Assembly: GCA_964036045.1 (NCBI GenBank)
Contig: OZ038389.1
Span: 63,006,359-63,070,358, forward strand
DNA: 64,000 nucleotides
Source of the DNA: Eutreptiella sp. 'Long Island Sound 2002'
Lineage: Eukaryota; Euglenozoa; Euglenophyceae; Eutreptiales; Eutreptiaceae
Direction of reading: 5' to 3'
Part shown: positions 1-64,000 of the stretch, in pieces
How positions within the stretch are numbered: the first letter of the stretch is position 1
Layout: every line of letters begins with the position of its first letter
Translations under genes and position numbers: made by a program
The notes under the pieces: model-generated
Database searches by the model: none
Told to the model about the DNA's origin: nothing
What the model saw: the letters and a program-made list of their open reading frames with translations, nothing else

Positions 1-2170
1 TTTGGGCATAAGAATGCTGTAAACTGTGTTTGGGCAATCGGTGTGTCCACACAGCCTGCTTTTTTGCATCCAGCACCCTCAAAACGGGAGGGGGGGGTCT
101 GTAACTGCCTGTCTGAGGCCAAAATACTCAATTTTTGACCAAGAGACGGCCATTTTTGGCAGTTTTTCCATGAAAAATAGCAAATTTTGGTGCATACAGA
201 TGCTGTAGATTGTGCTTTTGTAGTCCGTGTGTGCATACAACTTGCTTTTTGCATCCAGCACCCTCAAAATAGGGGGGGGGGGATCCTTCAACTGCTTGTA
301 CGAAGCCAAAAAAAACCAATATGTGACCAGAAAAGGGCCATTTGTGGCCTTTTCTTCGTGAAAAACGGCAAATTTTGGTGCGTACGGATGCTGTAAGTTG
401 TGTTTGCTTGATCTGTGTGTCCCCACAATCTGCTTTTTCGTATCCAGCACCATCAAAATACGGGGGCAGTCTTCAACCGCTTGTCTGAGGCCAAAAAAAT
501 CATTTTTTGACTGAAAAATGGCCATTTTTAGCCGTTTTTTCCATGAGAAATGGCAAATTGTGGTGCATACGGATGCTACAAAATGTGTTGTCGTGATCTT
601 TGTGTGACCACAACTTGCTTTTTTGCATCCAGCACCCTCAAATCGAGGGCGGGGGGGATCCTTCAACTGCTTGTACAAAGCCAAAAAATCAATATTTGAC
701 AAAAAAACGGCCATTTTTGGCCGGTTTTCATGAAAAATGGCATATTTTGGTGCGTACGGATGCTGTAAATTGTGTTTGCGTGATCTGTGTGTCCCTACAA
801 TCTGTTTTTTCGCATCCAGCACCCTCAAAATAGCAGGGCAGTCTTCAACCGCTGGTTTGAGGCCAAAAAAAAATCATTTTTTGACCACGAAATGGCCATT
901 TTTAGCCGTTTTTCCCATGAGAAAAGGCAAATTGTGGTGCATACGGATGCTGTAAAGTATGTTTTCGTGATCTTTGTGTGACCACAACTTGCTTTTTTGC
1001 ATCCAGCACCCTCAAAATAGGGGGGGGGGGTTCTTCAACTGCTTGTACAAAGCCAAAAAATCAATATTTGACAAAAAAGGGCCATTTTTGGCCGGTTTTC
1101 ATGAAAAATGGCATATTTTGGTGCGTACAGATGCTGTAAATTGTGTTTGCGTGATCTGTGTGTCCCTACAATCTGCTTTTTCGCATCCAGCGCCCTCAAA
1201 ATAGGGGAGAGCCCAAAGATCCCAACTTTTGACCAAAAAATGGCCATTGTTGGCCGTTTTTTCATGAAAAATGGCAAATTTTGGTGCATACGGATGCTGT
1301 AAATTGTGTTTGCGTGATCTGTGTGTCCCTACAATCTGCTTTTTCGCATGCAGCACCCTCAAAATAGGGGGGCAGTCTTCACCTGCTTGTCTGAGGCCAG
1401 AAGAAATCATTTTTTGACCAAGAAATGGCCATTTTTAGCCGTTTTTTCCATGAGAAACGGCTAATTGTGGTGCATACGGATGCTACAAAATGTGTTTTTG
1501 TGATCTTTGTGTGACCACAACTTGCTTTTTTGCATCCAGCACCCTCAAATCGAGGGCGGGGGGGATCCTTCAACTGCTTGTACAAAGCCAAAAAATCAAT
1601 ATTTGACAAAAAAAGCGCCATTTTTGACCGATTTTCATGAAAAATGGCATATTTTGGTGTGTAAGGATGCTGTAAATTGTGTTTGCGTGATCTGTGTGTC
1701 CCTACAATCTGCTTTTTCGCATCCAGCGCCCTCAAAATAGGGGAGAGCCCAAAAATCCCAACTTTTGACCAAAGAATGGCCATTATTGGCCGTTTTTGTC
1801 ATGAAAAATGGCACATTTTGGTGCATACGGATGCTGTAAATTGTGTTTGCGTGACCTATGTGTGACTACAACTTGCCTTTTCACATCCAGCACCCTCAAA
1901 ATAGGGGGGGGGGTCTTGAACTGCTTGTCTGAGGCCAACAACCTCAATTTTTGGCCGTTTTTTCATGGAAAAACGGCAGATTTTGGTGCTTACGGATGTT
2001 GCAAATTGTGTGAGTCACGATCATTGTGTCCCCACAATCTCTTTTTTCGCATCCAGCACCCTCAAAATAGGGGAGGGGGGTCCCTGAAATGTTGTTCAGG
2101 GGGCAAAGGCAACATTTTGGACCCATGGTACAGCCTGAAATATGGGGGGGGGGGGGCTTTGGATAATCTT
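1..2170. repeat. 186-bp satellite array, about 12 units
   Basis: A tandem array is seen by following the landmark GCATCCAGCACCCTC. It recurs near 66, 251, 440, 623, 811, 999, 1183, 1346, 1532, 1719, 1883 and 2049. Spacing is 183-189 bp for most units and 163-166 bp for three shorter ones. Each unit also holds a TTTTTGRCCRNNNNNTGGCCATTTTTGGC-like AT-rich half and a GTGCATACGGATGCTGTAAA half, and a G-run of variable length follows the landmark. Open frames on both strands here are by-products of the repeat. The array is cut by the left window edge. The unit length is close to a nucleosome repeat, as in many heterochromatic satellites. Confidence 0.93.
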
Positions 2171-2679
2171 TTTTGTCAAACGCAACAAATGATGCCCAAG
2201 GCGTCTTCCTTGTGGAGAAGGAGACTACCTTGAGAAATACAGAACCTGCATCCATCCCTGTGTGCACCATGGTCCGCACATGTTGACTGATCATTTGAGG
2301 ACACTTGGAAAGAGCAACAACTGAGCATGAAATTCTGGGCCAAATTGTGCACTGAGCAGTGCCTGCACTAAGTAATGCATTTGCCCCATGGGGTCCCTCC
2401 CTCCTCCAAGGAGCACAGCATTCCTGCACCCAAGGCCAATACTCATACTGCATTGGACTGTATGCACTGGCTAGCAGAGGTTTGCTCGACGGCTTGCCAA
2501 ACAAGATGATCTGAAACACCAGAATCAAATTAAAGACCACTGTCTCCATGCTCCCCAATAGGAATGGGATTTGTTTTCAGATCCAGGAGGCCTCCATGGA
2601 GTAGGCCAGAACGGATGCCCCATAGAGAATGTTCCCAGGTATGGCCAACAAAAATCAGTAAATACAGAGGTCCTGCCAA
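2171..2679. other. Unique spacer, no feature seen
   Basis: About 500 bp between the 186-bp satellite and the GTGC minisatellite. No repeat unit, convincing coding frame or RNA signature was recognised. Confidence 0.5.
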
Positions 2680-3025
2680 AAGACAGTGCAGTGTGCACAG
2701 TGCATGCGTACGGTGTGCACAGTGCGCATGTTCACCGTGCGTGTGTGAAGTGTGCGGAATGCGTGCATGCGCACAGTGCAAATGCTCAAAGTGTGTGCGT
2801 GCAGTGTGCACAATGCGGGCGACGATGAGTGCGTGCAGTGTGTACAATGCGTGCGTGCAGCGTTCACAGTGCGTGCGTGCAGCGTGCACAGTGCATGCGT
2901 GCAGTTTGCACAATGCGTGCGTGCCGTGTGCACAGTGCGTGCGTGCAGCGTGCACAGTGCGTGCGTGCAGTTTGCACAATGCGGGCGTGCAGCGTGCACA
3001 GTGCGTGCGTGCACAATACAAACAT
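2680..3025. repeat. 22-bp GTGC minisatellite, array 1
   Basis: About 15 degenerate copies of a 22-bp unit (GCGTGCGTGCAGCGTGCACAAT and variants with AGT, TTT or GGGC). The unit contains the palindrome GTGCAC. Because 22 is not a multiple of 3 and the unit has no stop in any frame, all six frames stay open. They encode a 22-residue Cys/Ala/Val-rich periodic peptide on + and a His/Ala/Arg/Thr/Cys-rich one on -. These peptides are artefacts of the repeat. Confidence 0.92.
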
Positions 3026-3657
3026 TTTCATCAAGCCCGCATCCCCCATTTGGTTGCGTTAACGCGACCCTGCAATCGACGCTGCCGTAACCGTTTGCCC
3101 AAATATATCAAAAAAGCTGTCATAATGGTTGCCATGATAGCAACCACTGCCGCCATCGCTTTTCCTAGGGATGAAAAGTTGGAATGTGTTGTGAGAGGCG
3201 TTGAGGGACTCACTTACCACCATGCCAGCGACCGCGCATCACAGGAGGTAGGTACCGAGGGTGGCAGAAACTGGATTCCTGCTTGCAAAAAAAAAAAATT
3301 CAAAAAACAGTGAGACCCACAGACTGATCACTGTATTCTGTCATGTGTTGCGGCCATGCAACCTTTTCGCATGAAATGGAATCCCTGCATACAGTGGCAC
3401 TACGTATTCCTACTGCCTTGATAACCAATGCACAATGCAACAACGTACCGCTTCAATGATTGTAACCACAACATTTCGAATCCACTCAATGAGTCCAAGC
3501 TTTTCGAGACGTGCATGAGATGTGCATGAGCACAAAGAGTGTTGCAAAGAACAAGAGGGTGCCCCACTCAACGTGCTCCAGCAGGGCCTCCCTCTCTGTG
3601 TCCGCCAGCAGCACCAGTGTCATGAATCGAAGGATTGCAATCCAGAGAGCGTCAGAT

Positions 3658-3997
3658 GCAGCGTGCACAGTGCGTGCGTGCAGCGTGCACAGTGCGTGCG
3701 TGCAGTGTCCACAATGCGTGCGTGCAGCGTGCACAATGCGGGCGTGCAGCGTGCACAATGCGTGCATGCAGCGTGCACAATGCGTGCGTGCAGTGTGCAC
3801 AATGCGTGCGTGCAGCGTGCACAATGCGTGCGTGCAGTGTGCACAATGCGTGCGTGCAGTTTGCACAATGCGGGCGTGCAGCGTGCACAATGCGGGCGTG
3901 CAGCGTGCACAATGCATGCGTGCTGTGTGCACAGTGCGTGCATGCAGTTTGCCCAATGCGGGCGTGCAGCGTGCACAATGCGTGCGTGCACACTACA
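3658..3997. repeat. 22-bp GTGC minisatellite, array 2
   Basis: Second array of the same 22-bp unit, about 15 copies, inside the second member of the 976-bp tandem duplication. Unit variants differ in order from array 1, so the arrays have turned over internally since the duplication. Confidence 0.9.
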
Positions 3998-4624
3998 AAC
4001 ATTTTCATCAAGCCGCCATCCCCCATTTGGTTGCGTTAACGCGACCCTGCAATCGACGCTGCCGTAACTGTTTGCCCAAATATCAAAAAAGCTGTCATAA
4101 TGGTTGCCATGATAGCAACCACTGCCGCCATCGCTTTTCCTAGGGATGAAAAGTTGGAATGTGTTGTGGGAGGCGGTGAGGGACTCACTTACCGCCATGC
4201 CAGCGACCGCGCATCACAGGAGGTAGGTACCGAGGGTGGCAGGAACTGGATTCCTGCTTGCACAAAACAAAGTTCAAAAAACAGTGAGACTCACAGACTG
4301 ATCACTGTATTCTGTCATGTGTTGCGGCCATGCAACCTTTTCGCATGAAATGGAATCCCTGCATGCGGTGGCATTACGTATTCCTACTGCCTTGATAACC
4401 AATGCGCAATGCAACAACGTACCGCTTCAATGATCGTAACCACAACATTTTCATTCCACTCATTGAGCCCAAGCTTTTCGAGACCGTGCATGAGCACAAA
4501 GAGTGCTGCAAAGAACAAGAGGGTGCCCCACTCAACGTGCTCCAGCAGGGGCTCCCTCTCTGTGTCTGCCAGCAGCACCAGTGTCATGAATCCAAGGATT
4601 GCAATCCAGAGAGCGTCAAATGCA

Positions 4625-6950
4625 GCTTCACCACATTCTGGATGTTACTGATTCCCATGAAACAGTGCCCTTGTAGCCAGGTCCCAAAATAACGCGGTAC
4701 ATGCACATGTTGTATCTTGGACACGCGGCACCTTGAACAGGAGGGGGAGGAACGCCGCCAAGGCCTCTTGCATCCTCAATACCAAGGCGTCATCCGGCCT
4801 GAACGCCTCAACGGCGGCATATGAAGGGACGGCAACATGTATCGGCGACTGGCCCTGTGTGATGCACAGAAGGGGATGTAAAGCTCATCAGCGTGTCTGT
4901 CACAATGCCGCCTTTTGCAATGAACAGACTTCAACTTTCCTTTTGCGCCAGCGCTCATTTGGGCAGGAGTGCTCACAGTGGGTCAGTTTTTGGAGGATGA
5001 CTTGAACGAGTGTCTTCGCCCCCGCGTGGCACCCTATTTATCGCAAAGCGATCGCAGAATTTGCTGCATCTGCAGTCCGGAACGCGTCGTTGCAGCATGC
5101 CTTGCATCGAGTCCACCCCACAAAAGAAAATAGATTAAGAGGCGATGGCCAAGAGAATAAGATGCGCGCAGTGTGCACAATGCATGCGTGCAGTGTGCAC
5201 TGTGCGTGCGTGCATACTTCGTGTACTCGAGGAAAGTTTTCGCTTCCTTAACCCATCCCTAAAACCCTTTCCCATCTCTCTCCATTTCAAGGTCGTGCAG
5301 GGCCACTTGGCTGGCGTCGTTCATGGCATCATTTCGGAATGCTTGGATACACACCCGCCCTGTGCCCCGAAGCCCCCCCAACATGCACAAAGCATGCACA
5401 GGGCACGCACAACGCATGCATGCCCCACCTCTGCCGCGTGCGTGCAGCGTGCACAATGTGTGCGTGCAGTGTGCACAGTGCAAATCGCAATGCCAAAAGC
5501 ACGAGCAAAAGCTCCACAGTGTCGAAAAGACATAATCTGAGTCAGGAACGGACAAACAGCGAAGGTGCTCTGTCACCCAGACCCAGAGATTTTCGCTGAA
5601 ACTCTTAGCAGACAGAAGGCACTAATATTGTGACACACTGATATTGTGCATGCGTGCGTGCATGTAGTGTGCACAATGCGTGCGCGCAGTGTGCACAGTT
5701 GGTGCGTGCATGCAACATGGGATGTGCACGGGGCACACAGTGCATACCATCAAGAGCCGAGGCGTGATACGTTGCTACTGCTTGTTTTCTCTTGATGCGT
5801 TGGCCGCAAGCTCCAACATCTCATTGCTCAGGAACTCCAACACAGCAGCCACATGCACAGTTGCTCCCTTGCCAACACTGGAAGAGTACCGCCAATTTGC
5901 GGGATAGACAACATTGCTTTGAGAAGAGAAGTGGAGCATCATGCATTATGCATCATGGATTGCAACCGCAGCAGAATTGTCAACCACCACAACGGCAAGC
6001 AAAACCACCACTTGAATGGAGAGATGGGACAGGCGGGCAAAAAATGACCGACACAACTGTGATATTTCCTCTTGGATATTTCAACTATGATATTTCAAGC
6101 ATGGACCCACAAGCTCCCTAACGGTTGCTTCTGTCCTCCACCACTTGGTCGAATTTAAGCATTCCCATACAATTCACCCAACATACCATCAATATGCAAA
6201 TGCAAATGTGTGTGCATGCATGGAGTTATCTTGTTGGGTTCCAAAAATCACTCAGGTTGGTAATCACGACGAAATCACAACGAAATCACTCTAATCCACA
6301 TTTGTGGCTTCAAAAGTGCAAATTGTTTTGCACCCTGCGGAAGATTATCTTGAGTAAAAGGCATGTAGGGTCACAATTTGTTGCTTGGCAAGCCTAACCG
6401 AGCTCTAGGGAAAAATTTCATCAATGCCAAATCACACGAAAGCACAGCGACAGCAATGAAATCAACCATTGTGGGTTCAAAAGTGCAAATACAGCTGTTT
6501 GGGAGATTGTTGCCACTAAGCTTTTCTATGACGTTGGCTAAGCCGGCTTTTTGGGGTGCCATGCAAAGCGCGTTGCAATGCACATTGGTACATTCCACTG
6601 AGTGCGTGTGGTGTGTGTTGTGTGTGTGATATTTCATCTGCCCATAACGAGACACATGACATGGGCAACCATCCAATTTGAAACCGGATGAAATTTCCCC
6701 CATAACTCGTTAGGTCACAAACATGATATGAGTGTGATGTGGGCAATGAAGCAATGGCAGCGCAAACACAAAGCCAGGCAATGATATCAAACTGCCTCAT
6801 CTACGTCAGCATAGGAGCCATTGCTTAGCCCTGTGGGTTGTACCAAAGGGAAGTCACATTTGGTTGCCATGCATGCTCGCAATTCACTATTCCCTCACTG
6901 TCTTTTGACCATTCGTTCAACCTTAGTTCACTGTCTTTTCACCCTTTGTT
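4625..6950. other. Mostly unique DNA with three small GTGC patches
   Basis: No convincing gene. Short outliers of the GTGC minisatellite are seen at about 5160-5215, 5430-5482 and 5645-5712. The stretches 6270-6330 and 6425-6495 are weakly similar to each other, both ending in TTCAAAAGTGCAAAT. Open frames here are short and lack recognisable domains. Confidence 0.5.
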
Positions 6951-6954
6951 CACC

Positions 6955-7275
6955 CTACCTAGGAAGGCGTAATACACAGGACAAGCCTCCTCTTGGCACA
7001 AAAAGCACGCAACAAGGGCATGAAGGCAGTGAGACAATCTTTGTATATTAGAATATCTCGTGTGGAGCAATGTCATGTTCAATCACCGTCTTTTCAACTA
7101 CTCCAACAGGCAAACAAGCACCAACTCCTCAGGCAAAATCAATTGAACATGGTAGGGTCACCCTTCGCTCACCCTACCTTGGAAGGCGTAATACACAGGA
7201 GATACCTCTTCTTGGCACACAAAGCACGCAACAATGGCATGAAGGCAGTGAGACAATATTTGTATATGATTATAT
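6955..7275. repeat. Direct repeat, two copies about 219 bp apart
   Basis: A segment of about 100 bp beginning CACCCTACCT and containing GGAAGGCGTAATACACAGG and GCATGAAGGCAGTGAGACAAT is present at about 6950-7055 and 7170-7270. The copies differ by point changes and small indels. It lies immediately before the 190-bp satellite. Confidence 0.8.
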
Positions 7276-7299
7276 GTGGTGTGGAACAACGTCAGGTAT

Positions 7300-9060
7300 G
7301 ACAGGAAATTTGCAATACTTGTCCACCGTAGATATGGACCACAAAAGGTGCAAAAATGGGCCGAAAACACCTCAAATCTACATTGTTCAACCCACTCCTG
7401 TGCACATAGTATCATATGTCATTTATTACCTAGCATTCAAATACTTATAATACCATCTTATGCCCCAAACATGTGTGTGGACGGTGATAGGTGATCAAAA
7501 CCCTACCTATGAACCATATGGATATGGAGCACAAATGGTGCAAAAACGGGCCAAAAACACCTCAAAGCTACATTGTTTATCCCATGCTTGTGCCCGTAGT
7601 ATCATATTGTATTTCTTACCCAGCATTCAAATGCTTACAATACCATCCTATGCCACAAAACATATGTGTGTGGACGGTGATAGGGGATCAAAACCCTACC
7701 TATGAACCATATGGATATGGAGCCCAAAAGGTGCAAAAACGGGCCAAAGACACCTCAAATCTACATCGTTCATCACATTCTTATATCATAGGTTATGTAG
7801 TTCTTATCATTCAAATGCATACAATACCAACCCAAGCCCGAAACATGTGTGTGGACGGTGATAGGTGATCAAAACCCTACCTATGAACCATATGGATATG
7901 GAGCACAAATGGTGCAAAAACGGGCCAAAAACACCTCAAAACTACGTTGTTCATCCCAAGCTTGTGCCCGTAGTATCATATTTTATTTCGTACCCAGCAT
8001 TCAAATGCTTACAATGCCATCCTATGCCCCAAACATGTGTGTGGACGGTGATAGGTGATCAAAACCCTACCTATGAACCATATGGATATGGAGCGCAAAA
8101 GGTGCAAAAGAGGGCCAAAGACACCTCAAATCTACATCGTTCATCCCATTCTTATGCACATAGTATCATATTTTATGTAGTTCTTATCATTCAAATGCAT
8201 ACAATACCAACCCAAGCCCCAAACATGTGTGTGGACGGTGATAGGTGATCAAAACCCTACCTATGAACCATATGGATATTGGACCCCAAACGGTGCAAAA
8301 TAGGGCCAAAAACACCTCAAATGTTCATCGTTCATCCCATTCTTATGCACATACTATCATATTATATGTAGCACCTATCATACAAATGCTTACAATAACA
8401 ACCTAAGCCCCAAACATGTGTGTGTACGGTGATAGGCACACCAAAACCGACCTATGAACCATATGGAAAGGGACTACAAAACGGTGCAAAATAGGGCCAA
8501 AAACACCTCAAATGTTCATCGTTCATCCCATTCTTATGCACATACTATCATATTTTATGTAGTTATTATCATTCAAATGCATACAATACCAACGCAAGCC
8601 CCAAACATGTGTGTGGACGGTGATAGGTGATCAAAACCCTACCTATGAACCATATGGATATAGGACCAAAAAAAATGCAAAAATGCAAAAAGTGCAAAAA
8701 TGGGCCAACAACACCTCAAATGTTCATCGTTCATCCCATTCTTACGCACATACTATCATATTATATGTAGCACCTATCATACGAATGCTTACAATAACAA
8801 CCTAAGCCCCAAACATGTGTGTGTACGGTGATAGGCACGCATAAGCCTACCTATGAACCATATGGAAATGGACGGCAAACGGTGCAAAATAGGGCCAAAA
8901 ACACCTCAAATGTTCATTGTTCATCCCATTCATATGCACATAGTATCATATTTTATGTAGTTCTTATCATTCAAATGCATACAATACCAACCCAAGCCCC
9001 AAACATGTGTGTGGACGGTGATAGGTGATCAAAGCCCTACCTAGGAACCATATGGATATT
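7300..9060. repeat. 190-bp satellite array, 9 units plus a partial one
   Basis: The landmark CATGTGTGTGGACGGTGATAG recurs near 7471, 7663, 7845, 8035, 8225, 8416, 8607, 8815 and 9005. Spacing is 182-192 bp, with one 208-bp unit that holds an extra AAATGCAAAA expansion near 8675. Units also share CCTATGAACCATATGGATAT and GGGCCAAAAACACCTCAAAT. The sequence is unrelated to the 186-bp satellite at the window start although the period is nearly the same. The first unit, from about 7300, is partial. Confidence 0.93.
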
Positions 9061-9600
9061 GGGCCCCATGGTGCATGAGAAAGGGATGAATAGCCTAGAA
9101 TAAAGGCAAAACATCGCTTGTCATGTAGGCTGCTACCAATGGTGATGACAATTTGTTCATATATCACCTCTATACCACCTCTTCCAGCCCTGTAAGGCCT
9201 TCTACATGGCCTCCATAGCCCCTAAAATAATGAAAAGGAGTGGTTTTTGGCTAGAGGAGTGTGAATTTCTCAAAATCTGTGCCTGCCAATCTGGATGTTT
9301 TTAGGTCAGCAGCAAGGTATTGATCTCGGGGACACGCACATGCCTTTACTTTGCTTTCAACTGCGAAAAAAAGTGGACTTTTTGGCGATTTTCTATTGCG
9401 CACGGCGGTCGGGAATCTGAAACTCGCGTACGCGGCAGTTGTTGACAGTTGATCTGCGGCTCCAGCTCCAGCGACAGCATAATTTTGTTCAAATTTTGAG
9501 AAAACACAAAAACAACAGTACTACTGTGTACAGTTTGATATGGCCGTTCTGAAAATGCATGACTTTGAATTTCGGGAAAAAACAGCTGCTAAAATCATAG
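9061..9600. other. Unique spacer left of the LINE nest
   Basis: Moderately AT-rich, with no gene recognised. It ends at an abrupt GC jump at 9601, where homology to the LINE begins. The last bases, AAAATCATAGGTGC (9592-9605), also occur at 58886-58899 immediately before another GC-rich block, perhaps by chance. Confidence 0.5.
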
Positions 9601-10641
9601 GTGCATGTGCACCCCTTCTCGCCTACCCGCTCCCCCGGCCCACTTCACCCAGCGGCGGAGCTCCTGCAAAGCGGGAGCAGACCACCAGGCGAGGTGGGCG
9701 GGGGCCCGGGGGGGGAGGGGTCTGTGCTCGAGGTCCTGGAGCGGCGGGGGGGGGATGTGGACCTGCGGTGGTGGCGGGGGTGGCAGTGCCTGGGGAAGCG
9801 GGAGCGGCGGTGGCGGGGGCTGGGGGTGGAGGACGGGTACGGGCGGAGAGGGGAACGGGAGGGGGAGGCGGACATGGGGCGGCGGTGGCGGAAGTGGTGG
9901 TGGCGGGGGCTGGAGGTGGTGGATGGGTATGGGCGGTGGGGGGAACGGGGAGCCTGGTGGGGCCTGTGGGGGGAGGGGGAGGTGGACATGGGGCGGCGGT
10001 GGCGTGCCTGGCGGCGCCGGGGGGACCGGGAGCGGTGGGGGTGGGGGCTGGGGGTGGGGGTCGCGTACGGGCGGAGGGGGGAGCGAGAAGTCCGTTGGGG
10101 CCCCTGGGGGGAGGGGGGGTGGACATGGGGCGGCTGTCTCCCGCGTGGTGGCGCCCGGGGGAGCGGGAGCGGCGGGAGCGGGGTCCAGGGGGGTCGTGGT
10201 GGCGCCTTGGGGAGCAGGAGCGGCGCAAGTGGGTTGTTGAGGCGCGGTGGCGGTGTGGGGAGTGTGGGCGCCGGGGTCGAGTGTGCCGTGCGGGGGGGTA
10301 GCGGGAGCGCCGCCCTTTGCGGAATCGGGCCCCATCGCTCGAGTCCGGCCAGTCCGGAGGTGTCAGCGGGTCCTTGGGGGCCTCGTGTGGTGCTGCCTGG
10401 TACTGGGGGGGGGGGGGAGGTACCCCGCCCCCCATGGATCCGCCACGTAGGGGTGCGATGGTGGCAGCGGCTGGTGGTACGGGTCGAGTGACTGTCCCTG
10501 GCGGGGGGCCCCTTTGGCGTGGACGTGGTGGCCGGGGGGACACGGTGGCTGGTACGGGGGGGGGGTGGCCCCTGGTGGTAGGTGGGGTATGCGGGTGGAG
10601 CGCTCGGTGGCTGCCATCCCATACGTTGGTGCTGTTCGTGC
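9601..10641 (-). pseudogene. Older-copy ORF5 (Arg/Ser- and Pro-rich), truncated
   Basis: The minus strand encodes the same Arg/Ser/Pro/His-rich protein as 20582-22102, including the short conserved end around ELRRWVKWAGGAGR near 9640. The frame is broken by indels in G runs, with pieces in three frames (9623-10543, 9645-10814 and 9595-10335). The C-terminal third present in the younger copy is missing because homology ends at 9601. Its 5' side is separated from ORF4 by the inverted-repeat element. Confidence 0.7.
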
Positions 10642-10643
10642 AT

Positions 10644-10670
10644 CCCTACGTGCTCATTTGGATCAGGTAC
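10644..10670 (+). repeat. Left terminal inverted repeat
   Basis: A 27-bp arm, the exact reverse complement of 12255-12281. With the flanking C-A-T on the left and A-T-G on the right, the symmetrical match extends to 30 bp. I take the outer 3 bp as target sequence because the empty site in the younger LINE accounts for them. Confidence 0.92.
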
Positions 10671-10689
10671 TTCACACAGTGGTTTTACC

Positions 10690-10780
10690 CGGTTTAACCC
10701 GGTTGAACTCGGAAGGGGCGCGGTTGAACCGCCGAACCGCGGTTGAACCGCAGTTGAACCACCGCCAGCGCTGGCGGTGG
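10690..10780. repeat. Subterminal GGTTGAAC repeats and 22-bp palindrome
   Basis: Several direct and inverted GGTTGAAC/GAACCGC heptamer-octamer copies lie just inside the left arm. They are followed by a perfect 22-bp palindrome at 10759-10780, half-site CCACCGCCAGC. Matching GGTTGAAC copies lie just inside the right arm at 12210-12235. Repeated short motifs next to terminal repeats often serve as binding sites for the mobilising protein in hAT-, CACTA- and Zisupton-type transposons. That role is inferred here. Confidence 0.8.
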
Positions 10781-10875
10781 CGGCTGCGCCAGCGGCGCGC
10801 GCGTTTCTGAACAAAATATTTGCATAACCGCCTGAAACTGACGCGTGACAAAGCTTTTTTGAAAAAAATTAAAAA

Positions 10876-11699
10876 ATGTCCCACATCTGGCTGCAAGTGG
10901 TGAACGACCACTACAGCGGGTGGGGGGACCAACAGCTGGTGGACGACTTGTTCACCTTTTTTTGCACAAACGGCACGACAAAACGCCTATGGAAACAACT
11001 TGCTGACCGAATTGGTAACACACAGAGGGCTTCCAAACAGACAAAAAGGGCTACAAAAAAAGCTTTCACAGGATCAGACGCTGTGCGCCTCATTTTGGAC
11101 CTTGGGATGCCGAAGCGAAGGTATGTGGCATAATGCACACATGCCTACAAGTGGTTCAACGGGGTTCAACGGGGTTCAACGGACATGGAGCACGGTACTG
11201 TAGGCAGTTGTGGGGGGCCGTAATGGTGCAGGGGCATCACCGTGTGCAAGTTGCAGTGCAAACGAGGAGAGATCCGGAACTGGTCCGGCGCGTGAACGCA
11301 CACATCCGAAGTGTACTCCCCCAACTAACCTACACTGCGCTCGCAGTGGTCCATGGGGTGGGCGATCATCCCATGCTTGTACATACGCATCCAAAGGATG
11401 ACAGTCCCCTTACGGGGGAAATAGCCCTGGGTGATTTTGTGGGGGGGGGACTGTTTACCAGTGCCCTACTTTGTGCAAATGGGCCTTCTCGTCCTGCGTG
11501 GATACGTTGGGGGCGTGATTTATTATGGGGACACATTGTGGATCCTCGATATGGGGTCATGTTTAACGCTCTTAGGCCCCACGTGCCTCTGGCGTGGTCT
11601 GAACAGCGCATTGTGCTCGTACCGTACACAGGCATTGCATGGGGATGTCTGCCTGTGGCGATGCAGAACGAACTGGTCATGTTTGGCTTCCCAAGGTGA
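10876..11699 (+). CDS. 2-oxoglutarate/Fe(II) oxygenase-like protein, two exons
   Basis: Exon 1 is 10876-11120, starting at ATG with an in-frame TAA just upstream. An intron at 11121-11203 (GTATGT...TGTAG, 83 nt, phase 2) joins it in frame to exon 2, 11204-11699, ending TGA: 246 residues. The C-terminal half has the order seen in double-stranded beta-helix oxygenases found in algal and fungal mobile DNA: an H-T-H at residues 142-144, GDFVGGG at 158-164, then NALRPH with H208, and R217 for co-substrate binding. Family members normally show H-x-D as the first iron-ligand pair. Here the Asp position is His, with Asp only at 147-148, so activity is doubtful. Residues 1-82 match nothing I know. It is the only coding region in the inverted-repeat element. 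Family assignment is an inference from motif order. Confidence 0.62.
11121..11203 (+). other. 83-nt GT-AG intron
   Basis: Donor AAG|GTATGT and acceptor ACTGTAG|G. Removing it restores a single open frame across the join (phase 2, codon AG|G). It contains three tandem GGGGTTCAAC copies of the same heptamer found near the element ends. Confidence 0.7.
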
Positions 11700-11899
11700 A
11701 GATGTGTTTTTTGTGTAGCGCTTCGTGCAACAGCGGTTGAACCGGTGAAGCCGGTGCAACCGCGCGCCTGTCCAGCGGTTGAACCACCTCGAAAGCCGGT
11801 TACATTTTAGTGCAATCTATGAGGAAACAAGCTTCTGACAATCAAGTGTAGGCTTGCATGTAATTGTTGTTCACTAAAAAGGGTCCAAAGTCCTAAGGG

Positions 11900-12064
11900 G
11901 AATCCAAACAAGGCGCAGGGGTGTATGTCACCACGCCTAACGAAAAGTTGATGGTGAAGCCGTGCGGTTTCACCAATACAGCCGCCGCCACTGGCACCTA
12001 CAACACCACCGCCGTGAAATATGATCCAAGAGAAATATGTCTCCAGTGTTTTGCAGCAATGAGG
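11900..12064 (+). CDS. Possible extra exon ending at a GTAAG donor
   Basis: An open stretch after a TAA at 11894. It reads as ordinary protein (about 55 residues, containing the short pieces GVYVTTPNEK and CLQCFAAM) and ends exactly at an AG|GTAAGAGGG splice donor near 12064. It does not join in frame to exon 2 of the oxygenase-like gene through any obvious AG acceptor. It could be an alternative exon, part of a second small gene or a decayed exon. No start codon or domain was recognised. Confidence 0.35.
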
Positions 12065-12254
12065 TAAGAGGGTTTTCAAAAACATTCTTTTTAGGGGGTG
12101 TGGCATCTCTTGCAGGGCTGAAAAATAGCGGTTTTCAGGTTGCTACTTAGCAATTTGTTGCTGTACCTCGATAGGGGTTCAACCGTGGGGAAGCCGTAAT
12201 GAAAGTGCGCGGTTGAACTCGGTTGAACCACGGTTTCACTTGGGTAATTCAAGG

Positions 12255-12281
12255 GTACCTGATCCAAATGAGCACGTAGGG
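12255..12281 (-). repeat. Right terminal inverted repeat
   Basis: Perfect 27-bp complement of the left arm at 10644-10670, followed by the AT of the target duplication (12282-12283). LINE ORF4 sequence then resumes at 12284 with a run of six G, as in the empty site. Confidence 0.92.
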
Positions 12282-12283
12282 AT

Positions 12284-13870
12284 GGGGGGTTGTGGCCCGG
12301 TGGGGTAGGGTGGTGGGCAGTGGTAGTGCTGGTGTTGGTGGTTGTGTTGGCGGGGCCGCTGGTGATGGTGGCATTGGTAGTGGTGGGGTTGGTGTTGCGG
12401 GTATGGCCCTAGGACCCCTTGTGGGTATTCCGGTCCCCCTTGTGGGGGTGGGGGGTCGGGCATCGTGAGCAGCCCCTGGGGCTGTACCGTTTGGTGGGCA
12501 GGGGGTCGGGTCAGGGCCGGGCTTAACGGTGATTGTGGTCGAGGGGTCCCACGTCCCTGGGTCGGTCTGGCCGGCAGTGGTGGTGGTTTGTGGGGGGTGG
12601 ATGACGGGGCGCTTGGAGATGGCAATGTTGACGAGGGTTTGGACGGGGTCGTGTTGGGTGGCCGCTTCTGCGGTGGCGGCGGCCGCTGGTGGGAGGGGGG
12701 CGCGGGTTGCGGTGGGTGGGGGGTCCTGGCTTGGGTTAGGGTTTGGGTTAGGGCGGTGTCGCTTGGGTTTGTGTCGTTGCGTTTGTGGTGTTGTGTGTGC
12801 TTGTTTGGGCGCCGGCTTTGGTTTGGGGTCGAGTTTGGGGTTAGAGTCCCGTTCCAGGTTGAGGAGGACCTCTGTCCAGAGGTGTGAGGGCGCCGGTGCC
12901 TTGTCGGGGGTCTTCCCGGTGCGTTGCCGGGGTGCCTGAGTCGCCTGTGTGGGGGTCGGGGGGTTGGTGCGTGTGGCCGCGGCTTTGGCTTTTGCCGTGG
13001 CCTTGTGGATGAGGGCGGCGGGGAGGGGGGGGGTCGGAGGACGGGGTGGAGGAGGTGGTTAAGGCTGAGGATGAGGAGGAGGTGGTGAACGCGGGTTGGG
13101 CGGTGATCGGGCGGTCGCGGGCTTGTGGGCGGCGGCTTCTGCTGCGGCCACGGCAGGGAGGATGGAGGGCATGTCCTCGGGCCGTAGGTTGGCAGCGGGC
13201 GGCCCAGGGGGCCCGGTCGTGACCTGGCGGCCCGGCGGGCCGATCTGGTCGGCAGCGGCGGGGGAGAGAGGCGCGGGGCTGTGGCCTTCTCCTTCCGGGC
13301 TTGACTGGGCCAGGGTCCTGCAATGTGTGAGGTTGTGTGGGTCGGCGTCCGCGGGGGGAAACAGTTCGCGTGGGCTGCATTCGGGGGCCGGGGGGGATGG
13401 GCCTGGGTCTGCTGGGGTGTGCCCGGGGGGCGTGTGCGGGCCACTGGGTGGGGTGGGCGTGCCGCGGGGCGCGGGGCTCCCCTCAGTGGGTGTGTGCGGG
13501 CTGTCGAGTGTGGGGGGTGGTGAGGGGTGTCCGGCGGGCGGGTCTCTGGCGGGCGTCTGCTGGTGTTCGGGCGGGTGGGGGAGGCCCGTGCCGCGGGGCC
13601 TGGGGGTGCACGCGATGGTGGACGTGTGTGGGTCTCTGGGTGAGCAGCGAGGGATGGGCATGGGCGGAGATTGCGCGGTGGGGTGTGCTCTGTTGGTGTA
13701 TGTGTCCGCTCGCAGCGGCGCGCTTGCGTGGTCAGTTGTAGGCCGGGCGGTTTGGAGGAGAAGCTTGCCGTCTTCTGCTGCCGCGGCAAGGATTTCGCAG
13801 ATGAGTTTGCGTATCTGGTGGACCTCTTGGTCAGTGGTGGGAAGGGGTATGCTAGCTCTGGGCTAAGACC
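12284..13870 (-). pseudogene. Older-copy ORF4 (Pro-rich), frameshifted
   Basis: The minus strand encodes the Pro/His/Thr-rich ORF4 protein, clearly alignable with 21975-23540. The helical N-terminal part (around DQEVHQIRKL, near 13820) and the block RPEDMPSILPAVAAAE near 13160 are recognisable. One G is missing near 13842 compared with the younger copy, which puts the start region in another frame, and there is a further break near 13040. The 5' neighbour is ORF3. The 3' neighbour is the inverted-repeat element. Confidence 0.7.
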
Positions 13871-14981
13871 CACGCGGCTGAGGACCCTGTGGATGGCGTG
13901 GTACCCGCAGGTGAGGGAGTGCTGCGGTCTGGGGGGGGGGGGGGGTTGGCCGCGTGTCCGGGCCCGCCTCGATTTGTGTGTGGGCGGTGGGGATGGCCCA
14001 AATCCAGGGTACGGTCCCCGTGGGTGGCCAGCGGCGCTGGATCCAGTGGGTCAGGCAGAGAAAGGCCAGTCCCAGGTGGTAGCCTGCCTTCCCTGAGGTG
14101 ATTTGGGCCAGGGCGCGGGCTGGGGGCCGTTCCCCTGGCTGGAGGACGCCCCTGAGGACCCTGTGCGGGGTGGTGGGGTCCCCTACTGCCCCTGGTGGGG
14201 CGGCCCCTGGGGCGAGCATGGTGTCTGTCCCTTTGACGAGCCATTGCGGGCCGGGGGACGTAGCTGTAGCGGCTACCGCGTAGTAGTGCCCGGGCTCGAG
14301 GACTGTACACCAGACCTCTGGCGGGGGGTGGTTGCTGCCTGTAGGTGGGGGAGGGAGGTCGTCGTCTGGGGTGCGGAGGCCGGCGGCGCGGAGGGCGGTG
14401 TCGCGGGTTGGTGCGGTGGCCTGTTCCCACTGCTCCGGGTGGTTTGGGTCCGCTGGGTGGTCCCTCTCTGCTGGGGCCCGTCGTAGGCGAATGGTACCTC
14501 AACGTGTGACGTTGATGTCGGTGTCGTGTGTCAGGGCCTGGCCCCACTCTATGGGGGGGATCCAGACGTGCTGGCCCTGGGTGTGTTTGCGGGCTCGCCA
14601 GAGTACGAGGTCTACGATGGCCTCGTGGAGGCCGTTGCCTGGGGTGGTCAGGTCCTGGAGGGCTTTGACGGTGAGCTCGGTCCAGTCCTCTTGTAGGCGG
14701 TACAAGCCCAGGGGAGTGCTCAGGGCCCTGCCTTGGAGGGATGCTCGGAGGAGGTCAAGGTCGCGGATGGTGGCCGGTGTGAGGGGGGGGTGCCCCGGGT
14801 CCGGGGGGGGTGGGCTGGGTGGGTTGCCGGGGTCTTGCGCGTCTACGTCAACGTATGGTTGGCCCTGGTTGGGCTCCGCCGGGCTGGGCGGTGCCCGGTG
14901 TCTTGGAGGCCTGCTGATGGAGATGCGGGGCGTGTGCGGGGCGCGGAGTGGGTTAGTGGACGTCTGGGTCATGTACGGCAT
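13863..14981 (-). pseudogene. Older-copy ORF3, frameshifted
   Basis: Starts at ATG 14979-14981, overlapping the end of ORF2 (stop at 14953) by 29 nt, exactly as in the younger copy. The first part reads through 14499, and the conserved second part (containing LGLAFLCLTHWIQRRW) lies in a different frame down to 13863. There is no recognised domain, and the protein is discussed under the younger copy. Confidence 0.65.
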
Positions 14982-17900
14982 GGTAATGGATGAGACGCTG
15001 CATGTGTTCCCTGGCGGTGGCGTCGGTGAGTTGCTCCGCGTGTGTTAACAGGAGGTGTTTGCGGTGTACCATTTTGGCGGCTGCTCTGCGGACTGCTTCT
15101 AGCTGGAGGTGCGCTGCTGCCTCCATGGGGCTTTCTGTGTGTTTGGTGAGGTGTCGGTGTAGGGCCTGTGTCACCGCCCCTCTCATGGTGGCTTCTTTGA
15201 CTAGGGGATCCCGGAAGACGTGGTCGGTGGCCTGGTGTGCGTTGCTGTGGGTTGGGCAGCCTTTGTGTTGTCGTAGGGTTTCTGCCGGGGACCAGCCCAC
15301 TAGTGTGTCCCTGCCTGTATGGAGGGGGCATTTCTTGAAGTGTTCCCAGTCCCCCGGGCTGGTGTGGTCGCACGGGCAACGGGTGTGTTCTTCAGGGACG
15401 TGGATGTGCTTGCCGGCGAGCCATCTGGCGACCCTGGTGAGGAATGGTAGTTGCTTCCTGAGGAGCTGGATGCGTCGTTTTTGGAGGTGGGCTGCGACGT
15501 TTGCTGGGCGCAGTGCTGAGTGGTAGAGGGGGATTTGCAGTCTCTCCTGGAGCTCCTGGATGTGTGCCCGGCTGTCTGCGTTCCCTAGCACGCGGGCGAG
15601 AGGCTGGATGGGGTTGGGGTAGTGGTATGCTCTATCGTGGGAGGAATAAGGGGGGTCCTCTGGTACCCCGTCCGGGGTCTGATGGGGCCCGGGTACGGGG
15701 GGTATGTGTTGGAGGTGTGTATGGTTGCGGCCGAGGTCAGGGATCTGGAGGGTTGGCAGGTGCGTTGTGCGCTGGTGTACTGTCTGGTTGTCGACCTTAC
15801 AATTTCCGTATTGGTGCCTGTGGGACTCTTGCTTCACCATGTGGAGTTGGACGTAGGGGGGAAGGCTGCGAAGGGCTTTCCAGAGCAGCAGTGCCTAGGT
15901 GCCAAGGCTCATCGCGATGGCTTTGTGGAGTGGTTGCCTTGCTATGCGGAGGAGCAGGTGTGGGTCGACAGTGGCATCTACCACAAACCAGACCTGGAGG
16001 ATGTACGGGAGGTGGGCGGGTAGGTGGGCCGCGATCTCGGTGATGGCGTCGGCCATGGCCCCTAGCTCCCCGTGGGAGGAGGCCCCGTAGGTGGTGTGGC
16101 CCGTGTGGTGGTCCATGTGGTAGTGTCCCCCGGTGTGGGTTAGCTGCAGGGTGGCCCCCCCGGTGATGGGCGTGAGGGCGGATTCGCCTGAGGCGTCGGT
16201 GAAGAAGAGCCGGTCCGCCGGTGATGGTTGTGGGAGGCGGCATGGGTTCATGGGCAGGTAGGCGTATATGGTGAGGCCCGTGGTGAGGTGGGCCACTGGG
16301 GTTGTGGGTAGCGAGACGGGGGTGGCGTACACTCCTATTCCGTTGGAGATGACTTGTTTCGCTTTGGGGGACATGGCTATGAGTCCCTGTTCCGGCTGTT
16401 CTTGTGTGAGAGTAGATGTAGTGGAGGATGTAGGCTGTGTCTGGGTTTAGGTCGTGGCATGTGAGGGATTGTGTTCGGTTCTCCGGTGTGTGGCAGGAGT
16501 GGTGGAGCGGAAAGTGGGGGTGCTCGTGCTTGCCCGTTCTGCCTGGTTCGTACATGCTGTAACGGATGGCGACCCCTGTCGGGTCTGGGCGGGGCCAGGT
16601 GGGTGTGGTGGTGAAGAGCCATTTTCGCGCGTGGTCGGGGTTCCACGCTACTGTGGGGTTGTTGTCGGTGCGGTTGAACCATGGGGCTACCCATGCGTAG
16701 GCCATTGGTGGTAGGTGGGTTGTGGGGTGGGTGTATTAACGTGCTATGAGGTGTAGTACGGGCCATGGCGTGGTTGGTGCCTCGTGGTCACAGGCCCAAT
16801 ATGTGCGCGGCATGCTCTGGGAGTCATGGGGGACCTTTGGTAGGTCTCGGGCGGTCATGTGGTGCTTTGGTATGCGCCATTTTGCCCCGTGCTGGATGAC
16901 GGTGGTCTGCGTTGGTTTGGCTTCATTCGGGGCCAGTAGTAGTGTTAGTGGTGGGACTGGGCCCGTCACCGGGGGGACGGGTTCGTGTTTCGAGCCAGTG
17001 GGTGCGTAGGGTGGTGTCGCTGGAATGGGGCGGGGGTGCTGCTTTTTGAATTCCCGGTAGGCTGCTCGCATGTCTGTGCTTCCTGGCAGAGTGTGGCCTG
17101 CTGCTCGTGCGGTCTGCGTGAGGTACTGGTGGAAGAGGCGGTATTTCGGCCATTCGGGAAGCTGTAGGAAGGGGGTGTGGTGTGCTCTGCTGTGGTGCAG
17201 GACCCGCATTTGTGAGAGGCCGACGTATACTACGGTGATGGAGGCCCCGACAAGGTCTATGGTGTGGATGGTGCGCTTGGGGTGATGGTGGAGGTCCCCG
17301 CAGAGGACCGCTAGAGGCCCTTCCTCTGGGCACGTGTGGTTGTTGAGTATGGCGTGGTGTGGGGATTGGAGGAGAAGCTGCAGGTGGTTCCACAGGCGCG
17401 TGTTCATGTCGGTGGGCATGCCCGTCTGGTGGAATACCCAGCGCGGACATGTGTTGCGGGCCTGTTGTGCGGCTTGGAGGCGGATTGTGGTGACCTCGCG
17501 GACCTCCGGTGAGTGGTTGTGGGTCATGCGGTGAAGGAGGAGGGCGGTGTGTCTGGTGTAGGCCGCTTTCACCTCGTTCCCTATGGCGTCCCAATAGTGG
17601 GGCCATACCGCTCGGATGGCGCGGATGGGTATGGAGGTGGGCCAGCCCCCGTGTGCTGCCCATGCCTTGGTCACGGCGCGTGTGGCAGGTTGGAGGGCGG
17701 TGGTGGGGTTTGTCAGGTGGAGTGCTTGGAAGCCTATGGAGGCGTTCAAGACCCCGGTGAGGTAGTACACCAGGCTCTGATGGGACAGGGAGAGGGCCTT
17801 GGTGGTCGGGGACGCATATCTGGGGAGACCGGCGAGGTGTGATTGCAACTTGGGAGGGAGGGTGGCGTCCTCAGGGTTGGCGGCCTGGATTACCCCCAGG

Positions 17901-18225
17901 TGGGTGGTGGTTGTCACGACTTGCATGGGAAGCCCTTGTGGCCCTAGGGTGGGGGGTGTGGCAGAGGCTGTTGTGGGAGAGGTAGGAGATGGTCACGTCC
18001 AGTAAGTCGTTGGCGTGTTGGGTGACCTTTGGTCCGGGGTCCGGGGTTTGGGGTTCGTGTCGGGTGTGCGCGACCGTGAGATTGGTGTCGTCCGCAAAGC
18101 CCACCAGGGGAGAGAGGAGGGGGTAGAGTGCGTAGGCCGGGTAATCCTGCTTGATTGCGAGGGCCAGGAGGCCTGCTCCAGTGCGGACCGTGTATTTGCG
18201 GGTGCGGATGTAGCCGGAGGCAAAG
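14953..18225 (-). pseudogene. Older-copy ORF2, RT second half to C-terminus, broken
   Basis: Contains RT motif C (FADDTN) near 18085, the thumb and linker regions, RNase H (FTDASG, HGELGAMADA, then D and D) at about 16210-15790, and the CPCD...H...C knuckle near 15345. Damage relative to the younger copy: an 81-nt in-frame deletion at about 18168 that removes RT motif B (GVPQGG), a deletion of about 40 nt near 17965, a frameshift near 16405, and a TAG at 15895-15897 where the younger copy has Gln. Conversely, it retains Tyr where the younger copy has TAA at 25991. It is clearly dead. Confidence 0.85.
18215..18225. repeat. Left target-site duplication of the younger LINE
   Basis: CGGAGGCAAAG, matching CGGAGGCGAAG at 36478-36488 with one mismatch. 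The uninterrupted sequence in the younger copy's own RT (near 28070) shows that these are two copies of one site. Confidence 0.82.
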
Positions 18226-18250
18226 GTAGGTATGGTAGGTAGGTGCACCC
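18226..18250 (-). repeat. 3' tail of simple (CCTA)n type
   Basis: On the minus strand the element ends GTGCACCTACCTACCATACCTAC, with no poly(A). The insert ending at 40045 has the equivalent GTGCACCCACCTACCTAC. Short tandem tails rather than poly(A) are known in the I clade and some algal LINEs. Confidence 0.7.
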
Positions 18251-20581
18251 GGTCGTGGAGAGGCGCCCCATGCTTCCCCCTGGCGTCGCCCCCGTGACGA
18301 ACAGGAAGAGGCTCCGCGCGTGAAGAGGGGAGGCGGCTTACATCCCGCTAGACCTGACTGTTGACCCCCAACAAAGCGGCCCCGGGCAACACCGGGAGGG
18401 CTGATCGCCGCCAGCGTGACGTGCTTGTCTTGCCGGGAGGGTGTGCCCCCGTGCTTGCGCACGTCCCCTCCTTTGGGCGGAACCCTAGGGGTTCACCGGA
18501 CTTCCTGGCGTATCCCGTTCCCAAGGCATGCATGCATGTTCTTGGTACTAGGGTTCCGAGGCGTTTGGGTGTCGCACGCTCCGCCTCGAGTCCCGAAGCA
18601 GCGCAGGCCTTAGGATGCAGCCTTACCCCCGGTCCCCAGATCTCGTTTGGCCGGGTCACCTGCATGGCACGGGCTGCCTCAGTGCCCGGGCTGTGGGCAC
18701 TGGGTTTCCTACTGTTGTGCGGCGTTTGTGTTTGGGTCCGGTTTGCGGTTGGGTGTGGGTCTTGTTAACCCCGCCAGTCCTGGCTGGGGTCTTGGGTGGG
18801 TGTGTTTGGGCACGGTTTGAGGTGTTGTCCCTCTAGTGTCGGCTGTTTGTGGTGTTCGTGGTTGGGGTTCCGTTTCGGCCTGCTTATGGGACGTGTGTGG
18901 TTGCGTGGGCGCCCTGCGTGCCCCCCGCCGTTTTCGGTTCTGGCGTGCGGTGTGGGCGTGTGTGCTGGGCCCGGGTCTCGGCTGTGCCCAGCCCTTCTTG
19001 GCTGGGTTGTCGGGGTGTGTTTTTTGCGCTTTTGTTTTTTTTTTTGCTGGGTGTCCCTGTCCCGGGCCTTGTGGTCCCTGTCCCCCCATCCCTCTTCTTT
19101 CGGGCTGGGCTGCTGGCTCTTTTTTTTCTTTTTGGTGTGTGTCTGCTTGTTTCGGTGTCCCTCTTCCCGGTGGGCCGCTGTTCCTGGCTTGGTGTTGCCG
19201 GTTTTGGCTGGGTGGTCCCCCTGTGCCTCTTTGGGGATCCTGTCTTCGGTGCCTTCTGGGGGGGGGTTTGGCCGCCTCTGGTGGTGTTGGCGGGCGGTTT
19301 GGTGGCTGTGGGCTGTTTCCGCGCCGCCCCCCCTCCCCCCTCTGTTTTTTTGTTTTTTCGGGGGGGGGCCTGCCTGTTCCTCCCTCTGCCTTCCCTGGGC
19401 TGGCGCACGCACTGCCCCGCATTCAGTGTTGTCTTCAGGGCTGCTGTAGTCAGTTGCGTTCTGTTTGGCCGTGTTCCGGCCCCATGGGTCGGGTGGGCTA
19501 TGTACACGGTGGGCTCGGCGCCCCTTCTCGCCGGGTTAGGTCCTGGCTCTGCCGGTTGGGCGGCTGCGCCAGGCGGCTGCTTGTGGCTCTGGGTTAGGGG
19601 GCTGGGGTTGTTCGTGTCCTTTCCCCTCTGCGGTGCCGGTTTTAACCTTCTGTGGCCCCGTGTGTGGCCTGCGGTGCTGGTGTGTGGCGTGCTGGTGCGG
19701 CGCCTTCCAGGACGTGCGGTGGCTTGCTTCGGTTAGTCCTTCAGGTTAGGGTCAGTTGTGTCGTGTTGTGCCGCTCTGTGCCGCGTCGCGTCGCGTCGTG
19801 CTGTGGCGTGTTGCACTGTGGCACGCTGTGGTGCGGTGTGCCGTGGTCTCGCGTTGTGCCGCGGTGGGTCAGTGGAGGTCAGCCTGGCCTGTGTTGCGAT
19901 GCGGAGTGCGGGCTGGAGTGTGGCTGGCTGGTGGCTGGGGGGTGCGGTTAGGTGTGGGTGTCTCGCTGGGTCCGTGCTGTGGGGGCTTGGGCGTGCCGCT
20001 CGGGCTGGTGGGTCGGGTAGGTCGACCGCGTGACGGTCCGTGGGGTTGCCCTCCCTGGGGGCCTGTGCCTTGGTCCCATGTCCTCTGGGGGTTTCGGTCC
20101 CTAGTCCTGGTCGCTGTGGCCGTGCCTTCGTCCTCTTCGGGTGCCTGTGAGGTGGCCCTTGTGGCGGCCGGGGTCGTCGCCTGGCGGTGAGGGCGTGGTG
20201 GTGCGCCGTGCGGCGGCGTTTTTTGCGGCTTCCTCTGTGGGTGTGGCCCGTTCTCCCCGTGTAGGTGTGCCCTCCATTCCCCGTGTGGTTTCCGGTGGCT
20301 GGTGGCTGTGCGCTGGTGTGATCCGTACAGCGTCCGATGCTTGCTTTGGTGGTGTGTGTTGGGGGGTGCGCCCCCGGGAGTCGTGCAGCGTTCGGTGGGG
20401 GTGGGGCGGTGCTGGTCCCCCCGTCGTGGTATGCCCTTACTGGGTGTGGGTCGTGGCGTTTGCCGTTGTGCCCTTTTCCTCCGTGCCTTGGTCCCCGCTC
20501 CCGCCCCTTCCTGGTTCTCGGGGGGTTTCCTGCCCCCATGTGGTGTCTCTTCCGGCGTCCTGTCCCTGTGAGTGCCTGCCC
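18251..20581 (-). other. LINE 3' region, no protein recognised
   Basis: GC-rich, strongly A-poor on the + strand, with T runs near 19035 and 19355. The distal 1.2 kb (18226-19405) aligns with 40045-41215, so it is a conserved 3' terminus shared by at least two insertions. Many open frames on both strands are composition artefacts. The part 19405-20581 has no counterpart that I could identify. Confidence 0.65.
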
Positions 20582-22102
20582 TCACTTGGGGCCCCTCCGT
20601 GCCCTCTTGCCTGAGTGCCCCTTCGTGTCCTTTGCCCTTCCCTTGCCCTTGTCCTCCCCCTTCCTGGTGTGGTGGTGGCGGGAGGGGCGGGCCGGGGAGG
20701 GGGCGCCGTCGGCCAAGGCCTGGGGGTGGGTGGCCTGGAGCCACTGGGGGAGGGCTTGGGGGGTGTAGGGGGGGCGGAGGCCCTGAACCGCATCGCGGAG
20801 GAGGGCCTCCCATGCCGCTTGTGGCATGCTGGCCTCCGGGGCGACCTCGTTGGGGTTGGCGGGGGTGCGGGTGCGCACCTCCTCGAAAGTATGCACCATG
20901 TGCACCCCTTCGTGCCTTCCCGCTCCCCCAGCCCACTTCACCCAGCGGCGGAGCTCCTGCAAGGCGGGGGCAGACCACCAGGCGAGGTGGGCGGGGGCCT
21001 GGGGGGGGGAGGGGTCTGTGCCCGGGGTCCTGGAGCGGCCGGGGGAGTACGTGGACCTGCGGTGGTGGCGGGGTTGGCGGTGCCTGGGGGAGCGGGAGCG
21101 GCGGTGGCAGGGGCCTGGGGTGGAGGACGGGCACGGGCGGAGGGGGGGACGGGAGGGGGAGGTGGACATGGGGCGGCGGTGGCGCGCTTGGTGGCGTCCG
21201 GGGGAGCGGGAGTGGTGGTGGCGGGGGCTGGAGGTGGTGGATGGGTATGGGCAGCGGGGGGAACGGGGAGCGCGGCGGGGCCTGTGGGGGGAGGGGGGGG
21301 TGGACGTGGGGCGGCGGTGGCGTGCCTGGCGGCGTCCGGGGGAGCGGGAGCGGTGGTGGCGGCGGCTGGGGTAGGGGGTCTTGTATGGCCGGAGAGGGGA
21401 GGGGGAGGTCGACATGGGGCGGCGGTGGCGCTCGTGGTGGTGCCCGGGGGAGCGGGAGCGGCAGGAGCGGGGTCTCGGGGGGTCGTGGTGGCACCTGGGG
21501 GAGCGGGAGCGGCGCGAGTGGGTGGTTGAGGCGCGGTGGCGTTGTCGGGAGTGTGGGCGCCGTGGGCGAGTGTGCCGTGCGGAGGGGGAGCGGGAGCGCC
21601 GCCGTTTGCGGGACCGGGCCTGATCGCTCGAGTCGGGCCAGTCAGGAGGCGTCGGCGGGTCCTGGGGGGCTTCGCGTGGTGCCGCCTGGTACACGGGGTG
21701 GGGGGGGGGAATCCCCCATCGTCCATGCATCCGCCACGTAGGGGTGTGGTGGCGGCAGCGGCTGGTGGTATGGGTCGAGTGACTGTCCTTGGCGGGGTTG
21801 GGCCCGGGGGGCCCCTTCGGCGTGGACGTGGTGGCCGGGGGGATACGGATACGGTTCCTGGTACGGAGGGAGTGGCTGGTACGGGGGGGCTGGCCCCTGG
21901 CGGTAGGTGGGGTATGCGGGTGGAGCGCTCGGTGGCTGCCATCCCATTCGCTGGTGCTGTTCGTGCACGGGGGGTTATGGCCCGGTGGGGTAGGGCGGTG
22001 GGCAGTGGTAGTGGTGGGGCTGGTGTTGGTAGTGGTGGTGGTGGGGCCGCTGGTGGTGGTGGTGTGGGTAGTGGTGGGGTTGGTGTTGCGGGTATGGCCC
22101 AT
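20582..22102 (-). CDS. ORF5, Arg/Ser-rich protein of the LINE
   Basis: An open frame of 506 codons. The central 250 residues are dominated by RS, SR, RRP and PSP dipeptides (for example RKRRRSRSPS near 21610), resembling SR-type splicing-factor domains. The C-terminal 140 residues have normal composition (near ELRRWVKWAGG at 20950, EEVRTRTP at 20875, then AWEALLRDAV) and end Lys/Arg-rich. The same protein is recognisable in the older copy, so it belongs to the element. Its first 128 nt overlap ORF4. The natural start is uncertain because a stop and G-run indels lie near 21640-21975. An RS domain suggests a nuclear RNA-binding accessory role, which is inference only. Confidence 0.55.
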   Translation of the reverse strand: MGHTRNTNPTTTHTTTTSGPTTTTTNTSPTTTTAHRPTPPGHNPPCTNSTSEWDGSHRALHPHTPPTARGQPPRTSHSLRTRNRIRIPPATTSTPKGPPGPNPAKDSHSTHTTSRCRHHTPTWRMHGRWGIPPPHPVYQAAPREAPQDPPTPPDWPDSSDQARSRKRRRSRSPSARHTRPRRPHSRQRHRASTTHSRRSRSPRCHHDPPRPRSCRSRSPGHHHERHRRPMSTSPSPLRPYKTPYPSRRHHRSRSPGRRQARHRRPTSTPPSPHRPRRAPRSPRCPYPSTTSSPRHHHSRSPGRHQARHRRPMSTSPSRPPLRPCPSSTPGPCHRRSRSPRHRQPRHHRRSTYSPGRSRTPGTDPSPPQAPAHLAWWSAPALQELRRWVKWAGGAGRHEGVHMVHTFEEVRTRTPANPNEVAPEASMPQAAWEALLRDAVQGLRPPYTPQALPQWLQATHPQALADGAPSPARPSRHHHTRKGEDKGKGRAKDTKGHSGKRARRGPK

Positions 22103-23540
22103 GGACCCCTTGTGGGTTTTCCGGTCCCCTTTGTGGGGGTGGGGGGTTGGGCATCGTGGGCAGTCCCTGGGGCGGCACTATGTGGTGGGCAGGGGGGGCG
22201 GGTTGGGGGCCGGGCTTGACGGTGACGGTGGTCGAGGGGTCCCACGTCCCTGGGTTGGTTTGGCCGGCGGTGGTGGTGGTTTGCGGGGGTTGGATGACGG
22301 GGCGCTTGGTGACGGGGATGCGGACCAGGGCTTGGACGGGCTCGTGTTGGGTGGCCGCCTCTGCGGTGGTGGTGGGTGCCGGTTGGAGGGGGGCGTGGGT
22401 TGTGGTGGGTGGGGGGTCCTGGCTTGGGTGAGGGTCCGGGTGGGGCTGGTGTCGGTTAGGCTTGTCTCGTTGCGTTTGTGGTGTTGTGTGTGCTCGCGTG
22501 GGCGCCAACTTGGGTTTGGGGTCGGGTTTGGGGTTGGGGTCCGGTTCCAGGTTGAGGAGGACCTCTGTCCGGAGGTGTGAGGGCGCCGATGTCGGGTCGG
22601 GGGTCTTTCCGGTGTGTTGCCGGGGTGCCCGAGTCGCCTGTGTGGGGGTCGGGGGGTCGGTGCGTGCGGCCGCGGCTTTGGCTTTTGCCCTGGCCTGGAG
22701 GATGAGGGCGGCGGGGAGGGGGGGGTCGGAAGATGAGGTGGAGGAGGTGGACGAGGCTGAGGATGAGGAGGAGGTGGTGGACGCGGGTTGGGCTGTGATG
22801 TGCGCGGGCTTGCGGGCTGCGGCTTCTGCTGCGGCCACGGCGGGGAGGATGGAGAACATGTCCTCGGGCTGTAGGTTGGGGGCGGGCGGCTGGGGGGGCC
22901 CGGTCGTGACCTGGCGGCCCGGCGGGCCGATCTGGTCGGCAGCGGCGGGGGAGGGAGGCGCGGGGCTGTGGCCTTCTCCTTCTGGGCTTGGCTGGGCCCG
23001 GGTCCTGCAATGTGCGAGGTTGTGTGGGTTGGCGTCCGGGAACAGTTCGCGTGGGCTGCATTCAGGGGCCGGGGGGGGTGGGCCTGGGTCTTCTGGGGTG
23101 TGTGCGGGGGGCGTGGGCGGGCCTCTGGGCGGGGTGGGCGTGCCGCGGGGCGCGGGGCTCCTCTTGGCGGGTGTGTGTGGGTTGTCGAGTGTGGGGGGTG
23201 GTGAGGGGTGTCCGGCGGGTGGGTGTGTGGCGGGCGTGTGCTGATGTTCAGGCGGCTGGGGGAGGCCCGTGTCGCGGGGCCCGGGGGTGCGCGCGATGGT
23301 GGGTGTGTGTGGGTCTCCGGGTGAGCAGCGAGAGGGGAGGGGCATGGGCGGGGATTGTGTGGTGGGGTGTGTTGTGTCAGTTGATGTGTCCGCTCGCCGC
23401 GGCGTGCTTGCGTGGCCAGTTGTAGGCCGGGCGGTTTGGAGGAGAAGCTTGCCGTCTTCTGCTGCCGCGGCAAGGATTTCGCAAACGAGCTTGCGTATCT
23501 GGTGGACCTCTTGGTCAGTGGTGGGAAGGGGGTATGCTAG
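21975..23540 (-). CDS. ORF4, Pro/His/Thr-rich protein of the LINE
   Basis: The frame is open from the region just after the ORF3 stop (23548) down to TAA at 21975. No ATG lies near the beginning; the first in-frame ATG is at 23343-23345. The N-terminus is helical and charged (DQEVHQIRKL and AAAAEDGKLLLQ at about 23510-23450). A long Pro-rich section follows, then a second helical patch (QPEDMFSILPAVAAAEAAA near 22840), an Ala/Lys patch, and a His/Pro/Gln-rich C-terminus. No catalytic motif is visible. In-frame reading continues after the TAA into another Tyr/Pro/Gln-rich stretch to 21642, so ORF4 may once have been longer. It could be a nucleocapsid-like or scaffolding protein, which is not demonstrated. 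Confidence 0.5.
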   Translation of the reverse strand, partial: LAYPLPTTDQEVHQIRKLVCEILAAAAEDGKLLLQTARPTTGHASTPRRADTSTDTTHPTTQSPPMPLPSRCSPGDPHTPTIARTPGPRDTGLPQPPEHQHTPATHPPAGHPSPPPTLDNPHTPAKRSPAPRGTPTPPRGPPTPPAHTPEDPGPPPPAPECSPRELFPDANPHNLAHCRTRAQPSPEGEGHSPAPPSPAAADQIGPPGRQVTTGPPQPPAPNLQPEDMFSILPAVAAAEAAARKPAHITAQPASTTSSSSSASSTSSTSSSDPPLPAALILQARAKAKAAAARTDPPTPTQATRAPRQHTGKTPDPTSAPSHLRTEVLLNLEPDPNPKPDPKPKLAPTRAHTTPQTQRDKPNRHQPHPDPHPSQDPPPTTTHAPLQPAPTTTAEAATQHEPVQALVRIPVTKRPVIQPPQTTTTAGQTNPGTWDPSTTVTVKPGPQPAPPAHHIVPPQGLPTMPNPPPPQRGPENPQGVHGPYPQHQPHHYPHHHHQRPHHHHYQHQPHHYHCPPPYPTGP

Positions 23541-23547
23541 CTTTGAG

Positions 23548-24707
23548 CTAAGACCCGCGCGGCTGAGGACCCTGTGGATGGCGTGGTACCCGCAGGTGAG
23601 GGATTGCTGCGGTCTGGGGGGGGGGGTTTGGTCGTGTGTCCGGGCCCGCCTTGACTTGTCTGTGGGCGGTGGGGATGGCCCAAACCCAGGGCACGGTCCC
23701 CGTGGGTGGCCAGCGGCGCTGGATCCAGTGAGTCAGGCAGAGCAAGGCCTATCCCAGGTGGTAGCCCGCCTTCTCTGAGGTGATTTGGGCCAGGCCACGG
23801 GCTGGGGGCTTGTCCCCTGGCTGGAGGACGCCCTTGAGGACCCTGTGCTGGGTGGTGGGGTCCCCTACTGCCCCTGGTGGGGCAGTCCCTGGGGCGAACA
23901 TGGTGTCTGTTCCTTTGATGAGCAATTGCGGGCCGGGGGACGTAGCCGTAGCGGCTATCACGTAGTAATGCCCGCGCTCGAGGACTGTAACCCAGACGTC
24001 TGGCGGGGGTTGGTCACTGTCTGTAGGTGGGGGGGGGGGGGGTTGTCGTCTGGGGTGCGGAGGCCGGCGGCGCAGAGGGCGGTGTCGCGGGTTCGTGCGG
24101 TGGCCTGTTCCCACTGCTCCGGGCGGTTTGGGTCCGCTGGGTGGTCCGTCTCCGCTGGCGCCCGTCGTAGGCGTACGGTCTCTTGACGCGTGACGTTGAT
24201 GCCGGTGTCGTGCGTCAGGGCCTGGCCCCACTCGATGGGGGGGATCCAGACGTGCTGGCCCTGGGTGTGTTTGCGGGCTCGCCAGAGTACGAGGTCCACA
24301 ATGGCCTCGTGGAGGCCGCTGCTTGGGGTGGTCAGGTCCCGGAGGGCTTTGACGGTGAGCTTGGTCCAGTCGTCTTGTAGGCGGTACCAGCCCAGGGGGG
24401 TGGTAGGGGCCCTGTCTTGGAGGGTTGCTCGGAGGAGGTCGGGGTTGCGAATGGTGGCCGGTGTGAGGGGGGGGTGCCCCGGGTCTGGGGGGGTTGGGCT
24501 GGATGGGCTGCCGGGGTCTTGCGCGTCTATGTCGACGTATGGTTGGCCCTGGTTGGGCTCGGCCGGGTTGGGCGTTGCCGGGTGGCTTCTTGGGTCAGAG
24601 ATGCGCCTCAGGGCGCTGTGGTGGTGTCTTGGAGGCCTGCAGATAGAGATGGGGGGCGCGTGCGGGGCGGGGAGTGGGTTAGTGGACGTCTGGGTCATGC
24701 ACGGCAT
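23548..24707 (-). pseudogene. ORF3, overlaps the end of ORF2 by 29 nt
   Basis: ATG at 24705-24707 lies inside the last ten codons of ORF2 (stop at 24679). The first 249 codons read to 23958 and include a helical, charged section (IVDLVLWRARKHTQGQHVW near 24290). The conserved second half (VLERGHYYVIAA near 23965 and LCLTHWIQRRWPP near 23735) is in another frame after a G run at about 24030, plus a stop at 23749, ending at 23548. Both halves match the older copy, and the start overlap is identical there. No known domain was recognised. The overlap suggests translation by re-initiation or frameshifting from ORF2. Confidence 0.6.
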
Positions 24708-27700
24708 GGTAATGGATGAGACGCTGCATGTGTTCCCTGGCGGTGGGGTCGGTGAGTTGCTCCGCGTGTGTTAACAGGAGGTGTTTGCGGTGTACCATTT
24801 GGGCCGCTGCTCTGCGGACTGCCTCTAGCCGGAGGTGTGCTGCTGCCTCCATGGGGCTTTCTGTGTGTTTCGTGAGGTGTCGGTGTAGGGCCTGTGTCAC
24901 CGCCCCTCTCATGGTGGCTTCGTTGACCAGGGGATCTCGGAAGAGGTGTTCGGTGGCCTGGTCTGCGTGGCTGTGGGTTGGCCATCCTTCGTGTTGTCGT
25001 AGGGTTTCCGCCGGGGACCAGCCCACTAGTGTGTCCCTGCCTGTATGCAGGGGGCATTTCTTGAAGTGTTCCCAGTCCTCCGGGCTGGTGTGGTCGCACG
25101 GGCAACGGGTGTGTTCTTCAGGGACGTGGATGTGTTTGCGGGCGAGCCATCTGGCGACCCTGGTGAAGAATGGTAGTTGCTCCCTGAGGAGCTGGATGCG
25201 TCGTTTTTGGAGGTGGGCTGGGACGTTTGCTGTATGCAGCGCTGAGTGGTAGAGGGGGATTTGCAGTCTGTCCTGGAGCTCCTGGATGTGCGCCCGGCTT
25301 TCTGCGTCGCCGAGCACTCGGGCGAGATGTTGCATGGGGTTGGGGTAGTGGTATGCTCTGTCGTTGGAGGAATAGGGGGGCGTCCTCTGGTACCCAGTCT
25401 GGGGTCTGATGGGGCTCGGTTACGGGGGGTATGTGTTGGAGCTGTGTGTGGTTGCGGCTGAGGTCAGGGATCTGGAGGGCTGGTAGGTGCGTTGTGCGCT
25501 GGTGTACTGCCTGGTTGTCGACCTTACCATTTCCGTATTGGTGTCTGTGGGACTCTTGTTTCACGATGTGGAGTTGGACGTAGGGGGGAAGGCTGCGAAG
25601 GGCTTTCCAGAGCAGCAGTGCCTGGGTGCCGAGGCTCGTTGCGGTGGCTTTGTGAAGTGGTTGCCTTGCTATGCGGAGGAGCAGGTGTGTGGCGACAGTG
25701 GCGTCTCCCATGAACCAGACCCGGACGATGTGCGGGGAGTGGGCGGGTAGGTGGGCCGCGATCTCGGTGATGGCGTCGGCCATGGCCCCTAGCTCCCCGT
25801 CGGAGGAGGCCCCATAGGTGGTGTGGCCCGTGTGGTGGTCCATGTGGTAGTGTCCCCCGGTGTGGGTTAGCTGCAGGGTGGCCCCCCCGGTGATGGGTGT
25901 GAGGGCGGATTCGCCTGAGGCGTCGGTGAAGAAGAGCCGGTCCGCCGGTGATGGTTGTGGGAGGCGGCATGGGTTCATGGGCAGGTAGGCTTATATGGCG
26001 AGGCCTGTGGTGAGGTGGGCCACTGGGGTTGTGGGCTGCAGGATGGGGGTGGCGTACACCCCTTTTCCTTTGGAGATGATGTGTTTCGTTTGGGGGGACA
26101 TGGCTATGAGTCCCTGTTCCGGCTGTCCTTGTGTGAGGTAGGAGTAGATGTAGTGGAGGATGTAGGCTGTGTCTGGGTTTAGGTCGTGGCATGTGAGGGT
26201 TTGTGTTCGGTGCTGCGGTGTGTGGCAGGAGTGGTGGAGCGGATAGTAGGGGTGCTTGTGCTTGCCCGTTCTGCCTGGTTCGTACATGCTGTAACGGATG
26301 GCGACCCCTGCCGGGTCGGGGCGGGGCCATGTGGGTGTAGTGGTGAAGAGCCATTTGGGCGCGTGGTCGGGGTTCCATGCTATCGTGGGGTTAGTGTCGG
26401 TGCGGTGGAACCATGGGGCTACCCATGCGTAGGCCTGTCTTTGTAGGTGGGTTGTGGGCCGGGTGTGGTGGCGTGCTATGAGGTGTAGTACCGGCCATGG
26501 TGTGGTTGGTGCCTCGGGGTCACAGGCCCAACATGTGCGTGACATGCTCTGGGAGTCATGGGGGACCCGTGGTAGGTCCTGGGTGGTCATGTGGTGTTTC
26601 GGTATGCGCCATGTTGCCCCGTGGTTGATGACGGTGGTCTGCGTGGGTTTGGCTTCATTTGGGGCCAGTAGTAGGGTTAGTGGTGGCACTGGGCCCGTCA
26701 CCGGAGGGACGGGTTCGTGTTTCAAGCCGGTGGGTGCGTAGGGCGGTGTCGCTGGGATGGGTCGGGGGTGTTGCTTTGTGAATTCTTGGTAGGCTGTGTG
26801 CATGTCTTTGCTTCCCGGCAGAGTGTGTCCCGCTGCTCGTGCCGTCTGCGTGAGGTACTGGTGGAAGAGGCGGTATTGAGGCCATTCGGGAAGCTGTAGG
26901 AAGGGGGTTTGGTGTGCCCTGCTTTGGTGCAGGACCCGCATTTGGGGGAGGGTGGCGTATACTACGGTGATGGAGGCCCCGACAAGGTCTATGGTGCGGA
27001 TGGTGCACTTGGGGTGATGGTGGAGGTCCCCGCAGAGGACCGCTAGAGGCCCTTCCTGTGGGCATGTGTGGTTGGTGACTATGGCGTGGTGTGGGGATGG
27101 GAGGAGAAGCTGCAGGTGGTTCCACAGGCGCGTGTTCATGTTGGTGGGCATGCCCGTCTGGTGGAATACCCAGCGCGGACATGTGTTGCGGGCCCGTTGT
27201 GCGGCTTGGAGGCGGATTGCGGTGACCTCGCGGACCTCCAGTGAGTGGTTGTGGGTCATGCGGTGAAGGAGGAGGGCGGTGTGTCTGGTGTAGGCCGCTT
27301 TCACCTCGTTCCCTATGGCGTCCCCATAGTGGGGCCATGCCGCTCGGATGGCGCGGGTGGGTATGGAGGTGGGCCAGCCCCCGTGTGCTGCCCATGCCTT
27401 GGTCACGGCGCGTGTGGCCGGTTGGAGGGCGGTGGTGGGGTGTGTCAGGTGGAGTGCTTGGAAGCCTATGGAGGCGTTCAAGACCCCGGTGAGGTAGTAC
27501 GCCAGGCTCTGGTGGGACAGGGAGAGGGCCTTGGTGGTCGGGGACGCATATCTGGGGAGATGGGGGAGGTGTGATTGCAACTTGGGGGGGAGGGTGGCGT
27601 CCTCAGGGTTGGCGGCCTGCATTACCCCCAGGTGGGTGGTGGTTGTCACGACTTGCATGGGAAGCCCTTGTGGCCCTAGGGTGGGGGGTGTCGCAGACCC

Positions 27701-30028
27701 CTTGATCATGGCCACTGATTTTGTGGGGTGGACGATGAGGTTGCTGTGGGAGAGGTAGGAGATGGTCACGTCCAGTAAGTCATTGGCCTGTTTGGTGACA
27801 GTTGGCCCGGGGTCCGGGGCATGGGGTTCGTGTCGGGTGTGCGCGACCGTGAGGTTGGTGTCGTCCGCAAAGCCCACCAGGGGGGAGAGGAGGGGGTAGG
27901 GTGCGTAGGCCGGGTAATCCTGCTCGATTGCGAGGGCCAGGGGGAGCGTCACTAGAAGGTACAGGAAGGGGCCCTCTGCTCCCCCTTGGGGGACCCCGCT
28001 GCCTGGCTCCAGGAAGGGGGTGGGGCCTGCTCCAGTGCGGACCGTGTATTTGCGGGTGCGGATGTAGCCGGAGGCGAGGTTGTAGAAAGGGAGGCCTAGG
28101 CGTTTCCACACCGCTTCTAGAAGGAGCCAGGGGGTGTTCGGGAAGGCACCTTTGACGTCGAGGGAGGCAATGATGACGTCCACCGGGTCCATGTCTGCGA
28201 TGGTGTCCTGGAGGAAGATGGCCTCGTGTGGGGACCGGCCTGGGATGGCCCCCCAGAGGCTTGCTGGTATGTGGGGGTCCAGGTGGGGGCGGATGCGGCG
28301 TAGGAGGATGGTCCAGACAATTTTGACCTCCGTGACCGCACAGACTATGGGGCGCCAGTTGTCCGGGTTTGCCCAGTCCCCTTTTTTGTAGAGGGGGCGG
28401 ACAACGTTTGCCCAGTCTGGTGGCAGGGGGGTCTGCCCCGTGACGATGTCCCAGAGGCGGTGGACGAGGATGTGGAGGAGGTGGGCGGGGAGGTGGTAGT
28501 ACGCCTTCGCAGGGAGGCCGTCGTATTCTGGGATTTTGTGTTGCCAGAGACTCTGGATGGCCTTCCGGACTTCGTGGATGGTGAGGGGGCGTTTTTCCAG
28601 TTGCCTCCTCTGGGCGTGGTTGAAGACCTGAGGGAGGCGGTCGTTTTTGGCCCGGGTGTCTGGGTCCAGTGTGTCTTGGATGGGGGTGTGTTGCCAGAGG
28701 AAGCTGTCTTGGGTGGCTTGGAGCACTGTGGCTGGGTCGTTGGTGAGGGAGCCGTCTTCTTGCCTGACCCTGGTGATGGTGCGGTGGCCGGTGTCGGTCA
28801 TGGCGTCGTTGAGGTGGCGGATGGCCTTGTAGGGGAGTTCATGTTGCGCATACCGTTCGTGTTCCTGGGCGATGCGCTGTTGCCTGTGGATGTGCCACCG
28901 CTGCAGGTCTGCCCTGATGTGGGCTATCTGTATCCTGCAGTGGTGTATCTGGCGGCGGGTTTGGGGGATGTCGGTGTGGAGGAGGGTCGCCAGTTGTTGC
29001 TTTGCATGCCAGAGGTCATGGAGCATGTCCCCTAGGGCCGTGGGTGGTTGGTCGTCGTCTGTGTGGGGGTGTTGCTGGAAGCCGCAGGCGACGGCGGCCG
29101 TGCGCATGGCCGTGAGTAGGTCGGTGGGGTCTGGTTGGATGCGCCGGGCGCGGTCTATGGCCCTGTGATATTGGGACCAGGCATGCTTGTCATGCAGTGG
29201 GGGCATCTTCAGGAGGGGTGGTAGGCCTTGGTCCGCATCCTCATGGGGGCTGGGGGGAAGGTTGGGGATGGTGAGGCGGATGTGCAGGGGGCTATGGCCT
29301 GTGGGTCCCAGCGGGAGGGGTCCATATCGGGCCTCTGCCCGGATGATGGTGGTGGGGTCGCCATAGCATACGTCGATGCGGGATCAGGCGGCATCTGTTT
29401 GGTGGGGGAAGTGGGATGGTTGGCCTTCGAGGTTGGCCGTCAGGTCCACGAGCCCCAGCATTTCGATGGTGTCGCGGACTGCTTGGTCCTGGGGTGTGGC
29501 CTGTCCCCCTCGGTCCGCCGGGGTGGGGGCGGCGTTCATGTCGCCGATGATGACTGTGGGGGCGAGCATGGCCATCTGGCGGTATGCCTCGGCCAGAGCT
29601 TGGAGGAAGGGTTCCATGGCCTCGCCGAAGGGGACGTGGGTGTTGATGACGTTGAGTTGCCATCTGTCCCCGACGACCTCATAGACACCTAGCCTCCCTG
29701 GAACGCTGAGGTGGTGGACGAGGTGGACGTGGATGCCGGTTTGGGCGTATAGGGGGGTGCCCTTGTGCCAGTAGCATTTGTACGCTTTCTGGTCCGGGGT
29801 ATATATGGGGGTGGTTTCTGGGGGGTCGTCGCGTTGTAGGCCTTGTTCCTGGAAGGTGAGGAGGTGGGGAACCCACCCCGGCCCCTGTACCATCAGGAGC
29901 TCCTGGAGGGCGGTTGTGGCGTCCTTGGAGTATGTGACGGCCGGGTGGTTGAGGTCGAGGAGGTTGACGGTGGCCTCGGTGGGGGCGGGCCGGGGTCGTG
30001 GAGGCTTGTGCCCTCGGCCCTTGCCCCG
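24679..30028 (-). pseudogene. ORF2: endonuclease-RT-RNase H polyprotein, three lesions
   Basis: One continuous frame from a TGA at 30029 to 25994, interrupted once, then further domains. The AP-type endonuclease has TFQEQG near 29855, IIGDMN near 29550, SRIDV near 29375 and GHSPLH near 29300. RT: motif A LDVKGAFPN at 28142-28165, motif B GVPQGG near 28000, motif C FADDTN near 27870, and HLGV after it. RNase H: FTDASG near 25925, DGELGAMADA near 25795, GDAT near 25705 and KVDNQ near 25520. The C-terminal knuckle CPCD-x8-H-x3-C is at 25053-25106. Lesions: TGA at 29384-29386 within the endonuclease, TAA at 25991-25993 before RNase H (Tyr in the older copy), and a 1-nt insertion near 25375. The first ATG is at 29891, but endonuclease homology begins earlier. 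It would copy element RNA at a nicked target. Confidence 0.88.
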
Positions 30029-30224
30029 TCAGGGAGGGGGACTGCCCTAGTGACCCCTTTTGCACACCTTTGAGCGTAGCGGTTGAACAGCGGTTGAACC
30101 CAGTTGAACAGCATGTTGCTGTTCAACCCCCCAGTTGAACTCGGTTGAACGCGGTTGAACAGTTCAACTGGCCTATCGCGCCAATCGGTGGCGCGTGCTC
30201 GCGCGATCACGCGTTCAACAGTGG
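30029..30224 (-). promoter_or_regulatory. ORF1-ORF2 spacer with GTTGAAC hairpins
   Basis: About 200 nt packed with GGTTGAAC/GTTCAACC copies. Two arrangements are perfect hairpins: 30103-30127, an 11-bp stem GTTGAACAGCA with a 3-nt loop, and a 7-bp GTTGAAC stem with a 1-nt loop near 30154-30168. The same heptamer fills the subterminal regions of the inverted-repeat element at 10644-12281. It could be structured RNA used to start ORF2 translation, or a small mobile fragment inserted between the ORFs. Function is unproven. Confidence 0.55.
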
Positions 30225-33200
30225 TTAATTGGTAACTGTAGCCTCTCCCACAATTTTGGGGCTCGGGGACTTTTTGCCGGTTGGTGGGCGCTTGGGTAGG
30301 CGCGGCGGGGGGAGGCCTTGGCTCCACTCCGGGGGGAGCTCTCCAGTGTATTTGGTGCCTCTGTGGGCCTTGTTCTCTTCGGTGCGGAGTCGGATGGGGT
30401 GGGCGCTGGTGAGCTCCAGGGTGTAGCCTTCTGGTTTCTCCGGGGCACTGCTGCCTTGGTCTAGCTCCTTTTGGCGGTGCCAGATCACCCGGATCTGTGG
30501 CCCCCCGTTGTCCCCCGGTTCCTTGAGGCGGTACTGGATTGTGCCTTCACACCAGATCCAGTCGCCTGTGTGGTCGTTGCGGAAGGGCTGCTGGACCTTC
30601 GCGCCCTTTTTGAATCCTGGGTACGCCTTGGGCGGGGGCGGTGCTGGTGGCGGGAGGGAGGATGATGAGGATGCCTGGTCTGGGTGGGGCGGTGGTAGTG
30701 ATGGGAGGGAGGATGACGAGGATGCTTGGTCCGGGTGGGGCGGTGGTAGTGGTGGGAGGGAGGATGACGAGGATGCTTGGTCTGGGTTCGCCGGGTGGGT
30801 CGGGTGGGATGCGGGGGGTCGGGAGGTCGCTACTTTCCCGGCTTGGTTGGGGGCGGGTGTGCCCCTTTGTCGTCTCGCTCGCTTGGGCGGGACTGGAGGT
30901 AGCGGGGCTGGGGGGGCGTGGGGTTTGAAGAAGGGGTGTGTTGCTTGCTGGCCTGGATCCGTCAGTGGGGGTTCCGCCGGTGTTTGCATTTTCGCTTTCG
31001 CGTGGCTGCGCATGATGTCGGCGAGCTTGCGCACGGTCTCCGGGGGATCTGATGGCCATGGCAGTGCGGCCGGGCTGTCGTCGAAGGGGTGGTGAAGGTG
31101 GTAGTTCCTCATGGCCTTGGCCTGCATGACCCAGGCCTCTGTGGGTTCCGGTGTGTCTGGGCCGTCGGGGGAGCCTTGAGCCCAGTAGAGTGCTGTGTGG
31201 GGGGCTTCCCGGGGGGCGCCTTCGCGGCCTGTGAGGGTGGTGGCCTGGAGGAGTCGCTGCCGGCCCCGTGGGGGGTCTTCCAGGCCTATTTCCGGGGTAT
31301 AGGCCTGGGCCGCCATGAGGACTCCGTGTGCCCAGTGGGGGACCCACCATTGGGCGTCCGCTTTGAGGATGTGGATGGCAGGTTGTTGGGGGGGTGTGTC
31401 CAGGGTGTCCCACGATGCGATGGCTAGTTCTATCCTGGGAGGGTGGAGGTGTGGGGTGACCCTGCGGCTTAGGAGTTGATCGATGTGGAAGGGGGTGACG
31501 GGATCTTTGGGGCCCTGCGGTGGTGGGGGCATCGCTGGGATGGTTGTGGGGTCCCAGTGGCGTTCGTGGGCGGCGCTGATGATGTGGTGGGCTTGCCCGT
31601 CCAGGACAATGTGGCGCTCCGTGCCGAAGTCCTTTGGCAGGTGGGCTGCGGGGTGGACGGTGATGTGGGCTAGAACGCGTTGGTGAGCCTTTTTTCCGCC
31701 GTCTGGCGCCTGTGTCCGTTTGTCCCCCGGGATGTGCTGGTGTTGGTGTTTTGGTGGGGGCGGTCCCAGGGCGAGGGATTCTACACCGTGGAGGGGGATG
31801 GCGTGTTCCCTGGACCTGTTGGGCAGGATGTATATGCCCGGGTCTCCCGGTACGGTGCCCAGGTACATGTTGCCCGTGATGGTGGAGGCCGGCAGCGGTT
31901 GGCGCAGGGGCGAGGTGCATGGGGTGGAGCAGGGCGGGTCATGGTGCTCACACCGGGGGTGGTCGATGCCGTACCGGGTGACGTGTACGGTGAAGGGTCC
32001 AACGGCGCGCTGGAGTTTGTGGGGTTGGATGTTGTGGAGGCGGGCCACCGCCCGTGTGTGGGAGCGCCCTTCGCTGATCCACACGGCGTCTGCCCGCGAC
32101 GCCGCTGGGTTCAGGCAGTCCGTGGTGATGCCTGTGATCGTGCGGTTGTGGGTGGTATCTGACACTCTGGGGGGGGGGGCGCTGATGCGGGGGATGGTGT
32201 GGTTGTCGTGGAGGGTGCGGGCCTTGCGCCTCGCATCGTGTCGGTGCTGGGCCTCCTGGGCGGGGGTGTGCATACCTGTGTGTTTGGGCTTCTTGTTGGG
32301 GCGGTCTGCTGTGTGGAAGGGGGTGGGCCAGGAGGGGGCGTGGTGGAGGGTGGGGTGTGGGAGGTCCCCCCGTGTTGCCCATGTGTACAGGGTGGTCGCG
32401 GCGGCCCCTTCCGCCTGTATGGTGTATCGCTCGTCGTGTCGGCAACGGGTGACGAGGACGTTGGGGGCCGTCAGCTCATACACCTGTGTGGTGTGGGGGA
32501 GGTGGCGGGTGACGGTGATCCTGGCGGCGTCGTTCTTGCCGGTGGTGGTGTGGGGGATGATGTAGTGGGTCGCCCATTCGTCCTGGGGGGTGTGTTCCGT
32601 CGGGTCTAGCTTGAGGGGGGGGTGGAGCGGCTTCGGTGTTGGGGGCTTGTCTTGGGCCTTCGCGTGGGGCGCCACTTTGGTTTCGACCAGGTATTGTGTG
32701 CCCCAGGTTTTCGGGGCCCCTACCTGTGTGGCTGCCGCTCCTGCGGCTTGGAGGAGGGCGGTTGTGTTGGTGTCTAGAGGGCAGGCCCCCGGTTGGGGGG
32801 TGAGGGTGTCGTGGTCTTGGTATGCCCACCAAATGGTGTAGCCTCGTTGGGTGTTGCAGTGCGGGGTTTGGGTCTGGGCTTGCTGGATGAATAAGGCGGT
32901 CTTGATGTCCTCCGCTGCTTGTGGGTTTATGGGTGTGGCGTACGCCCATACTCCCTGGGTGTGTATGCCGTGTGGTGCTTGGCCTACTCCTCGTATCGGT
33001 TGTAGGGTGTGGTGGGTGCGCGTGAGCCCTAGGTGTTCTTGGAGGAGGTCCCCCCGGATGTCCTCCCGGCGTTGCTGCCAGGTGTGTTCGTGGTCGTTTG
33101 GGGCGGGGTAGGTGATGACGATGGCTTGCAATGGGGTGGGGCCTGGATGTACCGTCATAGGTGCCGACGATGCTTGCGGGGGTATGTGGACGGCGTGGGC

Positions 33201-34163
33201 GGGGGCTGCTGTTACGGGGTCTCCCTCCGTGGGTGTGATCGTGGCATCGCCTTGGACGGTGAGGAGGAGGTGGTGGCGGCCCGTCGGTAGTGTCCAGGTG
33301 GTGGTGGGCTCGGTGATCGAGTGGAGGCGGATGGCCTGGAGCCCCGGTGTGATTTCGTCCCATCGGAGTGTGCCGTTGTGGACCGCCCATTTCCGTGGCC
33401 GGTCTCGAAACCCGTTTCGGTCCGGGGTGGTGCGGTGTTGTGGGGGGAGCTCCATTGTGGTGATGGGGTGGGTGAGGGGCTCTGTGCGGGGTTTGTCTTG
33501 TGTGGTTGGTGGTGATGGTGCCTGGGGCATATCTTTCTCCAGTTGTTGTGGGGCTTTCGCCTCCTGGAGTTCTGCGCTGATGGTGGCGAAGACATCTGGG
33601 AGGGTGGGGGAGGCGGGGGCGTGGGGTGCTGGATCGTTCCAGGTGATGTGGTATTCTTCAGGGTTCTCGGGGCTTTGCTGTACGGTGATGGCGGCGGTGG
33701 CGTCGTCTTCAGGTGTCCATCGGTGTGGATTGTGGTCGAGGGGGTGGAGGGTGATGGTGTGGCGGTGTTTACAGCTGTGGAACGCTAGGAGGGCGTGGAG
33801 GCCGTGTCTGGTGTCCCCGGGCGGGCGGGGGTAGGTTTCGGCTGCTGCTTCCAGGAAGGCGTCCGTGGTGCCTTTCCAGGCGTCTTCCCAGAGAAGGTCT
33901 TCCTCTGTGCCCCACTCGTTGTCGTTCCTTTTCTCCTGCTTCCACCCCTGGAGGGTCGCGTGGTCCTCAGGGAGGGCTCGTTGGATGGACTGGTAGTACT
34001 GCTCGGCGTCCATGGGGGCTAGGGTGCTGACCAGTGTGGCGTAGATGTACTTGGGGGGGGGGGGCGGTGGGGGCGTGGCGGCGCGGTCGGGGTCGGGCTC
34101 CTCTCGCTGGTGTTCCGCATTCTGGTCTGCGGTGGACGCGGGGGATATGGAGCGTGGTGGCAT
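30225..34163 (-). CDS. ORF1, 1,312-codon protein of the LINE, intact
   Basis: The only undamaged long ORF of the element. ATG is at 34161-34163, and the same frame stays open upstream (DDDYDVLPAIRH lies 5' of the ATG), so translation may begin earlier. Residues 40-180 are charged and globular-looking. Residues 280-360 (TGRHHLLLTVQGDATIT then HAVHIPPQA) resemble a cupin-like barrel. Residues about 1140-1190 contain three in-frame 17-residue repeats (HPDQASSSSSLP, 51 bp each). The last 120 residues (KKGAKVQQPF, WIWCEGTIQY, IRVIWHRQ) look like a Tudor/SH3-type barrel. No RRM or CCHC typical of LINE ORF1 was seen. It presumably binds element RNA or chromatin. Both domain suggestions are inference. 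Confidence 0.7.
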   Translation of the reverse strand: MPPRSISPASTADQNAEHQREEPDPDRAATPPPPPPPKYIYATLVSTLAPMDAEQYYQSIQRALPEDHATLQGWKQEKRNDNEWGTEEDLLWEDAWKGTTDAFLEAAAETYPRPPGDTRHGLHALLAFHSCKHRHTITLHPLDHNPHRWTPEDDATAAITVQQSPENPEEYHITWNDPAPHAPASPTLPDVFATISAELQEAKAPQQLEKDMPQAPSPPTTQDKPRTEPLTHPITTMELPPQHRTTPDRNGFRDRPRKWAVHNGTLRWDEITPGLQAIRLHSITEPTTTWTLPTGRHHLLLTVQGDATITPTEGDPVTAAPAHAVHIPPQASSAPMTVHPGPTPLQAIVITYPAPNDHEHTWQQRREDIRGDLLQEHLGLTRTHHTLQPIRGVGQAPHGIHTQGVWAYATPINPQAAEDIKTALFIQQAQTQTPHCNTQRGYTIWWAYQDHDTLTPQPGACPLDTNTTALLQAAGAAATQVGAPKTWGTQYLVETKVAPHAKAQDKPPTPKPLHPPLKLDPTEHTPQDEWATHYIIPHTTTGKNDAARITVTRHLPHTTQVYELTAPNVLVTRCRHDERYTIQAEGAAATTLYTWATRGDLPHPTLHHAPSWPTPFHTADRPNKKPKHTGMHTPAQEAQHRHDARRKARTLHDNHTIPRISAPPPRVSDTTHNRTITGITTDCLNPAASRADAVWISEGRSHTRAVARLHNIQPHKLQRAVGPFTVHVTRYGIDHPRCEHHDPPCSTPCTSPLRQPLPASTITGNMYLGTVPGDPGIYILPNRSREHAIPLHGVESLALGPPPPKHQHQHIPGDKRTQAPDGGKKAHQRVLAHITVHPAAHLPKDFGTERHIVLDGQAHHIISAAHERHWDPTTIPAMPPPPQGPKDPVTPFHIDQLLSRRVTPHLHPPRIELAIASWDTLDTPPQQPAIHILKADAQWWVPHWAHGVLMAAQAYTPEIGLEDPPRGRQRLLQATTLTGREGAPREAPHTALYWAQGSPDGPDTPEPTEAWVMQAKAMRNYHLHHPFDDSPAALPWPSDPPETVRKLADIMRSHAKAKMQTPAEPPLTDPGQQATHPFFKPHAPPAPLPPVPPKRARRQRGTPAPNQAGKVATSRPPASHPTHPANPDQASSSSSLPPLPPPHPDQASSSSSLPSLPPPHPDQASSSSSLPPPAPPPPKAYPGFKKGAKVQQPFRNDHTGDWIWCEGTIQYRLKEPGDNGGPQIRVIWHRQKELDQGSSAPEKPEGYTLELTSAHPIRLRTEENKAHRGTKYTGELPPEWSQGLPPPRLPKRPPTGKKSPSPKIVGEATVTN

Positions 34164-36477
34164 GGGGTGGTCGGGCTCCTGCGGTTCCGTGGGTTGCTGG
34201 TGGGCTTGTGGGCGCGGGGCGGTGGCTGCCAGTAGGTGTCGGATGGCCGGGAGGACGTCGTAGTCGTCGTCCCAGCAGTGGGCTGCAGCGCACGTCCTGT
34301 CGGGGGAAGCGGGGGGGCGTGTTGTGGAGCGGTGTACGATAGGGTGGGCGACGCGTGCGGGTGGTGGTGTGCTCGCTCTGCCGTTCCGTTCCCCGCGAGC
34401 CCTGACCCTTTGGGGGTGGTGGTGATGTTGGTGGTGAGGGTGGTGTGGGTGCCAGAGTGAATGTTTGTGCCGCTGGCGGTGTTGGTGGCGAGGGTGGTAT
34501 GGGCGTTAGCGTAGATGAGGTTGGTGCTGGGCTATGGTTGATGGTGAAAGTTGGTGGGTCAGCTGTTGTCGCTGTCGTCGTCGCCGGTGGTGTTGGTGCC
34601 TCTGATGTCGTGGACACTGATGGCGAGGGGGATGGTTGGTGAGCATCGCGAGGGTGACGTATGGGCGTATGTGGTGTTGCCCGTGTTGTCGATGGTGAGG
34701 GTGTTGTTTCTGGTCGTTGGGGCGTAACGTTTGTGGGCCGGACGTGGCGGTAGTGGCGAGCGTGCTGTAGATGACGGGTGATGTGGCCCACGTCGCCTCC
34801 GGTGGTGGAGGGGTGATAGGTGCCGTGGTGGCGTTTGCGACGATGGGGTGCCGCGGGTGGTGTATTGGTTGTTGGTGGTGGAGCTGTTCTTGGTTTGTGG
34901 GTAGTTCCCGTCCGGCGGTGGTGGTGTTGGAGGTGTTGGTGTTCGCTGAGGCCGTTGGCAACGCCAGGGGTTCCTGGCCTTGCGCGGGGTGGTGGTGGCG
35001 CTGGTGAGTGTAGGCGGTGCCATGGGCGGCGGTGCCATTGACGGCCCGGCCGGGTGTGCTGGCAGTGATGCTGACGGTGTGGGTGCGGTGGCGGCAGTGT
35101 TGTGGTCGTTAGTTCATCGAGGTTTGTGTCTTTCCGGGTGTCGGCGACACTGATGATGGGTCGGCGCAGGCGCTACTGGTGGGTGTGGGTCCGGTTGTGG
35201 GAGGTTTTCCGGTTGTTTTGGGCACTATGGGCTGGCTTGACTGCTGGTGTTGATCATCGTCCTCTGGCGAAGGGTGGTGTCGCTGGTGGGGTGTCTGCTG
35301 GTGCTGCTGCAGGTTTTGGGTGTAGGTGTGGTTTAGGGTGCGGCGTTGGTGGGTGGTGACGACGGTGGGTGGCCTGACTGGTGGGTGGCAGCGGTAGTGG
35401 GGGTGTCGGTTGTTGGTGAGGTTGCCGTCGTCGGTGTTTCGGTTGGTGCTGGTGATGGTGTCGCTGGTTGTGCAGATGGTGGGAGGTGGGAAGGGGACCC
35501 GTACCCTGGTGGTTTGTGAGGGTGTCGTGGCTTTCGGTCGACGGTGCCGCTTTCGGTGGTGTTCTTGAGAGTTGGCCAGGAGTGTTGTCGGCGTTGCTCT
35601 GGTTTATAGTGCCTGCGTTTCGTGGTCGTAGGTGGTTCACCGGGCTTTGTCGCTGGTGAGGGTGGTGCAAGTGGTGTCGGTGACTGTTCGGCTGGTGTCG
35701 TTTGTGCGGGCTGTGTGGTTGTTGCGTCAGGGGTCGTTGGCGTTGGTGACGGTCGTGTGTTCGGGGTTGGTGCCGGTGGTGGCAGTCCGATGGTGAGGGT
35801 GCCGGGGACGCTGGGTGGCTCCGCGTTGTTGGGTTTTCTCCTCGCCCTACCTGGCGGAGGGTGCTGCTGGTGTCGCTGGTGGTGAGGATGGTGGATGTGG
35901 TGGTGTTGCTGTGGTGTTTTGTGCTGCTCCGGTGGTGGGGACCCCTGGTTGATGTTGACGATGCTCCGGGTGATGTTGATGCGGTGGGTGTGATGGTGTG
36001 TGGTGTTGCTGTTTCTACCCTTGGCTGGGGGCCTGGTGGGTGGCGCTGGTGGCGTTTGTTCGCCAGCCGTGCTGGCGTCCTTGGTGTTGCCGTCGGTTGG
36101 GGCGCCCTAGGTGTTACTCTGTGCCGGGGTCGTGGTGGTGGTGGTAGGGGTGTTGTAGGTGAGGGTACCTCGGCTCGTCGTTGGTGGGGTTGGCGGTGGT
36201 GTGGATATTGCCGTGGGTGTTGGTGTTGGTGTTGCCGACGGTGAGGGTGTCACGGTGGTGGTTGGCGTGTCTCGTGGTGGTCTGATGGCGTGGATGTTGT
36301 TGGTGTTGGTGCTGGGTGCCGCCTACGTTTGGGTGGTCGGCGGTTCTGGGCGTGCCACTGGTGGCTGGTGTTTGGCTGGCTTGTGGTCCTGGTGGAGCCG
36401 GTTGTCTCTGGTGTTGGGATATTCCCTTCGGCTGTCCTTGGGTCTGTAATGGCAGGTGTTGCTTCGGTTGCGGAAGG
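34164..36477 (-). other. LINE 5' region, GT-rich leader
   Basis: The + strand consists largely of GTTGGTG/GGTGGTG variations (minus CACCAAC). It appears to be low-complexity leader or untranslated sequence. Open minus frames (33967-34791, 34506-34961, 35254-35670) are His/Thr/Pro-rich without conserved motifs. It ends abruptly at the target duplication at 36478. No other copy is present to confirm the 5' end. Confidence 0.6.
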
Positions 36478-36488
36478 CGGAGGCGAAG
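36478..36488. repeat. Right target-site duplication of the younger LINE
   Basis: CGGAGGCGAAG, partner of 18215-18225. Older-copy RT sequence resumes directly after it. Confidence 0.82.
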
Positions 36489-37301
36489 TTGTAGAAGGGG
36501 AGGCCTAGGCGTTTCCACACCGCCTCCAGGAGGAGCCAGGGGGTGTTCGGGAGGGCTCCTTTGACGTCGAGGGAGGCGATGATGAGGTCAACCGGGTCCA
36601 TGTCGGGGATGGTGTCTTGGAGGAAGATGGCCTCGTGTGGTGACCGGCCGGGGATGGCCCCCCAGAGGCTGGCGGATACGTGGGGGTCCACGTTGGGGCA
36701 GTTGCGGCGTAGGACGATGGTCCAGACGATTTTGATCTCCGTGACTGCACAGACTATGGGGCGCCAGTTGTCCGGGTTGGCCCAGTCTCCTTTTTTGTAG
36801 AGGGGGCGGACAACGTTTGCCCAGTCTGGTGGCAGGGGGGTTTGCCCTGTGACGATGTCCCAGAGGCGGTGGGCGAAGATGTGGAGGAGGTGGGCGGGGA
36901 GGTGGTAGTATGCCTCCGCTGGGAGGCCGTTGTAGCCTGGGGTTTTGTGTTGCTGGAGACTGTGGATGGCCTTCCAGACTTTGTGGATGGTGAAGGGGCG
37001 CTTTTCCAATTGCCTCCTCTGGGCGTGGTTGAAGACTTGAGGGAGGCGGTCGTTTTTGGCCTGGTTGTCAGCGTCCAGTGTGTCTTGGGTGGGCGTGTGT
37101 TGTCGGAGGAAGCTGTCTTGGGTGGCTTGGAGCACTGTGGCTGGGTCGTTGGTGAGGGAGCCGTCCTCCTGTCTGACCGTGGTGATGGTGCGGTGGCCGG
37201 TGTTGGTCATCGCGTCTTTGAGGTGGCGGATGGCTCTGTAGGGGAGTTCATTTTGCGCATACCGCTCGTGTTCTTGGGCCATGCGCTGTTGCCTGTGGAT
37301 G
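36478..37301 (-). pseudogene. Older LINE copy, 5' part of the RT domain
   Basis: Minus-strand RT fragment of about 270 residues: the palm start (LYKKGDWANPDNWRP near 36770), GAIPGRSPHEA, and motif A (LDVKGALPN, with Leu in place of Phe) near 36560. It ends at the Ala-Ser where the fragment at 18225 continues. At 37301 it ends after CCTGTGGATG, the likely 5' truncation point of the older insertion, since unrelated sequence follows. Confidence 0.88.
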
Positions 37302-37720
37302 GTTTGCGGTGGTTAGGAATATGGGGGAAAGGACTTAGGCCAGACACAGAATATGACTTGGCCAAGCAACTGAATTCAGAAACAGTTAAAAAGTAGAACC
37401 GCAATAAGTGGTAGAAACAATTGAGTATAGGGGTCTTGGGGTGGGAGACCACTACGCTTAATCTCCAAGGCCTTAGGCACGAAATGCCTATTTTATTTCG
37501 GTATAACCTCCATGAACGAAGATACCTCCGCTCAGTTGAGTGATAGGGGTCAGCTTCATGGGGGGCTAGGGTTATGACGCTAGTTACGTTGAGAAAGTGT
37601 ACTTCAAGCTTCAAAAGAGAGATGAAAATACTTAAGTAAGTCTTGGCATCAACAAAAGGGTGTTAAGGGGGGCTTGACCTGGATCAAGCCCTCCAAGAAA
37701 GACAAGGCAGTGACTTTTTC
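37302..37720. other. Unique sequence between LINE and gypsy remnant
   Basis: AT-richer DNA, no gene recognised. An inverted pair, GGGCTTGACC/GGATCAAGCCC, lies around 37670-37692. Confidence 0.45.
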
Positions 37721-38630
37721 TTACTCAATGTAACCCGAGTGTCGGTCCACACACATGAGGACTGCGTCGAAGGGGGGGGAAGTAGCTCCCTTGGTGCCGA
37801 GCTCCTTCACTGTCAGGGCTAGCATGAAGAAGACATCGATGCAGACTGACTCGAAAGGGTGTTCAAGAATGAAGTAGAACTGTGAGTCGCCCGGGGCCTT
37901 GTAGTTGGCTGCGTTCTGGGCTTGACACACGGTGCAATGGGCGCACGGTTTGTTGCAAATCTCCTCCAATCGGGGTATGACGAACCGCGGTTGAAGGGAC
38001 TGTCGGAGCCTTGTGGCTCCAAGATGCAACGTGGTGGTCTTGTGCCATTGTGACACCAGTCGCTCTGACATGTCTTTGGGCACGAGTAGACGGCCGGCCT
38101 TAAAAATCTTGTCCCCATGTACAGTCTCATCCTTGGCCCACCGGTCGTGGTCTCCCTCCTCCCCATCAGGAGCGCTGGTGATCGAGTCAAAAACACCACT
38201 GAAGTCAGGACATTTGGCATAGGCGGGCCCCCAATCCTGCTTACGGACATCATTCTTGGCTGTGAAGACAGGAGGGATTGGCGGTGCCGACGGTCGAGCA
38301 ATGGGGGAGACACAGGCAGCCATGGAAGGGATCCTGTGTGCCTTGGGAGCTAGCTTGTTCTGAACCACGAAGCACTTGATCTCGGGGTCGATGATCCCTT
38401 CTTCCCCCTGCCTTTCGAAGGCAATGAGCCGTTTCCTTCGCATCCCCGTGCACCAAGACATCCTGGAGGGCGCGGCCAGCGGGGTATACCCAGCGACTCA
38501 GCACATCTGCAATGGTGTTGTCCTTCCCAAGGACATACACGGCGCCGAGATCGGTCTTGCTGAAGGTCTTGTGCCAACGAGCAGCGGAACAGGCAAGGGC
38601 GCGGGTGACAGGTGTCAGGACCCGCGCACC
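37721..38630 (-). pseudogene. Ty3/gypsy pol remnant (RNase H end plus integrase)
   Basis: On the minus strand the end of a gypsy RNase H (LGAVYVLGKDN then IADVLSRW, near 38560-38500) is followed after a frameshift near 38440 by an integrase N-terminal region. The zinc-binding H...H...C-x2-C is seen at WHKTTTLHLG and CAHCTVC (38055-37930), then the first catalytic Asp in CIDVFFM near 37835 and DRHSGYIE at the stop at 37721. The rest of the integrase core, the chromodomain, protease and RT are absent. A second integrase remnant of the same family is at 61963-62495. Confidence 0.8.
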
Positions 38631-38768
38631 GCCCACAGGGCAGGGGGGAGGGAGTGCGCCCGAACCAGGGACTAGGGGCCGGGAGGACGGGGCACGGGGG
38701 CGGGGGGGGAAGGGCAGGGCGCAGGGCGAGGGAAGGGGGGCGGGGCGCCCCCGCAGCCGGACGTCCAG

Positions 38769-40044
38769 GCGGTGCGGTGCATCCCCCCCGGTATCCAGCA
38801 GATGCCGGCGCACCACGCCCACCACCACCACGAGTCCCTGTACAACATGCAACCAGAAATGGGGGACCTGATCCCCCCCCGACCCCCCCGGGCCCCCCTT
38901 CCAGTCGGCCCCCCACCCGCACGGCGGCGCCCCGCACGGCCCCGGCCCCGCGGCACGAGAGCCGAGGGCGGAGCTGGCACGGATGGCCGCTGCCCCGGCG
39001 GCGCGTGGGTCCGGCGAGGCACCGGCGCAACAGGCGCAGAAGCCGCGGGCGGAGCCGGCACGGGGAGCAGAGGGGGCCCGTGGCGATTGGGCTCGGGACC
39101 GGGACGCGATCCCCGACCCCCTGGGGGGCGAGGCCCTCCCCCTGCCGATGGAGGTGTATGGGTGGCTGAGCTGGGCCACCTCAGGAACCACCAGGGGGCT
39201 GAGGAACCGGCCCTTGGATGCCATGCTACTCCGGAAGAACGGGCAGAACCGGGAAGTACCCCCAGGGCGTCGGGTGGCCCGGAGGACCACAAAGGGGTCC
39301 TCCGAGCCGTGATTCGGTCAGGGTGGCCCGACCGGGGGCCGACATGGCCGGCTTTCCTGGAGGGGGGAGGGGTGCTCCGCGTCGGGGACGCGGTAGCCAA
39401 CAACTGGCTACCACGGGCCCTGCGCACCGCCCTCACTGTGTTGTGCTTGCACTTAGGGTGTACGTAAAACCCTTTTGTCCTTGTCTTGCACTTTAAATCA
39501 AATTGTTCTAAATGAATTTCTCCATTCCAATTGATTGCCTTGGCGAGCACAAAGTAGGAAACAGCAAGAAGACGAATTGGTGAACGAACATTGAGCTGGA
39601 CCAACTGGCTGGTCCAGTAATACGGGTTCACATGCCTAAAAAAAAAAAGGTAGTTGATATACGAATAAATTCTCATTAAAAAGGCAATGAAACCTATATT
39701 TTAGCAACTTTCTGAGTAGTCCATTGAGTCACAGGCACTGTCAACATTACTTAAATCACTGTCGGCGGCAAAAGACGGCAACAGTCTCGACAGGCCATCT
39801 GAAGCTTCGAAATAGCTTCAAAAAAGCTTCTAAAACATTAGAACCTTCTAAAATACTATCAAACATGATTAAATCACATTATAAACATATCAAATGTGAT
39901 TATTAATGTATGGCTACTAATGTATCCTAGATCTCTGCTCTCTGCGGTGTACCTAAGAGCAGTAGAATCTAGCAGTAAGCTATAGGCTTGGAATATAGGC
40001 CAAATATGAGCAAACATCCTAGTGTTTGCTGTAGGATCTGGAAG
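38769..40044. repeat. 1,276-bp direct repeat X, left copy
   Basis: Begins GCGGTGCGGTGCATCC and ends GGATCTGGAAG. It matches 44884-46159 over exactly the same length with roughly a dozen differences (about 99%). The first half is GC-rich (component C); the second, from about 39434, is AT-rich repeat B. The right copy continues past the match into repeat B sequence that the third copy at 51737 also has, so the left copy is cut at 40044. Confidence 0.9.
39434..40044. repeat. Repeat B, copy 1 (truncated)
   Basis: An AT-rich dispersed repeat starting ACTGTGTTGTGCTTG. It contains a 7-bp hairpin CTGGACC...GGTCCAG near 39595-39617 and an A run near 39640. Further copies are at 45549-46222 and 51737-52404. 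No coding frame is conserved. It could be a SINE or the terminal part of another retroelement. Confidence 0.8.
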
Positions 40045-41278
40045 GTAGGTAGGTGGGTGCACTCCGTCGTGGAGAGGCGCCCCATGGTTCCCCCTGGCGT
40101 CGCCCCTGTGACGAACAGGAGGAGGCTCCGCGCGTGAAGAGGGGAGGCGGCTTACATCCCGCTAGACCTGACTTTTGGCCCCCAACAAAGCGGCCCCGGG
40201 CTACACCGGGAGGGCTGATCGCCGCCAGCGTGACGTGCTTGTCTCGCCGGGAGGGTGGGCCCCCGTGTTTGCGCACGTCCCCTCCTTTGGGCGGAACCCT
40301 AGGGGTTCACCGGACTTCCTGGCGTATCCCGTTCCCAAGGCATGCATGCATGTTCTTGGTACTAGGGTTCCGAGGCGCTTGGGTGTCGCACGCTCCGCCT
40401 CGAGTCCCAAAGCAGCGCTGGCCTTAGGATGCAGCCTTACCTCCGGGCTCCGGATCTCGTTTGGCCGGGTCACCTGCATGGCACGGGCTGCCTCAGTGCC
40501 CGGGCTGTGGGCACTGGGTTTCCTACTGTTGGCTTGCGTTTGTGGTTGGGTCCGGGTTGCGTTTGGTGGTGGGTTTTGTTTACCCCTGCCTGTTGTGGCT
40601 GGGGTCTTGGGTGGGTGTGTTTGGGCTCGGTTCGTGGTGTTGTCCCTCTTTTGCCGGCTGTTTGTGGTGTTCGTGGTTGGGCTTTGGTGTCGGCCTGCTT
40701 TCGGGACCTGTGTGGTTTCGTGCGCGTTTCCCTTGCCCTCCGCCGTTTCCGGTTTCGGTGTGCGGTGTGGGCGTGCGTGCTGGGCCCGGGTCTCGGCTGT
40801 GCCCCGCCCTTCTTGGCTGGGTTGTCGGGCTGTGTTTTTTGCGCTTTTTTTTTTTTTCCGGTTGCTGGGTGTCCCCGTCCCGGGCCTTGTGGTCTCTCCC
40901 CCCGTCTCCTTTCTTTCGGGCTGGGCTGCTGGCTTTTTTTTTTTTTTGTCTGCTTGTTTCGGTGCTCCTTTTCCCGCTGGGCCGCTGTTCCTGGCTTGGT
41001 GTCGCCGGTTTTGGCTGGGTGGTCCCCCTGTACCTGTTTGGGGGTCCTGTCTTCGGTGCCCTCTGGGTGGGGGGTTTGGCCCCCTTCTGTGTTGTTGGCG
41101 GCGGTTTGGTGGCTGTGGGCTCTTTTCGCGCGCCCACCTCCCCCCCCCCTTTTTTTTTTTTTTAGGGGGGGGGGCGCCTGGCTGTTCCCCCCTTTGCCTT
41201 TCCTCGGCTGGCGCTTGCTCTGTGGCTGGTGTGTGGTGTGGTTGGTCCCTCGCCACTCCTGGCGGAGATTCCTGTGTG

Positions 41279-42475
41279 CTACTCCCCGCCACTCCTGGCT
41301 GGGTTTCGCTGCCGGTGGTGGTGGGCGGTCCCCGCCACTCCTGGCTGGGGTCTGCCGGCGGCGGTGGTGTGTGGCGGTGGTGTGTTGGTGGGGTTGTGGC
41401 TGGTGTGTGGTGTGGTTGGTCCCTCGCCACTCCTGGCGGAGGTTCCTGTGTGCTACTCCCCGCCACTCCTGGCTGGGTTTCGCTGCCGCTGGTGGTGGGC
41501 GGTCCCCGCCACTCCTGGCTGGGGTCTGCTTGCGGCGGTGGTGTGTGGTGTGTGGTGTGTGGCGGTGGTGTGTTGGTGGGGTTGTGGCTGGTGTGTGGTG
41601 TGGTTGGTCCCTCGCCACTCCGGGCGGAGGTTCCTGTGTGCTACTCCCCGCCACTCCTGGCTGGGTTTCGCTGCCGGTGGTGGTGGGCGGTCCCCGCCAC
41701 TCCTCGCTGGGGTCCGCTTGCGGCGGTGGTGTGTGGTGTGTGGTGTGTGGTGTGTGGTGTGTGGTGTGTGGCGGTGGTGTGTTGGTGGGGTTGTTCTGGT
41801 GTGTGGTGTGGTTGGTCCCTCGCCACTCCTGGCGGTGGTTCCTGTGTGCTACTCCCCGCCACTCCTGGCTGGGTTTCGCTGCCGCTGGTGGTGGGCGGTC
41901 CCCGCCACTCCTGGCTGGGGTCCGCTTGCGGCGGTGGTGTGTGGTGTGTGGTGTGTGGCGGTGGTGTGTTGGTGGGGTTGTGGCTGGTGTGTGGTGTGGT
42001 TGGTCCCTCGCCACTCCTGGCGGAGGTTCCTGTGTGCTACTCCCCGCCACTCCTGGCTGGGTTTCGCTGCCGGTGGTGGTGGGCGGTCCCCGCCACTCCT
42101 GGCTGGGGTCCGCTGGCGGCGTCGGTGTGTGGTGTGTGGCGGTGGTGTGTTGTTGGGGTTGTGGTTGGTGTGCGGTGTGGTTGGCCCCTCGCCACTCCTG
42201 GCGGAGGTCCCTGTGTGCTACTCCCCGCCACTCCTGGCTGGGTTTCGCTGCCGGTGGTGGTGGGCGCTCCCCGCCACTCCTCGCTGGGGTCCGCTGGCGG
42301 CGGTGGTGTGTGGTGTGTGGTGTGGTGTGTGGTGTGTTGTTGGGGTTCCTCGCCACTCCTGGCGGAGGTTCCTGTGTGCTACTCCCCGCCACTCCTGGCT
42401 GGGTTTCGCTGCCGCTGGTGGTGGGCGGTCCCCGCCACTCCTGGCTGGGGTCCGCTGGCGGCGGTGGTGTGCGTG
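41279..42475. repeat. Minisatellite, 7 units of 161-208 bp, hairpin-rich
   Basis: Units start at CTACTCCCCGCCACTCC near 41279, 41453, 41641, 41849, 42037, 42218 and 42379. Each has three copies of GCCACTCCTGGC (stem GCCA/TGGC, loop CTCC; one of the three extends to CGCCA/TGGCG) and a GTGTGGTGTGT tract of variable length that accounts for most of the length variation. One half-unit precedes the array from about 41215. Confidence 0.92.
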
Positions 42476-44269
42476 CTTTGCTTGGCCGGGTCGGGCGGGC
42501 CGGCCTCCCGGGCGCGTTCTGGTGCGCCTCACCCTTTCCTTTGGCCGCTTTGTCTTTCTGCTTTGCTTGGCCCCCTCCGGGCTGGGGTTGCCCCTCTCTC
42601 TTTCGCTGCTGTTGCCGTTCCTCGTTGGTTGTTTTTCCCGGCCTCCCGCTGCCTGGCTCGCGCCTCGTTTGTGTCTCCCGCTTGGCCGTTGGCTGCTCTT
42701 TGGTGGTTGCTCCCCCGCCCCCCCCCACCTTTGTGTCTGGCGGTTTTCGTCGCTCCTGCTTGTGGCCTTTGTGTTTTTTTTTTTTCTCCCTCTTCTTCTT
42801 CCTCCGTGCGCCCCCGTTGTCTCCGGCTTTCTCTGGTTTCCGGCCCCGGGTGCCCTGGGCCTCGGCGCTTGCGTTGTTTGTTTTGTTGGCCTTCCGCTTC
42901 TCGGCTCTCCGTGCGCTTGTCCCTCTTTCGTGCTTTCCGCCTGGCTGTTGGCTGCTCCCGCGTGGTTGCTGCCCCCCCCCCCCCCCCCCTTGTGTCGCGC
43001 GGTTTTCGTTCCTGCCGCTCGGTGCTGTGTGCCGTGTTGTGCTGTGCGTGCCTGGGTGCGGTGCTGCGCCGCGCTGCTGCGTGTTGTGTCGCCCGGTGTT
43101 GTGCTGTCGTGTGCTGTGTTGCGCTCGCTTGGTGCCGCTGCTTGTTGCGCCGTGCCCTCTGGCGCTGCCCGTCGCCCTGGGGCCCTGTGCTCTGTGGCGC
43201 TGTGTTTTGCGGTGTTCCCCCGCGCTGTGTGCTCTGTGCTGTGTGTGTTTTGTCGTGGCGTGGTGGTGCGTGCTGTTGTTCGCCGCTCTGCCTTGTGCTG
43301 TGTGTGTCTCGGGGTGCTGTGCTGTGCGTTCCCTGTGCTCTCCGTTCTGTGCGGTGCTGTGCTTCGCTGTGCTGGTGCGCTCGCGTTGTGCTGTTCGTGT
43401 GGTGCGTGCTGTTGCTGGCGCTTGCTGCTGTGGTGCGCTGCTGTGTGTTGTGCTGTTTCCTGTGGTGTGCCGTGGTGCCGTGCTGGGTCTGGTGGCCCGT
43501 GGTTGTCTGCTGGTGGCGTGTTTCGGTGTCGGTGTCCCTGTCTGGCCGCGTGGTCTGCTTCCCTGTGGTTGGTGTGGTTTGCTGTGGTGCCCTGCCTTCC
43601 TGTGTTGTGTTCTGTGGTGCTGTGCTGTCGCGTGGTGCTGTGCTGTTGTGCTCTGCTGTCGTGTTGCGGTGCTGTTGGGGCTTGCTTTGCCCTCCTGTGG
43701 GCCGTCGTGCTGTGCTGTGTTGTGCTGTTGGTTGGCTGTGCTGTTTTTGGCCCGGTGGTGGTGTCTGCGTGCTGTGGTGCTCTTTTCCTCGCGCTGTGCG
43801 TTCCCTGTCTTCTCCGCTCTGTGCGCTGCGGTGCCTTGTTGTGCTGGCTGTGGTGCCCTGCTTCCCTGTGTCGTGTGCTGTGGCGCTGTGCTGTCGTGTG
43901 GTGCTGTGCTGTCGTGCTCTGCTGTCGTTTTGCGGTGCTGTTTGTGTTTGCTTTGCCCTCCTGCGGCCTGTCGTGCGGCGCCCGTGTGGTCTGCGCTGTT
44001 GTTGGTGCCTCGTGCTGTGGCGTGTCCTTGTGCGTTGTGGTGTCTCCCTGGGCGTTCTGCGGTGTGGTGGTGCTGCTCTGGTGTGTCGTGGTGTCTTGCT
44101 GTGCTGTGCGTTGTCCTGTGGTGTCCTGCGCTCTGTGCCGTGTCCTGCGGTGCCGTGCTGTCCTGCGGTGCTGTGCTGGTTGGCTGTGCTGTGCGGTTGT
44201 CTGCGCTGCTGGTGTTTGTTTTGTCCTCTTTTCTTTTGCTAAAAACCCCTGCCGTTTTTCCGTGCCTTT

Positions 44270-44883
44270 CAAAACTCTTTTTTTTTTTTTGTTTTTGAAA
44301 ATAAAATCAAATTATACACGACCCAACACACTCGCGTGCAGTAAGACCATGTTCGCTGCTGTGCCTTACGTGTTACCCGTCGTTCTTGATGTTCTCGGTC
44401 TCGTTCTTGTGCGTGGCGTCGTGGAGCGTGTTGGTGTCCATTGCCAAGGGTTTACCGCGTTCCCCCAGGGCCGCCGCCTGAGCTGCAGGGCAAGGGGAGT
44501 GATGGGCACGAGGGTGGGGAGGGAGGTGCATGAAGAATAAGAAGAAAAAGGCGGCAGGGCGCGACGTGAGGGGTCCTGGCGAGTTATGAAAAATTTTCGA
44601 GTTTTACGCGCTGCTCGCGACGCGTTTTTCTTTGCGCCTATAGCGAGTTAGACGACGGCAAGGACGGCGTTGGGGTCCCACGAGCGTTACGGTGCTTACG
44701 GCGTTAACTATTCACCTATTTCACGTCGAAAAAATTTTCGTCGCGTTTTTACGCGTTTCGCAGCGCGTTTTTTGGCCTAAGCGTTTTTTATGCTAATTAG
44801 CTTTGTTTTCAGCTATTCAGAAAAATTTTTCGTCGTGTTTTACTCGTCTTTTTATTTCGTTCTGGGACAGGGCCCCAGCGCGC
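44270..44883. other. AT-rich end of the insert with AAAATTTTCG repeats
   Basis: A T run and AATAAA-like sequence near 44280-44310, then three spaced copies of A(4-6)T(4-5)CG followed by GTTTTTACGCG-like sequence at about 44589, 44729 and 44821. No gene was recognised. Composition differs sharply from the rest of the insert. Confidence 0.5.
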
Positions 44884-46159
44884 GCGGTGCGGTGCATCCC
44901 CCCCGGTATCCAGCAGATGCCGGCGCACCACGCCCACCACCACCACGAGTCCCTGTACAACATGCAACCAGAAATGGGGGACCTGACCCCCCCCCGACCC
45001 CCCCGGGCCCCCCTTCCAGTCGGCCCCCCACCCGCACGGCGGCGCCCCGCACGGCCCCGGCCCCGCGGCACGAGAGCCGAGGGCGGAGCTGGCACGGATG
45101 GCCGCTGCCCCGGCGGCGCGTGGGTCCGGCGAGGCACCGGCGCAACAGGCGCAGAAGCCGCGGGCGGAGCCGGCACGGGGAGCAGAGGGGGCCCGTGGCG
45201 ATTGGGCTCGGGACTGGGACGCGATCCCCGACCCCCTGGGGGGCGAGGCCCTCCCCCTGCCGATGGAGGTGTATGGGTGGCTGAGCTGGGCCACCTCAGG
45301 AACCACCAGGGGGCTGAGGAACCGGCCCTTGGATGCCATGCTACTCCGGAAGAACGGGGAGAACCGGGAAGTACCCCCAGGGCGTCGGGTGGCCCGGAGG
45401 ACCACAAAAGGTTCCTCCGGGCCGTGATTCGGTCAGGGTGGCCCGACCGGGGGCCGACATGGCCGGCTTTCCTGGAGGGGGGAGGGGTGCTCCGCGTCGG
45501 GGACGCGGTAGCCAACAACTGGCTACCACGGGCCCTGCGCACCGCCCTCACTGTGTTGTGCTTGCACTTAGGGTGTACGTAAAACCCTTTTGTCCTTGTC
45601 TTGCACTTTAAATCAAATTGTTCTAAATGAATTTCTCCATTCCAATTGATTGCCTTGGCAAGCACAAAGTAGGAAACAGCAAGAAGACGAATTGGTGAAC
45701 GAACATTGAGCTGGACCAACTGGCTGGTCCAGTAATACGGGTTCACATGCCTAAAAAAAAAAAAGTAGTTGATATACGAATAAATTCTCATTAAAAAGGC
45801 AATAAAACCTATATTTTAGCAACTTTCTGAGTAGTCCATTGAGTCACAGGCACTGTCAACATTACTTAAATCACTGTCGGCGGCAAAAGACGGCGACAGT
45901 CTCGACAGGCCATCTGAAGCTTCGAAATAGCTTCAAAAAATCTTCTAAAACATTAGAACCTTCTAAAATACTATCAAACATGATTAAATCACATTATAAA
46001 CATATCAAATGTGATTATTAATGTATGGCTACTAATGTATCCTAGATCTCTGCTCTCTGCGGTGTACCTAAGAGCAGTAGACTCTAGCAGTAAGCTATAG
46101 GCTTGGAATATAAGCCAAATATGAGCAAACATCCTAGTGTTTGCTGTAGGATCTGGAAG
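44884..46159. repeat. 1,276-bp direct repeat X, right copy
   Basis: Partner of 38769-40044, same length, about 99% identical. Repeat B continues past its end to about 46222, showing that this is the intact side of the target. Confidence 0.9.
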
Positions 46160-46222
46160 CTCTGAGGGGTCTAGTAGAGATCCTCTAGAAAGCTTCCCAG
46201 AGGCCCAAATGCCCCAACTTAT
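45549..46222. repeat. Repeat B, copy 2 (complete)
   Basis: Starts ACTGTGTTGTGCTTG and ends AAATGCCCCAACT, as in copy 3. It includes the CTGGACC...GGTCCAG hairpin. It is nearly identical to copy 1 but clearly diverged from copy 3, so copies 1 and 2 come from a recent duplication. Confidence 0.8.
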
Positions 46223-46441
46223 TACACCCCCTTCCCAAGCTTCATGCACATTCGCTAAGAATCTTCATGACAAGCTGATAATCCAACATAAGGAGGGGTA
46301 TGGGCATAAGGCACGCGCACATTGATTGTTCTGAGTGTCTAATGTAGTGTCTTACTACCCCCTTCCTAGAGGTAAAGCTGTATATCTACCTAAGAGGGTA
46401 AAGTTCCTGAGTGTTGAGTATGGTAGGGCTCAAAATGAAAC

Positions 46442-46810
46442 ATGAGAAACACTAAGCAAAAGGCTAGCATACAAAGTATGAACAATGATTACCTAAATCT
46501 TCAGGCAGAAATTGAGGGTAAGCGTAATGCACCTGGGTGTAGACGTATAAATTACAACGAGCTATACGGAAAATCAATCACAATTGGGAAAAAAATGCAA
46601 CATGTGGGGTTAAACTGGAAATTCAAGCTCTGGCCAAGCTGTCTATTGACAAGACTTGTCTTTGTACCCAAAGAGAGGATATACCACCTTACTCAAAGGA
46701 CACGTTACATGTGGCTACCTAATGCAATGGATGCACTGTGGTGCCTATTTGATGCACTGGGCTTCTTGGCCTGCATTACATGGACAGACAAAGCAAGGCA
46801 GCATCAGTAA
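46442..46810 (+). CDS. Hypothetical 122-residue ORF
   Basis: ATG start in AT-moderate DNA. Composition is ordinary (LQAEIEGK, KLWPSCLLTRLVFVPK, then a hydrophobic stretch near ALWCLFDALGFLACI). No family is recognised and no neighbouring gene supports it. It could be an exon or a relic of a mobile element, or chance. Confidence 0.25.
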   Translation: MRNTKQKASIQSMNNDYLNLQAEIEGKRNAPGCRRINYNELYGKSITIGKKMQHVGLNWKFKLWPSCLLTRLVFVPKERIYHLTQRTRYMWLPNAMDALWCLFDALGFLACITWTDKARQHQ

Positions 46811-46854
46811 TGACTAACTCTTGATTAGTTTAGCGGGTAGGGATAACTCATAGT

Positions 46855-47127
46855 GTGTGGGGGGGTGGCAGTCAATATGAGGGCATCAACTCATCTGACC
46901 CGGATCTGCTCTTTATTATCCCGGCCATGGGGATTGATCCGTCTGGGGGTACGGGGATTTATACTAATACTTCAACCAAAAAGGCGTTGAAAGATAAGTT
47001 GTCATTACCAGCCTTTTACTCATACGTTCTGGCTATCTGTAAAACAAAGCTGAAACATCAGTTACCTATCATGCCTGGAAATCATGTACATGTACAAAAG
47101 AATCAATATTCTATCACGGCAGCATAA
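46855..47127 (+). CDS. Hypothetical 90-codon open stretch
   Basis: Open frame without an ATG at its beginning (GTG). It reads like protein (DPDLLFIIPAMGIDPSGG, ALKDKLSLPAFYSYVL), so it may be an exon or relic. It lies just after the 46442 ORF in a different frame. No domain was recognised. Confidence 0.22.
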   Translation: MWGGGSQYEGINSSDPDLLFIIPAMGIDPSGGTGIYTNTSTKKALKDKLSLPAFYSYVLAICKTKLKHQLPIMPGNHVHVQKNQYSITAA

Positions 47128-47129
47128 AG

Positions 47130-50100
47130 CAAACTGCATCGCCATCCTAGTGGGTTACATACAGCATTATGTACCATGATCCTCAGTAGGACATGGCCCA
47201 GAGAAATCTAATGAGATATGAAGCTAGCGGGAATACTGAGTTGTGTAGACATGTCCTAAATGACTTAGATCACCACAGCAAATAATCTGCACGATAGGGT
47301 GAAAATGTAGGAGTGTGCCCATCATGTAAATTCAGAGGAAGAAGATGTATGGGTTGTGGCAAAGTGCTAAAGATGACAAAACCAATGAATTGTATGTGAA
47401 TGTTGGGATTGGGTTCGCGGTTAGGGGTTGGTTGGTCCCCTAGGGTTGGTTGGAAACCAAGTAGGTAAGTAAAAAGTGAAAAAATCTTTCATGGAGCGCC
47501 GTTCAGCTCTAGTGCGAGCCAACGGACATCCTACACTTGGGGGTTGCCACTGCCTCATACGCGAAATGTATCATTGTCAGGTTGTATCAGACAAGGAGAA
47601 GTAGTAAATCTCCAAAAAATGCTATCGTAGTTAAAATGTGTTTTGTACCTTACCGGAAGACCAATTACGGCGAGCCCCTTGCCCAGCAGATGGTTGTACA
47701 ACGCCATGCGTGCGGGGGCCTGTCTTCCTACATGAAGAGTGAATTCCGCTCAACTGAATTGCAGGATTCAGGCTATCCTCGTGGACCTTAACTTCGTCAT
47801 CTATCTCTACCGCAAGAGAAGGGGTCTATCCCACTGCAGGGAAAGTACTTATCTCCCCGCGCAGGGGTAGAAGCCCATTATTGTAGGCTTTCGATACCTT
47901 TCGATAATCCTTTTCAATGAGCCTACCGTAGTGCACTGCTGGTCTGGGTGGCTACCGGCGTAGGACTCTTCACTAACACATCGCGGAATGCATTAGCCAA
48001 GTCGCAGGCTAAGTGACCAAGCTTAACCCTGTCCACTTGTGTTACACAACAAAAAAGTGGCGGGATGAGACCAATGCCGGCTCCTGTAAGCGGACACTGA
48101 CTATCTACACGAAGGAAATGACTTAGACATCGGGTCGTAGGCAACAATGTGATGGAAGTGGTACTACAGCGATTCCGCAGAGTGTGAAATCCAAAAAAAT
48201 AAATGGAATAATCAGATGACGCATCGCACGTGTTTGTGTGTGTGCTGTATGTCTTAGCCGCCTAAGTATGTGGGGTGTGACGAGGGAGGGAACGTGTAAG
48301 AGGAATCCAACTAGGTATGTCATGAATCTGATGGTCTGGTGGCGGTGATAGAGTATGTGATGTTGTAGACTGTGGACACTCAACTGAGCACTCTCAAACC
48401 CGGTAATTGAGGCTGTATCAGGCGATCTAGCGAAGGTTAACGAAGCGGAACGTAGCCGTAGTGGTTCTGTAGCAAATTTGAGGATAAACTAGCTCTTTAG
48501 ACCAAATGACCTAGGTCAATGATCGCGAGGTATGGAAGAGAGATTCATTCCTCACAACTTGCAGTAACCAACAAAAGTTGAGTGGATACGAATTATTTGT
48601 TCGTCGCTGTCATCCAGAACTCGGGGTCTATTGAGCAAAAGGTGCTCATAGAACTACGAAGGGCAGATCAATTACGGACCATACTGCATGTTGAGTGTTA
48701 TGGGCAAGTCCTTGCAATAAGGAAGTAATGCAATAAGTATGAAATGTAAGATTTGCAAAATGAAATGCAATGAATGAGTGACCTTTCTGAACGAAATGAA
48801 TGAAATGCAGTCCGAATGGAGAGTAGAATACGTCACTAGTCAAACGCTTGCCTTGACGGCCATGCAGTGAAGGACGAGATGTATGGTAGAGTGAAATGAG
48901 AACAAATCACTTCCTAGCTCAAATGCAATTGTGCTCAAATGAAATACCTTGACAAATTGGGGCTTCCGGAAAGGGTCTCAGCACACGCAAAAGTGGCGGA
49001 GCCTGACCAGAAGTCACGTAGTCTATGCAGAGTCTCAGCAACCCAAGATAGGGCACGGACCGTGCTCAGATCTACTTTGAACTATATGGGGTGGTTCAGT
49101 AAAGAGATGAAAATCAGTTAAATGGCATTGCACGCTTACATTCCGGCCTGCACCTACTGAAATGGTTACCTCTATTACAGTACCAGCGCCTTGCGGCACT
49201 TCTCCTCACAACCCTGCCCTACAGGGGTTGGACCAGAGACAGTAAGTTGCATACGCAACCGTTAGCATTAGTGTAATACCATAAAATCAACGCACCTCCT
49301 TAACTAGCTAGTTAGCTAGCTAGCTAGCTAGAGTAAGCAAGTAAGAGTAAGTAAGGTTGGCAAGCTTCTTCCGCGGCCATGTACCACCACCAACCTCTCT
49401 CATTGAAGGATGGTCACAAGGACCCAGAGAGAGGTGAATGCGAATGGTTTGGTCGAGTGCGTTCTTTCAATGTTTCACTTGGGTGCTCCTGCATTGAGTC
49501 TTCTCTTCCGCCTTCCGCTCACACCCGTCTTTCTCCACCCTCGTCCTCGCTGCCCTATTTCACTGCACGGCCCAAACTCCGTCTGCGCGGCTACCGGGAC
49601 AATGTCCGACTCGGGGGCCCTACGCACCATCGGGTACCCTGTAATCAGGGCCCTAGGTTCGGAGGAGTCTCCGAGCGGATAGGATGGTGAATGTGGCGGT
49701 CGCAAGCGGTGTGTTAATGATTCTGCCCCAGTTTGTTTTGTGGCCGAAAAAAGACAACAAAAATGTTCCACTATTCATCGTGTGCCTAAAGTAATTCTAC
49801 CTCTCTACCTAGGCTAAGCCTAGTCAGAATGAATAGAAACTGATGCACACAATCACAAACTGCAATATCATACAATGATTCAGGGTTAGAAGACCAAAGA
49901 TTCTCGAATGGTTTAGCAAAGTCTGATGTCAAAGACCTGTTTTTTCTTGAAAATGCCCAACTTCTGCACCACTTTTCTGTACTATGTTGCTGAGATGTCT
50001 GAGAAGAAATGTCTGCACTGTGTAGGGCATGTCCTCAGTTTGTAGAAACATGTTGGGGGGAGACACATGAACCTCAAAGGCAACACATGCTGAAGACGCA

Positions 50101-51736
50101 TCATAAAAGAATAAGGAAATCGACCTCTTTCACTCTCATTCCATTTCCAATAACATCCAAGGATCTGAATTCGGCACCCTACACACCATTACCTTTCTGA
50201 AACAGCTTTGATGACTGTTTAACTCACCATAGGCTCTGCGAAAGGTGTTTTTCTTGTAGCATCATGACCAACAAGTGTGAAAACATGCTTTCATGTACCA
50301 GGTTGACCACCATGGGACAAATCTATTCTTGACCACAGATATTCAAAGAGAAAAATGTTTTCACAACCCCATGCTCCAGTGTTTGTAAGACACCTTGGTT
50401 CAGGCTCGGACTCACCATGGTCCCAGAGAAACGATTAAACGTCCAAAACCATTTTTCATGATTTTTCACCAAGTGGTTTGTGTGGTAACATGCTGCCCTT
50501 TTAACATAGCCATTCTTATTTTCTGAAAATAAAACCGACTCAGGGTTAGAAAGCACATACTTCAGTGTTGTTCACAAACATATTATCAATCCTCAACCCT
50601 TTTTTCTCCAGGAGATGAAGGAAGCACAAAAGTCACTTTTGAGGGGTTTCTGGGCTGTGGTTCATTGGTGACTTTGTTCGGGATGCAAACATTGAAGAGA
50701 GAATGAGTTCCGGAGAAGTCAAGCCGACGATAGGAGCGTATCACTGTTTACTTTCAAAAAATACTTGGTTCAGATGTTTTCAGCGCAGTGGCTGGAAGAT
50801 ATGCGCAAAACACCAAATGTCATTTTTGAGGGTTTTTGAAGGTTGGGCAAAAGGTGATTCATGGGGCATTTAGAAGAAATCACAGAAAAACGCGCTTGAC
50901 GAGTTGAAATAGGTGAAAAACAATATTTTAAAGATGATGCTCTCTACTTTACAATGGCGCGTTCGTTAGCGCAATTCCACGCACTGGCGCGAAGATACGC
51001 GTGAAATGATGTAGGCAATTTCCAACATTTTTGGCCTTTTGATACACCAATGAATGAGAAGAAATATGAAAGAATTCAAGGCTTTTGGACTTCCATGAGA
51101 GTACACAGTGACTGGGGTGGGGATTTAGAGTCACGAACCGTTGCTTTAGTCCCTTCCCTTGACATAGGGTCTCTTGTAGGACTGTAAGCAAGCAGAAAAA
51201 ATGCCTTGACAAATCAATTCAAAAAGTATGCAAAAAGGAGCAAAGAAAAGCAACACAATGAATGGCTCTAGGCCCCCAAGAGCCTCAAGAGAGCCTGCAG
51301 AAGCTCGCTGGCAGCGCTCTCACAACGAGTCGTCGTCGTAGAAGGCGTCTTTGTCGTCGCTGAAGCTCTGGCAAGTCGCCTTGAGTTGTCCAAGTTCACC
51401 ACCTTTTTGAAACTTCTTTTTAACTTAAAATCCTTCAAAATCTTCACCAAACTCATTCAAATAAAGGCTCTAGGCGTCTTTTTGAAGTCTGCTGCAGCCT
51501 CTGGCGTCGCTTGTCTTCACCTCAGCGCGCCTGGAGCTGCGCTCCTCCAGTTTCGAATTTATTTGAAGCTTGTTTTTGAGGTACAAGGAAGTATACCTTC
51601 AAGTTCATAACGTTTCCTCAACCTTTTGACAAATTCAAGCAAGGAACTCACTTTACTTGAACAGCGTACGCTGGCCTAGCTGCTGCTCGTCATCCACGTG
51701 GTCGTCGACCTGCTGGAACTAAACTCAGATTACTGG
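47130..51736. other. Low-feature AT-moderate region
   Basis: No convincing gene, RNA or mobile-element signature was seen. A (TAGC)n microsatellite lies at about 49304-49331, followed by GTAAG repeats. The short open frames (for example 47537-47791, 49379-49690, 51386-51610) have no recognisable domains. Confidence 0.5.
49304..49331. repeat. (TAGC)n microsatellite
   Basis: Seven tetranucleotide units, one of them TAGT. The repeat is self-complementary and so can form a cruciform. Confidence 0.9.
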
Positions 51737-52404
51737 ACTGTATTGTGCTTGTACTTAGGGTGCACATAAAACCCTTTTGTCCTTGTCTTGCACTTTAAAA
51801 TCAAATTGTTTTAAATGAATTTCACCATTCCAATTGATTCGCCTTGGCAAGCACAAAGTAGGCAACAGCAAGAAGACGATTTCATGAACGAACATTGAGC
51901 TGGACCAACTGGCTGGTCCAGTAATACGGGTTCAAGTGCCTAAGTAACAAGAAAATTGATATAACAATAATTTCTCATTAAAACGGCAATAGAACCTATA
52001 TTTTAGCAACCTTCTGAGTAGTCTATTCAGTTTCAGGCACTGTCAACATTACCTAAATCACCGTTGGCGGCAAAAGGTGGCGACAGTCGGGACAGGCCAT
52101 CTGAAGCCTCTAAATAGCTTCAAAATAGCTTCTCATACATTGGAACCTTCTAAAACGCTATGAAACATGATAACATCACATTATAAACATATGGAATATG
52201 ATTATTCATGTATGGCTACTAATGTATCCTAGATCTCTGCTCTCCGCAGTGTACCTAAGAGCAGTAGACTCTAGCAGTAAGCTATAGACTTGGAATATAA
52301 GCCAAGTATGAGCACATATCCTAGTGTTCTAGGATTTTGAAGCTCTAAGGGGTCTAGAAGAAATCCTCTAGAAAGCTTCTCAGAGGCCCAAATGCCCCAA
52401 CTGA
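51737..52404. repeat. Repeat B, copy 3 (diverged)
   Basis: Same start (ACTGTATTGTGCTTG) and end (AAATGCCCCAACT) as copy 2, roughly 90% similar, with the CTGGACC...GGTCCAG hairpin preserved near 51899-51921. It is not preceded by component C but is followed by GC-rich family E. Confidence 0.8.
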
Positions 52405-53560
52405 TTAAACTCAGCCACTGGCGCTACCGCCAGAGGAACCCGCCGCCGCCGCAACCCCAGCCCCCACACAAGCGTAGGCACAGGTGAAGGCCACGCCCAG
52501 CGGCAATGGCCTGACGCCCGGCAGGCCGGACCCCGGACCCCAGGCGACAAACACGGGGGTCTGGGAGCGGACCAACGCCCCGGTGCACCCCCCCAGCAGG
52601 CCCAGGCCCCCCGACCATGAGCGCCCCCCCCCCCCCCCACCTCCCGCTGTGCGCAAAGCGAGAGGACAAGCGCCGCCCCCAGTCGGGGAGATGGCGGATG
52701 CCACGGGCACGCGGACGCGCACGACACAGGAGCCCCACTGACCCGCAGACCACTGATCACTAACCGCTGACCCCCCCCTTCCCGCCCTGGCAAGTGCCAC
52801 GCGACGAGGCGATGGCGACGCAGGGAGCGGGGGGACCGTGGGCGAAGGCCCAAACGACAGCCGGGCGCCCAGTGGCGGGAAGGGGGGCGGGAGGGAAGTG
52901 CGGGCCACCGGCCCGGGGTACCCCCCCGCCGGGCGCCTACCCCCGGAATGGGGGCCCAGCCCCCCTCCCCCCCCCCGCCCCCCCCGCCAACGGCTAACCC
53001 CCCGGAGCCACCATGGAGCAGGGAGCGGCGCGCGGTGCCACGCCACCGGCCGCACTAGGGGCTCGGGCCGAGACCTTCCAGCTAACCCCCCGCAGCCGGC
53101 GGACGAAGGCACCGGGGGACGGAAGGAGGACGGCGGGGAGCCCCGGCAGGACCCCCCCCCTCTCTCCCCCCTCTCCCCCCTGCAGCCCGCGGACAGCCGG
53201 AGGCCGGCCAAGGGGACGTCGGCCCTGCACTCCTCCCCTGCCGGACCAGGGGAGCCGCCCCCCCCCCCCCCCCTTGAGAGCCTTGTCGGCCCAAATTTCA
53301 GCCACCACAAAGCGAGGGTGCAGGCCGTGGGCTGGTCCCCCTTGGGGACCAGGAAACAGGGGAGCAGGCCTTTTGCTGCCCCCCCCCCCAACAGAAATGG
53401 GGCCGGAAGCAGGCCCAGCACAGCCCCCCCCCCCCCCCCCCCCCCAGCATGCCCTCGCACCCCCGCACCCTCACCGCAGGCCGTCACATGGTGATCAAGG
53501 TCCCTCCCCTCACGGACAGGGAGCGGACGCCGAACGATGGGTATGTTGGGATCTGGGACC
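52405..53560. repeat. GC-rich repeat family E, copy 1
   Basis: Very GC-rich, with long C runs at 52620-52640, 53258-53272 and 53425-53445. The part 53080-53290 aligns with 60520-60740 (shared GGAGGCCGGCCAAGGGG and the Pro/Leu-rich CCCCTCTCTCCC tract). Open frames on both strands, including a 470-codon minus frame, lack conserved motifs and are attributed to composition. Confidence 0.6.
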
Positions 53561-54260
53561 CGCATGGTAACCCAGCAGGTGGTCCTCCTCTCCCAAACAA
53601 GTGAGCAGGTAGACCCAACCACCACTACCACCTTTGATTTTACCGGGCACAAAGTGGCCAAAACCCGGATTCTATCCAAATGGTTGACAAAATTGACACA
53701 TCTTTGTTGTGTATTAAGCTTGTTTTGAAAATTTTGTGGTTTTTGCCTATCATTCATAATAAGAGTTGACGCATGGCTCATTTTGAGTGCCAAGATGTCA
53801 TGCACATCCAATATTTCGGGCAAAACAAGAACTCAATTTGTGTGGAGAAATGAATTACTTACTTGTCCAACACAATACAAAATGGAAACCATTGCAATGT
53901 ATGTAGACAACATAGATTGACCCTGATCTACACACAATTCACATTGTCCTTGTGCTTTTTGTCTTGCACCATGCAGTTATAATGTGATATGCTCGTCAAT
54001 ACCCCAACTTTTCATAACAAACATTTCACTAAAAAAATCATACAAATGCCCAATCATTTGCTTCACCCAAAGTCTAGCAACCGACGATCACTGCACCTAC
54101 CAACTGTCGTCAACCTTGTACGCCGCCCTAAACTCTGACCAAAACTGATCTTCTTGCAGTCTCTGCCTCGCATGCGTTTTATTACTTCAAATGTTGCAAA
54201 CTCAACACAACGTGCACAAACAACAGAGGCAACAGTGGACACAGTGTCTGTGCTATCCTA
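53561..54260. other. Unique AT-rich sequence
   Basis: No gene or repeat recognised. Confidence 0.4.
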
Positions 54261-54324
54261 CCACCTCCAATAGTGCAAACATTGGTTGACAAAACATACA
54301 CCATTGGCAGCACAAAAGATATTC

Positions 54325-55140
54325 TGCACAGCTGCAGAGCTGCACAGCAATCTGCACAGCTGCACGATGCAGATTCGAGCTTCAAATTATTGCTGTGTGC
54401 TGTACCTTCAGTTCAGGGTTCAAGAACAGCTGTAATCAGTTTACTGACATATGCAGAGCAGACAACTGGCTGCACCGTACCACCTACACAGCTGCAGAGC
54501 TGCACAGCAATCTGCACAGCTGCACGATGCACATTCGAACTTCAAATCATTGCTGTGTGCTGTACCTTCAGTTGAGGGTTCAAAAAAAGCAGAAATCAGT
54601 TTACTGACATATGCACACCAGACAACTGGCTGCACCGTACCGCCTAACTACCATCAACGAATCGTAATATGCAAAATGAGTCTTGCACATGCAAAACCAC
54701 TGCATGTCAGCATAACAGCAACAACTAATGGATGCAGGAAATGCCTGTGCTGCCATCAATCCTTGCCAAGCATGCAATGGGCTGTTGCACTTCACAGGGT
54801 TGCGTAATCGTAATATGCAAAATGAGTCTCGCACATGCAAAATCGCTCGCTGTATGTCAGCATGGCAGCAACAACTAATGGATGCAGGAAATGCCTGTGC
54901 TGCCATCAATCCTTGCCAAGCACGCAGTGGGTTGTTGCACTTCAGCGGGTTGCTGATAAATATTAACTGGTGAAGCAACAGAAAAATTGTCACCGCTGTG
55001 TGTTGTACCTTCAGCAGATGGTTCAAAAATAGCTGTAATCAATTAACTTACAAATTCAGAAGAGGCCACTGGCTGAACTGTAACTCTGACTACCATCAAC
55101 GAATCGTAATATGCAAAATGAATCTTGCAGCTGCAAAGTC
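54325..55140. repeat. Two short tandem repeat families
   Basis: Family 1 is a unit of about 160 bp (landmark CAGCTGCAGAGCTGCACAGC) at 54327 and 54487, with a degenerate third copy near 54990. Family 2 is a unit of about 155 bp (landmark CGTAATATGCAAAATGA) near 54662, 54808 and 55105. Both carry CAGCTGCAG palindromes. Confidence 0.8.
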
Positions 55141-55304
55141 GCTGCATTTCAGCAACAGCTAGTGGATGGAGGAACACAAAAAAACATGCAGTGCGCTCCA
55201 TGCCTCTGGTGTCAGCAAACTTGGCACAATGTGCAGTGGGTTGTTGTGCAGCAATGGTTTGCTGAGAAATAATCACTGATCAAGAAACAGAGAAGTAGCT
55301 CAAG

Positions 55305-56210
55305 TTAAGCAATCAAACATTGTGACTGTCCCTGCTGGCCTTGCAGAAGCTGCTGCTGCTGCTGCCCCTGCAGAAGTTGCTGCAACAGCTGCCCCTGCTG
55401 CCCCTGCAGAAAATGCTGCTGCTGCCCCTGCAGAAAATGCTGCTGCCCCTGGAGATGCTGCCCTTGCAGAAATTGCTGCCCTTGCAGAAGTTGCTGCCCT
55501 TGCAGAAGTTGCTGCAGCGTGTTATGGTTCTGTGCTTGTGCTGGCAGCAATGGCAACCCTTGTGGAGGCAACGCTGTCAGGACACTTTGCAATGGGTGCA
55601 CTGTGTGCTGTGTTGGTGGTGGCATCAAACTTTGCAATACCTGTGTTACCAACTGTGTCGACATCTGCGGCATCTGTGTCGGCAACTGTGTCTGCTGTGA
55701 AACTGAGTCCTGATTACCTGCCTCCTGACCCTGCCCTTGATTTCGCAGCAACTCCAGAATGGACTCGAGCTTGGAGGAAACGTCATCCCGTGCTTGGATT
55801 GTAGTGTCTGCTTTGTCCTCTGCCTCGACACCCTGCTCCGCATGCGCTGCTGCTGCTGCTGCTACAGCAGCTGCTGCTTCCTTCTTCGCCTGGGCTGCCG
55901 CCGTTTTTTTCGCCTTGGCCGCTGCCGCTTTTTTCACCTTGTCCGCTGCTTGCTTCTCCGCTGCCGCGCGCTTCTGCTCCTTTGCTGCTGCTGCAGCCTC
56001 CTTCTTGGCCTTGGCCGCTGCTACCTTTTTTGCTTTGTCGGCGGCCTGCTTCTCTGCTGCGGCCCGTTTCTTCGCCTGTGCTGCTGCTGCTGCTTCCTTC
56101 TTTGCCTGATTTGCCGCCGCCTTTTTCGCTTCGTCGGCTGCCTTTTTCTCTGCTGCGGCGCGCTTCCTCTCCGTCGCTGTTGCTGCTGCATCCTTCTTCG
56201 GCACCACCAT
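55305..56210 (-). CDS. Ala/Lys-rich coiled-coil and Gln-rich protein, 301 residues
   Basis: ATG at 56208-56210. Residues 5-115 are an Ala/Lys/Glu helix with repeating AEKQAADKAKK modules, predicted as a long single helix or coiled coil and similar in style to TolA- or histone-H1-like tails. Residues 120-160 (SKLESILELLRNQ) form a short amphipathic helix. Residues 165-225 are Gln/Pro/Thr-rich, and the end is 8-10 copies of LLQGQQ/FLQGQQ. The composition and clear domain order make it the most gene-like single ORF outside mobile elements, yet both low-complexity ends come from GC-rich trinucleotide-type repeats. No intron is evident. Function is unknown. Confidence 0.5.
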   Translation of the reverse strand: MVVPKKDAAATATERKRAAAEKKAADEAKKAAANQAKKEAAAAAQAKKRAAAEKQAADKAKKVAAAKAKKEAAAAAKEQKRAAAEKQAADKVKKAAAAKAKKTAAAQAKKEAAAAVAAAAAAHAEQGVEAEDKADTTIQARDDVSSKLESILELLRNQGQGQEAGNQDSVSQQTQLPTQMPQMSTQLVTQVLQSLMPPPTQHTVHPLQSVLTALPPQGLPLLPAQAQNHNTLQQLLQGQQLLQGQQFLQGQHLQGQQHFLQGQQQHFLQGQQGQLLQQLLQGQQQQQLLQGQQGQSQCLIA

Positions 56211-56569
56211 GCTCCCGTCATCCTCCCATCTCCGCTGTCGCTGCTCACATGGATGTCCGCAGCACTATCGAGCCTCCGATTGCCTTTGGCCTGAAGACGA
56301 CACAAAGCGAACAATGAACCTCGCATGAAGACAGGGTGGCAGGCACTGTGGTAGGGTAAGAATTAGGTAAAGTAAGGTGAGGAGAAGGGTGCGCGATATG
56401 AGAAACCAGGGGGGGGGGGGTGCTACCAATTGTCCGGGTGTCATAAAAAACGGGCAGGGCGCAATTTGTGTATCGTGTATGAAAATGGATAGGCGGGCAA
56501 ACACCAAGCAATGTATGTAGCGCGTGTGATGAGAAAAAGGGTGGGGATTCTGCATTGCTTGTGTGGCTA

Positions 56570-56950
56570 TCATGAGAAGAGGAGGGGGGGTGCGGGTGGT
56601 TGAGGTTGGGACAAACCTACAGTGATGGTGTGATCACACCCCGTGCTGGGCACCTGGTGGCCCTCTGCCCATAGCGCCAGCCCTAAGGCAGAATCCCCCA
56701 CACCGATCTCAATTCCTATTGGACACTTCCAGTGGGGCGTACTAGGGCGACGCATCACAAATTCCTTGTCGTGCCCATGGCAATGTTCGCCCCCCTCCGT
56801 GTTGAGGCCTTGCAAATTCCCATGCCACTCCAGCCGGGACTGGTAGTGGCAGAGAAAATAGTGCACTTGCGCCGTAATTCGTTCCTTCGGGAGACCCAAT
56901 TGGATATACAATGCATGGAGCCGGTCACAATCAGCATTGCGAGTGCTCAC
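56570..56950 (-). CDS. Hypothetical open stretch, possible exon
   Basis: About 126 codons of ordinary composition on the minus strand (LYIQLGLPKERITAQVHYF, HGHDKEFVM, IGIEIGVGDSALGLALW). There is no ATG at the 5' end, and the frame is open further upstream into repeat F, so an exon is more likely than a complete gene. No family is recognised. Confidence 0.3.
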   Translation of the reverse strand: MSTRNADCDRLHALYIQLGLPKERITAQVHYFLCHYQSRLEWHGNLQGLNTEGGEHCHGHDKEFVMRRPSTPHWKCPIGIEIGVGDSALGLALWAEGHQVPSTGCDHTITVGLSQPQPPAPPLLFS

Positions 56951-56955
56951 TCTAG

Positions 56956-57216
56956 ACGAAACCCAGAGTGAAATCCAAAAAGCAGGCCCAAAAGGACCTT
57001 CAGTGAAGCCTGTTGCGCAGCGCCAGAGTGCAGCAGCCCATTGCAGAGCACCACGGTGCAGAAGTGGAGGGCAACGCGAAGCAGGTGAAGAATGCCCGTA
57101 GGTGGAAGGTCATCGAAATCAGGCCCATGCCCAAAGTCAACTCGAAGTATACTGTGCACGGAAGTGGAAAACCAGGAGTGACACAAAACAGGCAGCAGCA
57201 GCATGCCGTTCACCGG
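56956..57216. repeat. Repeat F, copy 1
   Basis: 261 bp, from CGAAACCCAGAGTG to CCGTTCACCGG, nearly identical to 57386-57646. Confidence 0.9.
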
Positions 57217-57385
57217 AGTGTGGCAACACAAAACACACTTGCTGCAAATCCACCACCAGCAGCACAGATCTCCACTTGCAGTTCAAGAATGACGAAGTCA
57301 ACTGAAATCCACCAAAACCAGCAGCCCCAGGTCACGGAAATCAGAGTGAAGCCCAACCAGGATGCCCGAAACGACCTCGGAGGTC

Positions 57386-57646
57386 ACGAAACCCAGAGTG
57401 AAATCCAAAAAGCAGGCCCAAAAGGACCTTCAGTGAGGCCTGTTGCGCAGCGCCAGAGTGCAGCAGCCCATTGCAGAGCACCACGGTGCAGAAGTGGAGG
57501 GCAACGCGAAGCAGGTGAAGAATGCCCGTAGGTGGAAGGTCATCGAAATCAGGCCCATGCCCAAAGTCAACTCGAAGTATACTGTGCACGGAAGTGGAAA
57601 ACCAGGAGTGACACAAAACAGGCAGCAGCAGCATGCCGTTCACCGG
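57386..57646. repeat. Repeat F, copy 2
   Basis: Same length as copy 1, with essentially one difference seen (GAAGCC versus GAGGCC). The 169 bp between the copies is not repeated. Confidence 0.9.
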
Positions 57647-57724
57647 CAGTACACATCCAGTTCCTTACAGCAGTCCTCAACCATTCAAGACAGCTTGAAC
57701 CACCACTGCACCACAAACCGAGTT

Positions 57725-58245
57725 CCCAGTTACCCACTCACCTCAATTCTCAACTTAATTTCAAAAACCTGGGCCAACCTTTGTGACACGAAGTTCTTTA
57801 GCGCCTTGTACGCTGCGACCAGTTCAAACCGAGTTCTCAGTTAACCACACACCTTAGTTCTCAGTGTCATTTCAAAAACCTTTGTGACGCGAAGTTCTTT
57901 AGCGCCTCGTACGGTGCGACCAGTTCAAAACGAGTTCTCAGTTAACCACACACCTCAGTTATCATCGTCATTTCAAAGGCCTGTGGCAACCTTTGTGAAG
58001 CGAAGTTCTTTGGAGCCTCGTACGCTGCAACCAGTTCAAGCCGAGTTCTGAGTTACCTGCACACCTCAGTTCTCAAAGTCAGTTCAAAAACCTGTGCCAA
58101 CCTTTGTGAAGCAAAGTTCTTTTGAGCATCGTAGGATGGGACCAGTTCAAACTGACTTCTCAGTTAACTTCACACCTCAGTTCTCAATGTCATTTCAAAC
58201 ACCTGCCAACCTTTGTGAAGCCTAGTTCTTTTGAGCATTGTGCGG
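57725..58245. repeat. Tandem repeat of about 110 bp, 5 units
   Basis: The landmark AAGTTCTTT recurs near 57791, 57892, 58003, 58113 and 58223 (spacing 101-111 bp). Units also share CCAGTTCAAACCGAGTTCTCAGTTAAC-like sequence and CCAACCTTTGTGA. Confidence 0.88.
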
Positions 58246-58890
58246 TGCAAAGGGCCCGTGCCTGCAAGTTTGAGACTATTTGCCAAAGATGAGCTACAAA
58301 GCCTGACCGTTGGAATGGGTACTTCTGCACCACAGGACAGCCCTTTTCAGGGAGAGTCAAGGGTTGCAGAACAGGCTTTGCAACAAGTCAGGCAAATAGT
58401 AAACTCACAGAGCCAAGACCGGGCAAAGAAGGCACAACACAAGCAAGTGCACAGCACGTCAACTGTCAACTGTTCCGAAACCTTTACCAGCAACACAAAT
58501 CAAGTCCCAGGGACCTCAGTTCTCAACAGTTCTCACCAGTTCAACGTTGTGTTTGCAAGCAAGGCAAAACAAAGGCAATTGCAAAGCATTAGTCAGAAAT
58601 GTTGTGTCAAAATTTAGCAGTCAATAGCCGGAAATGTCCGGAGCGATCTGCACTACAGCTGAGCAGCACAAAAACAGCAGAACAACAATATTAAAACGAC
58701 TTTTGGCAGACATCTTTAGATTCAACCACAGCATTGTAATGTTCTGACACATCCACACTTTTGTGCCAAGGAATCAAATGCATTCAAGCAATGGATTTTG
58801 CAAAAATTCATGTTTGAGCGACAAATTTTTGGCACCGCGGCCGTTTCAGATCCAGATCCGTTCCAGATCCGCAGAATGCTCCACAAAATC
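58246..58890. other. Unique sequence
   Basis: A 128-codon + frame (58231-58617) begins in the tandem repeat and shows no domain. Nothing else was recognised. Confidence 0.4.
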
Positions 58891-58899
58891 ATAGGTGCC

Positions 58900-61692
58900 C
58901 CCCCCCCCCCCCAGCCTGCCCCCCGACGGGAGAGGTGCACGGAGTCGGCGCCCTCAGGGCCTAAAAAGTGGAGGCTGTGAAGGGCTCGCAGATTGACTGC
59001 TGTGGGTATCCCTTGAGCGGCCTGCCTAGGGAACCTCCAGGTGTGCGCGCGCCCCTCCAACTTCATCACAGACGCCTAGGCCAGCACAGCCCCGTGCACT
59101 CCAGTTCAGTTGTGGGCGACCCCTGGAGGCCAGACAGCCACCTGCCGACCCCTGCCCCCCCCTCCCTCTTCCAAACGGAGCGGTCACTCGGGTGGTGTGC
59201 CCTCTGGGCCCCCCCGTTTACGCGGGCAGTAGCACCGCCACCCAGGCCCCGAGCCCGGGCAGGCTCCAGGGCAGGGCAGCGCTCAGCGCGCCCTGGAGCC
59301 CCTCCTCCTGCCGTCCCTCAGCGCCGTGGGCGGATGGTCCAGTCCACGACAACACCATCAGTGCCTAGAGCAGTCAGGAGGTGTGGACCCCCCCAGTCGA
59401 GCGCCAAGGGAGCGCGCCCCCGTGCCTCATGCAGTCGTGGGGCCGCTGGCAGCATGTCAATGACCGGGAGGCGGCGTGTCCAGTCCGAACAGCCCCCCGG
59501 CGGGCTCAGCGTCAGGCTCCCATGGCCTCCCTGCCGGGGCTTGGAGCACCAGGCATCACACAACCCTCCACACGCCCCCCCCCCCCCCGACGCGCCTCCA
59601 CCACAAGCAGCCAGGGCCCGGTGGTGGCGGACCCTGGTTCAGACCCGACGACCACACGAACAGCCGGGACGCCACTACAAGCGGCGACACGGACGGACCA
59701 AGCCGCAGCGGGGGAAACCAGAAACACTGGAGCGGCACCGGCGCCAGCGGGCAGGGCCAGGCGCGGCGCAGCCGTGTGACCCGTCATGCCCTGCGAGCGC
59801 CACCAGCATGCACGCCCCGCCCTCCTGCCCCGCGCGCGCCACACACACAGGCACGGCGGCATCTCCCTCCCGTGTGTGCCACCACGGGGTACGGGGGCGG
59901 TCAACAGTCCGGCAGGCCTTGGGACCGGACAACCGCAATTCGCCTAGCCCAGTCGTGTCGGCACAAAGGCGAGTGCTGACCATGGGCCAGGGCGTCCGGC
60001 ACAGGCCTTGACCCAAACCAAACCAAAACCCCCTCTTGAGAGGGCCGCGGCATCCGGGGAGGAGCGCCACTGGGCCCGTACGCCGCGCGCGCCCAGGCGG
60101 CCGCCCGCCCACTCCCACAGTGACGTCCACAGGCCTGCAGTCCTGCGCCGGCCCGCAAGGGCACCCCGCGGACCGCATCCGGGCGGCAGCGAGCGGACAC
60201 AAACCGGAGCAGTATGGAGACCACGCCCTCCATGGACTGGGCGACGCCGATGAAGCCCGCTTTGGTGCCCACTGGAGGGAGGCAGATTGACGGACCCAGG
60301 CAGAGCGACCCCCCGCCCCCGGCCACCCGGGGCCCCCCAAACAACGCCCACGAGGGAGGGCGGCACACCTACCGCCCCCTGCCCCCCGGCCGCCCACGCG
60401 GCGTGTGGGCGGGCGTGATGGAGGGGAATGACCCACCAACAGACAACCGGGCCGCGCCCGGCGCCCAGGGGACGCGCGGCGACAGGGGCTACACCAGCCA
60501 CAGGGGGGGCCTGGGCCGGGACCTTCAAGCCACCCCCCAGCAGCCGCCGGGGAACCAAGCCAGGGGACCCGAGGGGGGCGGCGGGGAACTCCGGCGCGAC
60601 CTCCCCCCCCCTCTCTCCCCTCTCCCCCCCTGTCAGCCAGGGGGTTGTTGGAGGCCGGCCAAGGGGGCGTCGGCTCTTTGACCACCCCGCCAGGCCAGGG
60701 GAGCCCCCCCAGCCCCCCCCCGAGAGGGCCGCGGCACCAAGGGAGGAGCGCCGCTAGGCCCGTACGCCACCGCCCCCACACCGCCAACCGCCCACTCCCA
60801 CAGTGACCTTGACAGGGCAGCAGTCCCGCACCGGCACGCAAAGGCACCCCGCCGACCGCATCCGGGGTCAGCACGCGGACACGAACCGGGACAGTATGGC
60901 GACCACGCACTCCATGAACTGAGCGACGCCGATGACACCCGCTTTGGTGCCCGCCCAAGGGAGGCAGAGGGACGGACCGGGGTAGAGCGAGCCCCCTCCC
61001 CTTGGGGCCCCCCAGCCATGCCCCCGAGGGAGGACGCAACAAAGCCAGCCCCCCCCCCCACCCCCCGGGCGCCAGACCGCCCCGGACGCAGAGGCCCGCC
61101 CACGAGGGGGCACATGACCCAGAACCAGGTACGGGGGAAAGGGGACCGGGCCGCTGCCCCCCCAGAGCTAGCTGGACGGCGCACGGGACTGGGGCAGGGA
61201 ACGCGGAGGGGCACGGACCGCATGGAACCGCCCTACCGGCGCCCTGCACCGCAACCACGCGAGGTGCGCGCGCAACACCGACCTGGGGAAGGGGGAAGGG
61301 CGCGGAGGTCGCGGGAGCGCGAGTGCACACACATGCAAAGGGCACGCGGGCTGAACCGGAAGGGCAACCGGATCGAGCCCGCGGAACGCACAGACCGCAT
61401 GGAATGGCGTACTGGCAGGCGAGGATAAGGGACCCCCGGACGGGACGACCCGCCACACAGAGCGCGGGGAACGCGGGGACAGGGAGGGGGGCACGGAAGA
61501 AACGCAGGAACCGGCACCGGCACCGACACCCGAGACCTGCCGTGAGCGCCGCGCACACACGACCAGGGCACTGCACCTGCCAAGGCCCAAGCACCAGCCC
61601 CACGGCTACGGAGCCTGCGCGCCAGCCCAAGGGGGTCCCAGTGGTGACAAGCCAGTAGCACGGGCCCGGCGGCGCCGGCACCCGGGCGACCA
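58900..61692. repeat. GC-rich repeat family E, copy 2, with internal duplication
   Basis: Very GC-rich block. An internal tandem duplication has a period of about 684 bp: GAGAGGGCCGCGG at 60038 and 60722, followed in both by ACTCCCACAGTGAC, CACCCCGC and GACGCCGATGA. The stretch 60520-60740 aligns with 53080-53290. An 11-bp inverted repeat GGCTCCAGGGC/GCCCTGGAGCC lies at 59262-59300. The 672-codon minus frame here has no domain and is treated as composition-driven. Confidence 0.65.
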
Positions 61693-61695
61693 CAC

Positions 61696-61962
61696 ATTAG
61701 GGGGGCGGCGTAGTGGGTAAGCGCCTGCAGCTACGGTTGCTAAGTGACGCACTGACCGGAGAGCGGCGAAAACGGGATGCCAGGGAGGGACAGGGCTCCG
61801 AGCCCCGTGAACCCTGGGGACTCCGTCACCAGGTAGGGGGTGTGCCATGAAGGGCCCCCCACTAGGTCCGGGTCGAGAGGATATCACCTGGCCCGACCAG
61901 GTGGCCCCCCGGCGCCGAAAGGCGTCTACTACGCGAAACCTCAAACCTCACACCTCAAACCC
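61696..61962 (+). ncRNA. SINE-like element with tRNA-like head
   Basis: The head GGCG-TAGTGGGTAAG-CGCC (61706-61724) forms a 4-bp tRNA D-arm and fits the polymerase III A box. A 7-nt loop TACGGTT flanked by AGC/GCT follows where an anticodon arm would be. A degenerate B-box-like GGCTCCGAGCC is near 61795. The 3' end is a short tandem tail of ACCTCAA/ACCTCAC units (61935-61961), and it abuts the gypsy integrase remnant exactly at 61962-61963. No clear target duplication was found. Confidence 0.4.
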
Positions 61963-62495
61963 TGGTGCCAAGCTCCTTCACTGTCAGGGCTAGCATGGAG
62001 AACACATCGATGCAGACTGACTCAACAGGGTGTTCAGCAATGGGGTAGACCTGTGAGTTGCCCGGGGCCTTGTGGTTGGCTCGGTTCTGGGCTTGACACA
62101 CGGTGCAATGGGCGCACGCTTTCTTGCCATTCTCCTTCAATTGGGGAATAACGAACCGGGGTTGAAGGGACTGTCGAAGCTTTGTGGCTCCGGCATGCAA
62201 CGTGCTGGTCTTGTGCCATTGTGACACCAGTTGCTCTGACATGTCTTTGGGCACGAGTAGACGGCCGGCCTTAAAAGTCTTGTCCCCATGTACAGTCACA
62301 TCCCTGGCCCACCGGTCGTGGTCTCCCTCCTCCCCATGAAGAGCGCTGGTGATCCAGACAAAAAGACCACCAAAGTCAGGGCATTTGGCATAGGCGGGCC
62401 CCCAATCCTGCTTACGGACATCATTGTCGGCTGTGAAGACAGGAGGGATTGGCGGTGCCGACAGTCTAGCAATGGGGGAGACAGAGGCAGCCATG
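61963..62495 (-). pseudogene. Ty3/gypsy integrase remnant, copy 2
   Basis: On the minus strand: DVRKQDWGPAYAKCPDF, the zinc-binding region (WHKTSTLHAG, CAHCTVC near 62110) and the first catalytic Asp in CIDVFSM near 62005. It is clearly the same family as 37721-38461. It is truncated at 61963 by the SINE-like element and at about 62495 by unrelated sequence. Confidence 0.8.
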
Positions 62496-63105
62496 TGTAA
62501 TAGGCTGGCCTGGGCAACTAGGACAGGGCTACAGGCCCTGGCGCGATTGCGCCTTTGGCGCGTCGCCATGGTAAACGCCAGAGTGGCAGAGATCGAGATT
62601 TGTAGTGAGTCTGTGGATTTCGATGATTGTCTGGTTGGGTTTTTTATTATTAAATATAGATTGCAGTGTTTGATTGTTGCTGCGGTTATATCCCATTCTT
62701 GAGTGCATCATTTGCGATGTTGTGTTTGTTTCCAGTTCCCCTCTCCATGTAAATATGGGTATAACAAGGCTGCCGTCGAAGTACAATGCTGCATGCGACG
62801 CCAGCTGGCATGCAGAGCCCAGCGTCAAGGACATGATGGCCCGTGCAGTGCACCGGCAGTGAACAGGACCCAGAATCAAGTACGTGTTGAGCGTTGTGCA
62901 AGTGTGCAAGGGTGAACAAGGAGGGAGACATCACAGTGGGGTCAACGCAGCAAGCAGAACCAAGGAGCGGTAAAAGAGTTTGAAGATTTGGGCAAGCCAA
63001 GGCCTTAGGCAAAATGACGCTTTGTGGATTTTGTGGGTTTTGGAAAAGTTGAAAGAGACCGAGTACAGCACAAACAAATATGTTATACAAAATCTTCAAT
63101 CAAGA
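62496..63105. other. Unique sequence
   Basis: No gene or repeat recognised. Confidence 0.4.
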
Positions 63106-63109
63106 AGAA

Positions 63110-63525
63110 GGCCGCGAGGAGTGCGCCAGCAACGGCGCTGAAGACTTGCGCCCGCAGGCGCTCTAACGCCGCGCCAGAGGGCGCTGAAGGCCAGCCTGCA
63201 GAGGGGGCGTTCAAGAACGGCGCCAGCGAGCGTCCTGAGGTCTTATGGTGCTGGCGGTGAGGCCAGCGAACGTCTGGATGACCTATGGGGCTGGCACTGA
63301 AGCCAGCGAGCATTGGGGAAAGCGTGCGCCAGTGAGGGCGCTCTGGGACAGCGTGGACGCGTCAAGGAGTGCACCGGTGAGGGTGCAGTACATGTGCCAG
63401 GGAAGGCGCTGAAGACTTGTGCCCGCAGGCGCTATGGAGTCGTGCCACTGAGGGCACTGAAGACCAGCCTGCACCAGGGGGCGCCAAGAACAGTGCCAGC
63501 GCGAATGGAGGGCGCTCCATTTAGA
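63110..63525. repeat. GCGCC-rich degenerate repeats
   Basis: A unit of about 110 bp (GGCGCTGAAGACTTGYGCCCGCAGGCGCT, then CCAGCCTGCA and GGGGGCG) is present at 63128-63240 and 63402-63515. Between them lie two short GCCAGCGARCGT...CTATGG(G/T)GCTGGC copies. Short patches of CCAGCG recur throughout. Confidence 0.75.
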
Positions 63526-64000
63526 ATGATGGGAATGTAAATTTTGAGTTTGTAATTGGAGCGCCGACAGCGCCAGAAAGTATGCTGTTTGGCATGTATG
63601 CATGGAATATATATGCACCTTTGCCCTGGTATGTCGCTGTGGAGCCTTTTTTGTTCAGTACCACAGGCGTCAGCACAACAGGGCAAGGGTGCTTACAGTG
63701 GCTGGGTGTGAAGTAGATGGGCGGGTGGTAAGCTGCAGTGTGTGTGTGTGATTGCCTAGTTGAGGCCCCACCCACTGGCGGGCGAGTGCATGGCTGGTGG
63801 GGTGCTGTGTGTGGTTGTGGGTACGCGTAAGGGTCAGCCTCTACGACAGGGGTGATGGGGGAAGTGGTCCAGGTAGGACGTATGCAAGGGGCGTGGTCGA
63901 GCAAGAGTAGCTCCCTTCCAGCCCCAAAAAGTATCCCCCAGAAGCCGGACGCCTTTGGTGCCCAGGCCAGCAAAGACTCCATTATCTAGACTGCAGCTCT
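63526..64000. other. Right window edge, nothing recognised
   Basis: Moderately GC-rich DNA with a short GT tract near 63738. No feature is supported. Confidence 0.4.

Follow-up and report, generated by a model that had tools for sequence, protein, structure and literature searches.

The window, that is, the whole 64,000-nucleotide stretch of DNA analysed here, contains an insertion that very probably derives from a giant LINE of the endonuclease type, about 25 kb in full length, and has lost its 5' part. The sequence-only reading had taken the insertion for a complete unit of 18.25 kb and of exceptional size for a LINE. Our analysis supports a real insertion whose 3' end is the terminus of the family, but position 36477 is not the 5' end of the element, since C2, C14 and other copies outside the window run further 5'. 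The size is thus unusual, as claimed, and was understated because the window copy is truncated and the full unit of the family measures about 25 kb. The features on which this reading is based are collected in Table 1.

Table 1. Features of the inner element copy and of related sequences in the window
Feature	Positions	Strand	Remarks
Inner element copy	18226..36477	-	18,252 bp, one insertion; self-comparison, empty-site test, copies elsewhere
Target-site duplication, 3'-end copy	18215..18225		CGGAGGCAAAG
Target-site duplication, 5'-end copy	36478..36488		CGGAGGCGAAG
Filler, about 7 bases	36471..36477		Between the end of identity to longer copies and the duplicated site; by eye, five longer copies
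ORF1	30270..34013	-	1312-aa frame from 34163 in window copy; no known domain
ORF2	24682..30028	-	Endonuclease-like part at the N-terminus, followed by RT; RNase-H-like motif and Cys/His C-terminus seen by eye
Exo/endo/phosphatase (APE)-like endonuclease part of ORF2	29387..30028	-	PF03372, E=0.0052, below cut-off
Reverse transcriptase (RT) domain of ORF2	27704..28384	-	PF00078, E=9.3e-16
ORF3 region (likely ORF), broken in window copy	22161..24707	-	Relatives P0142, P0139
Conserved 3'-terminal region ending in (CCTA)n	18226..18446	-	Alignment of nine termini
Older copy, 5' part	36478..37301	-	Itself 5'-truncated inside ORF2 at about 37301
Older copy, 3' part	9604..18225	-	Self-comparison
Related element, 4.84 kb	40045..44883	-	Same 3' tail as giant element

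The inner copy splits an older copy of its own family in the RT region, as had been proposed, and both halves match the RT region of the inner copy itself: in the self-comparison, 12284-18171 aligns with 21969-27944 at 90.4% identity and 36465-37301 with 28053-28892 at 91.1%. The 11-bp sites at the two junctions are identical at 10 of 11 positions, a clear case of target duplication. When the flanks are joined at 18225 and 36489, the RT gene of the older copy is restored without a gap. The rejoined empty site also aligns gap-free to 28024-28151 of the inner copy, and the score peaks at offset 0 (216), the runner-up among the 25 offsets tried lying one base off (214). The gap-free empty site and the self-comparison bear out the earlier claim of one unit, nested in its own family and flanked by a short target duplication. 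The older copy is less complete; its 3' part has no match at 10643-12283, its match ends at the equivalent of 20897, and its last 2.67 kb at the 3' side were not seen in the self-comparison. An assembly or scaffolding artefact might be suspected in a genome so rich in repeats, but is highly improbable: independent copies lie on different contigs in different flanks, C14 has a different target duplication, and the empty site rejoins exactly.

Genome-wide, a first look with the RT stretch gave 1914 candidates and one with the tail 860, of which 40 were scored in each case. The 3' terminus is well conserved (mean column identity of 94% over nine aligned termini) and is common, within a few bases, to six of the eight other copies whose 3' region was fetched; two further tails, at window position 40045 and in L025, have the same end. 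The check proposed earlier, whether relatives end near 18226, came out positive for these copies, which stop there in a (CCTA)n tail. For the remaining two copies, C27 and C1, 3 kb were fetched where the 3' end should lie, and it was not found there. The distance from the RT to the 3' end is 8,775 bp in the window; C14, C4 and C18 come within 123 bp of that figure, and C2, C13 and C16 exceed it by 0.7, 1.6 and 3.8 kb, respectively.

The 5' ends, sampled in those 20 RT matches elsewhere in the genome that scored best, are variable. BLAST homology of the inner copy to longer copies ends at 36473, and in five of the 20 (C27, C16, C14, C13 and C2, on five contigs) the element runs past this point, reaching up to 7.15 kb upstream and aligning mutually over 2.3-4.1 kb at about 88-96% identity, with some indels; in ten of the sampled copies the element gives no match where the 5' end would be expected. 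The five longer copies thus continue beyond 36477 rather than start near it, and C2 reaches 7,153 bp past 36473. The C2 copy, read in five stretches with unbroken coverage, is co-linear with the window from 18228 through 36473 before this extension, and about 0.68 kb of its total length of 25,504 bp is an insert. At the 5' terminus it agrees, to within about 12 bases, with the independent copy C1, which is internally rearranged (its match breaks at 34811) and over the terminal 1.6 kb is only 75.6-79.8% like C2. The full-length figure of about 25 kb is based on these two copies.

The C14 copy measures 21,662 bp and is flanked by a 29-bp target duplication (28/29 identical; score 27, whereas none of 200 controls scored above 10). 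The duplication of C2 is marginal (14/15; score 13, the best of 200 controls reaching 12), and none was found in three of the six outside copies with both ends, C4, C18 and C16, the best candidate in C18 being a 9/10 match that is no better than controls. The C13 copy sits in (TA)n, where a target duplication cannot be judged. The match to the element ends at 34728 in C18, 35415 in C4 and 36473 in the window, and at differing points beyond in C27, C13, C16 and C14. Copies starting inside ORF1 had been expected to speak against a single unit; C18 and C4 start inside the leader, but they are truncated at the 5' side and their 3' end is unchanged.

It is scarcely credible that 18.25 kb is the full length and that the longer copies carry unrelated DNA upstream of a true 5' end at 36477. 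The window copy does stop there with a target duplication; however, the sequence beyond 36473 is common to the five longer copies, the 29-bp duplication of C14 lies outside its extra upstream sequence, and C1 and C2 have a common terminus 7 kb further on. The common upstream sequence refutes this account unless the five copies stem from one duplicated locus, against which the four longer copies with the 3' flank in hand differ in their flanks.

The coding content of the element was tested by comparing the longest frame in each of eight segments with 200 shuffles of the same dinucleotide composition. Only ORF1 and the endonuclease-RT frame of ORF2 are longer than all 200. ORF1 spans 1248-1302 aa in the fullest relatives, and its structure model was unusable (mean pLDDT 27.0). 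In the relative P0003 (1737 aa) ORF2 spans 29893-24682 of the window copy, where it is broken by stops at 29384-29386 and 25991-25993 and by a frameshift near 25.4 kb. The endonuclease-like part lies N-terminal to the RT and in the same frame; P0023, a 48%-identical relative, clears the PF03372 cut-off (E=1.2e-6), and no such match is listed for P0003. Of the five PDB sequence matches of the RT, four are LINE-1 ORF2p and the fifth bears the label RNA-directed DNA polymerase; in NCBIfam, P0023 had a single weak match, to a group II RT. Acidic residues after the RT align in an RNase H-like pattern; Pfam and PDB searches returned no RNase H match, and an RNase H profile run against PDB returned nothing relevant. 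The frame length of the broken C-terminus of ORF2 was reached by 17 of 200 shuffles, and support for it comes from relatives. Codon periodicity of substitutions between copies appears in only two bins, both in the ORF2 region, with none downstream; this test is weak because ORF1 shows no periodicity either.

A third ORF after ORF2 is likely. The first part of ORF3 was matched in frame length by 16 of 200 shuffles, and here too the support comes from relatives, which hold a single frame of 557-776 aa and recur as open frames in clusters of 48 and 37 members. These relatives have a His/Asp/Gln/Cys-Gly pattern that we take to be a candidate peptidase-like motif. Searches for a Ulp1/C48-like peptidase gave no match in Pfam and no relevant match in PDB, the profile search included, and the structure model of ORF3 was unusable (mean pLDDT 31.2). 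The sequence-only reading had placed three extra ORFs downstream of ORF2, in the order ORF1 to ORF5. This was an over-count: part of that sequence is the C-terminus of ORF2, one frame is the likely ORF3 and the rest does not clearly exceed chance length, so that about three ORFs remain. ORF4 and ORF5 were rejected as genes, the frames in 19736-21978, 21978-23500 and 18226-19736 being reached by 6 (borderline), 27 and 33 of 200 shuffles.

The sense strand has 7-10% T, and the frames beyond ORF3 do not clearly exceed the length that this composition would give. Such a T-poor strand opens long frames in every phase, and frame length alone is therefore a poor guide to genes, which is a practical warning for sequences of this kind. 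Chance as the explanation of every frame is countered by the 4.84-kb derivative and the distal leader of C2, in both of which the longest frame beats all 100 shuffles. T content shifts along both sequences, and their frames were not read as genes. The 4.84-kb element carries the tandem-repeat type found in the 5' leader of the giant element; compared with six query proteins, RT included, it gave no match.

The downstream region bears on a further alternative, in which an ordinary ORF1-ORF2 LINE is joined to a separate element or to host DNA that moves with it rarely or by chance. This composite is very unlikely, although less so than the two alternatives above. ORF3 has no known domain and the frames past it may reflect chance, the database proteins P0145 and P0148 join an ORF3-like piece to other sequence, and in C27 and C1 the tail is missing where it would be expected. 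Against this, the tail stands at the RT distance of the window, or at that distance with added bases, in the six copies with a common 3' end, which lie on six contigs. The sequence from RT to tail is co-linear on C2, the one outside copy in which this interior was read, and the recurrence of ORF3 relatives as open frames also argues against the composite. No independently mobile ORF3-5 block was seen among the copies examined for other features.

The window copy is a single insertion. Across the family the 3' end is common and the 5' ends vary, the long copies are co-linear, and some copies have target duplications. We infer a scheme in which a long RNA would be made from a 5' leader of about 9-10 kb that holds tandem repeats and may act as promoter. 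The predicted ORF2 endonuclease would nick DNA, and the ORF2 RT would start its copy from the conserved 3' end with its (CCTA)n, by target-primed reverse transcription. Early stops would be frequent and would leave 5'-truncated copies with short target duplications; the window copy, inserted into the RT gene of the older copy, would have lost about 7.15 kb at its 5' end in this way. RNase H and ORF3 activities are likewise putative.

LINEs are regarded as compact elements, and the reach of the RT is assumed to set a bound on target-primed reverse transcription. A 21.7-kb single insertion with a 29-bp duplication, together with a co-linear 25.5-kb copy, would raise this bound several-fold and show that additional coding sequence and a leader of great length can be accommodated in a LINE. 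The chances seem evenly balanced that LINEs larger than 20 kb are met here for the first time, in a family with a single RNA unit of about 25 kb, a leader of 9-10 kb with tandem repeats, a large ORF1 of unknown fold, a peptidase-like pattern in a third ORF and target-primed copying of more than 20 kb per event. Among the literature matches listed, no title or start of an abstract describes a giant LINE, most subscription journals lying outside the scope of the search. The sections consulted of a review of transposable elements above 20 kb deal with LTR elements of giant size, with the Penelope-like Terminons and with large DNA elements; they mention L1 solely for small transductions and name no LINE of more than 20 kb (PMC6431247).

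The giant LTR retrotransposons Ogre (25 kb) and Burro (more than 30 kb) are described there in the size range of our element, and Burro has tandem repeats (PMC6431247), as does the leader of our element; both have LTRs, whereas the inner copy has no repeat of at least 100 bp common to its two ends in the self-comparison. Terminons, the giant Penelope-like elements of bdelloid rotifers, reach up to 40 kb and, according to the same sections, resemble our element in being giant retroelements with accessory frames and mostly 5'-truncated copies; unlike it, they are endonuclease-deficient, telomere-attached and equipped with hammerhead ribozymes (PMC6431247). In contrast, the RT of our element is LINE-like and the examined copies lie inside contigs. 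Rfam, at the gathering threshold, gave no match, to a hammerhead ribozyme or otherwise, in the window, L031, L038, L023 or L042.

The element shows the features of a LINE: a LINE-type RT, an APE-like endonuclease before it, a fixed 3' end with a tail and variable 5' truncation. The likeness to APE-type LINEs such as L1 extends to an RT closest to LINE-1 ORF2p among solved structures, to ORF1 preceding ORF2 and, in two copies where they are clear, to target duplications (11 and 29 bp). The element differs from these LINEs, which typically measure a few kilobases, in its full unit of about 25 kb, its ORF1, which has about 1260 aa and no known domain, its likely third ORF past ORF2, its leader of about 9-10 kb with tandem repeats, and its (CCTA)n tail in place of the familiar poly(A).

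The copy at 18226-36477 (the inner copy) interrupts the RT gene of an older relative in a host genome of 2.28 Gb. In a self-comparison of the window, the older copy matches the inner copy at 90.4% over 12284-18171 (against 21969-27944) and at 91.1% over 36465-37301 (against 28053-28892). When the empty site is restored by fusing the flank that ends at 18225 with the one that starts at 36489, the product aligns without gaps to the RT region within the inner copy itself, and its score of 216 is the highest of 25 offsets (214 at one base off). The 11-bp site, whose two copies agree at 10 of 11 bases, is therefore a target duplication, and the inner copy is one insertion into its own family, as the sequence-only reading had proposed. 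In the left half of the older copy about 80 bp of RT are missing, and the match stops at the equivalent of 20897; the family 3' tail is hence not seen there.

Features of the window discussed in the text
Feature	Positions	Details
Inner element copy	18226-36477	18,252 bp; sense strand minus
Older copy, two halves	9604-18225; 36478-37301	
Older copy, part without match to inner copy	10643-12283	1641 bases
ORF2, mapped with relatives' protein	29893-25337; 25428-24682	92.7% (first part); stops at 29384 and 25991
Short relative	40045-44883	4.84 kb
Tandem repeats in short relative	41221-42471	units ~181-208 bp
Direct repeat flanking short relative	38769-40044; 44884-46159	1276 bp; 13 mismatches
Satellite arrays	1-2095; 2829-3013; 3657-3990; 7331-9059	units ~187 bp, 22 bp, 190 bp
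Direct repeat	37789-38324; 61960-62495	536 bp; 91%
GC-rich segment	59001-62000	GC 70-74%; strand bias opposite

The 3' end at 18226 is a real and fixed end of the family. Among eight other copies whose expected 3' region was fetched, homology ends at 18224-18228 in six (contigs C14, C13, C2, C4, C18 and C16), and the flanks compared are different, as expected if other copies finish near 18226; no 3' end was found within the 3 kb fetched for C27 and C1. Two more tails, at window 40045 and in locus L025, stop at the same point. The nine aligned termini have a mean column identity of 94% and close with (CCTA)n, n being variable. A strong stem is predicted for this terminus; two-sided changes occur at only 1 of 60 pairs, so the structure is unproven. 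Short target duplications occur in some copies: that of C14 is 29 bp long (28/29; score 27 versus at most 10 in 200 controls), and that of C2 (14/15; score 13, the best of 200 controls reaching 12) is suggestive only. Comparison of both-end flanks found none for C4, C18 and C16, and the C13 copy sits in (TA)n.

The 5' ends, by contrast with a proposed true end at 36477, vary among copies. We sampled the expected 5' end in the 20 copies outside the window with the highest RT match scores. Of these, five (L014, L017, L018, L019 and L023) match through 36473 and run on, aligning with one another for a further 2.3-4.1 kb; the window copy is therefore 5'-truncated. Two end within the leader (L016 at 34728, L022 at 35415), one is rearranged (L025), one yields a detached fragment only (L012), and ten have no element match at this position. 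The match of L013 breaks at 34811 with leader-type repeats further on, and this C1 copy is not counted as a 5' truncation.

The C2 copy, read in five covering stretches (L033, L040, L039, L023 and L038), is co-linear with window 18228-36473 apart from small indels, about 0.2 kb absent near 30.1 kb and about 0.68 kb inserted near 24.2 kb with a 39-bp repeat on either side; in L040 this insert lies inside ORF3, at about the equivalent of window 24216-24254. It extends 7,153 bp past 36473, to a total of 25,504 bp. The C1 copy (L013 into L041) matches its last, 5' segment at 75.6-79.8%, and stops within about 12 bases of where the C2 copy does, so that the 5' end is defined by two independent copies. 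The C14 copy, truncated within the tandem repeats of the leader, still measures 21,662 bp. Units of more than 20 kb thus exist: the insertion read as a single unit of exceptional size is real, but 18 kb is not the full length of the family's unit. From RT to the 3' end the window copy measures 8,775 bp; C14 differs from this by -19, C4 by -123 and C18 by +10 bp; C2 exceeds it by 0.7, C13 by 1.6 and C16 by 3.8 kb.

ORF1 encodes 1312 aa in the window copy; of 13 relatives, which share a single source, the most complete have 1248-1302 aa. Profile searches with the window copy and relatives gave no known domain. ORF2 is one 1737-aa frame in relatives (a cluster of 758 member sequences). Its N-terminus is endonuclease-like and it contains RT; visual inspection adds an RNase-H-like motif and a Cys/His C-terminus, and profiles confirmed neither of these two. 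Since this protein maps down to 24682 in the window, across two stops, some of the ORFs previously counted as extra (ORF3-5) are ORF2 itself. A second family (protein P0023, 469 members) is 48% identical in ORF2. ORF3 starts at about 24707, before ORF2 has ended; its relatives have frames of 557-776 aa (clusters P0149, 48 members; P0150, 37; P0142, 1), and homology by P0139 runs on to 22161. A GHYY...GTD...QxSLTCGY pattern is conserved in four ORF3 relatives with 74-87% identity to the first. We take this pattern to resemble Ulp1-type peptidases; domain and structure-database sequence searches gave no support. Two proteins, P0145 and P0148, carry an ORF3-like piece beside other sequence, which leaves a composite unit, a LINE with separate sequence attached, as an unlikely alternative to a single element. 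Sense-strand T is 7-13% per segment of the window copy, and frames are open in all phases because T is so scarce on the minus strand; only ORF1 and the endonuclease-RT part of ORF2, two of eight segments, exceed all 200 dinucleotide shuffles in length. This extreme strand bias covers long stretches of both the inner copy and the short relative, with an AT skew of -1.0 on the plus strand at 43001-44000.

The short relative has its tail and leader-type repeats in common with the giant element and no match to the query proteins, and we read it from sequence as a probable non-autonomous relative using the same machinery. Its tandem repeats, which contain the near-palindrome CTCGCCACTCCTGGCGGAG, also occur in L025 and in the 5' leaders of four long copies (L013, L018, L023 and L038). 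The direct repeat flanking it ends precisely where its 3' terminus lies, as a target duplication would, and is much longer than the 11-29 bp of other copies. At L025 (C1:79912560-79920560) two copies with the same orientation lie in succession: the 3' end of one appears some 250 bp beyond the final leader-type repeat match of the other, rearranged one. Elsewhere in the window, the 22-bp satellite unit is near-palindromic (TGCGTGCAGCGTGCAC), and the GC-rich segment may be a further element, oriented the opposite way.

Mobilization would use target-primed reverse transcription that is primed at the (CCTA)n end, and the tandem-repeat leader may hold a promoter. A review of eukaryotic transposable elements above 20 kb covers LTR, Penelope-like and DNA elements and, in the excerpts available, names non-LTR elements for transduction only (PMC6431247). 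Our literature search, with many journals outside its reach, found no giant LINE, and priority is not proven. The element works like an APE-type LINE, with most of the tested features in common.
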